Source: Oscillospiraceae bacterium (GTDB lineage Bacteria; Bacillota; Clostridia; Oscillospirales; Oscillospiraceae). Taken from it: DNA of 40,806 nt. Shown in pieces: positions 1-40,806 of the stretch. Each line of letters starts with the position of its first letter. The first letter of the stretch is position 1. The DNA lies in the NCBI GenBank assembly GCA_017416685.1, contig JAFQBN010000036.1, positions 1-40,806 on the forward strand, in the 5' to 3' direction. The translations under genes and the position numbers were made by a program. The notes beneath the pieces are model-generated. The model was not told the DNA's origin. It ran no database searches and was given only the letters and a program-made list of their open reading frames with translations.

Positions 1-2
1 AG

Positions 3-851
3 TTATTGGTCCATGCCGCAGGAATACGCTTTTTCAATCAACGCCCGGTCATTGACCACCGCATCATAGAAACGGAAGCCTCCGGCAAAGTTATAGGCCT
101 CATGGCCATTGGCCTCCAAAATACGACAGGCAATGTAGCTTCGCAGACCGCTCTGGCAGGTCACATACACCGGCTTACCTGGCTCGATCTCATCCAGCCG
201 ATCCCGCAGGTCATCCAGCGGGATATTGCGGAATCCCTCCATATGCCCTCCAGCGTATTCGACCGGGGTTCTAGCATCCAGCAGAAAGGGGTTCATCAGC
301 TGCTTGGGGCGCTGGACGATGGTAACTTCCATGCCAAGCTCCCGCAGATTTTCCGCCAGTTCAAGACCGATAAAGCCGCCGCCTGCCAGCACAACAGACT
401 TGGGATGATGCGTGTTTATGTACTCTTTGATTCGGAAGGTATCCTCCACGGTACGCAGAGTGAACAGCTTGTCCAATCCAACACCGGGGAGCCGGGGCTG
501 GGTAGGCTTCGCACCGGGAGACAGGATCAGCTTATCATAGCTCTCCTCAAAGTTCTCGCCGGTTTCCAGATTTTTCACGGAAACGGTCTTGCGGTTCGGG
601 TGGATGGCCGTCACCTCATGGCGAACCTTCATAATTACACGGAAACGGGAGAAGAAACTCTCCGGCGTCTGAAGTGTCAGCTCTTCAGGATCGGTGATGA
701 CATCGCCGATATAGTAAGGCAGACCGCAGTTGGCGTAGGAAACAAAGCCCGAACGCTCGAACACTACGATCTCCGCCTGCTCATCCAATCTGCGGATTCT
801 TGCTGCGGCTGTGGCTCCGCCCGCCACACCTCCTACGATCACAACTTTCAT
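3..851 (-). CDS. CoA-disulfide reductase/NADH oxidase-like protein with C-terminal rhodanese domain, internally shortened
   Basis: The N-terminus carries the FAD dinucleotide fold (VIVGGVAGGATAA, residues 4-16) and the single redox cysteine of the CoA-disulfide-reductase family (YANCGLPYYIG, Cys42). A second nucleotide-binding glycine motif (LAGGGFIGLELAE) follows near 155-167. At about residue 189 the sequence passes directly from LMNPF into LLDARTPVEYAGGH, the middle of a rhodanese domain with active Cys232 (TCQSGLRS). Full-length members are about 550 residues; this one has 282. The rest of the NAD domain, the second FAD motif and the dimerisation domain are missing without a frameshift. 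Intact relatives reduce CoA disulfides, persulfides or polysulfides. Activity here is doubtful for the reductase half and plausible for the rhodanese half. The start ATG directly abuts the stop of the upstream rhodanese gene, so translation is probably coupled. Confidence 0.85.
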   Translation of the reverse strand: MKVVIVGGVAGGATAAARIRRLDEQAEIVVFERSGFVSYANCGLPYYIGDVITDPEELTLQTPESFFSRFRVIMKVRHEVTAIHPNRKTVSVKNLETGENFEESYDKLILSPGAKPTQPRLPGVGLDKLFTLRTVEDTFRIKEYINTHHPKSVVLAGGGFIGLELAENLRELGMEVTIVQRPKQLMNPFLLDARTPVEYAGGHMEGFRNIPLDDLRDRLDEIEPGKPVYVTCQSGLRSYIACRILEANGHEAYNFAGGFRFYDAVVNDRALIEKAYSCGMDQ

Positions 852-1172
852 TCAGACCTCCACTTTCCCCGCATAAGCGGCAATGCCGCCAATATTGTTT
901 ACATTGGTATATCCCATACGCTGCAGCAGACCGGCAGCCTGACGGCTGCGGGCACCGGAGTAGCAGTAGACAAACAGTACCGTATCTTTATTTTCCGCCA
1001 CGGAAGAAACCTTGTCAATGGCCTGAAGAGGAACATTTTTGCTGCCGGGGATGTGGCCGCCTCTGTATTCTTCAGAGGTACGGACATCCAGCAGAACAGC
1101 ACCGGGAGTGGCAGTGTATTCCTTTACACCCTGATTGATATCGGCCTGTTTGAAGAAATCAAAGAATCCCAT
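852..1172 (-). CDS. Single-domain rhodanese (sulfurtransferase)
   Basis: A 106-residue cytoplasmic rhodanese domain with the substrate-loop motif LLDVRTSEEY (28-37) and active-site loop CYSGARS, Cys70 being the persulfide carrier. There is no signal peptide. I chose the ATG at 1172 because the GGAGG site lies 7 nt upstream; a GTG two codons earlier would overlap that site. The ribosome site overlaps the trxA stop codon (TAAGGAGG), so the gene is co-translated with trxA. The context of thioredoxin, other rhodaneses and a CoADR-like protein suggests handling of persulfide sulfur, with thioredoxin as a likely reductant (inference). Confidence 0.9.
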   Translation of the reverse strand: MGFFDFFKQADINQGVKEYTATPGAVLLDVRTSEEYRGGHIPGSKNVPLQAIDKVSSVAENKDTVLFVYCYSGARSRQAAGLLQRMGYTNVNNIGGIAAYAGKVEV

Positions 1173-1184
1173 CGTCACACCTCC

Positions 1185-1490
1185 TTACAGCATCCCAAGA
1201 ATTGCATTCTTGGGTCTTGCCCCCATAGCCTGATTGACGATCTTGCCGTTTTTCATGACAACCAGAGTAGGTATGCTCATTACGCCAAACCGGCTGGCCA
1301 GCTCGGGCTGCTCGTCCACATTCACCTTACCGACTTTGATATCACTACGCTCTTTGGCGATCTCCTCCACGATGGGAACGACCATGCGGCAGGGGCCGCA
1401 CCAGGGAGCCCAGAAGTCCAGAAGGACGGGCTTATCGGAATTCATCACTTCGTTCTGGAAGTTGTTCTTGTTGATATTGATAGCGGACAT
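1185..1490 (-). CDS. trxA: Thioredoxin
   Basis: A 101-residue thioredoxin with the classical WCGPC active site (residues 30-34), the preceding DFWAPW strand, and the cis-proline loop (SIPTLVVMKNG). It is slightly shorter than typical 105-108-residue thioredoxins at the C-terminus. It is a general disulfide reductant; no thioredoxin reductase gene is present in the window. AAGGAGG stands 8 nt before the ATG. It starts a three-gene unit (trxA, rhodanese, CoADR-like) with its own promoter and palindromic operator upstream, so it can be expressed independently of the lipoprotein gene behind it. Confidence 0.95.
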   Translation of the reverse strand: MSAININKNNFQNEVMNSDKPVLLDFWAPWCGPCRMVVPIVEEIAKERSDIKVGKVNVDEQPELASRFGVMSIPTLVVMKNGKIVNQAMGARPKNAILGML

Positions 1491-1524
1491 ATTCAGATCC
1501 TCCTTGTTTTTTCTTTATGGCTCT

Positions 1525-1565
1525 ATCATAGCCGGATGCTGGCTGCGTTTCCGTGATGACATCAC
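1525..1565 (-). promoter_or_regulatory. trxA promoter with 13-bp palindromic operator
   Basis: On the minus strand, TATGAT (1525-1530) is a good -10. No -35 consensus exists 17 bp upstream. Instead the palindrome GTGATgacATCAC (1553-1565) begins exactly 23 nt upstream of the -10, centred about -41 from the predicted start. That position is typical for class-II activation by CRP/FNR-type factors. The same palindrome at the same spacing precedes the lipoprotein gene. Confidence 0.55.
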
Positions 1566-1576
1566 CTAAACTGTGC

Positions 1577-1969
1577 TTACTCGCCATCAGATACAGTTTC
1601 GCCCGGCCAGTCGTTGATACCGCCGAACTCCACAATGTTCGTGTAGCCCAAACCCACCAGCTTGTCCGAGGCCTGCTTGCTGCGGTTTCCGCTGCGGCAG
1701 TATACGAGAATCAACTGATCCTTGTCAGGCAGTTCCGGGATATCCTCAGTACCGATGGTCTCGTTGGGGATGTTGATTGCATCAGGGATGTGCTTGTCGG
1801 CAAACTCCTCCGTAGTGCGGACATCCAGGATAATGTAATCGCTTTCTGACTCCATTATGGCGATTGCCTCGTCCATACTGATTTGCTGATAGCTGGCCTC
1901 CGAATCCACAGGTGCCGCGCAGCCTGCCAGGAGCAACAGAGAAAGTAAAAATGGTATTAGCTTTCGCAT
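1577..1969 (-). CDS. Rhodanese-domain lipoprotein
   Basis: A 130-residue protein with a lipoprotein signal (basic start, hydrophobic stretch, lipobox LLAGC with Cys17), so it is probably anchored on the outer face of the membrane. The mature part is one rhodanese domain: IILDVRTTEEF (46-56) and active loop CRSGNRS with Cys91. Surface rhodaneses may receive sulfane sulfur outside the cell, but the physiological donor cannot be read from sequence. GGAGG lies 7 nt before the ATG. It is the first gene of the sulfur cluster, with 86 nt between its stop and the trxA start that hold a second promoter. Confidence 0.9.
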   Translation of the reverse strand: MRKLIPFLLSLLLLAGCAAPVDSEASYQQISMDEAIAIMESESDYIILDVRTTEEFADKHIPDAINIPNETIGTEDIPELPDKDQLILVYCRSGNRSKQASDKLVGLGYTNIVEFGGINDWPGETVSDGE

Positions 1970-2040
1970 GGTGATACCTCCTTAAAACCAGGACAGTGCT
2001 CTCTGTTCCCGTCGACCCTTTTGGGGATTTCTATGATTAT

Positions 2041-2081
2041 ATCTTACCAGAGTACAGCTGCTTGTTCTGTGATGAGATCAC
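2041..2081 (-). promoter_or_regulatory. Promoter of rhodanese lipoprotein gene with 13-bp palindromic operator
   Basis: TAAGAT (2041-2046) can serve as -10; an overlapping TATAAT (2036-2041) is an alternative. The palindrome GTGATgagATCAC (2069-2081) begins 23 nt upstream of TAAGAT, precisely the geometry seen at trxA, and there is no recognisable -35. This suggests a shared activator of the redox cluster. Confidence 0.55.
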
Positions 2082-2148
2082 TTACCTTTTTCCCTTTAGA
2101 CTAGTGAAGACACCTATGCGCCTGTGAAATAAAACGAAATTGAACAAC

Positions 2149-2178
2149 ACAAAAAAGTTTCCACGGAAAACTTTTTGT
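2149..2178. repeat. AT-rich inverted repeat
   Basis: Two 14-nt arms (2149-2162 and 2165-2178) form an imperfect hairpin with an ACAAAAA...TTTTTGT base and a GTTTCC/GGAAAAC top. It lies in the roughly 280-bp space between the lipoprotein promoter region and the spoVAC terminator. I see no gene in this stretch (1970-2287) beyond the promoter, this hairpin and the terminator. Confidence 0.5.
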
Positions 2179-2248
2179 TAGATTCCATAGTGTTCAAAAG
2201 CCTTCTGGCCGCTTTTTGATCGTTGGAAGTACAATAGACTAACAAAAA

Positions 2249-2281
2249 TTGGCCCACTTCGCTAAAAACAAAGTGGGCCAA
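2249..2281 (-). terminator. Rho-independent terminator of spoVAC
   Basis: A perfect 11-bp stem TTGGCCCACTT/AAGTGGGCCAA, followed on the minus strand by a TTTTTG run, lies 7 nt after the spoVAC stop. Confidence 0.85.
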
Positions 2282-2287
2282 ATTGTT

Positions 2288-2731
2288 CTAAAAACTCTGC
2301 AATAACACAAGAATTATGCCATAAATTACACTCGCCGTGACCCCATATACAATTACAGGCCCCGCCACGGTAAACATCTTGACCGCCATACCGGTAACGT
2401 ACCCCTCGGTCTTAAACTCCAACGCCGGGGCGGCAACCGCGTTGGCAAAGCCGGTGATTGGTACCAGTGTCCCCGCTCCGGCGAAGCGGGCGATGCTGTC
2501 AAACACGCCAAGGCCGGTCAGCAGTGCCGCCGCAAACACTAAAATCACCGACACCACGGTGGAGGCGGTGTCCTTATCCAATCCCGCCGCCCGGAAGGCG
2601 TGGATCAGCAGCTGGGCCGCGGTACAGATGCCGCCCCCCACAAAAAAGGCCCACAGGCAGTTTTTCAGTATAGGCGACGGCTGCTGATAACTGTCCACCA
2701 GCCTGCCGTATTCCTCGTTGCTCAGTTCCAT
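2288..2731 (-). CDS. spoVAC: Stage V sporulation protein AC
   Basis: A 147-residue membrane protein matching SpoVAC: the N-terminal SYQQPSP...NCLWAFFVGG pattern, the GAG...VPITGFANAVAAPALEFKTEG-type loop around the middle (split here for length) and three to four hydrophobic helices. SpoVA proteins form the channel that moves dipicolinic acid and Ca2+ into the forespore and out on germination. The YQ..P start and FANA...ALE loop separate it from the related SpoVAE. The ATG at 2731 has AGGAG 7 nt upstream; earlier in-frame starts lack a site. It stands alone: spoVAD and spoVAE(b), its usual neighbours, are not adjacent. Confidence 0.85.
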   Translation of the reverse strand: MELSNEEYGRLVDSYQQPSPILKNCLWAFFVGGGICTAAQLLIHAFRAAGLDKDTASTVVSVILVFAAALLTGLGVFDSIARFAGAGTLVPITGFANAVAAPALEFKTEGYVTGMAVKMFTVAGPVIVYGVTASVIYGIILVLLQSF

Positions 2732-2837
2732 ATTATCACTCCTTTCCCCTATCTTAAGGAATACCGAAAAAAATATGCGTTCCACGCCACACCAGCGCAT
2801 TATTTTGTGGTATGTTTGCAACACAGGAGGTGAGAAT

Positions 2838-3389
2838 ATGGATCTGTTTTTGTGTCCCGATGTGGCAGAACGCGCCGATGCCTATGCCCTTTTGTCCTAT
2901 GCCGCCCGACAGGTGTGGAATCTTTACACCCTCCCCACCATCAGCCGTACCAAGCATGGCAAGCCTTTCTTCCCCGACCATTCCCAGTTCCAGTTCAACC
3001 TCAGCCACAGCGGCAGTTTTGCCCTGTGCGTTCTGGACAAAGTACCCGTGGGTGTGGACATCGAAACCATCCGTCCCCACCCCCCGCGCCTTGCCCGGCG
3101 CATCTGCTCCCCTGCCGAGCTGGAGTGGGTCAGCGCGCAGGCCGACCCCCACCGCGCCCTGCTGTCCCTGTGGACAAAAAAGGAGGCGCGGGTCAAGCAG
3201 TCCGGCATCGGCCTGACCATTCCCCTTCGCGAAATTTGCGTTCCCTTTGATGGCGATGCGGTTTGGGAGGGTCTGCACTTTCACACCCTGTCCGGGGACG
3301 GGTGGGTCGGCTGTGTGTGCGGACACTCCACCCCTGCCCAATTCCGCACCGTTTCCGCTGTGGAGCTGAAAAAACTTGACACAGACTGA
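2838..3389 (+). CDS. 4'-phosphopantetheinyl transferase (Sfp-type)
   Basis: A 183-residue protein with the two signature motifs of the family, GVDIE (72-76, Mg2+/CoA site) and WTKKEARVK (112-120). It transfers phosphopantetheine from CoA to a carrier-protein serine. The length suits a single-unit Sfp-like monomer rather than the 120-residue AcpS trimer type, although Sfp itself is about 224 residues. The start is ATG 2838 with AGGAGGTGA upstream. No carrier protein or synthase gene is nearby, so the substrate is unknown. The -35 box of the downstream T-box promoter lies inside its last codons. Confidence 0.85.
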   Translation: MDLFLCPDVAERADAYALLSYAARQVWNLYTLPTISRTKHGKPFFPDHSQFQFNLSHSGSFALCVLDKVPVGVDIETIRPHPPRLARRICSPAELEWVSAQADPHRALLSLWTKKEARVKQSGIGLTIPLREICVPFDGDAVWEGLHFHTLSGDGWVGCVCGHSTPAQFRTVSAVELKKLDTD

Positions 3390-3404
3390 AACAGGTGCTA
3401 ATAT
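3376..3404 (+). promoter_or_regulatory. Promoter of the cysE-cysS T-box transcript
   Basis: TTGACA (3376-3381), 17 bp, TAATAT (3399-3404). The -35 is embedded in the 3' end of the phosphopantetheinyl transferase gene, whose stop is at 3387-3389. Confidence 0.8.
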
Positions 3405-3410
3405 AATAGT

Positions 3411-3640
3411 CTACAAGCGCATTGAACGGAAAAGTAACATTCCCCCCTTCCAACAGAGAGGGGCCGTCACCGACTGAAAGCGGCCCTTGGCAGGCGAATG
3501 CGAAGTGCGTCCGGGAGCGCGGCGGGTAATGCCGCCCGGGTTGGCCCCGATATCGGTCATCGAGTGATAAATGAGAGTGGAACCGCGAGTCATCGCCTCT
3601 TATACCCTGCCGATAGGGTGTAAGGGGTTTTTCTTTTACA
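3411..3640 (+). promoter_or_regulatory. T-box leader, tRNA-Cys responsive
   Basis: The leader holds a stem-I region with the AGAGAGGGG landmark (3454-3462) and the T-box core AGTGGAACCGCG (3576-3587). An intrinsic terminator follows (13-bp stem, 3596-3608 with 3615-3627, then TTTTTCTTTT). The four bases that pair with the tRNA acceptor end are TGGA, which fits the U73 discriminator of tRNA-Cys. A TGC codon in GAATGCGAAG (3499-3501) is the likely specifier. Uncharged tRNA-Cys should stabilise the antiterminator and turn on cysE-cysS. Confidence 0.9.
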
Positions 3641-3666
3641 CCTTCGGCTATTAAAGGAGATGCGCT

Positions 3667-4308
3667 ATGTTCAAGTCCCTAAACGAGCTGTTGGGCGCCT
3701 ATCAAAAGCGCGACCCCGCCGCCCGCTCCAAGCTGGAGATTTTTTTGCTGTACCAAGGTGTACACGCCGTCATCGACCACCGCATTGCCAACTTCTTCTA
3801 CCGGCATAAAATGAAATTCATCGCCCGTGTGGTGTCCCAGTGGAGCCGGTTCTGGACCGGCATCGAGATCCACCCCGGCGCCACCATCGGCAAGCGTCTG
3901 GTCATCGACCATGGCATGGGTATCGTCATCGGTGAGACCGCCGAGATCGGCGACGACTGCCTGCTGTACCACGGTGTGACCCTGGGCGGCACCGGTAAGG
4001 ATCAGGGCAAGCGCCACCCCACCATCGGCAACAACGTGCTGGTATCCACCGGCGCCAAGGTGCTGGGTCCTTTTAAGGTTGGGGACAACGCCCGTATCGC
4101 CGCCAACGCCGTGGTCCTCAGTGAGGTACCTGCCAACGCCACCGCTGTGGGCATCCCTGCCCAGATCGTGCGTATCGCCGGCCGCAACACCCACTACGCC
4201 GACGACGTGGACCAGACCAGCATCAACAACCCCACTCTGGAAAAACTGGCCGCTTTGGCCTCCCGGGTGGAAGAACTGGAACAGAAGCTACAGGAAAAGG
4301 AGATCTGA
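3667..4308 (+). CDS. cysE: Serine O-acetyltransferase
   Basis: A 213-residue CysE that acetylates L-serine with acetyl-CoA, the first committed step to cysteine. An N-terminal helical domain (about 1-65) is followed by left-handed beta-helix hexapeptide repeats from IHPGATIGKR (68-77) to about 165, including HGMGIVIGETAEIGDD and the HGVTLGGTG loop (102-110). The C-terminal tail ends in a short helix (LEKLAALASRVEELEQKLQE). The start ATG follows AAAGGAGATGCGCT. Only 3 nt separate its stop from cysS, so both are one transcript under the Cys T-box: low cysteine raises both precursor synthesis and tRNA charging. Confidence 0.95.
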   Translation: MFKSLNELLGAYQKRDPAARSKLEIFLLYQGVHAVIDHRIANFFYRHKMKFIARVVSQWSRFWTGIEIHPGATIGKRLVIDHGMGIVIGETAEIGDDCLLYHGVTLGGTGKDQGKRHPTIGNNVLVSTGAKVLGPFKVGDNARIAANAVVLSEVPANATAVGIPAQIVRIAGRNTHYADDVDQTSINNPTLEKLAALASRVEELEQKLQEKEI

Positions 4309-4311
4309 CCT

Positions 4312-5757
4312 ATGTATTTGTATAACTCTGCTACCCGCAAGAAGGAAGAATTTCAGACCCACACCCCCGGCCATGTGGAGATGTACACCTGCGGCCCCAC
4401 CGTGTACCACTTCGCCCACATCGGCAACCTGCGCTCCTACATCATGGAGGATGTGCTGGAGAAATTCCTGCGCTACGAGGGCTACAGCGTCAATCGTGTC
4501 ATGAACATCACCGACGTGGGCCACCTGACCAGCGATGCCGATGAGGGCGAGGATAAAATGGTCAAGGGCGCCAAGCGCGAAAACAAGACCGTCATGGACA
4601 TCGCCAAGTTCTACACCGACGCCTTCTTCGCCGACTGCGCCAAGCTGAACATCAAGACCCCCGAGGTCGTCCAGCCTGCCACCGGCCTGATCGCCGAGTT
4701 CATCACCACTGTACAGGGTCTGCTGGAGAAGGGCTTCGCCTACGAGGCCGGCGGCAACGTGTACTTCGACACCTCCAAGCTCCAGAGCTATCACGTTTTT
4801 CACAACCACGACGAGGATGACCTGGCCGTAGGCGTGCGTGAGGGCGTGGAGGAGGACTCCAACAAGCGCAACAAGAACGACTTCGTTCTGTGGTTCACCA
4901 AGTCCAAGTTCGAGGATCAGGCCCTGAAGTGGGACTCCCCCTGGGGCGTTGGCTATCCCGGCTGGCACATTGAGTGTTCCTGCATCTCCATGAAGTATAA
5001 CGGCGAGTATCTGGACCTGCACTGCGGCGGCGTGGACAACGCCTTCCCCCACCACACCAACGAGATCGCCCAGTCCGAAGCCTATCTGGGTCACGCCTGG
5101 TGCAAGCAGTGGTTCCACGTGGCCCATCTGAACACCAACTCCGGCAAAATGAGCAAGAGCAAGGGCGAGTTCCTCACCGTCTCTCTGCTGGAGGAAAAGG
5201 GCTACGACCCCATCGTCTACCGTTTCTTCTGCCTGCAGAGCCACTACCGCAAGGGTCTGGTCTTCTCCTGGGAGAATCTGGACAACGCCACCGTGGCCTT
5301 CAACAAGCTCCTGTCCCGCATCGCCGGCCTGAATCCCGAGGGCGAGGTGGATACCGCCGTCCTGGCTGAGTACGAGGGCAAGTTCAAAGAGCAGATGGGC
5401 AACGACCTGAACACCTCCATGGGTGTTACCGCCCTGTACGATGCGCTCAAGGCCAAGACCAATGATGCCACCAAGCTGGCCATTCTGGACAGCTACGACC
5501 GGGTGCTGTCCCTGTCCCTGCTGGACAAGGCCGCCCGTGTCCGCGACGAGCAGAAGAAGGCTCAGGCCAATCAGGCCGCCGGCGGCTATACCGTCACCGG
5601 TGAGGGCGACGCTGAGATCGACGCCCTGGTGCTGGCCCGCGGCGAGGCCAAGAAGGCCAAGAACTTCGCCGAGGCCGACCGCATCCGCGATGAGCTGAAA
5701 GCAAAGGGCATCGAAGTCACCGACGTCCCCGGCGGCGCAAGCTGGAAGAGAATCTAA
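4312..5757 (+). CDS. cysS: Cysteinyl-tRNA synthetase
   Basis: A 481-residue class I synthetase that charges tRNA-Cys. Visible motifs are the zinc cysteine in CGPTVYHFAHIGN (Cys27; HIGN 36-39, the HIGH-equivalent), WHIECSCIS with a further zinc cysteine in the centre, HHTNEIAQSEA, and KMSKS at 279-283. Length and motif order are standard. It is translated right behind cysE and ends at a bidirectional terminator shared with the convergent suf operon. Confidence 0.97.
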   Translation: MYLYNSATRKKEEFQTHTPGHVEMYTCGPTVYHFAHIGNLRSYIMEDVLEKFLRYEGYSVNRVMNITDVGHLTSDADEGEDKMVKGAKRENKTVMDIAKFYTDAFFADCAKLNIKTPEVVQPATGLIAEFITTVQGLLEKGFAYEAGGNVYFDTSKLQSYHVFHNHDEDDLAVGVREGVEEDSNKRNKNDFVLWFTKSKFEDQALKWDSPWGVGYPGWHIECSCISMKYNGEYLDLHCGGVDNAFPHHTNEIAQSEAYLGHAWCKQWFHVAHLNTNSGKMSKSKGEFLTVSLLEEKGYDPIVYRFFCLQSHYRKGLVFSWENLDNATVAFNKLLSRIAGLNPEGEVDTAVLAEYEGKFKEQMGNDLNTSMGVTALYDALKAKTNDATKLAILDSYDRVLSLSLLDKAARVRDEQKKAQANQAAGGYTVTGEGDAEIDALVLARGEAKKAKNFAEADRIRDELKAKGIEVTDVPGGASWKRI

Positions 5758-5761
5758 AATC

Positions 5762-5809
5762 GGCAAAACAAAAGGTGCTGAGCAATCGCTCAGCACCTAT
5801 TGTTTTGCC
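5762..5809. terminator. Bidirectional terminator between cysS and sufB
   Basis: An 11-bp GC-rich stem AGGTGCTGAGC/GCTCAGCACCT with an AATC loop is extended by a second matching GGCAAAACAA/TTGTTTTGCC block. It sits between convergent genes. Confidence 0.85.
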
Positions 5810-5813
5810 TTAT

Positions 5814-6731
5814 TTACTTCAGGAACCCGTTGACGATCTGCTCCTCGGCCTCCTGTTCGGTCAGGCCAAGGGTCATCAGCTTAATGAGCTGCTCGCCGGC
5901 GATCTTGCCGATGGCCGCCTCGTGGATGAGGCTGGCATCGATGTGGTTGGCGGTGATCTCCGGCACGGCGGTCACGTGAGCCTTGTCCATCAAGATGGCA
6001 TCGCACTCGGTGTGACCGGAACAGGCGGCGTTGCCGTTGATGCGGGAGTAGAACTCCTGCCGGGAGGTATCCTTGGCCACACTGCGGGACACCACGTTGG
6101 CGCTGGAACCCTCGCCGTCCATGTCCACGGTAAACTCGGTACGGGCGTACTGCTGGCCGTGGGTCATGATCTTCTCCTTGACGATGAGGGTGGCCTTCTC
6201 CGCCAACTTGGCAGAGGTTTTGCGGTCGGTGGAGTCCACACCCTTGATTTGGGTGGTCTCCATCTCCATCCAGCTGCCCTCGGCCATCTCGATGACGCTC
6301 TCGGGGTTCATGATGCGCTGGCCGTTGCCGTCGCCGTCGGCGTAATGGCGCTCCACATACTTAACCTTGGCGTTCTTGCCCACGAAGAAGCGGTGGATGC
6401 CGTCGTGCTGGCTGGCCTGGTCACCGCAGTTGTGGATGCCGCAGCCGGCCACGATGGTCACGTCGCAGTCCTCACCGATGTAAAAATCATTGAGTACCGT
6501 CTCCTTCAAGCCGGTCTGGCTGATGAGGACGGGGATGTGGACGCTTTCGTTCTTGGTGCCGGGCTTGATGATGATATCAATGCCGGGGCCATCGGTCTTG
6601 TTGACGATGTCGATATTCGCGGTGGTATTCCGGGCGGCGGACTGACCGTTGGCCCGGATATTGTAAGCGCCCTCAGGCACTTCGTGCAATTGGGCTACCT
6701 GCTCAAGCAGATTGCGTTCAATACTATCCAT
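5814..6731 (-). CDS. sufB: SufB/SufD-type Fe-S scaffold protein (minimal SUF system)
   Basis: A 305-residue protein of the SufB/SufD family, consisting of the beta-helix core and the C-terminal helical region (SLIHEAAIGKIAGEQLIKLMTLG). The N-terminal extension of canonical SufB (about 470 residues) is absent. It carries several conserved cysteines and histidines (AGCGIHNCGDQAS, NAACSGHTECDAIL). With SufC it should form the ATP-driven scaffold for Fe-S cluster assembly. The operon has only these two genes: no SufD, SufS or SufU is adjacent. This matches the two-component SUF-like minimal arrangement (SMS) described in anaerobes and archaea. It lies 14 bp downstream of sufC. Confidence 0.85.
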   Translation of the reverse strand: MDSIERNLLEQVAQLHEVPEGAYNIRANGQSAARNTTANIDIVNKTDGPGIDIIIKPGTKNESVHIPVLISQTGLKETVLNDFYIGEDCDVTIVAGCGIHNCGDQASQHDGIHRFFVGKNAKVKYVERHYADGDGNGQRIMNPESVIEMAEGSWMEMETTQIKGVDSTDRKTSAKLAEKATLIVKEKIMTHGQQYARTEFTVDMDGEGSSANVVSRSVAKDTSRQEFYSRINGNAACSGHTECDAILMDKAHVTAVPEITANHIDASLIHEAAIGKIAGEQLIKLMTLGLTEQEAEEQIVNGFLK

Positions 6732-6745
6732 GGTTCAAGCCTCCT

Positions 6746-7471
6746 TTACAGCTTGTCTGCAAGCACACTGCACACGCCGCCGGTGCCGGACAGCAGGTGT
6801 GGCAGCACCTCGTCCCGGGTACCTTCCGCCTCTACCCTGCCGCCTGCCAGCACGATGATGCGGTCGGCGATGTTCAGAATGCGCTCCTGGTGGGAAATGA
6901 TCATGATAGAGCCGTTGATTTTCTCGTGCATCTTCTCAAAGACCTGAATGAGGTTGCCAAAGGACCACAGGTCGATGCCCGCCTCCGGCTCGTCAAAGAC
7001 GGACAGTTTGGTGCCACGAGCCATGATCATGGCGATTTCAATGCGCTTCAGTTCGCCGCCGGACAGAGAGGCGTTGACCTCGCGGTTAATGTAGTCCTTG
7101 GCGCACAGGCCCACCTCGGACAGGAAGGAGCAAGCCTCGCTGACATTGATGGGCTTGCCCGCCGCCATGGTGATGAGGTCCCGGACGGTCAGGCCCTTGA
7201 ACCGCACCGGCTGCTGAAATGCAAAGCTGACGCCTCGCTTGGCGCGCTCGGTGATATCCAGATCTGTGATGTCCTCCCCGTCCAGAATGATCCGGCCGGT
7301 AGTGGGCTTGATGATACCGGCGATGACCTTGGCAAGGGTGGACTTTCCGCCGCCGTTGGGGCCGGTAATGGCAACGAATCGCTCATCAATGGTCAGGTTG
7401 ATATCTTTCAGAATTCCTTTTTGCTGCTCCGGAGTATTCACTTCGAAGCTGATGTTCTTCAGTTCAAGCAT
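6746..7471 (-). CDS. sufC: Fe-S assembly ATPase SufC
   Basis: A 241-residue ABC-type ATPase with Walker A GPNGGGKST (37-45), Q-loop AFQQP, signature LSGGE (136-140) and Walker B LSVFDEPEAG (156-165). It has no membrane segments. The closest class is SufC, which binds SufB/SufD and powers cluster assembly. The ATG at 7471 has GGAGG 8 nt upstream and removes ten residues of an upstream in-frame extension. It is first gene of the sufCB pair, transcribed from a clear promoter at 7531-7559. Confidence 0.9.
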   Translation of the reverse strand: MLELKNISFEVNTPEQQKGILKDINLTIDERFVAITGPNGGGKSTLAKVIAGIIKPTTGRIILDGEDITDLDITERAKRGVSFAFQQPVRFKGLTVRDLITMAAGKPINVSEACSFLSEVGLCAKDYINREVNASLSGGELKRIEIAMIMARGTKLSVFDEPEAGIDLWSFGNLIQVFEKMHEKINGSIMIISHQERILNIADRIIVLAGGRVEAEGTRDEVLPHLLSGTGGVCSVLADKL

Positions 7472-7530
7472 TTTTATTTCCTCCGTATGGTCACGCGGCA
7501 TTGCCGCTTTTCTTAATAATAACCATTCTT

Positions 7531-7559
7531 ATTTTAGCATTCTCTCGCAGATTTGTCTA
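7531..7559 (-). promoter_or_regulatory. sufC promoter
   Basis: Minus strand TAGACA (7554-7559), 17 bp, TAAAAT (7531-7536). It is divergent from the Phe T-box promoter 120 bp away. Confidence 0.7.
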
Positions 7560-7651
7560 CATGAATTTTACCTCTTTTTTCCGAAAAGCAGACAGAAACG
7601 GCAAAATTCTTCCGGCAGTTACAAACCTTGCTAATTATAGCGAAAATCCTC

Positions 7652-7680
7652 TTGCATTTCAATAGGTTTTATGTTATAAA
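7652..7680 (+). promoter_or_regulatory. Promoter of the Phe T-box transcript
   Basis: TTGCAT (7652-7657), 17 bp, TATAAA (7675-7680), ending about 285 bp before the MFS start codon. Confidence 0.7.
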
Positions 7681-7686
7681 AGGTGT

Positions 7687-7922
7687 GTTAAACGCTTGGA
7701 ACGGGAAAATAGCGAGTTTTCGCTTGGCAGAGAGGGGCGGTCACCGGCTGAAAGCCGCCCTGAAGCGTGTCGCTTGGTTCGCCCGGGAGCAGCCGCAGAG
7801 ATGCGGACGGCCGCCCGCCGTTATCGGGGTATGAGTGTGCGCCTTTGGCGCAAATGCGGGTGGTACCGCGGAAGGAGGTTGCCTTTCGTCCCTGTTTTAT
7901 TTGGGATGATGGGCATTTTTTG
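7687..7922 (+). promoter_or_regulatory. T-box leader, tRNA-Phe responsive
   Basis: Stem-I landmark AGAGAGGGG (around 7729-7737), T-box core AATGCGGGTGGTACCGCG (7853-7870), then a terminator (7881-7892 with 7903-7914, followed by TTTTTT). The acceptor-binding bases TGGT fit the A73 discriminator of tRNA-Phe, and a TTC codon (7778-7780) is the likely specifier. The first gene after the terminator is an MFS protein, followed by pheS and pheT. Confidence 0.9.
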
Positions 7923-7966
7923 TTGCCTTTCGCCACCCTTCGTCTGCTGATGGGAGGTTATGACCT

Positions 7967-9217
7967 ATGAGGCATTATGAAATCGAGCAGCACAATTCCG
8001 TTATCTATCTGCTGCGCACCTTCATCGGCTGCATTGGCAGCTCTCTGTTCCCTTTGGCCGTTCTGCAAAGTTATCTGTTGGACAAGGGACTTGGTTACGA
8101 CGATTTGGCTCTCTACACCACCGTCGGCACCGTGGCTACCGCCTTTGTGTTATTCCTGCTGCCCGGTCTTGCCGATGCGGTCAAGGGGTTTTCTTCCTTT
8201 GTAAGAATGCTGTTTCTGATCAGCACCATGCTGGCCATCACCCCCCTGACTTTGCTGTTGATCCAGATATTTGCTCCGGACATGCCCGCGGGGACAATTT
8301 TTGTGCTGATCCTCCTTGCCCAGGTACTGTGCAGCGCGCTGCACACCGGACTAAACTCCACCTTTGATCCCAAGGCAGTGGTACGGCTGGGACTTAACGG
8401 CAGCGGTGTGGCCCGGTTTTTGGGTTTGAACAGTCTGTGTTCCTATGTGGCCACCGTTCTGACCAGCCTGATCATCCCCTTCTTTACCAACTCCGCCACC
8501 CGGGATCCCTACCTTTGGCTGCCAGCTCTGTCTGTGGGCGGCGTACTGCTGGGCGCCCTGCTGGTATTCCTGTACCGCCCCGGGCCGGAGGATGCTCCCC
8601 CGCCCCAGCGCAAGCACATCTCCCCCATCCATATCTGCCGGCAGATCTTCCCCCTGCGGCAGTTCCGGCTGCTGATGGGTCCCAACATCCTGCGCGCTGT
8701 AGGCGACAGTGTCCGCGCCTTTTTGACCCCCATTGGTCTGGTCGCTTTCGCCGACGATCCCGCGGCCGTTGGTTGGTTTACCATCGCCGGCTCCGTGGGC
8801 GGCGCCTTTGGCTGTCTGCTGCTGGTGCTGCTGCAAAAGCGGGTAAATGTGGGGCGGCTGTACCTGCTGTCCACCACCACCATCGGTGTGGTGCTGGTAG
8901 CCTCCTGCTTTATCAACAGCCTGCCTCTGTACACCCTTGCAGTAGGCCTGTCCTCCTGCGGCTTTATGCTGTACGGCTCGTTGCCCCAGGTTGTAACCTA
9001 TCAGTATGTCCCCGCCGAGGTCATCGGCAGTTTCTCTGCCTTGCGTCTGTTTATTCTGAACCTGTTTAACAGCGCCTTCGGCTACCTCATCGGTGTGATT
9101 TTGGATTGGAACATCCCCTTCCTGCCCCTGTCCATCGCGGCGCTGGTCACCTACTTTGCCAGTGGCCTGCTGTTCCGGTCCGCCTGTCGCAAGATGGACA
9201 CCGCGCGGGAAACTTAA
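7967..9217 (+). CDS. MFS transporter in the Phe T-box operon
   Basis: A 416-residue, very hydrophobic protein with about 12 predicted membrane segments in two halves joined by a polar loop (RPGPEDAPPPQRKH, near 205). The overall layout is that of a major facilitator, though I cannot place it in a characterised subfamily and the substrate is unknown. GGGAGG lies 9 nt before the ATG. The gene sits between the Phe T-box terminator and pheS with a 32-bp gap, so it should be induced when charged tRNA-Phe falls. That makes an aromatic amino acid or peptide plausible as cargo, but this is inference from position only. Confidence 0.75.
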   Translation: MRHYEIEQHNSVIYLLRTFIGCIGSSLFPLAVLQSYLLDKGLGYDDLALYTTVGTVATAFVLFLLPGLADAVKGFSSFVRMLFLISTMLAITPLTLLLIQIFAPDMPAGTIFVLILLAQVLCSALHTGLNSTFDPKAVVRLGLNGSGVARFLGLNSLCSYVATVLTSLIIPFFTNSATRDPYLWLPALSVGGVLLGALLVFLYRPGPEDAPPPQRKHISPIHICRQIFPLRQFRLLMGPNILRAVGDSVRAFLTPIGLVAFADDPAAVGWFTIAGSVGGAFGCLLLVLLQKRVNVGRLYLLSTTTIGVVLVASCFINSLPLYTLAVGLSSCGFMLYGSLPQVVTYQYVPAEVIGSFSALRLFILNLFNSAFGYLIGVILDWNIPFLPLSIAALVTYFASGLLFRSACRKMDTARET

Positions 9218-9249
9218 TGTTGTAAAATCTTCGAAAGGATGAAAGATAC

Positions 9250-10275
9250 ATGAAAGAACAGTTAGCAAAGATCCGCGCCGAAGCGCTGGCCGCCTTTGAT
9301 GCCGCCGCTGACAGCGCCGCTCTGGACGCCCTGCGTGTGCAGTACCTGGGCAAAAAGGGCGAGCTGACCGCCGTACTGAAGATGATGGGCGGTCTGTCCC
9401 CGGAGGAGCGCCCCGTCATGGGTCAGCTGGCCAACGAGGTCCGCGCCGCTCTGGAGGCCGCCATCGAGTCCGCCGCCAAGAAGCTGGAGGCCGCCGCTCT
9501 GGAGCAGCAGCTGCGCGACGAGGCCCTGGACGTTACCATCCCCGGCACCCCCGCCGTCATGGGCCACAAGCACCCCATGTACATCGCGCTGGATGAGATC
9601 AAGGACATCTTCATCGGCATGGGCTTCACCGTGCTGGACGGCCCCGAAATCGAGCTGGCCGAGCTGAACTTCGACCGCCTGAACGCCGAGGAGGGCCATC
9701 CCTCCCGCGACTGGTCTGACACCTTCTACTTTGACGAGGACAGCCGGGTCATGCTGCGCTCCCAGACCAGCCCCATGCAGGTGCGCGCCATGGATACCAT
9801 GGAGCTGCCCATTCGCATCGTGGCCCCCGGCCGCGTGTACCGCAAGGACGAGGTGGACGCCACCCACTCCCCCATGTTCCATCAGGTGGAGGGTATGGTC
9901 ATTGACAAGGGCGTGACCATGGCCGACCTGAAGGGTACGCTGAACACCGTGGTGGAGCAGCTGTACGGTGAGGGTACTAAGACCCGCTTCCGCCCCCACC
10001 ACTTCCCCTTCACCGAACCTTCCTGCGAGATGGACGTGCAGTGCCACAAGTGCGGCGGCGTTGGCTGCCCCACCTGTAAGGGCGAGGGCTGGATCGAGCT
10101 GCTGGGTGCCGGCATGATCCACCCCAAGGTGCTGAAGATGGCCGGCATCGACACCGAGGTGTACTCCGGCTGGGCCTTCGGCATCGGTCTGGAGCGTACC
10201 GCCATGCGCCGGTTCAAGATCGCCGACCTGCGCCTCATCTTTGAAAACGATATCCGCTTCCTTGAGCAATTCTAA
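9250..10275 (+). CDS. pheS: Phenylalanyl-tRNA synthetase alpha subunit
   Basis: A 341-residue class II catalytic subunit. An N-terminal coiled coil (about 1-90, rich in A, E and K) is followed by the core with GHKHPMYIALDEIKDIF, motif 2 (RIVAPGRVYRKDEVDATHSP), a Cys-rich insert (CHKCGGVGCPTCKGEGW) that could bind zinc, and motif 3 (GWAFGIGLERTAMRRF). It pairs with PheT as an alpha2-beta2 enzyme. The start follows GAAAGGATGAAAGATAC. It is 18 nt upstream of pheT. Confidence 0.97.
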   Translation: MKEQLAKIRAEALAAFDAAADSAALDALRVQYLGKKGELTAVLKMMGGLSPEERPVMGQLANEVRAALEAAIESAAKKLEAAALEQQLRDEALDVTIPGTPAVMGHKHPMYIALDEIKDIFIGMGFTVLDGPEIELAELNFDRLNAEEGHPSRDWSDTFYFDEDSRVMLRSQTSPMQVRAMDTMELPIRIVAPGRVYRKDEVDATHSPMFHQVEGMVIDKGVTMADLKGTLNTVVEQLYGEGTKTRFRPHHFPFTEPSCEMDVQCHKCGGVGCPTCKGEGWIELLGAGMIHPKVLKMAGIDTEVYSGWAFGIGLERTAMRRFKIADLRLIFENDIRFLEQF

Positions 10276-10293
10276 GAAAGGAGAGTATGAACA

Positions 10294-12984
10294 ATGAATC
10301 TAAGCAGAAAATGGCTGAATGAGTTTGTCACTGTTGATGCCTCCGACAAGGACTTTGCCGAGTCTATGACCCTGTCCGGCTCCAAGGTGGAGGTCACCGA
10401 GGATCTGGGCGCCGAAATTTCCAATGTTGTTGTGGGCAAGGTGCTGGCTATGGAGCGCCACCCCAACTCCGACCATATGTGGGTTTGCCAGATCTGTGTG
10501 GGCGAGGATGAACCCGTGCAGATCGTTACCGGCGCGTGGAACGTCCACGTGGGCGACTACGTCCCCGTGGCCAAGCACAAGTCCACCCTGCCCGGCGGCA
10601 TCAAGATCGAAAAGGGCAAGCTCCGCGGCGTACCTTCCAACGGCATGCTGTGCGGCCTTTCCGAGCTGGGTCTGGACGAGCGCGACTTCCCCTACGCCGT
10701 CATCACCGCCGCCGCCATTCTGGGCGACTACAAGCCTCTGGATCCCGAGAAGCCTTCCATTCCCGCTGACATCCAGCCCGGCCACAAGATCTACGGCCCT
10801 GTGGTGGCTGCCGCTGTTACTGCGGTGGAGAATGCCGGCGTGAACCTGTGGTCCGTCACTGTCAACGACGGTAAAGCTGATACCCTTGTCACTACTTCCT
10901 GTCAGAACCTGCACGTGGGCGATCTGGTTTCCTTCAATACCAAGGCCGCTTCCATCTGTACGCTGGACGATCTGCACGCCCAGCAGGCCGAGTTCCCCCA
11001 CTGCATCCCCGACGGCATCTTCATCCTCCACGAAGAGGGCATCGCCTGCGGCGACGACCTCAAGCCCGTGATTGGCGCTGACGACCACGTGGTGGAGTTT
11101 GAGATCACCCCCAACCGCCCCGACTGCCTGTCCGTCATCGGTCTGGCCCGTGAGGCAGCCGCCACCTTCAACGCCGAGCTGCGCCTGCACACCCCCGTTG
11201 TCAAGGGCGGCGCCGAGGGCAACCTCTGTGAGCTGCTGGATGTGGAAACTCCCGCCGACGACCTATGTCCCCGCTACACCGCCCGCATGGTGCGCAATGT
11301 GAAGATCGCCCCCTCCCCCAAGTGGATGCGTGAGCGGCTGCGCTCCATGGGCGTGCGTCCCATCAACAACATCGTGGACATCACCAACTACGTCATGCTG
11401 GAGTACGGCCAGCCCATGCACGCCTTCGACTACCGCTACGTCAAGGGCGGTAAAATCGTGGTCCGCCGGGCCGAGGACGGCGAGGAGCTGACCACTCTGG
11501 ACGGCAACGTACGCAAGCTGAACTCCTCCATGCTGGTCATCGCCGACGATACCCGGGCCGTGGGCCTTGCCGGCATCATGGGCGGCCTGAACAGCGAGAT
11601 CGTGGAAGACACCGTGGACGTGGTCTTCGAGTCCGCCAACTTCAACGGCACCTGCATCCGCAAGACCGCCCTGGCTTTGGGCATGCGTACCGAGGCTTCC
11701 GCCAAGTTCGAGAAGGGTCTGGATATTCTGAACACCCTGCCCGCCGTGGACCGCGCCTGCGAACTGGTTGAAATGCTGGGCGCCGGCGAGGTCGTGGACG
11801 GCGTCATCGACATTCTCAACTACGTGCCTCAGCCCACCGTGCTGGAGCTGCGCGCCGACAAGATCAACGAACTGCTGGGTACCGACGTTTCCAGGGACGA
11901 GATGATTCGCATCCTGCGCAAGCTGGACTTCACGGTAGAGGGCGAGACCGTCACCGTCCCCTCCTGGCGCGGCGACGTGGAGCATTACTCCGACCTTGCC
12001 GAGGAGGTTGCCCGGTTCTTCGGCTACAACAATATCCCCTGCACCCTCATGCGCGGCCAGACCACTCTGGGCGGCTATTCCCCCGTCCAGCAGCTGGAGC
12101 GCCGTTTGGGCGAGATGTGCCGCAGCTTCGGCTACGACGAGATCATCACCTACTCCTTCATCTCCCCCACCGCCTATGATAAGATTCGCTGGCCTGAAAA
12201 CTGCGCCAAGCGCGAGTCCTTCAAGATTTTGAATCCTCTGGGCGAGGATACCTCCATCATGCGTACCACCGTGCTACCCTCCATGCTGGAAATTCTGACC
12301 CGCAACTACAACTACCGCAACAAGGCCGCCAAGCTCTACGAGGTGGGCAAGATCTACCTGCCCGGCGGTGAGGACGGGCTGGCCGTGGAGAACAAGGTGC
12401 TGTCCCTGGGCGCTTATGGCGAGGGCATGGACTTCTACGCCATGAAGGGCGTGGTGGAGGCTATCCTGCGTGACCTGCGCGTGGAGCGCATGGAGTTCGT
12501 TCCCGTCAATGACAATCCCTCCTACCACCCCGGCCAGTGCGCCGAAGTGTATGTGGACGCCCGTAAGATTGGCGTTCTGGGTCAGATCCATCCCCTGGTG
12601 GCCCAGAACTTCGGTGTGGACGCCAAGCTGTTCTGTGCCGAGCTGGACTTCGAGCAGCTGCGCTGCTGCAAGGGTCCCGATGCCCAGTACGTCCCCCTGC
12701 CCAAGTTCCCCGCCGTCACCCGCGACATCGCCGTGGTGTGCGACGAGGCGGTCACGGTTGGCGCGCTGGAAGCCGCCATCCGCAAGGGCGGCAAGAACCT
12801 GCTCAAGGAAGTTGCTCTGTTCGACATCTACCGCGGCAAGGGTGTGGACGAGGGCAAGAAGTCCGTGGCCTTCAGCCTGGTGCTGCGTGCCGACGACCGC
12901 AGCCTGACCGCCGACGAGGCGGATGCGGACGTGAAGTCCATTTTGGCCGCTTTGGAGGCTGACTGCGGCGCTGTGCTGCGCTGA
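10294..12984 (+). CDS. pheT: Phenylalanyl-tRNA synthetase beta subunit with extra OB-like segment
   Basis: An 896-residue beta subunit, longer than the usual near-800. It has the N-terminal tRNA-binding OB fold (about 42-125, GKVLAMERHPNSDHMWVCQI), B3/4 editing region, B5 domain, inactive synthetase-like core and C-terminal anticodon-binding fold (PAVTRDIAVVCDEAVTVG onward). About 100 extra residues lie between the first OB fold and the ITPNRPDCLSVIG motif. Residues 166-220 of this insert (YGPVVAAAVTAV..., LWSVTVNDG, NLHVGDLV) resemble residues 47-97 of the first fold (VGKVLAM..., MWVCQICVG, NVHVGDYV). I read it as a degenerate second copy. It is the last gene of the Phe T-box operon, followed by a strong terminator. 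Confidence 0.95.
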   Translation: MNLSRKWLNEFVTVDASDKDFAESMTLSGSKVEVTEDLGAEISNVVVGKVLAMERHPNSDHMWVCQICVGEDEPVQIVTGAWNVHVGDYVPVAKHKSTLPGGIKIEKGKLRGVPSNGMLCGLSELGLDERDFPYAVITAAAILGDYKPLDPEKPSIPADIQPGHKIYGPVVAAAVTAVENAGVNLWSVTVNDGKADTLVTTSCQNLHVGDLVSFNTKAASICTLDDLHAQQAEFPHCIPDGIFILHEEGIACGDDLKPVIGADDHVVEFEITPNRPDCLSVIGLAREAAATFNAELRLHTPVVKGGAEGNLCELLDVETPADDLCPRYTARMVRNVKIAPSPKWMRERLRSMGVRPINNIVDITNYVMLEYGQPMHAFDYRYVKGGKIVVRRAEDGEELTTLDGNVRKLNSSMLVIADDTRAVGLAGIMGGLNSEIVEDTVDVVFESANFNGTCIRKTALALGMRTEASAKFEKGLDILNTLPAVDRACELVEMLGAGEVVDGVIDILNYVPQPTVLELRADKINELLGTDVSRDEMIRILRKLDFTVEGETVTVPSWRGDVEHYSDLAEEVARFFGYNNIPCTLMRGQTTLGGYSPVQQLERRLGEMCRSFGYDEIITYSFISPTAYDKIRWPENCAKRESFKILNPLGEDTSIMRTTVLPSMLEILTRNYNYRNKAAKLYEVGKIYLPGGEDGLAVENKVLSLGAYGEGMDFYAMKGVVEAILRDLRVERMEFVPVNDNPSYHPGQCAEVYVDARKIGVLGQIHPLVAQNFGVDAKLFCAELDFEQLRCCKGPDAQYVPLPKFPAVTRDIAVVCDEAVTVGALEAAIRKGGKNLLKEVALFDIYRGKGVDEGKKSVAFSLVLRADDRSLTADEADADVKSILAALEADCGAVLR

Positions 12985-12995
12985 GAAAACGCGTA

Positions 12996-13034
12996 AAAAC
13001 CGTGGTGCAAAATTTGCACCACGGTTTTCTTTTT
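12996..13034 (+). terminator. Terminator of the pheST operon
   Basis: A 15-bp stem AAAACCGTGGTGCAA/TTGCACCACGGTTTT followed by CTTTTT. Confidence 0.9.
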
Positions 13035-13084
13035 GCCGTATCTGTGATATACTATGTCTGTAATTTATTACGGAGGTAACCGCT

Positions 13085-13777
13085 ATGCCCTACTTTTACT
13101 GGGACTCCACCTATTTTCTTGTTCTCATCGGCGCGGTCATTTCCATGATCGCATCGTGGAAAGTAAAACACACCTTCAACAAATTCAGCCGCACAGCCAA
13201 CATGCGCGGCCTGACGGCGGAAAGCGTTGCCGCCACCATCCTGCGCCTTTCCCACATCACCGACGTGCGCATTGAGCGGGTCAACGGCAATTTGACCGAC
13301 CACTATGACCCCACCAAAAAGGTTCTGCGTCTTTCTGACAGTGTGTATGGTCAGACTTCTGTTGCGGCTCTGGGCGTCGCCGCCCACGAGTGCGGACACG
13401 CGATCCAGCACCACACTCACTACGCCCCCCTGAAGCTGCGCTCGGCGTCCGTCCCCATTGCCAACATCGGCTCCACCCTGTCCTGGCCCCTGATTTTGCT
13501 GGGCATCGTGCTGGGGTTCACGGGCCTTGCGCAGGTGGGCGTGTTCCTGTTCAGCTTCGTGGTGCTGTTCCAGCTTATCACCCTGCCGGTGGAATTCAAC
13601 GCCTCCCGCCGGGCTATGGCGGTATTGGAGCAGGCCAACCTGCTGCAAGGTGAGGAACTGACCGGCGCGCGCAAGGTGCTGTCCGCCGCCGCCATGACCT
13701 ATGTGGCCGCGGTAGCTTCCTCCATCCTGCAGCTGCTGCGATTGGTGCTGCTGACCCGGCGGAGCAGCCGGGACTGA
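13085..13777 (+). CDS. YugP-like zinc metallopeptidase (membrane)
   Basis: A 230-residue membrane protein of the neutral zinc metallopeptidase 2 (YugP) family. An N-terminal helix (about 10-24) is followed by the zinc motif AAHECGHAIQHH (HECGH, 101-105) and at least two further hydrophobic helices (about 120-175), with a C-terminal helix near 200-220. The conserved RLSDSVY stretch precedes the zinc helix. Family members are widespread in Firmicutes, but their substrates are not established. CGGAGG stands 8 nt before the ATG. It is monocistronic, between the pheT terminator and another hairpin. Confidence 0.85.
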   Translation: MPYFYWDSTYFLVLIGAVISMIASWKVKHTFNKFSRTANMRGLTAESVAATILRLSHITDVRIERVNGNLTDHYDPTKKVLRLSDSVYGQTSVAALGVAAHECGHAIQHHTHYAPLKLRSASVPIANIGSTLSWPLILLGIVLGFTGLAQVGVFLFSFVVLFQLITLPVEFNASRRAMAVLEQANLLQGEELTGARKVLSAAAMTYVAAVASSILQLLRLVLLTRRSSRD

Positions 13778-13789
13778 TATGCCTGCAAA

Positions 13790-13819
13790 ACGGGAGCAGA
13801 CCGTTCGGTCTGCTCCCGT
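13790..13819. terminator. Hairpin between yugP-like gene and 53-residue gene
   Basis: A 14-bp stem, ACGGGAGCAGACCG/CGGTCTGCTCCCGT, between convergent genes. The T run is short (TTTT on the minus strand, CTGTC on the plus strand), so efficiency is uncertain. Confidence 0.65.
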
Positions 13820-13822
13820 CTG

Positions 13823-13984
13823 TCATTCTTCGTCAGTCTGCGCGGAAATATAGCGCTCTTCCGCCTCCTGCTGGGCGCTGATCAGCCGCTGCAGGGCCTT
13901 GCCGTAGTTGGCCTGCTCGATGTCCTCCACCGCATCCGCCATGGCAGCAAAGAGTTTATAGTATAATTCCCTATATAATGACAT
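13823..13984 (-). CDS. Small acidic helical protein, 53 aa, repressor-linked
   Basis: A 53-residue frame from ATG 13984 to TGA 13823, reading MSLYRELYYKLFAAMADAV, then EDIEQANYGKALQRLISAQ, then QEAEERYISAQTDEE. It is predicted mostly alpha-helical, acidic at the C-terminus, with no signal peptide. GAGGTG lies 6 nt before the ATG, and a promoter with a strong internal operator precedes it. I do not recognise a characterised family. Its head-to-head arrangement with an XRE repressor suggests the repressor controls it. The well-placed promoter and ribosome site argue that it is real despite its size. Confidence 0.7.
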   Translation of the reverse strand: MSLYRELYYKLFAAMADAVEDIEQANYGKALQRLISAQQEAEERYISAQTDEE

Positions 13985-14001
13985 AAAATCACCTCATCAC
14001 C

Positions 14002-14044
14002 ATTTTAAGGGATAATCCCTTAAAATGCAATATGGGATATACCC
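14002..14044 (-). promoter_or_regulatory. Promoter of the 53-aa gene with XRE operators O1 and O2
   Basis: Minus strand TTGCAT (14025-14030), 17 bp, TAAAAT (14002-14007). A perfect 25-bp palindrome, 12-1-12, covers both boxes (14002-14026), and its core is GGGATAATCCC (14009-14019). A second core, GGGATATACCC (14034-14044), lies 15 bp further toward the divergent XRE gene. Binding at O1 would block the promoter completely. Confidence 0.75.
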
Positions 14045-14075
14045 TTAACCCATAATATTTTTGGGTGATTTAATT

Positions 14076-14297
14076 ATGTATCAACTTCGTATTCGTGATT
14101 TACGCGAAGATCGTGACCTCTCGCAAAAGGATTTGGCAACTCTTTTGGACGTTCATCAAACCACATATTCCGACTATGAACTGGGCAATCTCAACATTCC
14201 CATTCCCTCTTTGCACAAGCTTGCCGATTTCTACGGGGTCAGTGTGGACTACCTGCTGGGCCGCACCGCCGTCAGCACGCCCTATCCCAAAAAATGA
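14076..14297 (+). CDS. XRE-family transcriptional regulator (Cro/CI type)
   Basis: A 73-residue single-domain helix-turn-helix protein. The HTH spans about residues 4-60 (LRIRDLREDRDLSQKDLAT, then LLDVHQTTYSDYELG), ending in the common FYGVSVDYLLGRT motif. There is no effector or peptidase domain. The ATG at 14076 is preferred; an in-frame TTG 15 nt upstream is possible, and the ribosome site is poor (GGGTGAT). The two GGGATAWWCCC sites in the divergent intergenic region are its probable operators, giving self-control and control of the 53-residue gene. Confidence 0.85.
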   Translation: MYQLRIRDLREDRDLSQKDLATLLDVHQTTYSDYELGNLNIPIPSLHKLADFYGVSVDYLLGRTAVSTPYPKK

Positions 14298-14308
14298 CGC
14301 AGCATCAA

Positions 14309-14757
14309 TGCCTCCCTCTGACGAGGGAGGTGGCAAAAATCTTTGATTTTTGACGGAGGGAGAGACCTTGAAACCATACGCCAAGGGAAACATCCCCCTT
14401 GCCAAAGAATTACGTCGTAATATGACCCCTTGGGAGCGCAAATTGTGGTATACCTTTTTACGGCACTACCCTATACGGTTTCAGCGCCAAAAGGCGATCG
14501 GACCGTATATTGCAGACTTCTATTGCGCAAAAGCGCAGCTGGTCATTGAACTTGATGGCGCAGGCCACTACACAGCAGAACAGGCACAAGCGGACGAACT
14601 CCGCACAAAAGACCTTGAAGCCATGAATTTAACTGTGTTGAGGATATGTAATTCAGACATCGACCATAATTTCAGCGGTGTATGTCAACAAATCGATCTC
14701 TCCGTTAAAAATCTCTCCCTCAGTCAGCTTCGCTGACAGCTCCCTCGTCAGAGGGCG
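14309..14757 (+). mobile_element. DUF559 nuclease element bounded by inverted repeats
   Basis: The 16-nt sequence CCCTCTGACGAGGGAG occurs at 14314-14329 and, inverted, at 14740-14755. A second shared block, GAGGGAGAGA, is at 14356-14365 and inverted at 14712-14721. Each end folds into hairpins: left CCTCCCTC/GAGGGAGG and AAAAATC/GATTTTT, right GTCAGC/GCTGAC and CCCTC/GAGGG. The nuclease gene fills the interior: its ribosome site is in the left repeat and its stop is in the right. This is the layout of a compact repeat-associated element; mobility is inferred, and no target duplication was identified. Confidence 0.6.
14368..14736 (+). CDS. DUF559 endonuclease-fold protein
   Basis: A 122-residue DUF559-type protein related to Vsr/PD-(D/E)XK nucleases. 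It has the conserved N-terminal LRRNMTPWERKLWYTFLR, then QRQKAIGPYIADFYC and LVIELDGAGH, with putative catalytic Asp50, Glu61 and Asp63. I chose TTG 14368 as start because GGAGGGAGA lies just upstream; an upstream TTG at 14350 would begin before this site. The ribosome site belongs to the left terminal repeat, and the last codons (LSLSQLR) and stop are made of the right repeat. No methyltransferase partner is present. Its function is unknown; DNA cleavage linked to element movement is possible. Confidence 0.75.
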   Translation: MKPYAKGNIPLAKELRRNMTPWERKLWYTFLRHYPIRFQRQKAIGPYIADFYCAKAQLVIELDGAGHYTAEQAQADELRTKDLEAMNLTVLRICNSDIDHNFSGVCQQIDLSVKNLSLSQLR

Positions 14758-14777
14758 CCTGTGTTGCCCCAAAGACA

Positions 14778-14806
14778 AACCGACCTGTGCAGTACACAGG
14801 TCGGTT
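14778..14806. terminator. Bidirectional terminator after AraC gene and DUF559 element
   Basis: A 12-bp stem AACCGACCTGTG/CACAGGTCGGTT with a 5-nt loop. A TTTTCCTGTTTATTT run follows on the plus strand and a weaker one on the minus strand. Confidence 0.75.
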
Positions 14807-14818
14807 TTCCTGTTTATT

Positions 14819-15619
14819 TCACCCGTTCTCCTGCCGGCGGTACTCCCGCGGGGACAGCTTATAGTGTGCCGTAAAGCGCCGGGAGAAATAAAACTGGTCG
14901 CAAAATCCCAACTTGCTGCTGATTTGTCCAATGCTCATCCGGGTCGTCTTGAGCATCAGCTCTCCCTGAAACAGCACCAAATCCTCGATGTACTTGCGCA
15001 GGGTGCTGCCCGTTTCCTTTTTGAACTTTTGGCGCAGGGTGACCTCCGCCACAAACAGAGCATTGGCGATTTCGCCGCAGGACAGATTGTAGGACAAATG
15101 CGTCTGGATGTACTCCATGACCCGGGTAACCAGAGGCGAGTGGGCCTTGGATCGCATCAGCTCGGCCGGATAAGTAGCCAACAGCCGGGACACCACATCG
15201 TACAGCGTATGGCGCAGTGCCATGGACTGAGCCAAATCCTCCCCCCTATAATACTGTAGCATCTCGTCCAGTTCCCCCGGACGCATGGGGACCGAGTGGA
15301 TTTCCTGCAAATTGCGCAGCTGATCTAGGCCATCCTGCCCCAGAATGTTAAAATGGAAATACAGCTTGACAAGCCGTTTGTCGCAGCGGTAGGAAAACTT
15401 TGTGCCGGCAGGCATCAGGTAGGCGTTGCCCGGGCGCATGACGATCTCCTTTCCATTGCAGGTCAACACTCCCTCCCCTTCCGCCACCAGATACAGGCAG
15501 GAATAGGGCTGCAAACTGTCGATATGGTGCCACCTGCTGTCCAGCTCTATGTACAGGCTTTCCGCTGTGATGCGCAGTTCCGGGGGATTGAAGTATTCCA
15601 CTCTCAGCTCATCATTCAT
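14819..15619 (-). CDS. AraC-family transcriptional regulator
   Basis: A 266-residue protein with an N-terminal cupin-like sensor (about 30-100, LVAEGEGVLTCNGKEI...MRPGNAYLMPAG) and a C-terminal AraC double helix-turn-helix (about 165-262). The second recognition unit carries SIGQISSKLGFCDQFYFSRRF and the closing SPREYRR. Such proteins sense small ligands, often sugars. GGAG lies 8 nt before the ATG. It is divergent from the amidohydrolase gene over a 142-bp gap, so that gene is its likely target. Confidence 0.9.
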   Translation of the reverse strand: MNDELRVEYFNPPELRITAESLYIELDSRWHHIDSLQPYSCLYLVAEGEGVLTCNGKEIVMRPGNAYLMPAGTKFSYRCDKRLVKLYFHFNILGQDGLDQLRNLQEIHSVPMRPGELDEMLQYYRGEDLAQSMALRHTLYDVVSRLLATYPAELMRSKAHSPLVTRVMEYIQTHLSYNLSCGEIANALFVAEVTLRQKFKKETGSTLRKYIEDLVLFQGELMLKTTRMSIGQISSKLGFCDQFYFSRRFTAHYKLSPREYRRQENG

Positions 15620-15761
15620 ATCAAAATCTCCATGTTTTTATATTGAAAAATCCATAACATCCTGCTTGAAAAATGGTATACTTGCCTCGTAATCCAATGG
15701 CGCATGTCCATATTTTCATTCTACAATAATTCAGCAGAAAAAGTCAATAGGAGGTCTCGTT

Positions 15762-16661
15762 ATGTTTATCGACATCCATGCCCACTGCTATTGGAAGCGC
15801 GTCCCTTTCTCCAACAACTTCCACAATCCCGAAGAGCTGATCGCCGACTTTGACAAGTACGGCATCGAAAAGGGCTGCCTGCTGCCCATCGTCAGTTCCG
15901 AGGTCTACTTCCCCCAGAGCAACGAGGATATTCTCGACATGGCGGAGAAGTACCCCGACCGCTTCATCCCCTGCTGCAACGTAGACCCCCGCGCCATGTG
16001 CAATTCCCCCTATGCCCCTCTGGACCGCCCCCTGCAGTACTATAAGGAGCGCGGCTGTAAGATTTTGGGCGAAGTTATGCCCGGTCTGGATCTGCTGGAC
16101 GACCGTGTGCAGAATCTGTTCCACTGTGCCGAGAAGGTGGGCCTCCCCGTTATTTATGAGGGTGCTTTCACCCGTGACCGCGCCTTTGGTATGTACGACG
16201 ACCCCGGCCTGCCCGGTCTGGAGATCACCCTGCAGCGTTTCCCCGACCTGATGATTTTCGGTCACGGCCCCGTGTTCTGGCACGAGCTGGCCCGGCTGGA
16301 GACCCCCGGCGAGCGCGGCGTAGTCCGTTCCTTCCTGTACCGCGGCGGCACCTGGCGTCTGCCCGACGGTCCCATCCGCGAGGAGGGTGTGGTACCCAAG
16401 CTGCTGCGCCGCTATCCCAACCTGATGTGCGACCTGTCCGACCTGACCCCCCACAACATGTTCATGCGGGACGAGGACTTCGCCATTGCCTTCCTGAACG
16501 AGTTCCAGGATCGCTGCTGCTTCGGCTCCGACTTCTGCGGATTGAATATGCCCATGGACATGGTTCCCCTACTGCTGCGCTGGCGCGAGAGCGGCAAGCT
16601 CAGCGAGACCGTCTTCCAGAAGATCGCCCGGGAGAATGCCATCCGTCTGCTGGGTCTGTAA
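15762..16661 (+). CDS. Amidohydrolase-family metal-dependent hydrolase
   Basis: A 299-residue TIM-barrel protein of the amidohydrolase 2 (ACMSD-like) type. The metal motif HAH is at residues 6-8 (MFIDIHAH), a metal/active histidine lies in IFGHGP (His168), and the catalytic aspartate is in CFGSDFCGLN (Asp257). Relatives hydrolyse or decarboxylate small ring or carboxylic substrates; the substrate is not evident. AGGAGG precedes the ATG. It is divergent from the AraC regulator and alone on its transcript, with a terminator right after. Confidence 0.85.
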   Translation: MFIDIHAHCYWKRVPFSNNFHNPEELIADFDKYGIEKGCLLPIVSSEVYFPQSNEDILDMAEKYPDRFIPCCNVDPRAMCNSPYAPLDRPLQYYKERGCKILGEVMPGLDLLDDRVQNLFHCAEKVGLPVIYEGAFTRDRAFGMYDDPGLPGLEITLQRFPDLMIFGHGPVFWHELARLETPGERGVVRSFLYRGGTWRLPDGPIREEGVVPKLLRRYPNLMCDLSDLTPHNMFMRDEDFAIAFLNEFQDRCCFGSDFCGLNMPMDMVPLLLRWRESGKLSETVFQKIARENAIRLLGL

Positions 16662-16675
16662 GTCAAACTCCTTTG

Positions 16676-16712
16676 TCCGCCTGCCCCGTTCCGGGACAGG
16701 CGGATTTCTTTT
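16676..16712 (+). terminator. Terminator of amidohydrolase gene
   Basis: Stem TCCGCCTGCCCC/GGGACAGGCGGA with one mismatch, followed by TTTCTTTT. Confidence 0.85.
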
Positions 16713-16752
16713 GTGCGTTTCGTCGAAAATCACTATATTTTGTGGAAAAGGA

Positions 16753-16852
16753 TTGCGTTATGCCGATATATGTGGTACAGTATTCGGGAAGTGAACCGCC
16801 GCAATTCCCGATTAGGATCGTTTTCTGACTCAGGCAAACGGTCCCTTTTTTT
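16753..16852 (+). promoter_or_regulatory. Promoter and attenuator-like leader of the NCS2 permease
   Basis: A possible promoter is TTGCGT (16753-16758), 17 bp, TACAGT (16776-16781). A hairpin TCGGGAA/TTCCCGA follows at the predicted 5' end of the RNA. An intrinsic terminator (GGATCGTTT 16815-16823 with AAACGGTCC 16836-16844, then CTTTTTTT) stands 47 nt before the permease start codon. A terminator between promoter and gene indicates attenuation. I see no PyrR-box or purine-riboswitch consensus. Confidence 0.55.
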
Positions 16853-16898
16853 GGGCGTTTGGGGCGGGAAACGGAGAGAAAGAAAGGAGTTTTTCCCA

Positions 16899-18224
16899 AT
16901 GAATCTGATCTACGGCATTAAAGACAAACCCAAGTTCGGGCAAATGCTGGTCTTCGCCATCCAGCAGCTGCTGGCCATTCTGGCCGCCACCATCGCCGTT
17001 CCCGCCATCGTGGGCAACGGCATGACCGCCTCCGCCGCTCTGTTCGGCGCCGGTGTCGGCACCCTCGTGTACCAGCTGTTCACCAAGTTCAACAGCCCTG
17101 TGTTCCTGGGTTCTTCCTTCGCCTTCATCGGCTCCATGGTCGCCGCCTTCGCCGGCGCCGTCTCTGCCGAGGCCGGTTTCGCCGGCATCATCCTGGGCGC
17201 TATCCTGGCCGGTCTGGTGTATGTGGTCATCGCCATCATCGTCAAGCTGGTTGGCGTTAAGTGGATCAACAAGCTGATGCCCGCCGTGGTTATCGGCCCC
17301 ACCGTGGCTCTGATCGGTATGTCCCTGGCCGGCGCCGCCATCAACGACGTGTTCTCCTACGGTCCTCAGGACGGCAACGGTGCTTTCATCATGACTGCCG
17401 ACCTGTGGGTGTCTTTCATCTGCGCCATGGTCACTCTGGCTGTGGTCGTGATCTGCTCCGTCTACGGCAAGAAGATGATCAGCCTGATCCCCTTCATCAT
17501 CGGCATTCTGGCCGGTTATGTGGTGGCCCTGATCTTCACCGTGACCGGTGTTTCCCCTGTCATCGACTTCAACGTCTTTAAGGATGTCAGCCTGTTCGCC
17601 GTACCCGAGTTCACCTTCCTGACCGCCCTGAAGGGTGTGAAGGAGATCGACGCCACCTACATCGCCACCGTGGCTGTGGCTTACGTGCCTGTGGCTTTCG
17701 TGGTCTTTGCCGAGCATCTGGCCGACCACAAGAACCTGTCCACCATCATCGACAAGGACCTGACCGAGGATCCCGGCCTGCACCGCACCCTGCTGGGTGA
17801 CGGCATCGGCTCCATCGCGGGCGCTATCTTCGGCGGCTGCCCCAACACCACCTACGGTGAGTCCGTCGGCTGCGTGGCCATCACCCGCAACGCCTCCGTG
17901 GTGACCATCACCACCACCGCCATCATGGCCATCCTCGTTTCCTTCATCGGTCCCTTCGTGGCCTTCCTGGACTCCATCCCCGGCTGCGTCATGGGCGGCG
18001 TGTGCATCACCCTGTACGGCTTCATCGCCTGCTCCGGTCTGAAGATGATCCAGAAGGTGGACCTGAACGAAAACCGCAACCTGTTCGTGGTCGCCGTCAT
18101 CCTGATCACCGGTATCGGCGGCTGCACCATGGCCATCGGCAAGGTCACCCTGACCACCATCGCCTGCGCCCTGATCCTGGGCATCCTGACCAACGTGCTG
18201 CTGTCCTTCAAGGACAAGAAGTAA
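16899..18224 (+). CDS. uraA: NCS2 nucleobase permease, uracil permease type
   Basis: A 441-residue membrane protein of the nucleobase-ascorbate transporter family, with about 14 hydrophobic segments. The half-helix motif QQLLAILAATIAVPAIVG is near the N-terminus. The substrate-site motif with the conserved glutamate (FAEHLADH) lies near residue 275, and GGCPNTTYGESVG near 315-327. The PNTTYGE form is that of uracil permeases rather than xanthine permeases. It is a proton-coupled nucleobase importer. The ATG at 16899 follows AAAGGAG; longer in-frame extensions run through the leader terminator and are unlikely to be coding. It is monocistronic. Confidence 0.88.
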   Translation: MNLIYGIKDKPKFGQMLVFAIQQLLAILAATIAVPAIVGNGMTASAALFGAGVGTLVYQLFTKFNSPVFLGSSFAFIGSMVAAFAGAVSAEAGFAGIILGAILAGLVYVVIAIIVKLVGVKWINKLMPAVVIGPTVALIGMSLAGAAINDVFSYGPQDGNGAFIMTADLWVSFICAMVTLAVVVICSVYGKKMISLIPFIIGILAGYVVALIFTVTGVSPVIDFNVFKDVSLFAVPEFTFLTALKGVKEIDATYIATVAVAYVPVAFVVFAEHLADHKNLSTIIDKDLTEDPGLHRTLLGDGIGSIAGAIFGGCPNTTYGESVGCVAITRNASVVTITTTAIMAILVSFIGPFVAFLDSIPGCVMGGVCITLYGFIACSGLKMIQKVDLNENRNLFVVAVILITGIGGCTMAIGKVTLTTIACALILGILTNVLLSFKDKK

Positions 18225-18243
18225 TTCCTTCAACACACAAACG

Positions 18244-18280
18244 AAAAGAGCGTGTGCCAACCGGCACACGCTCTTTTTCT
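18244..18280. terminator. Bidirectional terminator between uraA-like gene and glf
   Basis: Stem AAAAGAGCGTGTGCC/GGCACACGCTCTTTT with an AACC loop, with T runs on both strands between convergent genes. Confidence 0.9.
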
Positions 18281-18286
18281 GTTCAT

Positions 18287-19402
18287 TTAACCCAGTTCCC
18301 GCTGCGCGGCTTCCAGCGCCGCGGCGAGGACCTGGTCCATGTCGTAGTAGGAATAAGTACCCAGCCGACCTCCGAAAATGACCTTGTCCTGTTCATCTGC
18401 CAACTGCTTGTATTGGGCATACAGCGCGCCGTTTTTCTCATCGTTGACGGGGTAGTATGGCTCGTCCCCGGGCTTCCATTCGGAGCTGTACTCCCGGCTG
18501 ATGACCGTCTTGGGCAGGTCGTTCCCGTCGGCATCCTTGCCGAACTCAAACCACTTATGCTCGATGATGCGGGTCCAGGGGGTCTCCCGATCGGTGTAGT
18601 TCACCGCGGCGTTGCCCTGGAAGTTGGGCATGTCCAGCACCTCGTTTTCAAACCGGACCGAGCGGTACTCCAGCGGGCCGAATCGATAGTCGAAAAAGGC
18701 ATCCACCGGGCCGGTGAACACGACTTTTTCCGCCATGCTGTCCCATTGGGTCCGGTCCGCCAGATAATCCTCGCCCAGACGCACTTCGATCCCCTGCAGC
18801 ATATTCTCCACAAGCCTTGTGTAGCCGCCCACGGGGATACCCTGATACAGGGCATTGAAGTAGTTGTTGTCAAAGGTCAGGCGCACGGGCAGCCGCTTGA
18901 TAATAAAGGCGGGCAGCTGGTCGCAGGGGCGGCCCCACTGTTTTTCCGTGTACCCCTTGATGAGCGTTTCATAGATGTCCGTACCCACCAGGGATATGGC
19001 CTGTTCCTCCAGATTTTTCGGTTCGGTGATACCGGCCTCGGCCCGCTGCCGGGCAATCTTTGCCGCTGCCTCGTCCGGAGTCACCACGCCCCACATGGCG
19101 TTGAAGGTGTACATGTTGAAAGGCAAAGAGTACAGCTTTCCGTGGTAATTGGCCACAGGCGAGTTGGTAAACCGGTTGAAGGTCGCAAATCGATTGACAT
19201 AATTCCAGGCCTCGGCGTTGTTCGTATGGAAGATATGCGCACCGTACTGATGGACGTTGATACCCTCCACCTGTTTGGTATAGACATTGCCCGCAATGTG
19301 GTCGCGCTTGTCAATGACCAGCACGGACCTGCCCTTCTCCTTTGCCTGCTGGGCGAAGGCCGCGCCGAACAGGCCCGCGCCGACGATCAGATAATCGTAC
19401 AT
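18287..19402 (-). CDS. glf: UDP-galactopyranose mutase
   Basis: A 371-residue flavoenzyme that converts UDP-galactopyranose to UDP-galactofuranose for cell-surface glycans. The N-terminal FAD motif YLIVGAGLFGAAFA is at residues 4-17, followed by VIDKRDHIAGNVYT and HQYGAHIFHT, which carry conserved flavin-site residues. The Trp/Arg substrate pocket (YTEKQWGRP, RLPVRLTFDNNYF) and C-terminal GRLGTYSYYDMDQ complete the family pattern. The start ATG 19402 follows AAAGGAGAAAG. No galactofuranosyltransferase gene is adjacent, so the acceptor glycan is made elsewhere. Confidence 0.95.
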   Translation of the reverse strand: MYDYLIVGAGLFGAAFAQQAKEKGRSVLVIDKRDHIAGNVYTKQVEGINVHQYGAHIFHTNNAEAWNYVNRFATFNRFTNSPVANYHGKLYSLPFNMYTFNAMWGVVTPDEAAAKIARQRAEAGITEPKNLEEQAISLVGTDIYETLIKGYTEKQWGRPCDQLPAFIIKRLPVRLTFDNNYFNALYQGIPVGGYTRLVENMLQGIEVRLGEDYLADRTQWDSMAEKVVFTGPVDAFFDYRFGPLEYRSVRFENEVLDMPNFQGNAAVNYTDRETPWTRIIEHKWFEFGKDADGNDLPKTVISREYSSEWKPGDEPYYPVNDEKNGALYAQYKQLADEQDKVIFGGRLGTYSYYDMDQVLAAALEAAQRELG

Positions 19403-19451
19403 GGTTTTCTTTCTCCTTTCGGGGTCCAAATCCCCCTTGCCCGGCGGCTCC

Positions 19452-19745
19452 TTAGTCCTCAAAGGTAAAAAATTCGGCAAACCGCTCCCTGAAGATAGCG
19501 AAAACTGCCGTCAGGATCTCTTCATCCTCCACAGACAAATAGCTCTCGGTCCCGTCTGCGTGGGACTCCACTTCAAGGATGATCACCTCGGCGGCGTTTT
19601 CCTCGTCCAAAGGCAGCAGGATCAGGTACTCACTGCCCTTGTATTCCACGCTGTCCACCAATTCAAACTCCACTTCGTTGCCGTCGTCATCCGTCAGAGA
19701 AAGAATGCTGATGTCCTCCTCATTCTGCAATTGTTCCTTTTCCAT
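19452..19745 (-). CDS. DUF1292 family protein
   Basis: A 97-residue, strongly acidic protein of the DUF1292 family (B. subtilis YrzB relatives). It is recognised by the ISILSLTDDDGNEVEFELVD start, then EYLILLPLD and VIILEVE. In many Firmicutes it neighbours other housekeeping genes; its function is unknown. GGAGG lies upstream of the ATG. It sits 49 bp upstream of glf on the same strand, so the two may share a transcript. Confidence 0.85.
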   Translation of the reverse strand: MEKEQLQNEEDISILSLTDDDGNEVEFELVDSVEYKGSEYLILLPLDEENAAEVIILEVESHADGTESYLSVEDEEILTAVFAIFRERFAEFFTFED

Positions 19746-19791
19746 CGATGCTCCTCCTTATTTGTTTAATAACTTTCCTACCGGCTGCGGA

Positions 19792-20718
19792 TCACGGCGT
19801 GATATGCCCGGCCGCTTTGAAGATCGTATACCAGTCCTCTTTGGTCATCTGAATGTCACAGGCTTTGCAGATTTCATCAAACCGGTCCGGATTCATAGTA
19901 CCGGCAATCACCTGCATGTTGGCCGGGTGGCGCAGCAGCCAGGCCGCCGCCATGGTGGTAGCGGACACGCCGTACTTCTCTCCCAGCTCAGCCAATGTGC
20001 TGTTCAGGGCCGCAAACTCATCATTCAGCAGGAACGGACCCTTGATCATGCCGTACTGGAAGGGCGACCACGCCTGAATGGTGATATCCTTCAGCCGGCA
20101 GTAGTCCAGCACGCTGCTGTCCCGATCCACAGCGCCGTCCGTCAGCATGTTCACTTCCAGTCCGTTGCTGATCATGGACGCGTGGGCCACGCTGACCTGC
20201 AGCTGATTGGCCACCAGCGGCTGCCTGACACACTTTTTCAGCAGTTCGATCTGCATGGGCTTCATATTGGAAATGCCGAAATAACGCACCTTGCCCGCCT
20301 GTTCCAGCTCGTCAAAGGCCGCCGCAACTTCCTCCGGCTCTACAAGGGCATCCGGCCGGTGCAGCAGCAGCGCATCCAAATACTCCATATCCAACCGCTT
20401 GAGAATGATGTCCACGGACTGCAAAATGTGTTTTTTGGACAGGTCAAACATCACGCCGGGAATGATGCCGCATTTCGATTGGACAAAAATATCCTCCCGC
20501 TTAACGCAGGTCAGCTTCAGCGCCTGACCGAACACAGTTTCGCACGGCCGCTCACTGCTGCCGTAGATATCTGCGTGGTCAAAGAAGTTCACGCCGTGGG
20601 CAACCGCGTTCTCAATGTATGCGGCTGCGCCTGCTGTGTCCAGTCCGTGCAGACGCATACACCCCGCCACAATGGCAGGCACCTGCAGCCCCGTTGTGCC
20701 GAAATTGACTTTTTTCAT
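19792..20718 (-). CDS. Aldo/keto reductase
   Basis: A 308-residue (alpha/beta)8 NAD(P)H-dependent oxidoreductase. The catalytic tetrad can be placed: Asp47 and Tyr52 in FFDHADIYG, Lys82 in VQSKCG, and a histidine in LLLHRPD. The C-terminal LRHPANMQVIAGTMNPDR is the cofactor phosphate-binding segment. Overall it resembles the E. coli YdhF branch. Its substrate is unknown. The ATG at 20718 follows CAGGAGGTAG; the longer in-frame extension passes through the spoIVB terminator and promoter region. A TATAAT -10 (20765-20770, minus) with a weak -35 lies upstream. Confidence 0.9.
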   Translation of the reverse strand: MKKVNFGTTGLQVPAIVAGCMRLHGLDTAGAAAYIENAVAHGVNFFDHADIYGSSERPCETVFGQALKLTCVKREDIFVQSKCGIIPGVMFDLSKKHILQSVDIILKRLDMEYLDALLLHRPDALVEPEEVAAAFDELEQAGKVRYFGISNMKPMQIELLKKCVRQPLVANQLQVSVAHASMISNGLEVNMLTDGAVDRDSSVLDYCRLKDITIQAWSPFQYGMIKGPFLLNDEFAALNSTLAELGEKYGVSATTMAAAWLLRHPANMQVIAGTMNPDRFDEICKACDIQMTKEDWYTIFKAAGHITP

Positions 20719-20780
20719 TGGGCTACCTCCTGTTGTTTTTTGTAATACGTTACTCGCTGCATTTATTATAACACAGGCAC

Positions 20781-20821
20781 AAGGAAAATGGCAGAGGCAA
20801 TTTGCCTCTGCCATTTTCCTT
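20781..20821 (-). terminator. Terminator of spoIVB
   Basis: A 20-bp perfect stem (20781-20800 with 20802-20821) beginning at the spoIVB stop codon. It could also act on plus-strand transcripts. Confidence 0.75.
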
Positions 20822-21878
20822 ATCCCGCCGCAGCCAGCATATTGTCGATAAAAATGCCGTACCCTCTGGTGGGGTCATTCACAAGGACATGGGTCACCGC
20901 ACCTACCAGCTTGCCATTTTGGATAATGGGGCTGCCGCTCATCCCCTGCACGATGCCGCCGGTCTTTTCCAGCAGGCGGGAATCGGTCACTTTCAGCATC
21001 ATGTTGCGCATTTCCCCCTCTACCGCGGGATAGACGTGGAGGATCTCCACCTCATACTCCTCCACCTCTTCCCCGTCGATATTGGACAGAATCGAGGCCT
21101 TTCCCGTTTTCACCTGTCCCCGGTGTGCCACCTCCATGGGCTGTGCGCTGCCCAGCAGGCTCTCGTCGGTCAGAGTACCGTAGACGCCCGCCCGGGTATT
21201 GGCATACAGCCGGCCCAGATCCCGCTGCACGTCAAAGCTGCCGTTGAGCTGTCCCGGCGTGCCGCTCTGCCCCCGCTTCACACCGGTCACCGTAGAGTAC
21301 ATAATGCTGCCCGTCTCCAGCGTCATCAGCTTTGACGTATCCACATCGTTGATACCGTGTCCAAGGGCGGCAAAGGTATCCGACTGCGGATCGTAGAACG
21401 TCATGGTTCCGATGCCCGCCATAGAGTCCCGGATCCACGCACCCAGCCGATATACGCCGTCCTCGCTCCGGGTCAGAGTACCGGTCAGCTGCAGCTGCTT
21501 ATCTCCCCGGACCACATCTACAGTCAGCGGCCCTTCCTGGGGTCGGGCCAGCACCGCCTGCACCTGTTCGATGGTGTCCACCTCAGTTCCGTTGACGTGG
21601 GTGATCAGGTCTCCCGCCTTTATCCCCATCTGCCGTGCAGGAACTGCATCACCCTCGGCAAGGCCCACCACCAGCACGCCGTCAGAGAACAGCTTGATGC
21701 CCACTGTCCGCCCCAGCGGCACCAGAGTGTCCGTCATTTGCGTCTGCGCCGGGTGCATAGCCGACAGGACCGCCGGCTGTACCGCTGCATCGGAAGTCGT
21801 CCCCAGCACGCCCATCAGCAGCAGAGCCAGCACCCCGCCGGACAGCGCCCGGCGCACAGGTCTGTTTTTTTGCTTCAT
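20820..21878 (-). CDS. spoIVB: SpoIVB serine peptidase
   Basis: A 352-residue protein of peptidase family S55. An N-terminal membrane anchor or signal segment (about 11-30) is followed by a PDZ domain (about 55-130, SDGVLVVGLAEGD, MGIKAGDLITHVNG). The catalytic domain has His174 (FAALGHGI) and Ser314 (VQGMSGSPIIQNGKLVGAV). In Bacillus this forespore-secreted protease cleaves SpoIVFA to trigger sigma-K activation; in clostridia the exact role varies. The ATG follows GAGTGAGGTGG. spo0A, its frequent neighbour, is not downstream here. I could not identify a convincing sigma-F/G promoter. Confidence 0.92.
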   Translation of the reverse strand: MKQKNRPVRRALSGGVLALLLMGVLGTTSDAAVQPAVLSAMHPAQTQMTDTLVPLGRTVGIKLFSDGVLVVGLAEGDAVPARQMGIKAGDLITHVNGTEVDTIEQVQAVLARPQEGPLTVDVVRGDKQLQLTGTLTRSEDGVYRLGAWIRDSMAGIGTMTFYDPQSDTFAALGHGINDVDTSKLMTLETGSIMYSTVTGVKRGQSGTPGQLNGSFDVQRDLGRLYANTRAGVYGTLTDESLLGSAQPMEVAHRGQVKTGKASILSNIDGEEVEEYEVEILHVYPAVEGEMRNMMLKVTDSRLLEKTGGIVQGMSGSPIIQNGKLVGAVTHVLVNDPTRGYGIFIDNMLAAAG

Positions 21879-22041
21879 ATTTCCACCTCACTCCCCTTTC
21901 ATTCGCGGACGCGCACGTCCACATCCGTCAGTATGGCCCGGCAGATATGAAAAACTCCCGGACTGTCTTTCCTGCGCTGGCAGGAAAACCGCAGCATCTG
22001 AAAAGGTACACAAGATGGCCGGATCGGTCTGCTTTTACGGC

Positions 22042-22076
22042 AAAAACGCCCCGTTTGGAAAAACAGGGCGTTTTTT
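22042..22076 (-). terminator. Terminator of the pnuC/ABC transporter unit
   Basis: Stem AAAAACGCCC/GGGCGTTTTT with an inner CGTTT/AAAC extension and a minus-strand TTTTTG tail, 9 nt after the permease stop. The rest of 21879-22084 contains no gene I can support; a second weak hairpin (TTTCCTGC/GCAGGAAA) lies at 21968-21987. Confidence 0.85.
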
Positions 22077-22084
22077 CTGCACAT

Positions 22085-22930
22085 TTAACCTTTGACCGCG
22101 CCGGCGGCCACCCCTTTAATGATGTGCTTCTGACACAACAAATAGAACACCACCACCGGCAGGATAGACAGCAGGATCAGCGCCATGGTGGCACCCAGAT
22201 CCACCGCACCGTAGCTGCCCTGCAGGTACTGGATGTGGATGGGGATGGTCATATAGTCGTTGCGGTCCAGCACAAGGTACGGAAGCAGGTAGTCGTTCCA
22301 GATCCACATGATCTCCAGAATACCCACAGAGATCATGGTGGGCCGCAGCAGCGGCATCACCACGTGGAAGTAGGTGCGGATAGGTCCGCAGCCGTCGATA
22401 GCTGCGGCCTGTTCCAGCTCCCGGGGAATGCTTTTCACAAAGCCGCTGAACAAAAACACCGCAAGGCCCGCGCCAAAGCCGAGGTAGACCACCGGAATGG
22501 TCCACGGGGTGTTCAGCCCCAGCCGGTCCGCTGTTTTGGAAAGGGTGAACATGACCATCTGGAACGGCACCACCATGGAGAACACAAAGAGATAGTAAAG
22601 CGCCCTGCACAGGCGGTTGTTCACCCGGGTCATATACCACGCCGCCATTGAGGTAAACAGCAAAATGAGTCCCACCGACAGCAGAGTGATGGTCAGGCTG
22701 TACAGCACCGATTTAATAAAAGGATAATTGCCGAAGGTCATGCCTTTTGCAAAGTTCTCAACCCCGGCAAAGCTTTCTGCATCAGGCAGTGAAAAGGTCT
22801 CCGTCTTTACATAGCTGTTATACTTGAATGCATTGATGACCACCACCGCAATGGGCAAAACGTACACTGCGGCGATGATGGAAAATAAGCCGGTCAGCAG
22901 GGCGCGGCTGCGGCGCGTGGAACGGCTCAT
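22085..22930 (-). CDS. Carbohydrate ABC transporter permease (MalG-type)
   Basis: A 281-residue inner-membrane permease of the CUT1 family with six hydrophobic segments. The cytoplasmic EAA loop, which docks the ATPase, reads ELEQAAAIDGCGPIRTYFH near residues 178-196. The C-terminus ends in QKHIIKGVAAGAVKG, standard for MalG-type subunits. Its ATG overlaps the stop of the upstream permease by 4 nt (ATGA), showing translational coupling. The transported substrate cannot be named from sequence. Confidence 0.93.
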   Translation of the reverse strand: MSRSTRRSRALLTGLFSIIAAVYVLPIAVVVINAFKYNSYVKTETFSLPDAESFAGVENFAKGMTFGNYPFIKSVLYSLTITLLSVGLILLFTSMAAWYMTRVNNRLCRALYYLFVFSMVVPFQMVMFTLSKTADRLGLNTPWTIPVVYLGFGAGLAVFLFSGFVKSIPRELEQAAAIDGCGPIRTYFHVVMPLLRPTMISVGILEIMWIWNDYLLPYLVLDRNDYMTIPIHIQYLQGSYGAVDLGATMALILLSILPVVVFYLLCQKHIIKGVAAGAVKG

Positions 22931-23838
22931 TGGTCCACCTCCCCTCTGCGGGTGGCCCGCAGCTGCAGCAGGGAGATGACCGCAACCAGCAGGAAAAAGA
23001 TGACCGCCTTGGCCTGCCCCACGCCCCGGGCAGCACTGCCCTGATCGTAAAAGGTGTTGTAGATGTTCAGGGCCAGCATCTCGGTGGAGCGGATGGTGCG
23101 CAGTGTGCCGTCTGCTCCCGTTTCAAACAGGATGGGGGCGCCGCCGGTCAGAGCCAAATTCTGGTCAAACAGCTTGAAGCTGTTTGTCAGGGTCAAAAAC
23201 AGGCAGATGGTAATAGCGGGCATCAGGTTCGGGATGGTCACCCGCAGCAGGGTCTGCCAGCGGCCGGCTCCGTCCATCCGTGCCGCTTCCAGCATGGACT
23301 CCGGCACGCTCTGCAGTCCCGCAATATAGATGATCATCATATAGCCGATCTGCTGCCAGCACTGCAGAATCACAAGTCCCCAGAAGCCAAACCGCCCGTC
23401 CAGCAGAATAGAGGTGTGGTAAGCCCGCAGGATCCCGTCAAACAGTACCGACCAGATATAACCCAGCACGATGCCGCCGATGAGATTTGGCATAAAAAAC
23501 ACCGTGCGGAACAGGCCCGTACCCCGGATGCCCTGTGTCAGCACGTAGGCCACCGCAAAGGCGATCAGGTTCACCGCCACCAGCGCTACCACCGCAAACA
23601 GGGCCGTCAGGCGGAAGGAGTGGATAAAGGTCGGGTCGTTGATGGCGGCGCTGTAGTTGCCTTTGCCGATAAAGGTTGCATCGCTGGTGGTCGTAAAGCT
23701 GCAAAAAGACAGATATATCCCCTGCAGGAACGGCCACAAAAATCCGATCGCAAAGGCCGCTGCCGTAGGCAGCAGAAAGACGGGCCAGTACCGACCCACC
23801 GCCGCAAGGCCACCCCGCCCGCGCCGTTTTTTCGTCAT
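22927..23838 (-). CDS. Carbohydrate ABC transporter permease (MalF/UgpA-type)
   Basis: A 303-residue CUT1 permease with six membrane segments after a short basic N-terminus (MTKKRRGRGG). The EAA loop is SMLEAARMDGAGRWQTLLRV near residues 196-215. It pairs with the MalG-type subunit. I chose the ATG at 23838 with GAGG 9 nt upstream; an ATG three codons earlier (23847) sits too close to its site but cannot be excluded. It follows the binding-protein gene by 79 bp. No ATPase gene is in the window, so a shared MsmX-like ATPase is probably used. Confidence 0.9.
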   Translation of the reverse strand: MTKKRRGRGGLAAVGRYWPVFLLPTAAAFAIGFLWPFLQGIYLSFCSFTTTSDATFIGKGNYSAAINDPTFIHSFRLTALFAVVALVAVNLIAFAVAYVLTQGIRGTGLFRTVFFMPNLIGGIVLGYIWSVLFDGILRAYHTSILLDGRFGFWGLVILQCWQQIGYMMIIYIAGLQSVPESMLEAARMDGAGRWQTLLRVTIPNLMPAITICLFLTLTNSFKLFDQNLALTGGAPILFETGADGTLRTIRSTEMLALNIYNTFYDQGSAARGVGQAKAVIFFLLVAVISLLQLRATRRGEVDQ

Positions 23839-23917
23839 TTGGAGCATCCCTCTCCCCCCATGTATCTTGAATGAAGGCGGGGCGGGCCAGTCCGCCCGCC
23901 CCGCGGCCAACACGGCC

Positions 23918-25183
23918 TTACTTGCCCTGGCTGTTCCAGCCGTCCACAAACGCCGTCTCTACCGCCGACCAATCGCCGCCGCTGCTGTATCGGGTCAGCG
24001 CCGAATTCAAAGCAGCGCGCCAGCGGGTGACGTTGGGCGTGTAGGTGAATACCCAGTCCACCGTTTCATTTCCGTTTTGCAGGTAGGTCTGCGCATCGCG
24101 CAAAAATACGTTGTCAACTTCCGGTGCATCCTCAAAGGGTATCTGCCCAAACTGATCGGCCAGTACCTTTGTCCCCTCCGGGGACGTGACCATCCAGTAC
24201 ATAAAGTCCAGCGTCGCCTGAATGTCCTCCACGGATGCCTGCGCATTCACCGCCCAGCAGTTCTCCGTGCCGCAGCACAGACCGATATTTTCCTCTCCCT
24301 CGGCCCCGGTGTAGATGGGGATCATGGCCAGCTGCTTGGGGTCCATGCCGTAGTCATTGACCAGGGCGCTGTACTCCCAGGAGCCGTTTTGGTAGAACAC
24401 CGCCTCCCCCCTGCCAAACTCCGCCTGGGCATCGTGACCGGGAGTGGCCAGGGTACGGGGATTGGCGGAGGTGTTGTTGATATACAGATCCCAGATATTG
24501 CGGTACTGGTCCAGATACTTACCGGAGATCTCACCGGGGTCACCCTTCCAACCGCCCATATCACGGGACTCGAAATACAAAGGCATATTGGCAAGGTGGC
24601 CGGTAAAGCGCCAGGCGGAACTGTCGTCCAAACCCGAGGAGGTAAAGGCATCAAAGCCCAGCTCCTCCGAGCGGGCATGGATGTCCTCGGCAACGGTCTT
24701 CAGGCTGGCAAAATCCTTGATATCCAGCACGCTGTACCCCGCCTGCTCCAACAGGCTCTTGTTGACGATCAGTCCAAAGCACTCGTAGCAGTAGCCGATG
24801 GCACAGGCCCTGCCTTCGCCGTCATACAGCGTGAAATCATCCGTGGACAGCTTGTCGTAAACCGGACTGTCTTTCAAGTCGTAGCAATAACCGCCCCACC
24901 GTTCCAGCGCGGCATTATTGCCCACCACGAACAGGGTAGGCGGGTTGCTCTTGTCCATCTCGGCGGTCAGGGTGGACTCGTACTGACCTGCAGCGGCGGT
25001 AACGATGCGCACCTCCACCCCGGTCTGCTCCCGGTAGGTTTTGGCGATCTGCTGCAGCGCCTGATCCGCCTCCGGTTTGAAGTTCAGCCAATAAACACTG
25101 CCCTTTTCATCTTCCCCGCAGCCGGACAACAATCCGACCGCAAGAACACACGCCATCAGAAGGGTCAACACTCGTTTTTTCAT
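23918..25183 (-). CDS. Extracellular carbohydrate-binding lipoprotein of ABC importer
   Basis: A 421-residue solute-binding protein with a lipoprotein signal (lipobox LLSGC, Cys22). The mature protein follows the family 1 bacterial solute-binding pattern: YREQTGVEVRIVTAAAGQYE, LIVNKSLLEQAGY and VFYQNGSWEYSAL. It contains several cysteines (CAIGYCYECFG, GLCCGTENCW) beyond the lipid-anchor residue, unusual for an exported binding protein. It delivers its ligand to the two permeases downstream. It lies 60 bp behind pnuC and probably shares its promoter and attenuator. Confidence 0.92.
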   Translation of the reverse strand: MKKRVLTLLMACVLAVGLLSGCGEDEKGSVYWLNFKPEADQALQQIAKTYREQTGVEVRIVTAAAGQYESTLTAEMDKSNPPTLFVVGNNAALERWGGYCYDLKDSPVYDKLSTDDFTLYDGEGRACAIGYCYECFGLIVNKSLLEQAGYSVLDIKDFASLKTVAEDIHARSEELGFDAFTSSGLDDSSAWRFTGHLANMPLYFESRDMGGWKGDPGEISGKYLDQYRNIWDLYINNTSANPRTLATPGHDAQAEFGRGEAVFYQNGSWEYSALVNDYGMDPKQLAMIPIYTGAEGEENIGLCCGTENCWAVNAQASVEDIQATLDFMYWMVTSPEGTKVLADQFGQIPFEDAPEVDNVFLRDAQTYLQNGNETVDWVFTYTPNVTRWRAALNSALTRYSSGGDWSAVETAFVDGWNSQGK

Positions 25184-25243
25184 ACCATTTTTCCTCCACT
25201 TACTTGTTGTGTGCGGTATGACAGTGTACCCCGGCGGGACAAA

Positions 25244-25936
25244 CTATCCCCTGCTCTGCAGGCGTTTCATTTTGCGCCAGTTTACAAAACCATACCCATC
25301 ATTGACAAAAAAAATCAAAAAACAAGCCACCATGGGCAGCTGGGTCAGATCCTGCCGGCTGGCCAGCGCCCAAAGACCGATGAGTACCAAATCATTGCCC
25401 GCATAGGCCAGGGCGTAAAGAGGGCTGCGCACCACAGTCAGACCCACGGCAAAAAAGCTGGTGGCTACGGACAGGGTGCTCAGTGCCAGATTGGGCGTAT
25501 CAAAGGCCCTCAGGATGTAGTAAAACCCCCATGTCACCAGCCCCGTCAATACCACCAGCACCAGTGCGCTGCGGCGGGACACACTGCTGACCGTCACCTG
25601 ACTCTCACCCGGCCGGTAAGGGTGGCGCAGCCATGCTGCCAGGCTGATGACCGCCATAGGTGCGGTCATACCCACATAGGTGATCAGTTCACCATAGTAT
25701 CGCTGTCTGAGCGAAATATATCCGTACAGCAGCGAAAAAATGATGACCAGTACTTGGCCAAGAGGTTCTCCTCTGGCGAGAAAAATCAAGGCAGTAGCAC
25801 CTAACAAGGAGGCAACCAGCACCAGCACATCTCCGCTGCCGCACAACCAAAAAGAGCCTGCGATCAGCGCCATACCCACCAGCCACAGGCTGCGCTCAAA
25901 GACTGTCAGGCCGGCAAAAGCTTGTTTGATATTCAT
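25244..25936 (-). CDS. pnuC: PnuC-family vitamin/nucleoside transporter
   Basis: A 230-residue protein with about seven membrane helices and the PnuC-type C-terminus (FFVNDGYGFVNWRKMKRLQ). Family members move nicotinamide riboside, thiamine or riboflavin by facilitated diffusion, followed by intracellular trapping; motifs here do not fix which. The ATG at 25936 follows AGAGGTGCAAA. It is the first gene after a strong promoter and a leader with a terminator, and it is followed closely by the ABC importer genes. No salvage kinase is adjacent. Confidence 0.85.
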   Translation of the reverse strand: MNIKQAFAGLTVFERSLWLVGMALIAGSFWLCGSGDVLVLVASLLGATALIFLARGEPLGQVLVIIFSLLYGYISLRQRYYGELITYVGMTAPMAVISLAAWLRHPYRPGESQVTVSSVSRRSALVLVVLTGLVTWGFYYILRAFDTPNLALSTLSVATSFFAVGLTVVRSPLYALAYAGNDLVLIGLWALASRQDLTQLPMVACFLIFFVNDGYGFVNWRKMKRLQSRG

Positions 25937-25951
25937 TTTGCACCTCTTCAC

Positions 25952-26008
25952 AAAAAATAAACATCCCGTATGCACATCTTCCAGGACCTAATGATGTGCA
26001 ACAGGATG
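25952..26008 (-). promoter_or_regulatory. Attenuator in the pnuC leader (possible riboswitch)
   Basis: On the minus-strand RNA, CATCC (complement of 26004-26008) and TGCACATC pair with GATGTGCA and GGATG to form a two-part hairpin followed at once by TTTATTTTTTG. The 5' arm can instead pair upstream (GATGTAACAG with CTGTTGCACATC), giving an exclusive antiterminator. A further hairpin, CGCTGCC/GGTAGCG with an ACCG loop, lies 5' of it. It matches no riboswitch class I can name. Confidence 0.55.
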
Positions 26009-26054
26009 CTGTTACATCCGCTACCCGGTGGCAGCGCCGTATTCAGTTGCCGTT

Positions 26055-26083
26055 TTTATATCACATTGCTGCAAAAAAGTCAA
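26055..26083 (-). promoter_or_regulatory. pnuC promoter
   Basis: Minus strand TTGACT (26078-26083), 17 bp, TATAAA (26055-26060). The -35 directly follows the stem of the upstream terminator. Confidence 0.8.
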
Positions 26084-26110
26084 GCGGCGGAGCAGGTATG
26101 CTCCGCCGCT
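26073..26110 (-). terminator. Terminator of the third GH20C-like gene/GH127 remnant
   Basis: An 11-bp stem AGCGGCGGAGC/GCTCCGCCGCT. Reading on the minus strand it is followed by TTGACTTTTTT, whose start doubles as the pnuC -35. Confidence 0.75.
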
Positions 26111-26119
26111 CTATTCCTG

Positions 26120-26439
26120 TTATTCGGGCCTCTCCACCACGGGATAAGCGCTGAAGGGTTTATCGTCAATATCCATATAGGTCAGATACTACTGGCAGGT
26201 GCTGGTATTCAGTCGGAAGCGGTTTTCCGAGATAGGTTGCAGATACTCCCCAGGCTTTGCGGGGTCCTTCTTCACAGGCACACCGTCCCGGCCGGCGGCC
26301 AGCATTCAGTACCCCTCCCGATAGTTCTGCTCCGCCACCTAAAGCTCGCGAGGCACACCAACAGGAGAACGATACACTTCAGTGCCGGCAAGGTTGACTT
26401 TGTCGGGAATGGCTTGGTTGCGGCCGGGTTGTGCTGCAT
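26120..26439 (-). pseudogene. Remnant of a second GH127/DUF1680 gene
   Basis: This 320-bp stretch aligns piecewise with the intact GH127-like gene at 28541-30241. The start (MQ...NQAIPDKVNL equivalent), a middle piece (TEVYRSPVGVPR region) and the last 70-75 codons remain, joined across two deletions of roughly 0.5 and 0.85 kb. It also has a one-base frameshift near the start and at least two nonsense changes (GAG to TAG). The first deletion joins copies of CAACCTSGCC present at both sites in the intact gene. It lies directly behind a GH20C-like gene, as the intact copy does. Confidence 0.88.
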
Positions 26440-26468
26440 AACATATTTTCCTTGTTGTTTGCAATGGT

Positions 26469-28142
26469 TTACTCCGGTCTGTCCGTTACGCAGGCGGACA
26501 CGATGTCGCTGTAATAACGGCTGTTGCGGTCCCAGTAGTTCAGGTATTTCTTCACACCGTAAGCGGGGCTGGAGGGAGTGCGGGGGTCCAGCTGTTCCAT
26601 CTCCAGCTCGTCGATGGTGGCAAGCGCGCCGCTGACATACTCCTCCAGGCGGTCGGCGCAGGTATCCAGACGGGTCATCACGCCGCCAATGCGGGCGTCG
26701 GACACCTCAAACCCGATGGGCTTGCTCTCCATCATCCACTGACGTCTGAAGGACTTGTGGAACTTCCTGACCAGGTCGCGGATGTGGCGCAGCTCCCCGG
26801 CCAGTTCAGCCAGCTTCGCCTTGTCCCCGGCCTTGTAAGCGGCGCGGATGAGGATACCGATGTCGCACTTTTCGGCGGTGACAGCGCACAGGTCGCGCAT
26901 CGTCTCAAACAGATAGCCCCAACGGGGATGGTCGCACCAGGGGGTCAGCAGCTTGACCAGTTCCTCGTGGTCGGCGCGGGCATAGTCGGGGATGGTGGGA
27001 TCCATCAGGCCGATAAAGGGATCGTTGTACAGAATATAGCGGGTGGGGTGTACGCAGTACTCTTCGCTCTCACTGCGCTGGGTCAGATCCAGCAGCAGGA
27101 AAGCGTCGTAAGGGATTTCGAACAGTTCCTCGAAATTCTTCTTGATCTCGTCCTCGTCGGTAATGCCCTTGGCGATCTGGCTGGCGTAGAACAAGCCGGC
27201 CATAGACGCAAAGTGGGCGCACTCGCCGCCGTCGTCGCCGAAGGTGCAGATCTTCACGTTCTCCACCTGTTCCTCCACGCAGGCCTGCATGGAGTTGCGC
27301 AGAGCACGGGTGCTGTAATAGTTTTCGGGATTGAATGCGTGCCAGGTCCACACGCCGCCCAAATACCACAGGTTGTCCGCCTTGATCTGCTTGTGGATGC
27401 GGATGAGGGCCTTATAGTCTTCTTTATCGCGCTTATAATAATCCCAGTACATCAGCGCCGCGTTTTGTGGCATCAGGCCGGAAACATCCTCCTGCACCAC
27501 AGCCGTGGTATCGCTGTAGCTGCTGCTGTGGGTGGCAAGACGGAAGGGCATATCGCCGGAGACCAGCATGGTCTGATAACCGTACTTGTCGGTGATGGCG
27601 CACACCCGGGCCATGTGGCGCTTGAGCACCTCCAGCCGGGGGGTGTAGCCGTTGAGCTTCAGGTACTTGCCCCGACCCAACAGCTCCGCTTCGTCCATCG
27701 CCACGCCGATAACGCGGCTGTCAAAGCACTCGGCGCAGGTGGAAATCATGGCCTCAATCAGCTCGTAGGTGCGCTCATCCTCGCACAAAAGGATGTCGGC
27801 ACAGTCGTTGATCTCGGAATAGTGCTTCCAGCGGAAGATTGTGGCCAAATGGGCTAGAGTATTGATCTGCGGCACGACCTCCACGCCGTGGGCCTTGGCA
27901 TAGGCGTTGATCTCCTTCAGCTCCGCCTTGGTATAACGGCCCCGGGCATAACCAAAATAGGGATGGCCCTCCAGCTCGTACGTATCCTCGGTATAGATGG
28001 TCATGGTATTGTAGCCCATGGCGGAAATCAGGTCGATCCACCGCTTCAGGGCATCTACGGTCATAACGGAGTTGCGGGAGCAGTCCACGCCGGTGGCAAA
28101 GCGCTTGAAGGGAACGCCGTTTTTACTCCGATCACAATTCAT
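26469..28142 (-). CDS. GH20C-like hexosaminidase-family protein, copy C
   Basis: A 557-residue cytoplasmic protein of the glycoside hydrolase 20 type, most like the intracellular GH20C beta-hexosaminidases of Gram-positives. It begins at the barrel strand FKRFATGVDCSRNSVM; the N-terminal alpha/beta domain of GH20C (about 90 residues) is absent. Markers are YTEDTYELEGHPYFGYARGR, the catalytic Asp-Glu pair in VAMDEAELLGRGKY (Asp150-Glu151), MYWDYYKRD, and the C-terminal DARIGGVMTRLDTCADRLEE. It has no signal peptide. It is much closer to copy A than to copy B. It has its own promoter (28189-28217), and AAAGGAG precedes the ATG. Hydrolysis of beta-linked N-acetylhexosamine is the family activity; it is unproven here. 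Confidence 0.82.
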   Translation of the reverse strand: MNCDRSKNGVPFKRFATGVDCSRNSVMTVDALKRWIDLISAMGYNTMTIYTEDTYELEGHPYFGYARGRYTKAELKEINAYAKAHGVEVVPQINTLAHLATIFRWKHYSEINDCADILLCEDERTYELIEAMISTCAECFDSRVIGVAMDEAELLGRGKYLKLNGYTPRLEVLKRHMARVCAITDKYGYQTMLVSGDMPFRLATHSSSYSDTTAVVQEDVSGLMPQNAALMYWDYYKRDKEDYKALIRIHKQIKADNLWYLGGVWTWHAFNPENYYSTRALRNSMQACVEEQVENVKICTFGDDGGECAHFASMAGLFYASQIAKGITDEDEIKKNFEELFEIPYDAFLLLDLTQRSESEEYCVHPTRYILYNDPFIGLMDPTIPDYARADHEELVKLLTPWCDHPRWGYLFETMRDLCAVTAEKCDIGILIRAAYKAGDKAKLAELAGELRHIRDLVRKFHKSFRRQWMMESKPIGFEVSDARIGGVMTRLDTCADRLEEYVSGALATIDELEMEQLDPRTPSSPAYGVKKYLNYWDRNSRYYSDIVSACVTDRPE

Positions 28143-28188
28143 ATCAAGTTTCTCCTTTTACATATACTACGACAATAGTGGCACACAA

Positions 28189-28217
28189 AACATATCAAGA
28201 AGAAGGTTAAAAGTCAA
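28189..28217 (-). promoter_or_regulatory. Promoter of GH20C-like copy C
   Basis: Minus strand TTGACT (28212-28217), 17 bp, TATGTT (28189-28194), about 47 nt upstream of the start codon. Confidence 0.7.
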
Positions 28218-28269
28218 GAATTGGCAGGGCCAAAGCAGTCGCGCCCCTATATGTATATTTAATAGCTGC

Positions 28270-28478
28270 TATTATGTTTTTTAATGGCCGACATGGACAC
28301 CGTCTGTGAATCATGACCGCCAGCCGTGCCGATGGTTTGCCAGGCCCCTTGTACCCGCAGGGAATTATCGTTGGGGATGTTCCGCCTGCGGCGGGCGTCC
28401 TTTGTGGGGTAACACCCACACGGTCAGTATAGCAACACCCCCTGTGTAGTTTCATTTTCCTACACAGGGGGTGTTTTG
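28270..28478 (+). ncRNA. Structured intergenic segment, candidate small RNA
   Basis: The 398-bp gap between the GH127-like gene and copy C has no gene. It holds four consecutive hairpins: AGCC/GGTT near 28322-28337, CCCC/GGGG 28345-28376, GGATGTTCCGCC/GGCGGGCGTCC around 28375-28400, and GTGGG/CCCAC 28404-28419. GACCG (28315-28319) and CGGTC (28421-28425) can enclose them. A 16-bp hairpin with TTTTGTC tail (28434-28478) follows on the plus strand and TATTAT (28270-28275) precedes, suggesting a plus-strand RNA of about 200 nt. A TATACT just beyond the far end leaves the other strand possible. No known family was recognised. Confidence 0.4.
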
Positions 28479-28540
28479 TCTATTGTCCGTTTTTTATGGA
28501 CCCGTTCACCGTTAAGCCGGGGGGTGACTTTTTTGATCTG

Positions 28541-30241
28541 TTATTCGGGCCGCTCCACCACAGGGTAGGCGAAGAATGGCTCGTCATCAATGTCCATATA
28601 GACCAGATACTCCTGGCAGGTGCTGGTATTCAGTCGGAAGCGATTTTCCGTAATGGGTTCCAAATACTCCCAAGGCTTTTCGGGGTCCATCTTGACGGGT
28701 ATGCCGTCCCGGCCGGCAGCCACTAGCAGCAACGGCCCATACTCTACCGCCCAGCGCTCCTTGCCAATGATTTCCTCCACACCGTGGTACAGGGTGCTCT
28801 TCCAGCCGAAGGGCAGTTCAAACTCGATGACCGTACCGGCAGCAACGGCGGGAACGGTCAGATAAGTGCCGGGTTTTGCTGTAATGCCGCAAACCTTTAC
28901 ATCACTTGCACACCAACGAGGAATACGCAGTTTCAGGTCCATGGGGCGGGCCGCCTCAGCCAGTTCGATACGTACCTTGCCATTGTAGGGCATACCGGAC
29001 TGCACCTTAATAACCGCATCACCCAAGGTAGCCTCGCTGTCGGCATAGAGGTTAACATAAATCTCTTTTTCCGTGTAGCTGTACAATAGCTGAGGTACCA
29101 TACCCATCATGCGGGTACCGGTACCCACGCAACAAGTGGCGCGGTCCACCCAGCGATTGTCCTTGCAGCCCTCCAGATAGGCCAGATAGTGGATGCCTCT
29201 ATCCTCCACCTGACAGGCCGTGAGGACGTTGTAGAAAGACTGCTCGATCTCGTCAAAGTTGGCTGCGTTGTCGGGATCCAGCAGGTGCAGCCGCTGATGC
29301 AGCAGCATCCAGAAGGTGGTGCAGCACAGTTCATTGTAGATGTGCTTTTGGTCCAGGAAGTAGCAACCGGGCTGGCGCAGTTCCCCCTCGCACATGACGA
29401 TGCCGCCACCCACATGCTGCCACTTGTCCTTGTACATTTCAAGAGCGCAGTTGACGGCATTGAGCAGCTTCTCCTCGCCGGTGGCGCGGTAGGTGTCCAA
29501 CAGACCCTCCAGGGTGGTCAGCAGGGTGCCGTGGGGGTGGTTGCCCAGATGGGCGTGGATAGCCCGCTGGTCATGGGCCAGCAGCCAATCAATCCAGTAC
29601 TCCTCACGGTAGTGCTTCTCCGCCACCTCAAGGTCGCGGGGCACACCCACGGGTGAACGATACACCTCGGTGCTGGCGAGGTTGCCCTGGAAGCCCAGTT
29701 CCAGATCCTTCACATAGGGCAGGCAGTCGCACTGATTGAACCAGTCACCCATGCCCCGGACAAGGCCGTAGGCCTTCTCATTTCCGGCGGCACCGGCAGC
29801 CAGCAGGCCGAAGTTCATCCACGCACGGACATAGTTGGGATACTCCTTGTCATTGAACTTCTCCTTTTCAATGGCCATGAAGTAGCCGTCGTCCTCGGCG
29901 CAGGCCTCGATCTCGTCCACGATGGCATTCATCATTTCACGAAGCTTCTCGTCCTCCTGCCACATGAGGGTGGTGCCGACACCCATGAGGAACATACCGG
30001 CTGTCTGTCCGTGGAGTTCCCCCTCAAACACGTTCAGGCCCTGTCCGTAGGGTACACCCGGGGCGGGCTTGCCCGCCTTGACCCGGAACCAGTAGAGCAT
30101 GCGGTCCAAATCAAAGCGCTTCAAAAAGGAAATGTTGTTGTCGAACAGGGTTTTCAGCCGACCGCCGGTCAGCTTCACGCCACCGTAGGCCAGGTTGACC
30201 TTGTCGGGAATTGCTTGGTTGTTACAGGGTGTGTATTGCAT
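28541..30241 (-). CDS. GH127/DUF1680-family glycoside hydrolase
   Basis: A 566-residue cytoplasmic (alpha/alpha)6-barrel protein of the DUF1680 / beta-L-arabinofuranosidase (GH127) superfamily. The metal-thiolate site of the family is recognisable: Glu304 and Cys306 in YNELCC, and the paired cysteines Cys370-Cys371 in RATCCVGTGTRM, equivalent to the E-x-C and CC motifs of characterised enzymes. An N-terminal VFEGELHGQTAGMFLMG and a C-terminal beta domain (LKLRIPRWC, VEYGPLLLVA) fit. Typical members are 600-660 residues, so this is slightly short. AGGAGA precedes the ATG, 15 nt after copy B. Specificity could be arabinofuranoside or another pentose/deoxysugar. Confidence 0.82.
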   Translation of the reverse strand: MQYTPCNNQAIPDKVNLAYGGVKLTGGRLKTLFDNNISFLKRFDLDRMLYWFRVKAGKPAPGVPYGQGLNVFEGELHGQTAGMFLMGVGTTLMWQEDEKLREMMNAIVDEIEACAEDDGYFMAIEKEKFNDKEYPNYVRAWMNFGLLAAGAAGNEKAYGLVRGMGDWFNQCDCLPYVKDLELGFQGNLASTEVYRSPVGVPRDLEVAEKHYREEYWIDWLLAHDQRAIHAHLGNHPHGTLLTTLEGLLDTYRATGEEKLLNAVNCALEMYKDKWQHVGGGIVMCEGELRQPGCYFLDQKHIYNELCCTTFWMLLHQRLHLLDPDNAANFDEIEQSFYNVLTACQVEDRGIHYLAYLEGCKDNRWVDRATCCVGTGTRMMGMVPQLLYSYTEKEIYVNLYADSEATLGDAVIKVQSGMPYNGKVRIELAEAARPMDLKLRIPRWCASDVKVCGITAKPGTYLTVPAVAAGTVIEFELPFGWKSTLYHGVEEIIGKERWAVEYGPLLLVAAGRDGIPVKMDPEKPWEYLEPITENRFRLNTSTCQEYLVYMDIDDEPFFAYPVVERPE

Positions 30242-30256
30242 CTGTACGTTCTCCTA

Positions 30257-31939
30257 TCAATAACCCTTGCCCACCACATTGGCGGACACGATGTCAACGT
30301 AGTAACGGCTGTTGCGATCCCAGTAGTTCAGGTACTTCTTCACGCCGTAGCTGTCGCTGGCGGGAGTGCGCACATCCAGCAGTTTCTCCTCCAGCTCCTC
30401 CACCCGGTCAATACGCCCGGCCACGTAGTCCTCCAGGCGGTCGGCGCAGTAGTCCAGGCGGTTCATCACGCCGCCGATACGCACGTTGGACACGTCAAAG
30501 CCGTGGGGTTTGTTCTCCAGCAGCCACTGGCGACGGAAGGACTTGTAGAAGGTCTCCACCAGACCACGGATGCGGCGCAGTTCCTCGGCCAGTTTGCCCA
30601 GCTTAGCCTTGTCACCGGCCTCATAAGCGGCGCGGATGCGGTGTCCGATATCGCACTTTTCGGCGGTGACGGCGCACAGGTCGCGCATGGTTTCAAACAT
30701 ATAGCCCCAGCGGGGATGGTCACACCAGGGAGTCAGCAGTTTGACCAGCTCCTCGTGGTCGGCACGGGTGTAGTCGGGAATGGTGGTATCCATCAGGCCG
30801 ATGAAGGGGTCATTGTACAGGATGTAACGGGTTGGCTCGATGCAGTACTCCTCCGTCTCATTCCGGCCGGTCAGGTCCAGCAGCTTAAACTCGTCGAAGG
30901 GGATATCAAACATCTTCTCGAACTTCTCCTTAATGGAGTCCTCGTCGGTGTTGCCCCGGGCGATCTCCGCGGCGTAGAAGTAGGCCGGCAGGGCGGAGAA
31001 CCGGGCGCACTCGCCGCCGTCGTCACCAAAGGAGGACACCACCACATTCTCCAGTCCCACGTCAACGCAGGCCTGAATGGAGTTGCGCAGGCCCTGAATG
31101 GCGTAGTTATTCTCCGGCGAGAAGGTATGCCAGGTCCAAGTGCCGCCGTAGTACCACAGGTTGTCCGGTTTGATTTCCTGGTGGATCTTCATCAGGGCAG
31201 TGTAGTCCTCTTTGCTGCGCTTGTAGTAGTCCCAGTAGATCAGACCTACCTTTTCAGGAATCAAGTCGGACACATCCTCCTGCACCACGGCTTTGGTGTC
31301 GCTGTAGTTGTCGTTGCGGGTGGCCAGGCGGAAGGGCATATCGCCGGAAATCTGAATCATCTCAAAACCGTACTTATCGCACAGCTCGCACACCCGCTTC
31401 ATGTGGCGCTTGAGGATGTCGATACGCTCGTGGTCGCCGTGCTTTTCGTGGTACTTACCACGCCCCAGCAGCTCCGCCTCGTCCATGCTCAGGTTGATGA
31501 CCCGGGAGGTAAAGCACTCGGCACTGGTGGCGACCATGGCCTCGATGAGCTCATAGGTCCGCTCGTCCTCACACAGCAGGATATCCTCGCAGTCATTGAT
31601 CTCGGCGTAGTGTTTCCAGCGGAAGATGGTCTTCAGGTGGGCCAGGGTCTGAATGTCGGGAATCAGCTCCAGCCCTTTGGACAGGGCGTAGGCGTCCAGT
31701 TCCTTCAGCTCCGCCTTGGTCAGGCGGCCGCGGCCGTAGCCGAAGTAGGGATGGCCCTTGATTTCATAGGTATCCTTGGTGTAGAACATAAAGGCGTTGT
31801 AGCCCATTTCGGCGGCGATATCCATCAGCCGCTTCATGGCCGGCACGTTCATCACCGCATTGCGGGAGCAGTCCAGACGGAAGGCAAAGCGCTTGAAGGG
31901 GATGCCGTTGTTGTGTTCAAAGGGCAGTTTGTAGTTCAT
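30257..31939 (-). CDS. GH20C-like hexosaminidase-family protein, copy B
   Basis: A 560-residue paralogue of copies A and C with the same layout: barrel start FKRFAFRLDCSRNAVM, YTKDTYEIKGHPYFGYGRGR, catalytic pair in LSMDEAELLGRGKY (Asp153-Glu154), IYWDYYKRS, and C-terminal NVRIGGVMNRLDYCADRLED. It differs clearly from A and C along its whole length (for example KDTYEIKG, EKMFDIPFDEFKLLDL, LIPEKVGLIYWD), so it is an older duplicate, perhaps with a different linkage or sugar preference. It begins 13 nt after copy A and ends 15 nt before the GH127 gene, inside one transcript. AAGGAGAGG precedes the ATG. Confidence 0.82.
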   Translation of the reverse strand: MNYKLPFEHNNGIPFKRFAFRLDCSRNAVMNVPAMKRLMDIAAEMGYNAFMFYTKDTYEIKGHPYFGYGRGRLTKAELKELDAYALSKGLELIPDIQTLAHLKTIFRWKHYAEINDCEDILLCEDERTYELIEAMVATSAECFTSRVINLSMDEAELLGRGKYHEKHGDHERIDILKRHMKRVCELCDKYGFEMIQISGDMPFRLATRNDNYSDTKAVVQEDVSDLIPEKVGLIYWDYYKRSKEDYTALMKIHQEIKPDNLWYYGGTWTWHTFSPENNYAIQGLRNSIQACVDVGLENVVVSSFGDDGGECARFSALPAYFYAAEIARGNTDEDSIKEKFEKMFDIPFDEFKLLDLTGRNETEEYCIEPTRYILYNDPFIGLMDTTIPDYTRADHEELVKLLTPWCDHPRWGYMFETMRDLCAVTAEKCDIGHRIRAAYEAGDKAKLGKLAEELRRIRGLVETFYKSFRRQWLLENKPHGFDVSNVRIGGVMNRLDYCADRLEDYVAGRIDRVEELEEKLLDVRTPASDSYGVKKYLNYWDRNSRYYVDIVSANVVGKGY

Positions 31940-31952
31940 ATCAACCTCTCCT

Positions 31953-33620
31953 TTATTCCGGTCTGTCCGTCACGCAGGCAGACACAATATCGCTGTAATA
32001 GCGGCTGTTGCGATCCCAGTAGTTCATATACTTCTTCACACCAAAAGCAGGGCTGGAGGGAGTGCGGGGATCCAGCTGCTCCATCTCCAGTTCGTCGATG
32101 GTGGCAAGCTCGCCGCTGACATACTCCTCCAGGCGGTCGGCGCAGGTATCCAAACGGGTCATCACGCCGCCGATGCGGGCGTCGGACACCTCGAAGCCGA
32201 TGGGCTTGCTCTCGATCATCCACTGCTTGCGGAAGGACTTGTGGAACTTCTTCACCAGATCGCGGATGCGGCGCAGTTCACCGGCCAGCTCGGCCAGTTT
32301 CGCCTTATCACCGGCCTTGTAGGCGGCGCGGATGCGGATGCCGATGTCGCACTTTTCGGCGGTGACGGCGCACAGGTCGCGCATCGTCTCAAACAGATAG
32401 CCCCAACGGGGATGGTCACACCAGGGGGTCAACAGCTCCACCAGTTCCTCGTGGTCGGCACGAGCGTGGTCGGGAATGGTGGGGTCCATCAGACCGATGA
32501 AGGGGTCATTATACAGAATGTAGCGGGTGGGATGGACACAGTACTCCTCGCTCTCGTTGCGCTGGGTCAGATCCAGCAACAGGAAGGCGTCGTAGGGAAT
32601 ATCGTACTTCTCCTCGAAGTTCTTTTTAATCTGCTCTTCGTCGGTAATGCCCTTGGCAATCTGGCTGGCGTAGAACATACCGGGCAGTACGGCGAAGTGG
32701 GCGCACTCGCCGCCGTCGTCGCCGAAGGTGCAGATTTCCACGTTCTCCACCCCCTGCTCGATGCAGGCCTGGACGGAGTTGCGGATGGCACAGGTGCTGT
32801 AGTAGTTCTCGGGGTTGAAGCCGTGCCAGGACCACACCGCACCCAGATACCACAGGTTCTCCGCCTTGATTTGCTGGTGGATGTTCATCAGAGCCTTGTA
32901 GTCCTCTTTGTCCCGCTTGTAGTAGTCCCAGTACATCAGGGCGGCGTTGGCGGGCATCAGGTTGGACACATCGTCCTTGACGGCGTTGTTCACGTCGGTG
33001 TAGTTATCGTTGCCGGTGGCAAGGCGCACGGGCATATCGCCGGCAATGAGCATCATCTCGTAGCCGTACTTGTCCGTGATCTCGCACACCCGGGCCATAT
33101 GGCGCTTGAGCACATCCAGCCGCTCGTGATAGCCGTGGAGCTTCATATACTTGCCGCGGCCCAGCAGCTCCGCCTCATCCATAGCCACGCTGATAATGCG
33201 GCTGTCGAAGCACTCGGCACAGGTGGCAATCATGCTCTCGATAAATTCATAGGTACGCTCATCCTCACACAAAAGGATGTCGGCACAGTCGTTGATTTCG
33301 GAATAATGCTTCCAGCGGAAGATGGTAGCCATGTGCGCCAGGGTCTGAATGGCGGGAACGATCTCCACGCCGTGGGCCTTGGCGTATGCGTTGAGTTCCT
33401 TCAGTTCCGCCTTGGAGTAGCGGCCACGGGCATAGCCGAAGTAGGGATGACCCTCCACCTCATAGGTGTCCTCGGTGTACATCATCAGATGGTTGTACCC
33501 AAGGTCGGAAATAATATCGATCCATTCTTTCAGCGCGTCCACGGTCATAACCGAGTTGCGGGAGCAATCCACGGACGTAGCAAAGCGCTTGAAGGGAATT
33601 GGGTTGACAGGTTCGGGCAT
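31953..33620 (-). CDS. GH20C-like hexosaminidase-family protein, copy A
   Basis: A 555-residue GH20C-like protein lacking the usual N-terminal domain, without signal peptide. The catalytic Asp148-Glu149 pair lies in VAMDEAELLGRGKY; MYWDYYKRD and AVWSWHGFNPEN supply the barrel aromatic residues that line the sugar pocket. Where characterised GH20C enzymes have His after DEA (MDEAH), all three copies here have Glu (MDEAE). Copy A and copy C are nearly identical over long stretches, notably the last 250 residues. CTGGAGG lies 8 nt before the ATG, 27 nt after the activase stop, placing it in the glycyl radical enzyme operon. Confidence 0.82.
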   Translation of the reverse strand: MPEPVNPIPFKRFATSVDCSRNSVMTVDALKEWIDIISDLGYNHLMMYTEDTYEVEGHPYFGYARGRYSKAELKELNAYAKAHGVEIVPAIQTLAHMATIFRWKHYSEINDCADILLCEDERTYEFIESMIATCAECFDSRIISVAMDEAELLGRGKYMKLHGYHERLDVLKRHMARVCEITDKYGYEMMLIAGDMPVRLATGNDNYTDVNNAVKDDVSNLMPANAALMYWDYYKRDKEDYKALMNIHQQIKAENLWYLGAVWSWHGFNPENYYSTCAIRNSVQACIEQGVENVEICTFGDDGGECAHFAVLPGMFYASQIAKGITDEEQIKKNFEEKYDIPYDAFLLLDLTQRNESEEYCVHPTRYILYNDPFIGLMDPTIPDHARADHEELVELLTPWCDHPRWGYLFETMRDLCAVTAEKCDIGIRIRAAYKAGDKAKLAELAGELRRIRDLVKKFHKSFRKQWMIESKPIGFEVSDARIGGVMTRLDTCADRLEEYVSGELATIDELEMEQLDPRTPSSPAFGVKKYMNYWDRNSRYYSDIVSACVTDRPE

Positions 33621-33647
33621 AACGATAACCTCCAGTGCGTGTATAAC

Positions 33648-34487
33648 TTATGCTAAGATGGCCGGCACACCGGCACGGATAAAGGGATCCAGCAGACGTT
33701 CATCGGCCTTTTGACCGGTAAATTCCATGGGTTCCAGACCCAGCTGGGGGTACTTCGCCCCGGCCATGGGGTTGTAGGGCAGCAGTTCCGCCCGCTGCAG
33801 GCCGGGAATCCCCACCAGCAGTTTGGCAATGGCGGTCAGGTTTTCCTCCGTGTCCGTCACTCCGCCAATCAGGGGCGTGCGGATGATACAGGGGTGTCCG
33901 CTTTGGCGCAGATACTCCAGGTTTTGCAGAATGAGTGCATTGTCCTGCCCGGTATATTGCTTGTGCAGGCCGGGATCGGCCAGCTTCAGGTCCATCATCA
34001 CCAGTTCTGTCCGCGCGCACATAGCGGCGAACACATCGGTGGATGCAAAGCCGGAGGTCTCCACACAGCGGTGGACACCCTCCAACTTATCAAGCAAATC
34101 CAGCAGAAACTCCGGTTGGGACAAGGGTTCGCCGCCGGACAGGGTCACTCCCCCGCCGCTGATGTCCCAAAAGTCTTTCTCCCGCAGCAGCTTGGCGGCC
34201 AGCTCACCGCTGTCCACCTCACACCCCGACAAGGAAATCAAACCATTGGGACAGGCGTGAAGGCAGCGGTCAAAGCCTTTACACTCCGGATGGTCGCACC
34301 CCGCCCGGCACAGGCCGCAGCCGGTACAGCGGCTGTACTGCACCATCAGCTGAGGGTGGAACTCCAACCCCTCCGGGTTGTGGCACCACCGACAGCGCAG
34401 GGGACATCCCTTAAAAAACACCGTGGTGCGCGGGCCGGGGCCATCGTGGACCGCCAGCTCCTTAATGTCAAAAATCAGGCCCTTCAT
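33648..34487 (-). CDS. Glycyl-radical enzyme activating protein (radical SAM)
   Basis: A 279-residue activase that uses S-adenosylmethionine and an Fe-S cluster to form the glycyl radical on its partner. The radical SAM motif is FKGCPLRCRWCHNPEG (Cys28, Cys32, Cys35). A ferredoxin-like insert with extra cysteines follows (CTGCGLCRAGC at 54-64, then Cys69, Cys75, Cys79), predicted to hold one or two additional clusters, as in activases of dehydratase-type glycyl radical enzymes. TLSGGEPLSQ and DLKLADPGLHKQYTG are further family motifs. Its ATG is one base after the stop of the glycyl radical enzyme gene, so the two are translationally coupled. Confidence 0.93.
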   Translation of the reverse strand: MKGLIFDIKELAVHDGPGPRTTVFFKGCPLRCRWCHNPEGLEFHPQLMVQYSRCTGCGLCRAGCDHPECKGFDRCLHACPNGLISLSGCEVDSGELAAKLLREKDFWDISGGGVTLSGGEPLSQPEFLLDLLDKLEGVHRCVETSGFASTDVFAAMCARTELVMMDLKLADPGLHKQYTGQDNALILQNLEYLRQSGHPCIIRTPLIGGVTDTEENLTAIAKLLVGIPGLQRAELLPYNPMAGAKYPQLGLEPMEFTGQKADERLLDPFIRAGVPAILA

Positions 34488-34488
34488 A

Positions 34489-36549
34489 TTACAGGCCGTA
34501 GGCTCGGCGGGCGATGACGTGATCCTGATAGGCCTTATCTAGTTCCACAAAGTAGGCGCTCCAACCCCAGATACGCACCACCAGACGGCGGTACTGCTCC
34601 GGGTGCAGCTGGGCGTCGTGCAGCTGTTCGGCGCTGACGGCGTTGAGTTGGAACTGATGGCCGCCGCTGTGGATGAAGTAGCGCACCAGCTGTGCCACCT
34701 TGCTGCGGCTCTCCTCGCTGCGGAACAGCGTGGAGTCAAACTCCATGGTCAGGGGGCCGCCGTTGCAGGCCCGGGCCAGATTGGGCTTGGTAAAGGACCG
34801 CACAATGGACACGGGGCCCCCGGTCTTGGCGTACAGGCTGGGGGCATAGTTGGCGCCGAAGGGCTCACCGTGGCTGCGGCCGTCTGCGGTGCAGGGCGTC
34901 TCGGCCGCGTGCTGCAGGTAGAACATTGCAGAGCCGGTACCGCAGCGGAAGATACCGCCGCGCTCGTTTTTCCGGCCGGCCACCGCGTCGGCAAAGGCAT
35001 CCAGCAGGAACACCGCCTCGCCGTCCACGTAGTCGTCGTCGTTGCCCATCTTGGGCATCTCGGTACGCAGACGCTGACGCAGGGACTCGTAGCCTTCAAA
35101 GTTGGCATCGATGGCGGCAATCAGCTCGTCGGCGGTCAGGGACTTCTCTTCAAAGACCAGCTTATGAATGGCGGCCATGGTGTCCGCGGCGGTGGACACG
35201 CCGGTGCCGTGGATGCCGTAGTTGTTGTACTTACAGCCCAGAGTAACGTCCCGGGCGTTGTCGATGCAGCCGTCCATCATCATAGAAACGAAGGGGGACG
35301 GATAGATGTACAGACCCTTCACATTTTCCTCGATTTCGTCACAGCTGGTCACAATTTTCTTGACCACCTCGGCGCGGAACGCGTCGAAGTCGGCACACTT
35401 GGCCAAACTCTCGTGCATCGCCTCGTCAATGCACTTGGAGAAGGACACACCGGCAATGTTGTCGATATCCATGCCCTTGTGGGGGATGATAAACTCCCAG
35501 CAGGCAGCCACGGTGTAGTTGACCGCATCCTCGGGGGCATAACCCATCTCGATCAGGGCGGGAATGACGATATCATCGTTGGAGTACTGAGGGAAGCCAA
35601 GACCCTCCATGGTCAGGCGAGTACCCTCTTCATAGCGCTCGATGGGGGTGTCCTTATCCACGCGCAGGTTAATTTTGGGGTCGATGACCTTCAACTCTCG
35701 GCTGGCGGTCAGGCACAGGGAGGACAGCAGGTTAAAGGCATCCTTGCCATCCGCAGTACGGCCGCCCAGCATCATGCTCTGGCCGTCGTCCCCCTGCTGC
35801 ACGCCGGGGTACATATCGCTGTCCATGTTGAAAGACAGGAAGAACTCTTCCAGCAGTTCCAGCGCGGAGTCCTGGGTCAGCACGCCGGACTGCAAATCCT
35901 TCTGCAGATAGGGCCACATATACTGGTCGAACCGGCCCACACCCACGTGGTACATACCCTCCGCCCAGCAGGTGTAGTGCAGGATGCGGAAGAACTGCAG
36001 CGCTTCGGCAAAGGAGCGAGGGGGATTGTACGGCACGTTTGCAAGGCGGTCGGCAGCGGCGGTATTGCCGGCCCACTGGGCTGCGGCGCGGTAGCGCGCG
36101 CACAAATCGTACACGGCCTCAAGGCTCATGAGAAGGGCGGTGAGGTAGTCCTCCCCTTCCGTGTCCTGCTCGGCGCGGCAGCGATCCAGTCGCTGATTTG
36201 CGCGGTTTTTGACTTCATCCAGACCCAGCTCCATCACACTCTGATAAGAGGGGCAGATGTTGGACAGATTGCCCAGTTCGTGAATGAAGTGCTTCTGCTT
36301 CAGGTCGGCCTGCTCGGCATCGGTGAAGATGCCGGGCACATCGGTCACGGTGCGTATAAACAAAATCTCGCGACCGGTCAGCTCCGCGGGATGCTCGGCA
36401 GCCAGCAGCGCCTTCAGCCGATGGGCGCTGCGCAGCACGGGAGAAAGCCCTTTCTTCTGCCAATCCACCGCCCCGGCAAAGGGCGCGCGGTGTACATGGT
36501 GGGCATAGGCCAAACAGTTTTGCAACATAGTTTCAATTCGCTGTGTCAT
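34489..36549 (-). CDS. Glycyl radical enzyme of the PFL/dehydratase superfamily, unassigned function
   Basis: A 686-residue glycyl radical enzyme. The C-terminal glycyl loop reads LVVRIWGWSAYFVELDKA, with the radical at Gly662; most relatives have RVAGY or RVSGY. The thiyl cysteine is Cys350 in VAACWEFIIP, with Glu352 keeping the C-x-E spacing that supplies the base in eliminating enzymes. Pyruvate formate-lyase's CC pair is absent, so it is not PFL. It is about 70-160 residues shorter than PFL, glycerol dehydratase or choline lyase. AAGGAGGTCATAGT precedes the ATG. The activase and three glycosidase-family genes follow on the same strand. Substrate unknown; a carbohydrate-derived diol is suggested by context only. 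Confidence 0.9.
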   Translation of the reverse strand: MTQRIETMLQNCLAYAHHVHRAPFAGAVDWQKKGLSPVLRSAHRLKALLAAEHPAELTGREILFIRTVTDVPGIFTDAEQADLKQKHFIHELGNLSNICPSYQSVMELGLDEVKNRANQRLDRCRAEQDTEGEDYLTALLMSLEAVYDLCARYRAAAQWAGNTAAADRLANVPYNPPRSFAEALQFFRILHYTCWAEGMYHVGVGRFDQYMWPYLQKDLQSGVLTQDSALELLEEFFLSFNMDSDMYPGVQQGDDGQSMMLGGRTADGKDAFNLLSSLCLTASRELKVIDPKINLRVDKDTPIERYEEGTRLTMEGLGFPQYSNDDIVIPALIEMGYAPEDAVNYTVAACWEFIIPHKGMDIDNIAGVSFSKCIDEAMHESLAKCADFDAFRAEVVKKIVTSCDEIEENVKGLYIYPSPFVSMMMDGCIDNARDVTLGCKYNNYGIHGTGVSTAADTMAAIHKLVFEEKSLTADELIAAIDANFEGYESLRQRLRTEMPKMGNDDDYVDGEAVFLLDAFADAVAGRKNERGGIFRCGTGSAMFYLQHAAETPCTADGRSHGEPFGANYAPSLYAKTGGPVSIVRSFTKPNLARACNGGPLTMEFDSTLFRSEESRSKVAQLVRYFIHSGGHQFQLNAVSAEQLHDAQLHPEQYRRLVVRIWGWSAYFVELDKAYQDHVIARRAYGL

Positions 36550-36683
36550 ACTATGACCTCCTTAACGATAGTTTTCTATAATGAATGTATCAAATCTCAG
36601 ACCAACTTACTAGCCACATCACCGCAAAAATCGGCCATATATTGCACATTTTTTGATAACCTGTTTTCCTCTTGAAACAGGGG

Positions 36684-36719
36684 CAAAAAAACAGAGCGGA
36701 GAACAATACTCTCCGCTCC
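36684..36719 (-). terminator. Terminator of cca
   Basis: Stem GAGCGGAGA/TCTCCGCTC with a TGTTTTTTT tail on the minus strand. Just beyond it, CCTGTTT/AAACAGG (36660-36666 and 36675-36681) is an inverted repeat about 110 bp upstream of the glycyl radical enzyme gene and could be an operator or part of this terminator region. Confidence 0.8.
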
Positions 36720-36724
36720 GTTTT

Positions 36725-37879
36725 TTACTTTATTGCATCGATTTCAGCCAATAGCTGTTGACGGGTATTAGCCGCCGGATACTCCGCCACAAAGGCCAGC
36801 AACCGCTGCTGCATTTGCCCGATTTCCGGCCCGGAAAGGCCCATTTTTGCCAGTTCTCCACCGGATACAGCCAACTGTTCCGCCCGGATACAGGGGTTTT
36901 GGGCAAGCACGGCATCCACTTGACGCAACACTTCTTCCCCGGCCATGGCGGCTGCCGCCCGACAGGCATCCACGCCGTATTCCATCAGCGCAAGCCGCCA
37001 GTCCCGGTCAGTCGCCGGAATGCCCGCGCGATACAGTTTCTGCCCGGCACTACAAGCCCGGATGGTTGCACCGTCTGCTTTCAAGCCACGCAGGAAGCCC
37101 TCCGCTCCCTCCCCTGCCAGACAGGCACACAGACCCGCCCAGCGGAGCATCGGCTCACAAGGCAGGTTTGCAAGCCGTTCGGTTTTATTGGGCTTCGCTT
37201 TGCTCCACCCATCCATTAATCCAAGGTCAAACAACGTCCTGACCCGCTCCGGCCGGGCGGAACACAGTGTCTTTTCCACCTCAACCCGCACCCGTTCACC
37301 AGCAAGCGACTTTGCTTTACCCGCGTTTTGCATCAGTGCTTTTAGCGTGTTATCTTCAATCAAAAAACCCAACTGCGCCCCAAAGCGCACCGCACGGAAC
37401 ATCCGCAGGGCATCCTCGTCAAACCGGCGGTCCGGGTCACCTACACAGCGGATCATTTCTTCCTGTAAATCATCTTGCCCGCCAAAGGGGTCGATCAAAG
37501 AGCCGTCCCGGACCAGTGCCATGGCATTGATGGTAAAGTCCCGTCGGGACAAATCCTGCTCCAGCGTGGCATCAAAGCGCACCCCGTCCGGATGTCGTCC
37601 GTCGGAGTACCCCACTTCGGTGCGAAAGGTGGTCACCTCGACGCTCGTGCCGTCTATAACGACCGTGACCGTACCGTGCCTGACTCCGGTGGGAACAGTG
37701 CGCTCAAACAGTGCCATCACCTGCTCCGGCAGGGCGTTGGTGGTCACATCCCAGTCACCGGGGGCACGGCCCAGCAGCAGGTCCCGGACACAGCCGCCCA
37801 CAGGGTAGGCCTCAAACCCAGCCTGCCACAGCGTTTCACAACAATTCCGCGTGCATTTGTCCACGCTCTGCCAAAGCAT
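36725..37879 (-). CDS. cca: CCA-adding tRNA nucleotidyltransferase
   Basis: A 384-residue class II enzyme that adds or repairs the 3'-CCA of tRNAs. The catalytic head has AYPVGGCVRDLLLG followed by DWDVTT (the DxD metal site), the flexible RHGTVTVVID motif, RRDFTINAMA, and the template motif DEDALRMFRAVRFGAQLGF. The C-terminal helical tail is divergent, as usual. The ATG at 37879 follows GGGGAGGTAGG; a longer frame lacks a site. It is divergent from murC with 124 bp between the start codons. Confidence 0.93.
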   Translation of the reverse strand: MLWQSVDKCTRNCCETLWQAGFEAYPVGGCVRDLLLGRAPGDWDVTTNALPEQVMALFERTVPTGVRHGTVTVVIDGTSVEVTTFRTEVGYSDGRHPDGVRFDATLEQDLSRRDFTINAMALVRDGSLIDPFGGQDDLQEEMIRCVGDPDRRFDEDALRMFRAVRFGAQLGFLIEDNTLKALMQNAGKAKSLAGERVRVEVEKTLCSARPERVRTLFDLGLMDGWSKAKPNKTERLANLPCEPMLRWAGLCACLAGEGAEGFLRGLKADGATIRACSAGQKLYRAGIPATDRDWRLALMEYGVDACRAAAAMAGEEVLRQVDAVLAQNPCIRAEQLAVSGGELAKMGLSGPEIGQMQQRLLAFVAEYPAANTRQQLLAEIDAIK

Positions 37880-37935
37880 TTTCCTACCTCCCCGGTATGA
37901 TTTGAGGCAGGGCTGCTTATATTTAAGCACACCCC

Positions 37936-37964
37936 TTGTCATTTCATCATTGTTGTACTATAAT
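37936..37964 (+). promoter_or_regulatory. murC promoter
   Basis: TTGTCA (37936-37941), 17 bp, TATAAT (37959-37964), about 40 nt before the murC start. Confidence 0.85.
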
Positions 37965-38003
37965 AATGCCATTATAAACCAAATTAAAGGATGTGTAAAC
38001 CGC

Positions 38004-39377
38004 ATGGTTTCTCACCCCATTGAAACATATCTGTGTCCCGGCTGCCGCGCCCATCTGGTAGGCATCGGCGGCGTTTCCATGTCCCCTCTGGCGGAAGTGC
38101 TGCTGGGCGCGGGTCTTGTGGTCTCCGGTTCGGACATGCAGCGCAGCCCCACGGTGGAACGGCTGGAGTCCCTCGGCATCACCGTGACCATCGGTCACCT
38201 GCCCGAGAGTGTACAGGGCGCCGACTGTGTTATCCGTACCGCCGCCGTCCACGATGACAACCCCGAAATTGCCGCCGCCCGGGCCGCCGGGATCCCCGTG
38301 TTCGAGCGGGCTCAGGCCTGGGGTGCGCTGATGAAGCAGTATGAAAACGCCCTGTGCGTGTCCGGAACTCACGGCAAAACTACCACCACCTCCATGTGTA
38401 CCCACATCTTTATGGCCGCCAAGGCAGACCCTACGGTCATGATCGGCGGTCATCTGCCCCTGCTGGGTGCGGGTCATCGCGTGGGCAAGGGCGATACGGT
38501 CATCATGGAGTCCTGCGAGTACTGCGACTCCTTCCTGTCCTTCTTCCCCACTGTGGCGGTCATTTTGAATGTCGAGGCCGATCATCTGGACTACTTCGCC
38601 GACCTGGCCGCCGTGCAGCGCTCCTTCCTTGCCTTTGCCAACTTAGTGCCTGCCCACGGCTGGGTGGTTGCCAACGGCGAGGATGCCAATACCGTGCAGG
38701 CCCTTGCCGGTTACGAGGGCAACATCATCACCTTCGGTGTGGAGACCGGCGTGGTCCATGCAAAAAACCTGACTTTCACCAACGGAATGGCCGACTTTGA
38801 CATCGTGGCCGACGGCAAGCTGTACGCTCACGCCGCACTGCAAGTACCCGGTATGCACAATGTCAAAAACGCTTTAGCCGCTGCCGCTGCCGCCTATGTG
38901 ATGGGCATCCCCGCCGCCGCCGTGGCGGAGGGTCTTGGCTCCTTCACCGGCGCCGGCCGCCGCTTTGAGTTCAAGGGCGAGTACAACGGCGCAAAGATCT
39001 ATGACGACTACGCCCACCACCCCAGCGAGGTGGAGGCGCTGCTCACCGCCGTGAAGCCGCTGGGCTACAAGCGCATTGTCTGCGCCTTCCAGCCCCACAC
39101 CTACACCCGCACCAAGGAGCTGTTTGACGACTTCTGTCGGGTGCTGAAGCTGGCGGATGTGACCCTGCTGGGCGAGATCTACGCCGCCCGGGAGAAAAAC
39201 ACCATCGGCATCTCCTCCCGTGACCTGCTGCCCCACATTCCCGGGGCGACCTACCATGAAACATTAGACGAGCTGACCGATGCCCTGGCAGAGCTTGCCC
39301 AACCCGGCGACCTCATTTTGACGGTGGGTGCCGGCAGCATCTACACCGTGGGCGAAAAACTGGCCCAACGCAAGTAA
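38004..39377 (+). CDS. murC: UDP-N-acetylmuramate--L-alanine ligase
   Basis: A 457-residue Mur ligase adding L-Ala to UDP-MurNAc in peptidoglycan synthesis. It has an N-terminal Rossmann-like domain (HLVGIGGVSMSPLAEVL), the ATP P-loop VSGTHGKTTTTSM, the metal/substrate segment NVEADHLDYF, and the C-terminal domain with YDDYAHHPSEVEALL. The N-terminus is slightly longer than typical (MVSHPIETYLCPGCRA). The ATG at 38004 follows AAAGGATG; an upstream extension overlaps the divergent cca gene. It ends at a bidirectional terminator with pfkA. Confidence 0.95.
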   Translation: MVSHPIETYLCPGCRAHLVGIGGVSMSPLAEVLLGAGLVVSGSDMQRSPTVERLESLGITVTIGHLPESVQGADCVIRTAAVHDDNPEIAAARAAGIPVFERAQAWGALMKQYENALCVSGTHGKTTTTSMCTHIFMAAKADPTVMIGGHLPLLGAGHRVGKGDTVIMESCEYCDSFLSFFPTVAVILNVEADHLDYFADLAAVQRSFLAFANLVPAHGWVVANGEDANTVQALAGYEGNIITFGVETGVVHAKNLTFTNGMADFDIVADGKLYAHAALQVPGMHNVKNALAAAAAAYVMGIPAAAVAEGLGSFTGAGRRFEFKGEYNGAKIYDDYAHHPSEVEALLTAVKPLGYKRIVCAFQPHTYTRTKELFDDFCRVLKLADVTLLGEIYAAREKNTIGISSRDLLPHIPGATYHETLDELTDALAELAQPGDLILTVGAGSIYTVGEKLAQRK

Positions 39378-39384
39378 TCATCAT

Positions 39385-39420
39385 ACAAAACCCCGGACGG
39401 AAATCCGTCCGGGGTTTTGT
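39385..39420. terminator. Bidirectional terminator between murC and pfkA
   Basis: A 17-bp stem of ACAAAACCCCGGACGGA and its complement with a two-base loop, between convergent genes. Confidence 0.9.
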
Positions 39421-39428
39421 TCTGCAAA

Positions 39429-40409
39429 TCAGCCGTTGGTGGTGACCGCCTCCAGCACGTCGTAGCGGTCCATGGGGAACTGCTTGGTCATAGCCAGCGC
39501 TTCCTCAATGTCAATGGTAACGATTCTGCCGTCCTTGGTGGCAACCACGCAGTTGCCCTTGCCGGCCAGCAGGGTCTGCACCGCCTCATACCCCATGCGG
39601 GTGCCGGTTTCCCGATCCCGGGAGGTAGGCGAGCCGCCCCGCTGGATATGCCCCAGCACGGTCACCCGGGGGTCAAGGCCGGTGGCCTCTCGGATTTGGG
39701 CAGAGATGTCCATGGCACTGCCGGCGCCCTCGGCCACCACCACCATAAAGTGGGTGCGGCCGGCCAGACGGGCCTGACGGATCTTCTCCACCACGTCCTG
39801 CTCGATGTCCACAGGCCGCTCGGGGATCAGCACGGCAGTGGCACCGGTGGCAATACCCACATACAATGCAAGGTAGCCGGCCTGACGACCCATGACCTCC
39901 ACCACAGAGCAGCGCTCGTGGGACTGCATGGTGTCACGGAGCATATCGATGGCATCCACCGCAGTATTGCAGGCGGTGTCAAAGCCGATGGTGTACTGGG
40001 AGCAGCCGATGTCGTTATCAATGGTGGCGGGGATGCCAACCACGGGAATGCCGTGGCGGGACAGGGCCAGCGCGCCGCGGAAGGTACCGTCGCCGCCAAT
40101 GGCTACCACACCGTCCAGCCCCAGCAGACGGCAGGTGTCCACCGCCTTCTTCTGGCCTTCCTCCGTCCTGAACTCCTCGCTGCGGGCAGTGTACAGCACC
40201 GTGCCGCCCTTTTCGATGATGTGGCTGACGGTACTTGCGTCCATGCGGATGAAGTCACCCTTGATCAGGCCGTTGTAGCCACGGCGGATGCCGATGCACT
40301 CCACGCCCCGGCTCATGGCGGTACGGACCACCGCGCGGACCACTGCGTTCATGCCGGGGGCGTCGCCGCCGCTGGTCAGCACGCCGATGCGTTTGATTTT
40401 ATGTTCCAT
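39429..40409 (-). CDS. pfkA: 6-phosphofructokinase
   Basis: A 326-residue glycolytic enzyme. The nucleotide-binding start LTSGGDAPGMNAVVRA, the GGDGT motif (GGDGTFRGA), which has glycine where pyrophosphate-dependent enzymes have aspartate (pointing to ATP use), the catalytic PATIDNDI (Asp base), and MGRQAGYLAL are all present. The ATG at 40409 is preferred; a GTG three codons upstream overlaps the GGGAAG site. It is alone on its transcript. Confidence 0.95.
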   Translation of the reverse strand: MEHKIKRIGVLTSGGDAPGMNAVVRAVVRTAMSRGVECIGIRRGYNGLIKGDFIRMDASTVSHIIEKGGTVLYTARSEEFRTEEGQKKAVDTCRLLGLDGVVAIGGDGTFRGALALSRHGIPVVGIPATIDNDIGCSQYTIGFDTACNTAVDAIDMLRDTMQSHERCSVVEVMGRQAGYLALYVGIATGATAVLIPERPVDIEQDVVEKIRQARLAGRTHFMVVVAEGAGSAMDISAQIREATGLDPRVTVLGHIQRGGSPTSRDRETGTRMGYEAVQTLLAGKGNCVVATKDGRIVTIDIEEALAMTKQFPMDRYDVLEAVTTNG

Positions 40410-40540
40410 ACAGGTCACTTCCCATCTGTTATATTCCGCCTATGTTATACCATTTTATCACACCGATTGTCAAGGAAATCACAGGTATTCCCTCTATTTT
40501 ACCCGGCAAAAAACTTTTTCAAAAAAAGATGATTTTCCTG

Positions 40541-40569
40541 TTGACATCTTTGTTTGTTTCCATTATAAT
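40541..40569 (+). promoter_or_regulatory. Consensus promoter of the tRNA operon
   Basis: TTGACA (40541-40546), 17 bp, TATAAT (40564-40569): a perfect match to the sigma-A consensus, as expected for stable RNA genes. Confidence 0.92.
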
Positions 40570-40601
40570 AGCACCTGCCGTTCGAGTTGACGGCACAACA
40601 G

Positions 40602-40677
40602 GGGAGCATAGCTCAGCTGGTAGAGCGCATGCCTTACAAGCATGATGTCACAGGTTCGAGCCCTGTTGTTCCCACCA
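40602..40677 (+). tRNA. tRNA-Val (anticodon TAC)
   Basis: A 76-nt cloverleaf: acceptor GGGAGCA/TGTTCCC, D-arm GCTC/GAGC, anticodon stem CATGC/GCATG with loop CTTACAA, T-arm ACAGG/CCTGT, discriminator A and encoded CCA. Confidence 0.95.
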
Positions 40678-40694
40678 TTAATCCTTTACCATCT

Positions 40695-40771
<77 letters not shown>

Positions 40772-40774
40772 TTT

Positions 40775-40806
40775 GCCTCTGTAGCTCAGTTGGTAGAGCT
40801 GAGGAC
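40775..40806 (+). tRNA. Partial tRNA, cut by the window end
   Basis: The 5' half of a tRNA: acceptor strand GCCTCTG, then TA, D-arm GCTC...GAGC, and the start of the anticodon stem (GAGGAC). The anticodon is outside the window. The GAGGAC stem start is common in tRNA-Phe, but identity cannot be fixed. Confidence 0.85.

Follow-up and report, generated by a model that had tools for sequence, protein, structure and literature searches.

The window analysed here is a 40,806-bp stretch of contig JAFQBN010000036.1 from a gut bacterium of the Oscillospiraceae. A block of genes on its minus strand comprises, in order, a glycyl radical enzyme (GRE) gene, its activase gene, the GH20C-like genes A and B, a GH127 gene, a third GH20C-like gene (C) and a GH127 remnant. 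The features of this block and of the region downstream are as follows.

34489..36549, minus strand: GRE, 686 aa; PFL-like (329 bits) and Gly_radical (59 bits) domains (Pfam)
33648..34487, minus strand: GRE-activating radical SAM enzyme, 279 aa; Radical_SAM (Pfam), and TIGR02494 at 255.9 bits (cut-off, 174)
31953..33620, minus strand: GH20C-like A, 555 aa; Glyco_H_20C_C, 176 bits (Pfam)
30257..31939, minus strand: GH20C-like B, 560 aa; Glyco_H_20C_C, 174 bits (Pfam)
28541..30241, minus strand: GH127/DUF1680-like protein, 566 aa; GH127 catalytic domain PF07944, 91.8 bits (cut-off, 24.9; Pfam)
26469..28142, minus strand: GH20C-like C, 557 aa; Glyco_H_20C_C, 170 bits (Pfam)
about 26119..26439, minus strand: GH127 remnant in three pieces, matching the intact GH127 gene
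26111-26082: terminator-like hairpin of 13 pairs, after the GH127 remnant
25244..25975, minus strand: PnuC-type transporter (Pfam), between the remnant and the importer
23918..25183, minus strand: extracellular solute-binding protein of a sugar-type ABC importer; SBP_bac_8, at the same place in loci L009 and L188
22927..23949, minus strand: ABC permease; BPD_transp_1, closest models being glycerol-3-phosphate/sugar CUT1 permeases
22085..22930, minus strand: ABC permease; BPD_transp_1, GlcU/MalG-like

From the GRE through GH127 the intergenic gaps are 1, 27, 13 and 15 nt, and 398 nt separate GH127 from GH20C-like C. A preliminary description of this DNA had given the gene order, the strand, these four short gaps, the third GH20C-like gene and the remnant exactly to the base; it had missed the PnuC gene and the CUT1-type ABC importer downstream of the block (25183-22085, a binding protein and two permeases). 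By eye, the N-terminus of the solute-binding protein is lipoprotein-like. As listed, the permease gene at 22927..23949 shares 32 nt with the binding-protein gene, and its start may have been placed too far upstream.

The three GH20C-like proteins carried the GH20C domain (PF18088) at 170-176 bits. GH20C-like A aligned with the exo-beta-N-acetylhexosaminidase GH20C of S. pneumoniae (PDB 5a69; 337 bits, about 507 residues) over residues 10-516, with the Asp-Glu pair (MDEA) kept and approximately 100 N-terminal residues of the pneumococcal enzyme absent. Genes A and C share 84% DNA identity; the related locus L009 has two GH20C genes, with no second one directly after A. The three in the window therefore reflect a recent duplication or loss. 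The GH127-like protein was the only GH127 match in the source genome, scored above the PF07944 cut-off, and kept Cys-Cys and Glu..Cys, the Zn/Cys-Glu active-site residues of GH127, at positions matching those of 6ex6. It shares PF07944 with the beta-L-arabinofuranosidase 4qjy, with 6ex6 and with the aceric acid hydrolase family, but is remote (its top-scoring PDB chain reached 59.5 bits; NF049879 at 58 bits versus a cut-off of 950). The remnant pieces, 182, 109 and 34 nt long, were 81-91% identical to the intact gene, the intervening stretches being missing. A search of plasmids for GH127 gave 36 records, all below 60% identity and none with 80% coverage. No signal peptide was visible by eye in any of the hydrolases, in agreement with the preliminary description.

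Clade relatives of the GRE (see below) were found in 3 of 61 genomes of the genus. Genome SIG489 contained two copies of the locus, L009 and L010; L010 stops at a contig edge and its upstream genes are common to both, and the two were counted as a single locus that had been assembled in two forms. The GRE of L009 was 94% identical to that of the window. In both L009 and a second congener, G594, the GH20C/GH127 genes are followed by the importer with no PnuC gene in between, which indicates that the GH20C/GH127-importer block is conserved between species and is not a chance array. Since PnuC was not at the corresponding place in L009 or L188, it is probably an unrelated insertion. The G594 block lacks a GRE of the window type, and another member of the clade (a 52% identical GRE), accompanied by an AraC-like gene and an activase, lies 3.2 kb beyond it, outside the operon. 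Import followed by cytoplasmic hydrolysis, as proposed earlier, fits an ABC importer that two congeners have kept together with the block.

The GRE has the two superfamily domains, the active-site Cys (C350-W351-E352-F353) and the glycyl-loop Gly (R-I-W-G662-W-S). Among 87 GRE open frames, which include a few non-clade GREs, C350 was present in 87, E352 in 86 and G662 in 87. Its predicted cognate activase, assigned by the TIGR02494 match, is encoded 1 nt downstream, and the activase cluster occurred in 68 of 82 clustered sources (80 loci, L008 and the window). On a clade profile, members scored about 1,000 bits or more, a sister group 770-922 and other GREs seen at most 406. For CutC, HypD, HpsG/HpfG, HPAD and IAD, the best NCBIfam equivalog score was 277 bits, below the cut-offs of 1000-1150, and a PDB search gave 324 bits by profile to the "Glycyl radical protein" structure 9rco. 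By profile, equivalog cut-offs and tree, the GRE falls in a discrete clade that is separate from all of the characterised GREs tested.

We regard it as very unlikely that the protein is a pyruvate formate-lyase that has degenerated or become redundant and has no reaction of its own. At 686 aa it is shorter than the characterised GREs compared, as such a reading would have it; the catalytic Cys, Glu and Gly and the activase are, however, kept across the clade. Pyruvate formate-lyase has an adjacent Cys-Cys at its active site, whereas the window GRE has C350-W351 and scored 67.9 bits on TIGR01255 against a cut-off of 994, and a separate PFL-like protein (694.5 bits) is encoded elsewhere in the genome.

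The best PDB relative by profile was 1r8w (374 bits), of the glycerol/diol dehydratases (1r8w, 5i2a). Cys433-x-Glu435 and the glycyl motif of glycerol dehydratase align with those of the window GRE, but its catalytic residues His164 and Asp447 align with Asn97 and Asn364, which were invariant in 57 of 57 clade members. With Cys-x-Glu present and His/Asp replaced, the GRE was not assigned to the glycerol/propanediol dehydratases. Clade members were also near-identical at 41 positions, picked from those already found invariant in the clade alignment, and this speaks for a single reaction.

Members of the clade occur repeatedly in Clostridia, Bacteroidales and Lentisphaerae/Verrucomicrobia, including the named species Robinsoniella peoriensis, Hungatella hathewayi, H. 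effluvii, Acetatifactor muris and Oligosphaera ethanolica. In the class, 17 of 391 genomes matched at E<=1e-200, a figure that counts the source genome itself, members of the sister group and two fragments at contig ends, and 11 of these reached at least 1,000 bits. A phage or viral origin was rejected, as no relative of the GRE was found in viral contigs by a single-protein scan that detects close relatives only.

To describe gene neighbourhoods, at least 564 relatives were available at a threshold that any GRE would pass, from which the best 80 were kept; the 80 loci counted below are 79 of these (L010 left out) plus L008, include L009 of the same genus, and comprise 11 on contigs shorter than 8 kb. 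Labelled sugar genes stood in the GRE gene run of 36 of the 80 loci. Among 226 proteins of the same runs (of 234, after removal of L009 and of proteins of at least 1200 aa; from the outset the set contained neither L010 nor the window), Pfam families numbered at least 13 for Peripla_BP_4, 10 each for BPD_transp_2 and Sugar_tr, 7 for the arabinofuranosidase C-domain, 5 for GH109, 4 each for GH127 and Raffinose_syn and 3 for GH28, these being minima because 25 families were listed per set. None of the eight appears in the list of 25 families for the distant set of 116 proteins (of 143 picked from 290), in which any unlisted family occurred at most once. Sugar labels were attached to 78 of 234 near genes versus 11 of 234 in the comparison set (p 3.8e-16), a contrast that is partly circular, as the hand labels came mostly from near-gene clusters; in addition, neighbours within an operon are not independent observations. 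CUT1-type permeases (BPD_transp_1) were not enriched near the GRE (5/226 versus 3/116), and the distant set also held two rhamnosidases and two GFO_IDH_MocA proteins. Classed by one representative each, the CUT2 binding protein (L028) grouped with the ribose/allose class and the MFS transporter (L070) with the D-xylose/glucose symporters.

The partner hydrolases were diverse (GH127, GH20C, GH36-like, GH43, arabinofuranosidase, GH109, GH123, GH3 and GH4), and so imply no single sugar. GH127 was a recurrent but minority partner, near a clade GRE in seven other loci; in L071 and L088 its gene lies between members of the AraC-like regulator/GRE/activase set. In L166 a GH127-GRE-activase-GH36-like series has gaps of 0, -1 and -1 nt, and in L168 a single run contains GH43, a Zn-dehydrogenase, an FGGY kinase, an SGL lactonase, two GRE-activase pairs and a GH36-like gene, several genes of both loci being named via cluster to annotated representatives. 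GH20C as a general partner, in contrast, was rejected: GH20C matched at E<=1e-80 in 39 of 391 class genomes, and none of 12 GH20C neighbourhoods fetched from elsewhere (each covering roughly 8 kb on either side, or as far as the contig reached) held a clade GRE. Among the GRE loci themselves GH20C was near the enzyme in one other locus, and A. muris L086 is the single case from beyond the genus. Recurrence of the clade beside glycosidases and sugar importers supports the earlier interpretation; the exact GRE-GH20C-GH127 set, which partly counts against it, was observed in this genus alone. An aldo-keto reductase gene in the window (19792-20814) was dropped as a pathway member (24% identity to its L013 counterpart), and a FucI-like reading by eye of a 473-aa L053 protein was abandoned, there being no PDB match and no Pfam match for its relative L051:8592-9983.

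These neighbourhoods bear on two alternatives. Firstly, the GRE-activase pair could be a portable module for fermentation, under local sugar control, whose substrate is some common downstream metabolite and which belongs to no glycan-specific pathway. Loci L046, L060, L068 and L069, with little beyond a divergent AraC-like regulator (named by eye), GRE and activase, others with housekeeping neighbours, the 44 of 80 runs without a labelled sugar gene, and the patchy spread in both class and genus are in line with this; we nevertheless consider it unlikely in view of the tight coupling to hydrolase genes in L166 and the presence of two clade lineages at the same GH20C-GH127-ABC block. Secondly, the GRE could act on an aglycone (a cyclitol, glycerol, another polyol or a non-sugar part) common to varied glycosides, the hydrolases only stripping sugars. 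Hydrolases of many specificities around one near-invariant GRE would suit this, as would the recurrent GH36-like/raffinose-synthase-like partners (5 of 80 loci; also L162, L166 and L168), since galactosyl-cyclitols are natural substrates of such enzymes. The aldose epimerase of L050 and L052, together with arabinofuranosidases and free-sugar importers, fits a free sugar better, and action on an aglycone also appears improbable.

The GRE is best read as an eliminase whose substrate is an unphosphorylated sugar or a compound closely derived from one, and we put at about even chances a pathway in which the CUT1-type importer would bring in a small glycoconjugate, the GH20C- and GH127-like hydrolases would trim it in the cytoplasm and the GRE would act on the freed carbohydrate. 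The activase would create a glycyl radical at G662 that passes to C350, whose thiyl would abstract hydrogen from a hydroxyl-bearing carbon; E352 would take the hydroxyl proton and a bond at the adjacent carbon, most likely C-O, would break. The deoxy-keto or deoxy-lactone product could then pass to ordinary reductases, lactonases or kinases. Since the His/Asp positions of the diol dehydratases are taken by Asn97 and Asn364, the group expelled is unlikely to be a plain hydroxyl that receives its proton in the customary manner; it may be a ring or glycosidic oxygen, or another residue may protonate it. Counted in favour of this pathway were 1) the presence of both the Cys-x-Glu and the glycyl motif next to an activase gene, and the near identity of clade members, 2) the sugar-gene neighbours, the L166 and L168 runs and the clade GRE near the G594 block, and 3) the presence in the source genome of NagA/NagB (HexNAc) with no AraA_N match, and the sugar-active precedent of YbiW/PflD. 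Counted against it were the runs lacking sugar genes, some with housekeeping neighbours, the unenriched CUT1 permeases, the varied hydrolases, the GH20C result and the position of the G594 GRE. L-arabinose or a galacto-configured sugar would agree with many of the partner hydrolases and with the lack of an AraA_N match; with GH4, GH3, GH123 and GH109 also among the partners, no specific sugar is claimed.

More tentatively, the clade may across several phyla act on unphosphorylated sugars, lactones/aldonates or glycosides, its Asn/Asn site expelling a ring or glycosidic oxygen or other unusual leaving group, with a regulator-GRE-activase cassette serving many glycan loci. A GRE family beside a sugar importer and glycosidases, recurring in sugar loci of anaerobes, points to an undescribed route of sugar breakdown; among the matches listed from the CC-licensed literature, no paper title concerned a GRE-glycosidase pathway. 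Many abundant gut GREs are described as lacking an assigned function (PMC11574389). The present clade is sharply bounded by sequence, occurs in named species and is repeatedly tied to sugar import and glycosidases, and its gene contexts give short substrate lists for testing. If free sugars or glycosides are the substrates, an oxygen-sensitive radical step would be added to glycan fermentation.

The earlier interpretation, partly supported overall, had set this locus apart from known GRE gene sets. Microcompartment shell proteins and aldehyde dehydrogenase were indeed absent among 10 locus proteins scanned, but the statement that known sets never pair with sugar genes was wrong: in E. coli, pflD is embedded among PTS genes, and ybiW neighbours fsaA and a sugar phosphatase gene. 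YbiW and PflD are reported (PMC12441222, section 5.1) to cleave 1,5-anhydroglucitol-6-P and 1,5-anhydromannitol-6-P. That the window GRE is such an anhydro-sugar-phosphate lyase is very unlikely. On the clade profile YbiW scored 288 and PflD 355 bits, versus about 1,000 or more for members, both lay on separate branches of the tree outside the clade, and at 810 and 765 aa both are longer than the window GRE. They have His where the clade has Asn97, PflD has Asp where the clade has Asn364, and the PTS linkage of pflD has no counterpart among the 10 annotated locus proteins. What they share with the window GRE is that all are Cys-x-Glu GREs with their own activase, encoded with sugar-handling genes.

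The glycyl radical enzyme (GRE) and glycosidase genes of the window were confirmed in the order, on the minus strand and with the intergenic gaps given in the preliminary description, and the main features were located as follows:

34489-36549, minus strand, GRE of 686 aa with PFL-like and Gly_radical domains
33648-34487, minus strand, the adjacent GRE activase gene
28541-30241, minus strand, protein with GH127 catalytic and middle domains
26111-26082, terminator-like hairpin after the GH127 remnant
25244-25975, PnuC-type transporter between that remnant and the ABC importer, missing there in both congeners discussed below

Three window proteins (GH20C-like A, B and C) carried a GH20C C-terminal domain, preceded by a GH20 catalytic match of 37.6 bits in A, 38.0 in C and 20.0 in B, the last being below the cut-off of 22.3. 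The third GH20C-like gene was separated from the GH127 gene by 398 nt, and beyond it lay a decayed GH127 gene in three pieces. Downstream of the hairpin, the PnuC gene was followed by a CUT1-type sugar importer, comprising a binding protein, whose start looked lipoprotein-like by eye, and two permeases; the block is as had been described, except that this importer had been left unconnected to it.

In the congener SIG489 (L009, Oscillospiraceae), the order was GRE, activase, GH20C, GH127, GH20C, binding protein and two permeases, with no PnuC between. In the corresponding region of the congener G594, marked by pfkA, murC and cca, the cca gene was followed by GH20C (97% identical to window A over 291 aa), GH127 (94% identical to the L009 protein), the binding protein and the permeases; neither GRE nor activase was part of this array. 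A separate set was found 3.2 kb past the permeases:

L188:8209-11844 (G594), AraC-like gene, GRE and activase

This insert lay between aldo-keto reductase and UDP-galactopyranose-mutase-like genes, which adjoin each other in the window (names by eye), and its GRE was 84% identical to that of a goat MAG (L038) and 52% to that of the window. A GRE of the same discrete group as the window enzyme (the clade) was present at E≤1e-200 in only 3 of 61 sampled congeners; all three were close to the GH20C-GH127-importer block, and two clade lineages were represented. We read this gene arrangement as probable functional coupling, G594 being a single case in which mere coincidence of position is possible. 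AraC-like genes, named by eye, were also divergent from the GRE in four loci (L046, L060, L068, L069) and from GH127-GRE in two (L071, L088); together with the insertion in L188, these suggest that AraC-like gene, GRE and activase form a portable unit.

The clade profile, built from 57 members, scored members at 1004-1155 bits, the sister group at 770-922 and other GREs seen at no more than 406 (Escherichia coli PflD 355, YbiW 288), and two contig-end fragments at 729 and 766. Against the NCBIfam equivalog models for characterised GREs, the window GRE scored at most 277 bits (cut-offs 994-1150), and against the broad subfamily model TIGR01774 it scored 330.5 (cut-off 678); that it is a spare PFL is the least probable reading. 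By topology alone, clade and sister group formed one branch of a FastTree tree of 62 sequences, separate from YbiW- and PflD-like enzymes. At 41 positions chosen from those already invariant in the 57-member alignment, nearly all clade members shown were identical, the exceptions being L165 (several) and L167 (one). The clade had the glycyl loop R-[VI]-W-G-W-S and a C-W-E-F motif that retains the Cys-x-Glu of eliminases. His164 and Asp447 of glycerol dehydratase, with numbering and roles as we take them to be, aligned by profile with clade Asn97 and Asn364 (Asn in 57/57); at the Asn97 position the other aligned GREs had His, except the PFL-like L001 (Arg), and one sister-group member, L155, had His as well. 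The retained Cys-x-Glu and these two replacements suggest chemistry of the eliminase type in which the leaving-group site is changed. The sister group (L119 and L154-L159) retained CWE and WGWS, with Lys188/Arg195 instead of Arg/Trp in L119 and L156-L159; a GH38 gene (L119) and, by cluster, CUT1-like permeases (L154) were nearby.

By record titles, the 80 best loci of at least 564 relatives came from Clostridia, Bacteroidales, Lentisphaerae/Victivallales, Kiritimatiellae and Verrucomicrobia. Matches at E≤1e-200 occurred in 17 of 391 genomes of the class sample, own genome included (11 reaching 1000 bits), and at E≤1e-80 in 3 of 150 of the family sample, one of which (G078; 35% identity, 289 bits) is by score another GRE. 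The clade is patchily spread, like an accessory trait.

Neighbours were clustered from the window, L008 and 80 genome_contigs loci, 82 sources in all. The activase was the sole common partner (68/82), and sugar functions, hydrolases among them, were plentiful in the other near genes. ABC importers of the ribose type, in some loci accompanied by LacI-type regulators, were near Clostridia GREs (L013, L028, L033, L040, L047, L051, L053, L063), and a xylose-symporter-like transporter was near those of Bacteroidales and Lentisphaerae/Verrucomicrobia (L039, L050, L052, L058, L059, L065, L070, L075, L084). At least one hand-labelled sugar gene was in the same-strand run at 36 of 80 loci and none at 44; such genes made up 78/234 near versus 11/234 distant, a partly circular comparison. 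The distant set also held sugar proteins, e.g. two rhamnosidases, and CUT1-type permeases were not enriched near the GRE (5/226 near versus 3/116 distant proteins). A GH127-type gene lay within two genes of GRE or activase in L058, L062, L065 (other strand), L071, L087, L088 and L166, and GH20C shared a gene run with the GRE in L086. The two richest operons were:

L168, GH43, Zn-dehydrogenase, FGGY kinase, SGL lactonase, GRE, activase, GRE, activase, GH36-like
L053, ABC importer, LacI, activase, GRE, FGGY kinase, class II aldolase

Paired GREs seem to recur: a second, different GRE was close to a clade or sister-group GRE at L168:10792-12798, L157:9496-11475, L119:11627-13822, L081:4947-7358 and L086:7586-9886, and these fell on several tree branches.

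Since importer, cytoplasmic hydrolases and GRE occur together, a carbohydrate is the favoured substrate, and the GRE would perform an elimination on it in unphosphorylated form, to which we give an even chance. An aglycone released by the hydrolases would be an unlikely substrate, a general fermentation metabolite is similarly doubtful, and an anhydro-sugar phosphate is very improbable. A lactone or aldonate stage would fit the lactonase and dehydrogenase partners, whose clusters, present in L168, recurred by the GRE in L013 and L056 (the dehydrogenase on the other strand). The own genome is equipped to process HexNAc, NagA exceeding its cut-off at four places and NagB at one, but AraA_N had no match there while being detected in 5 of 14 control genomes, a hint that an L-arabinose-like GH127 product would need another route. 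Outside the window (contig C1, about 114-124 kb; L169:8284-17940), five further GH20C-like genes stood in tandem behind a Liv-type ABC importer, making eight in 1.86 Mb, with acetyltransferase-like and amidohydrolase-like genes (by eye) on the other strand. Contig C24 had two more GREs with activases (L171:6730-8922 and L172:6452-8467), which scored 240 and 156 bits against the clade profile; the former (L003), between genes reading by eye as pyrH and tsf, had no NCBIfam match at E≤1e-70.

No literature title on a GRE-glycosidase pathway was found among the matches listed. The association first noted is real; it extends further than described where the GRE clade in sugar loci is concerned, and less far for the exact GH20C-GH127 set. 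The window GRE, a member of the GRE superfamily, would work like a GRE eliminase but belongs to no characterised GRE family tested; among precedents, YbiW/PflD, missed in the preliminary description, come closest to it in kind.
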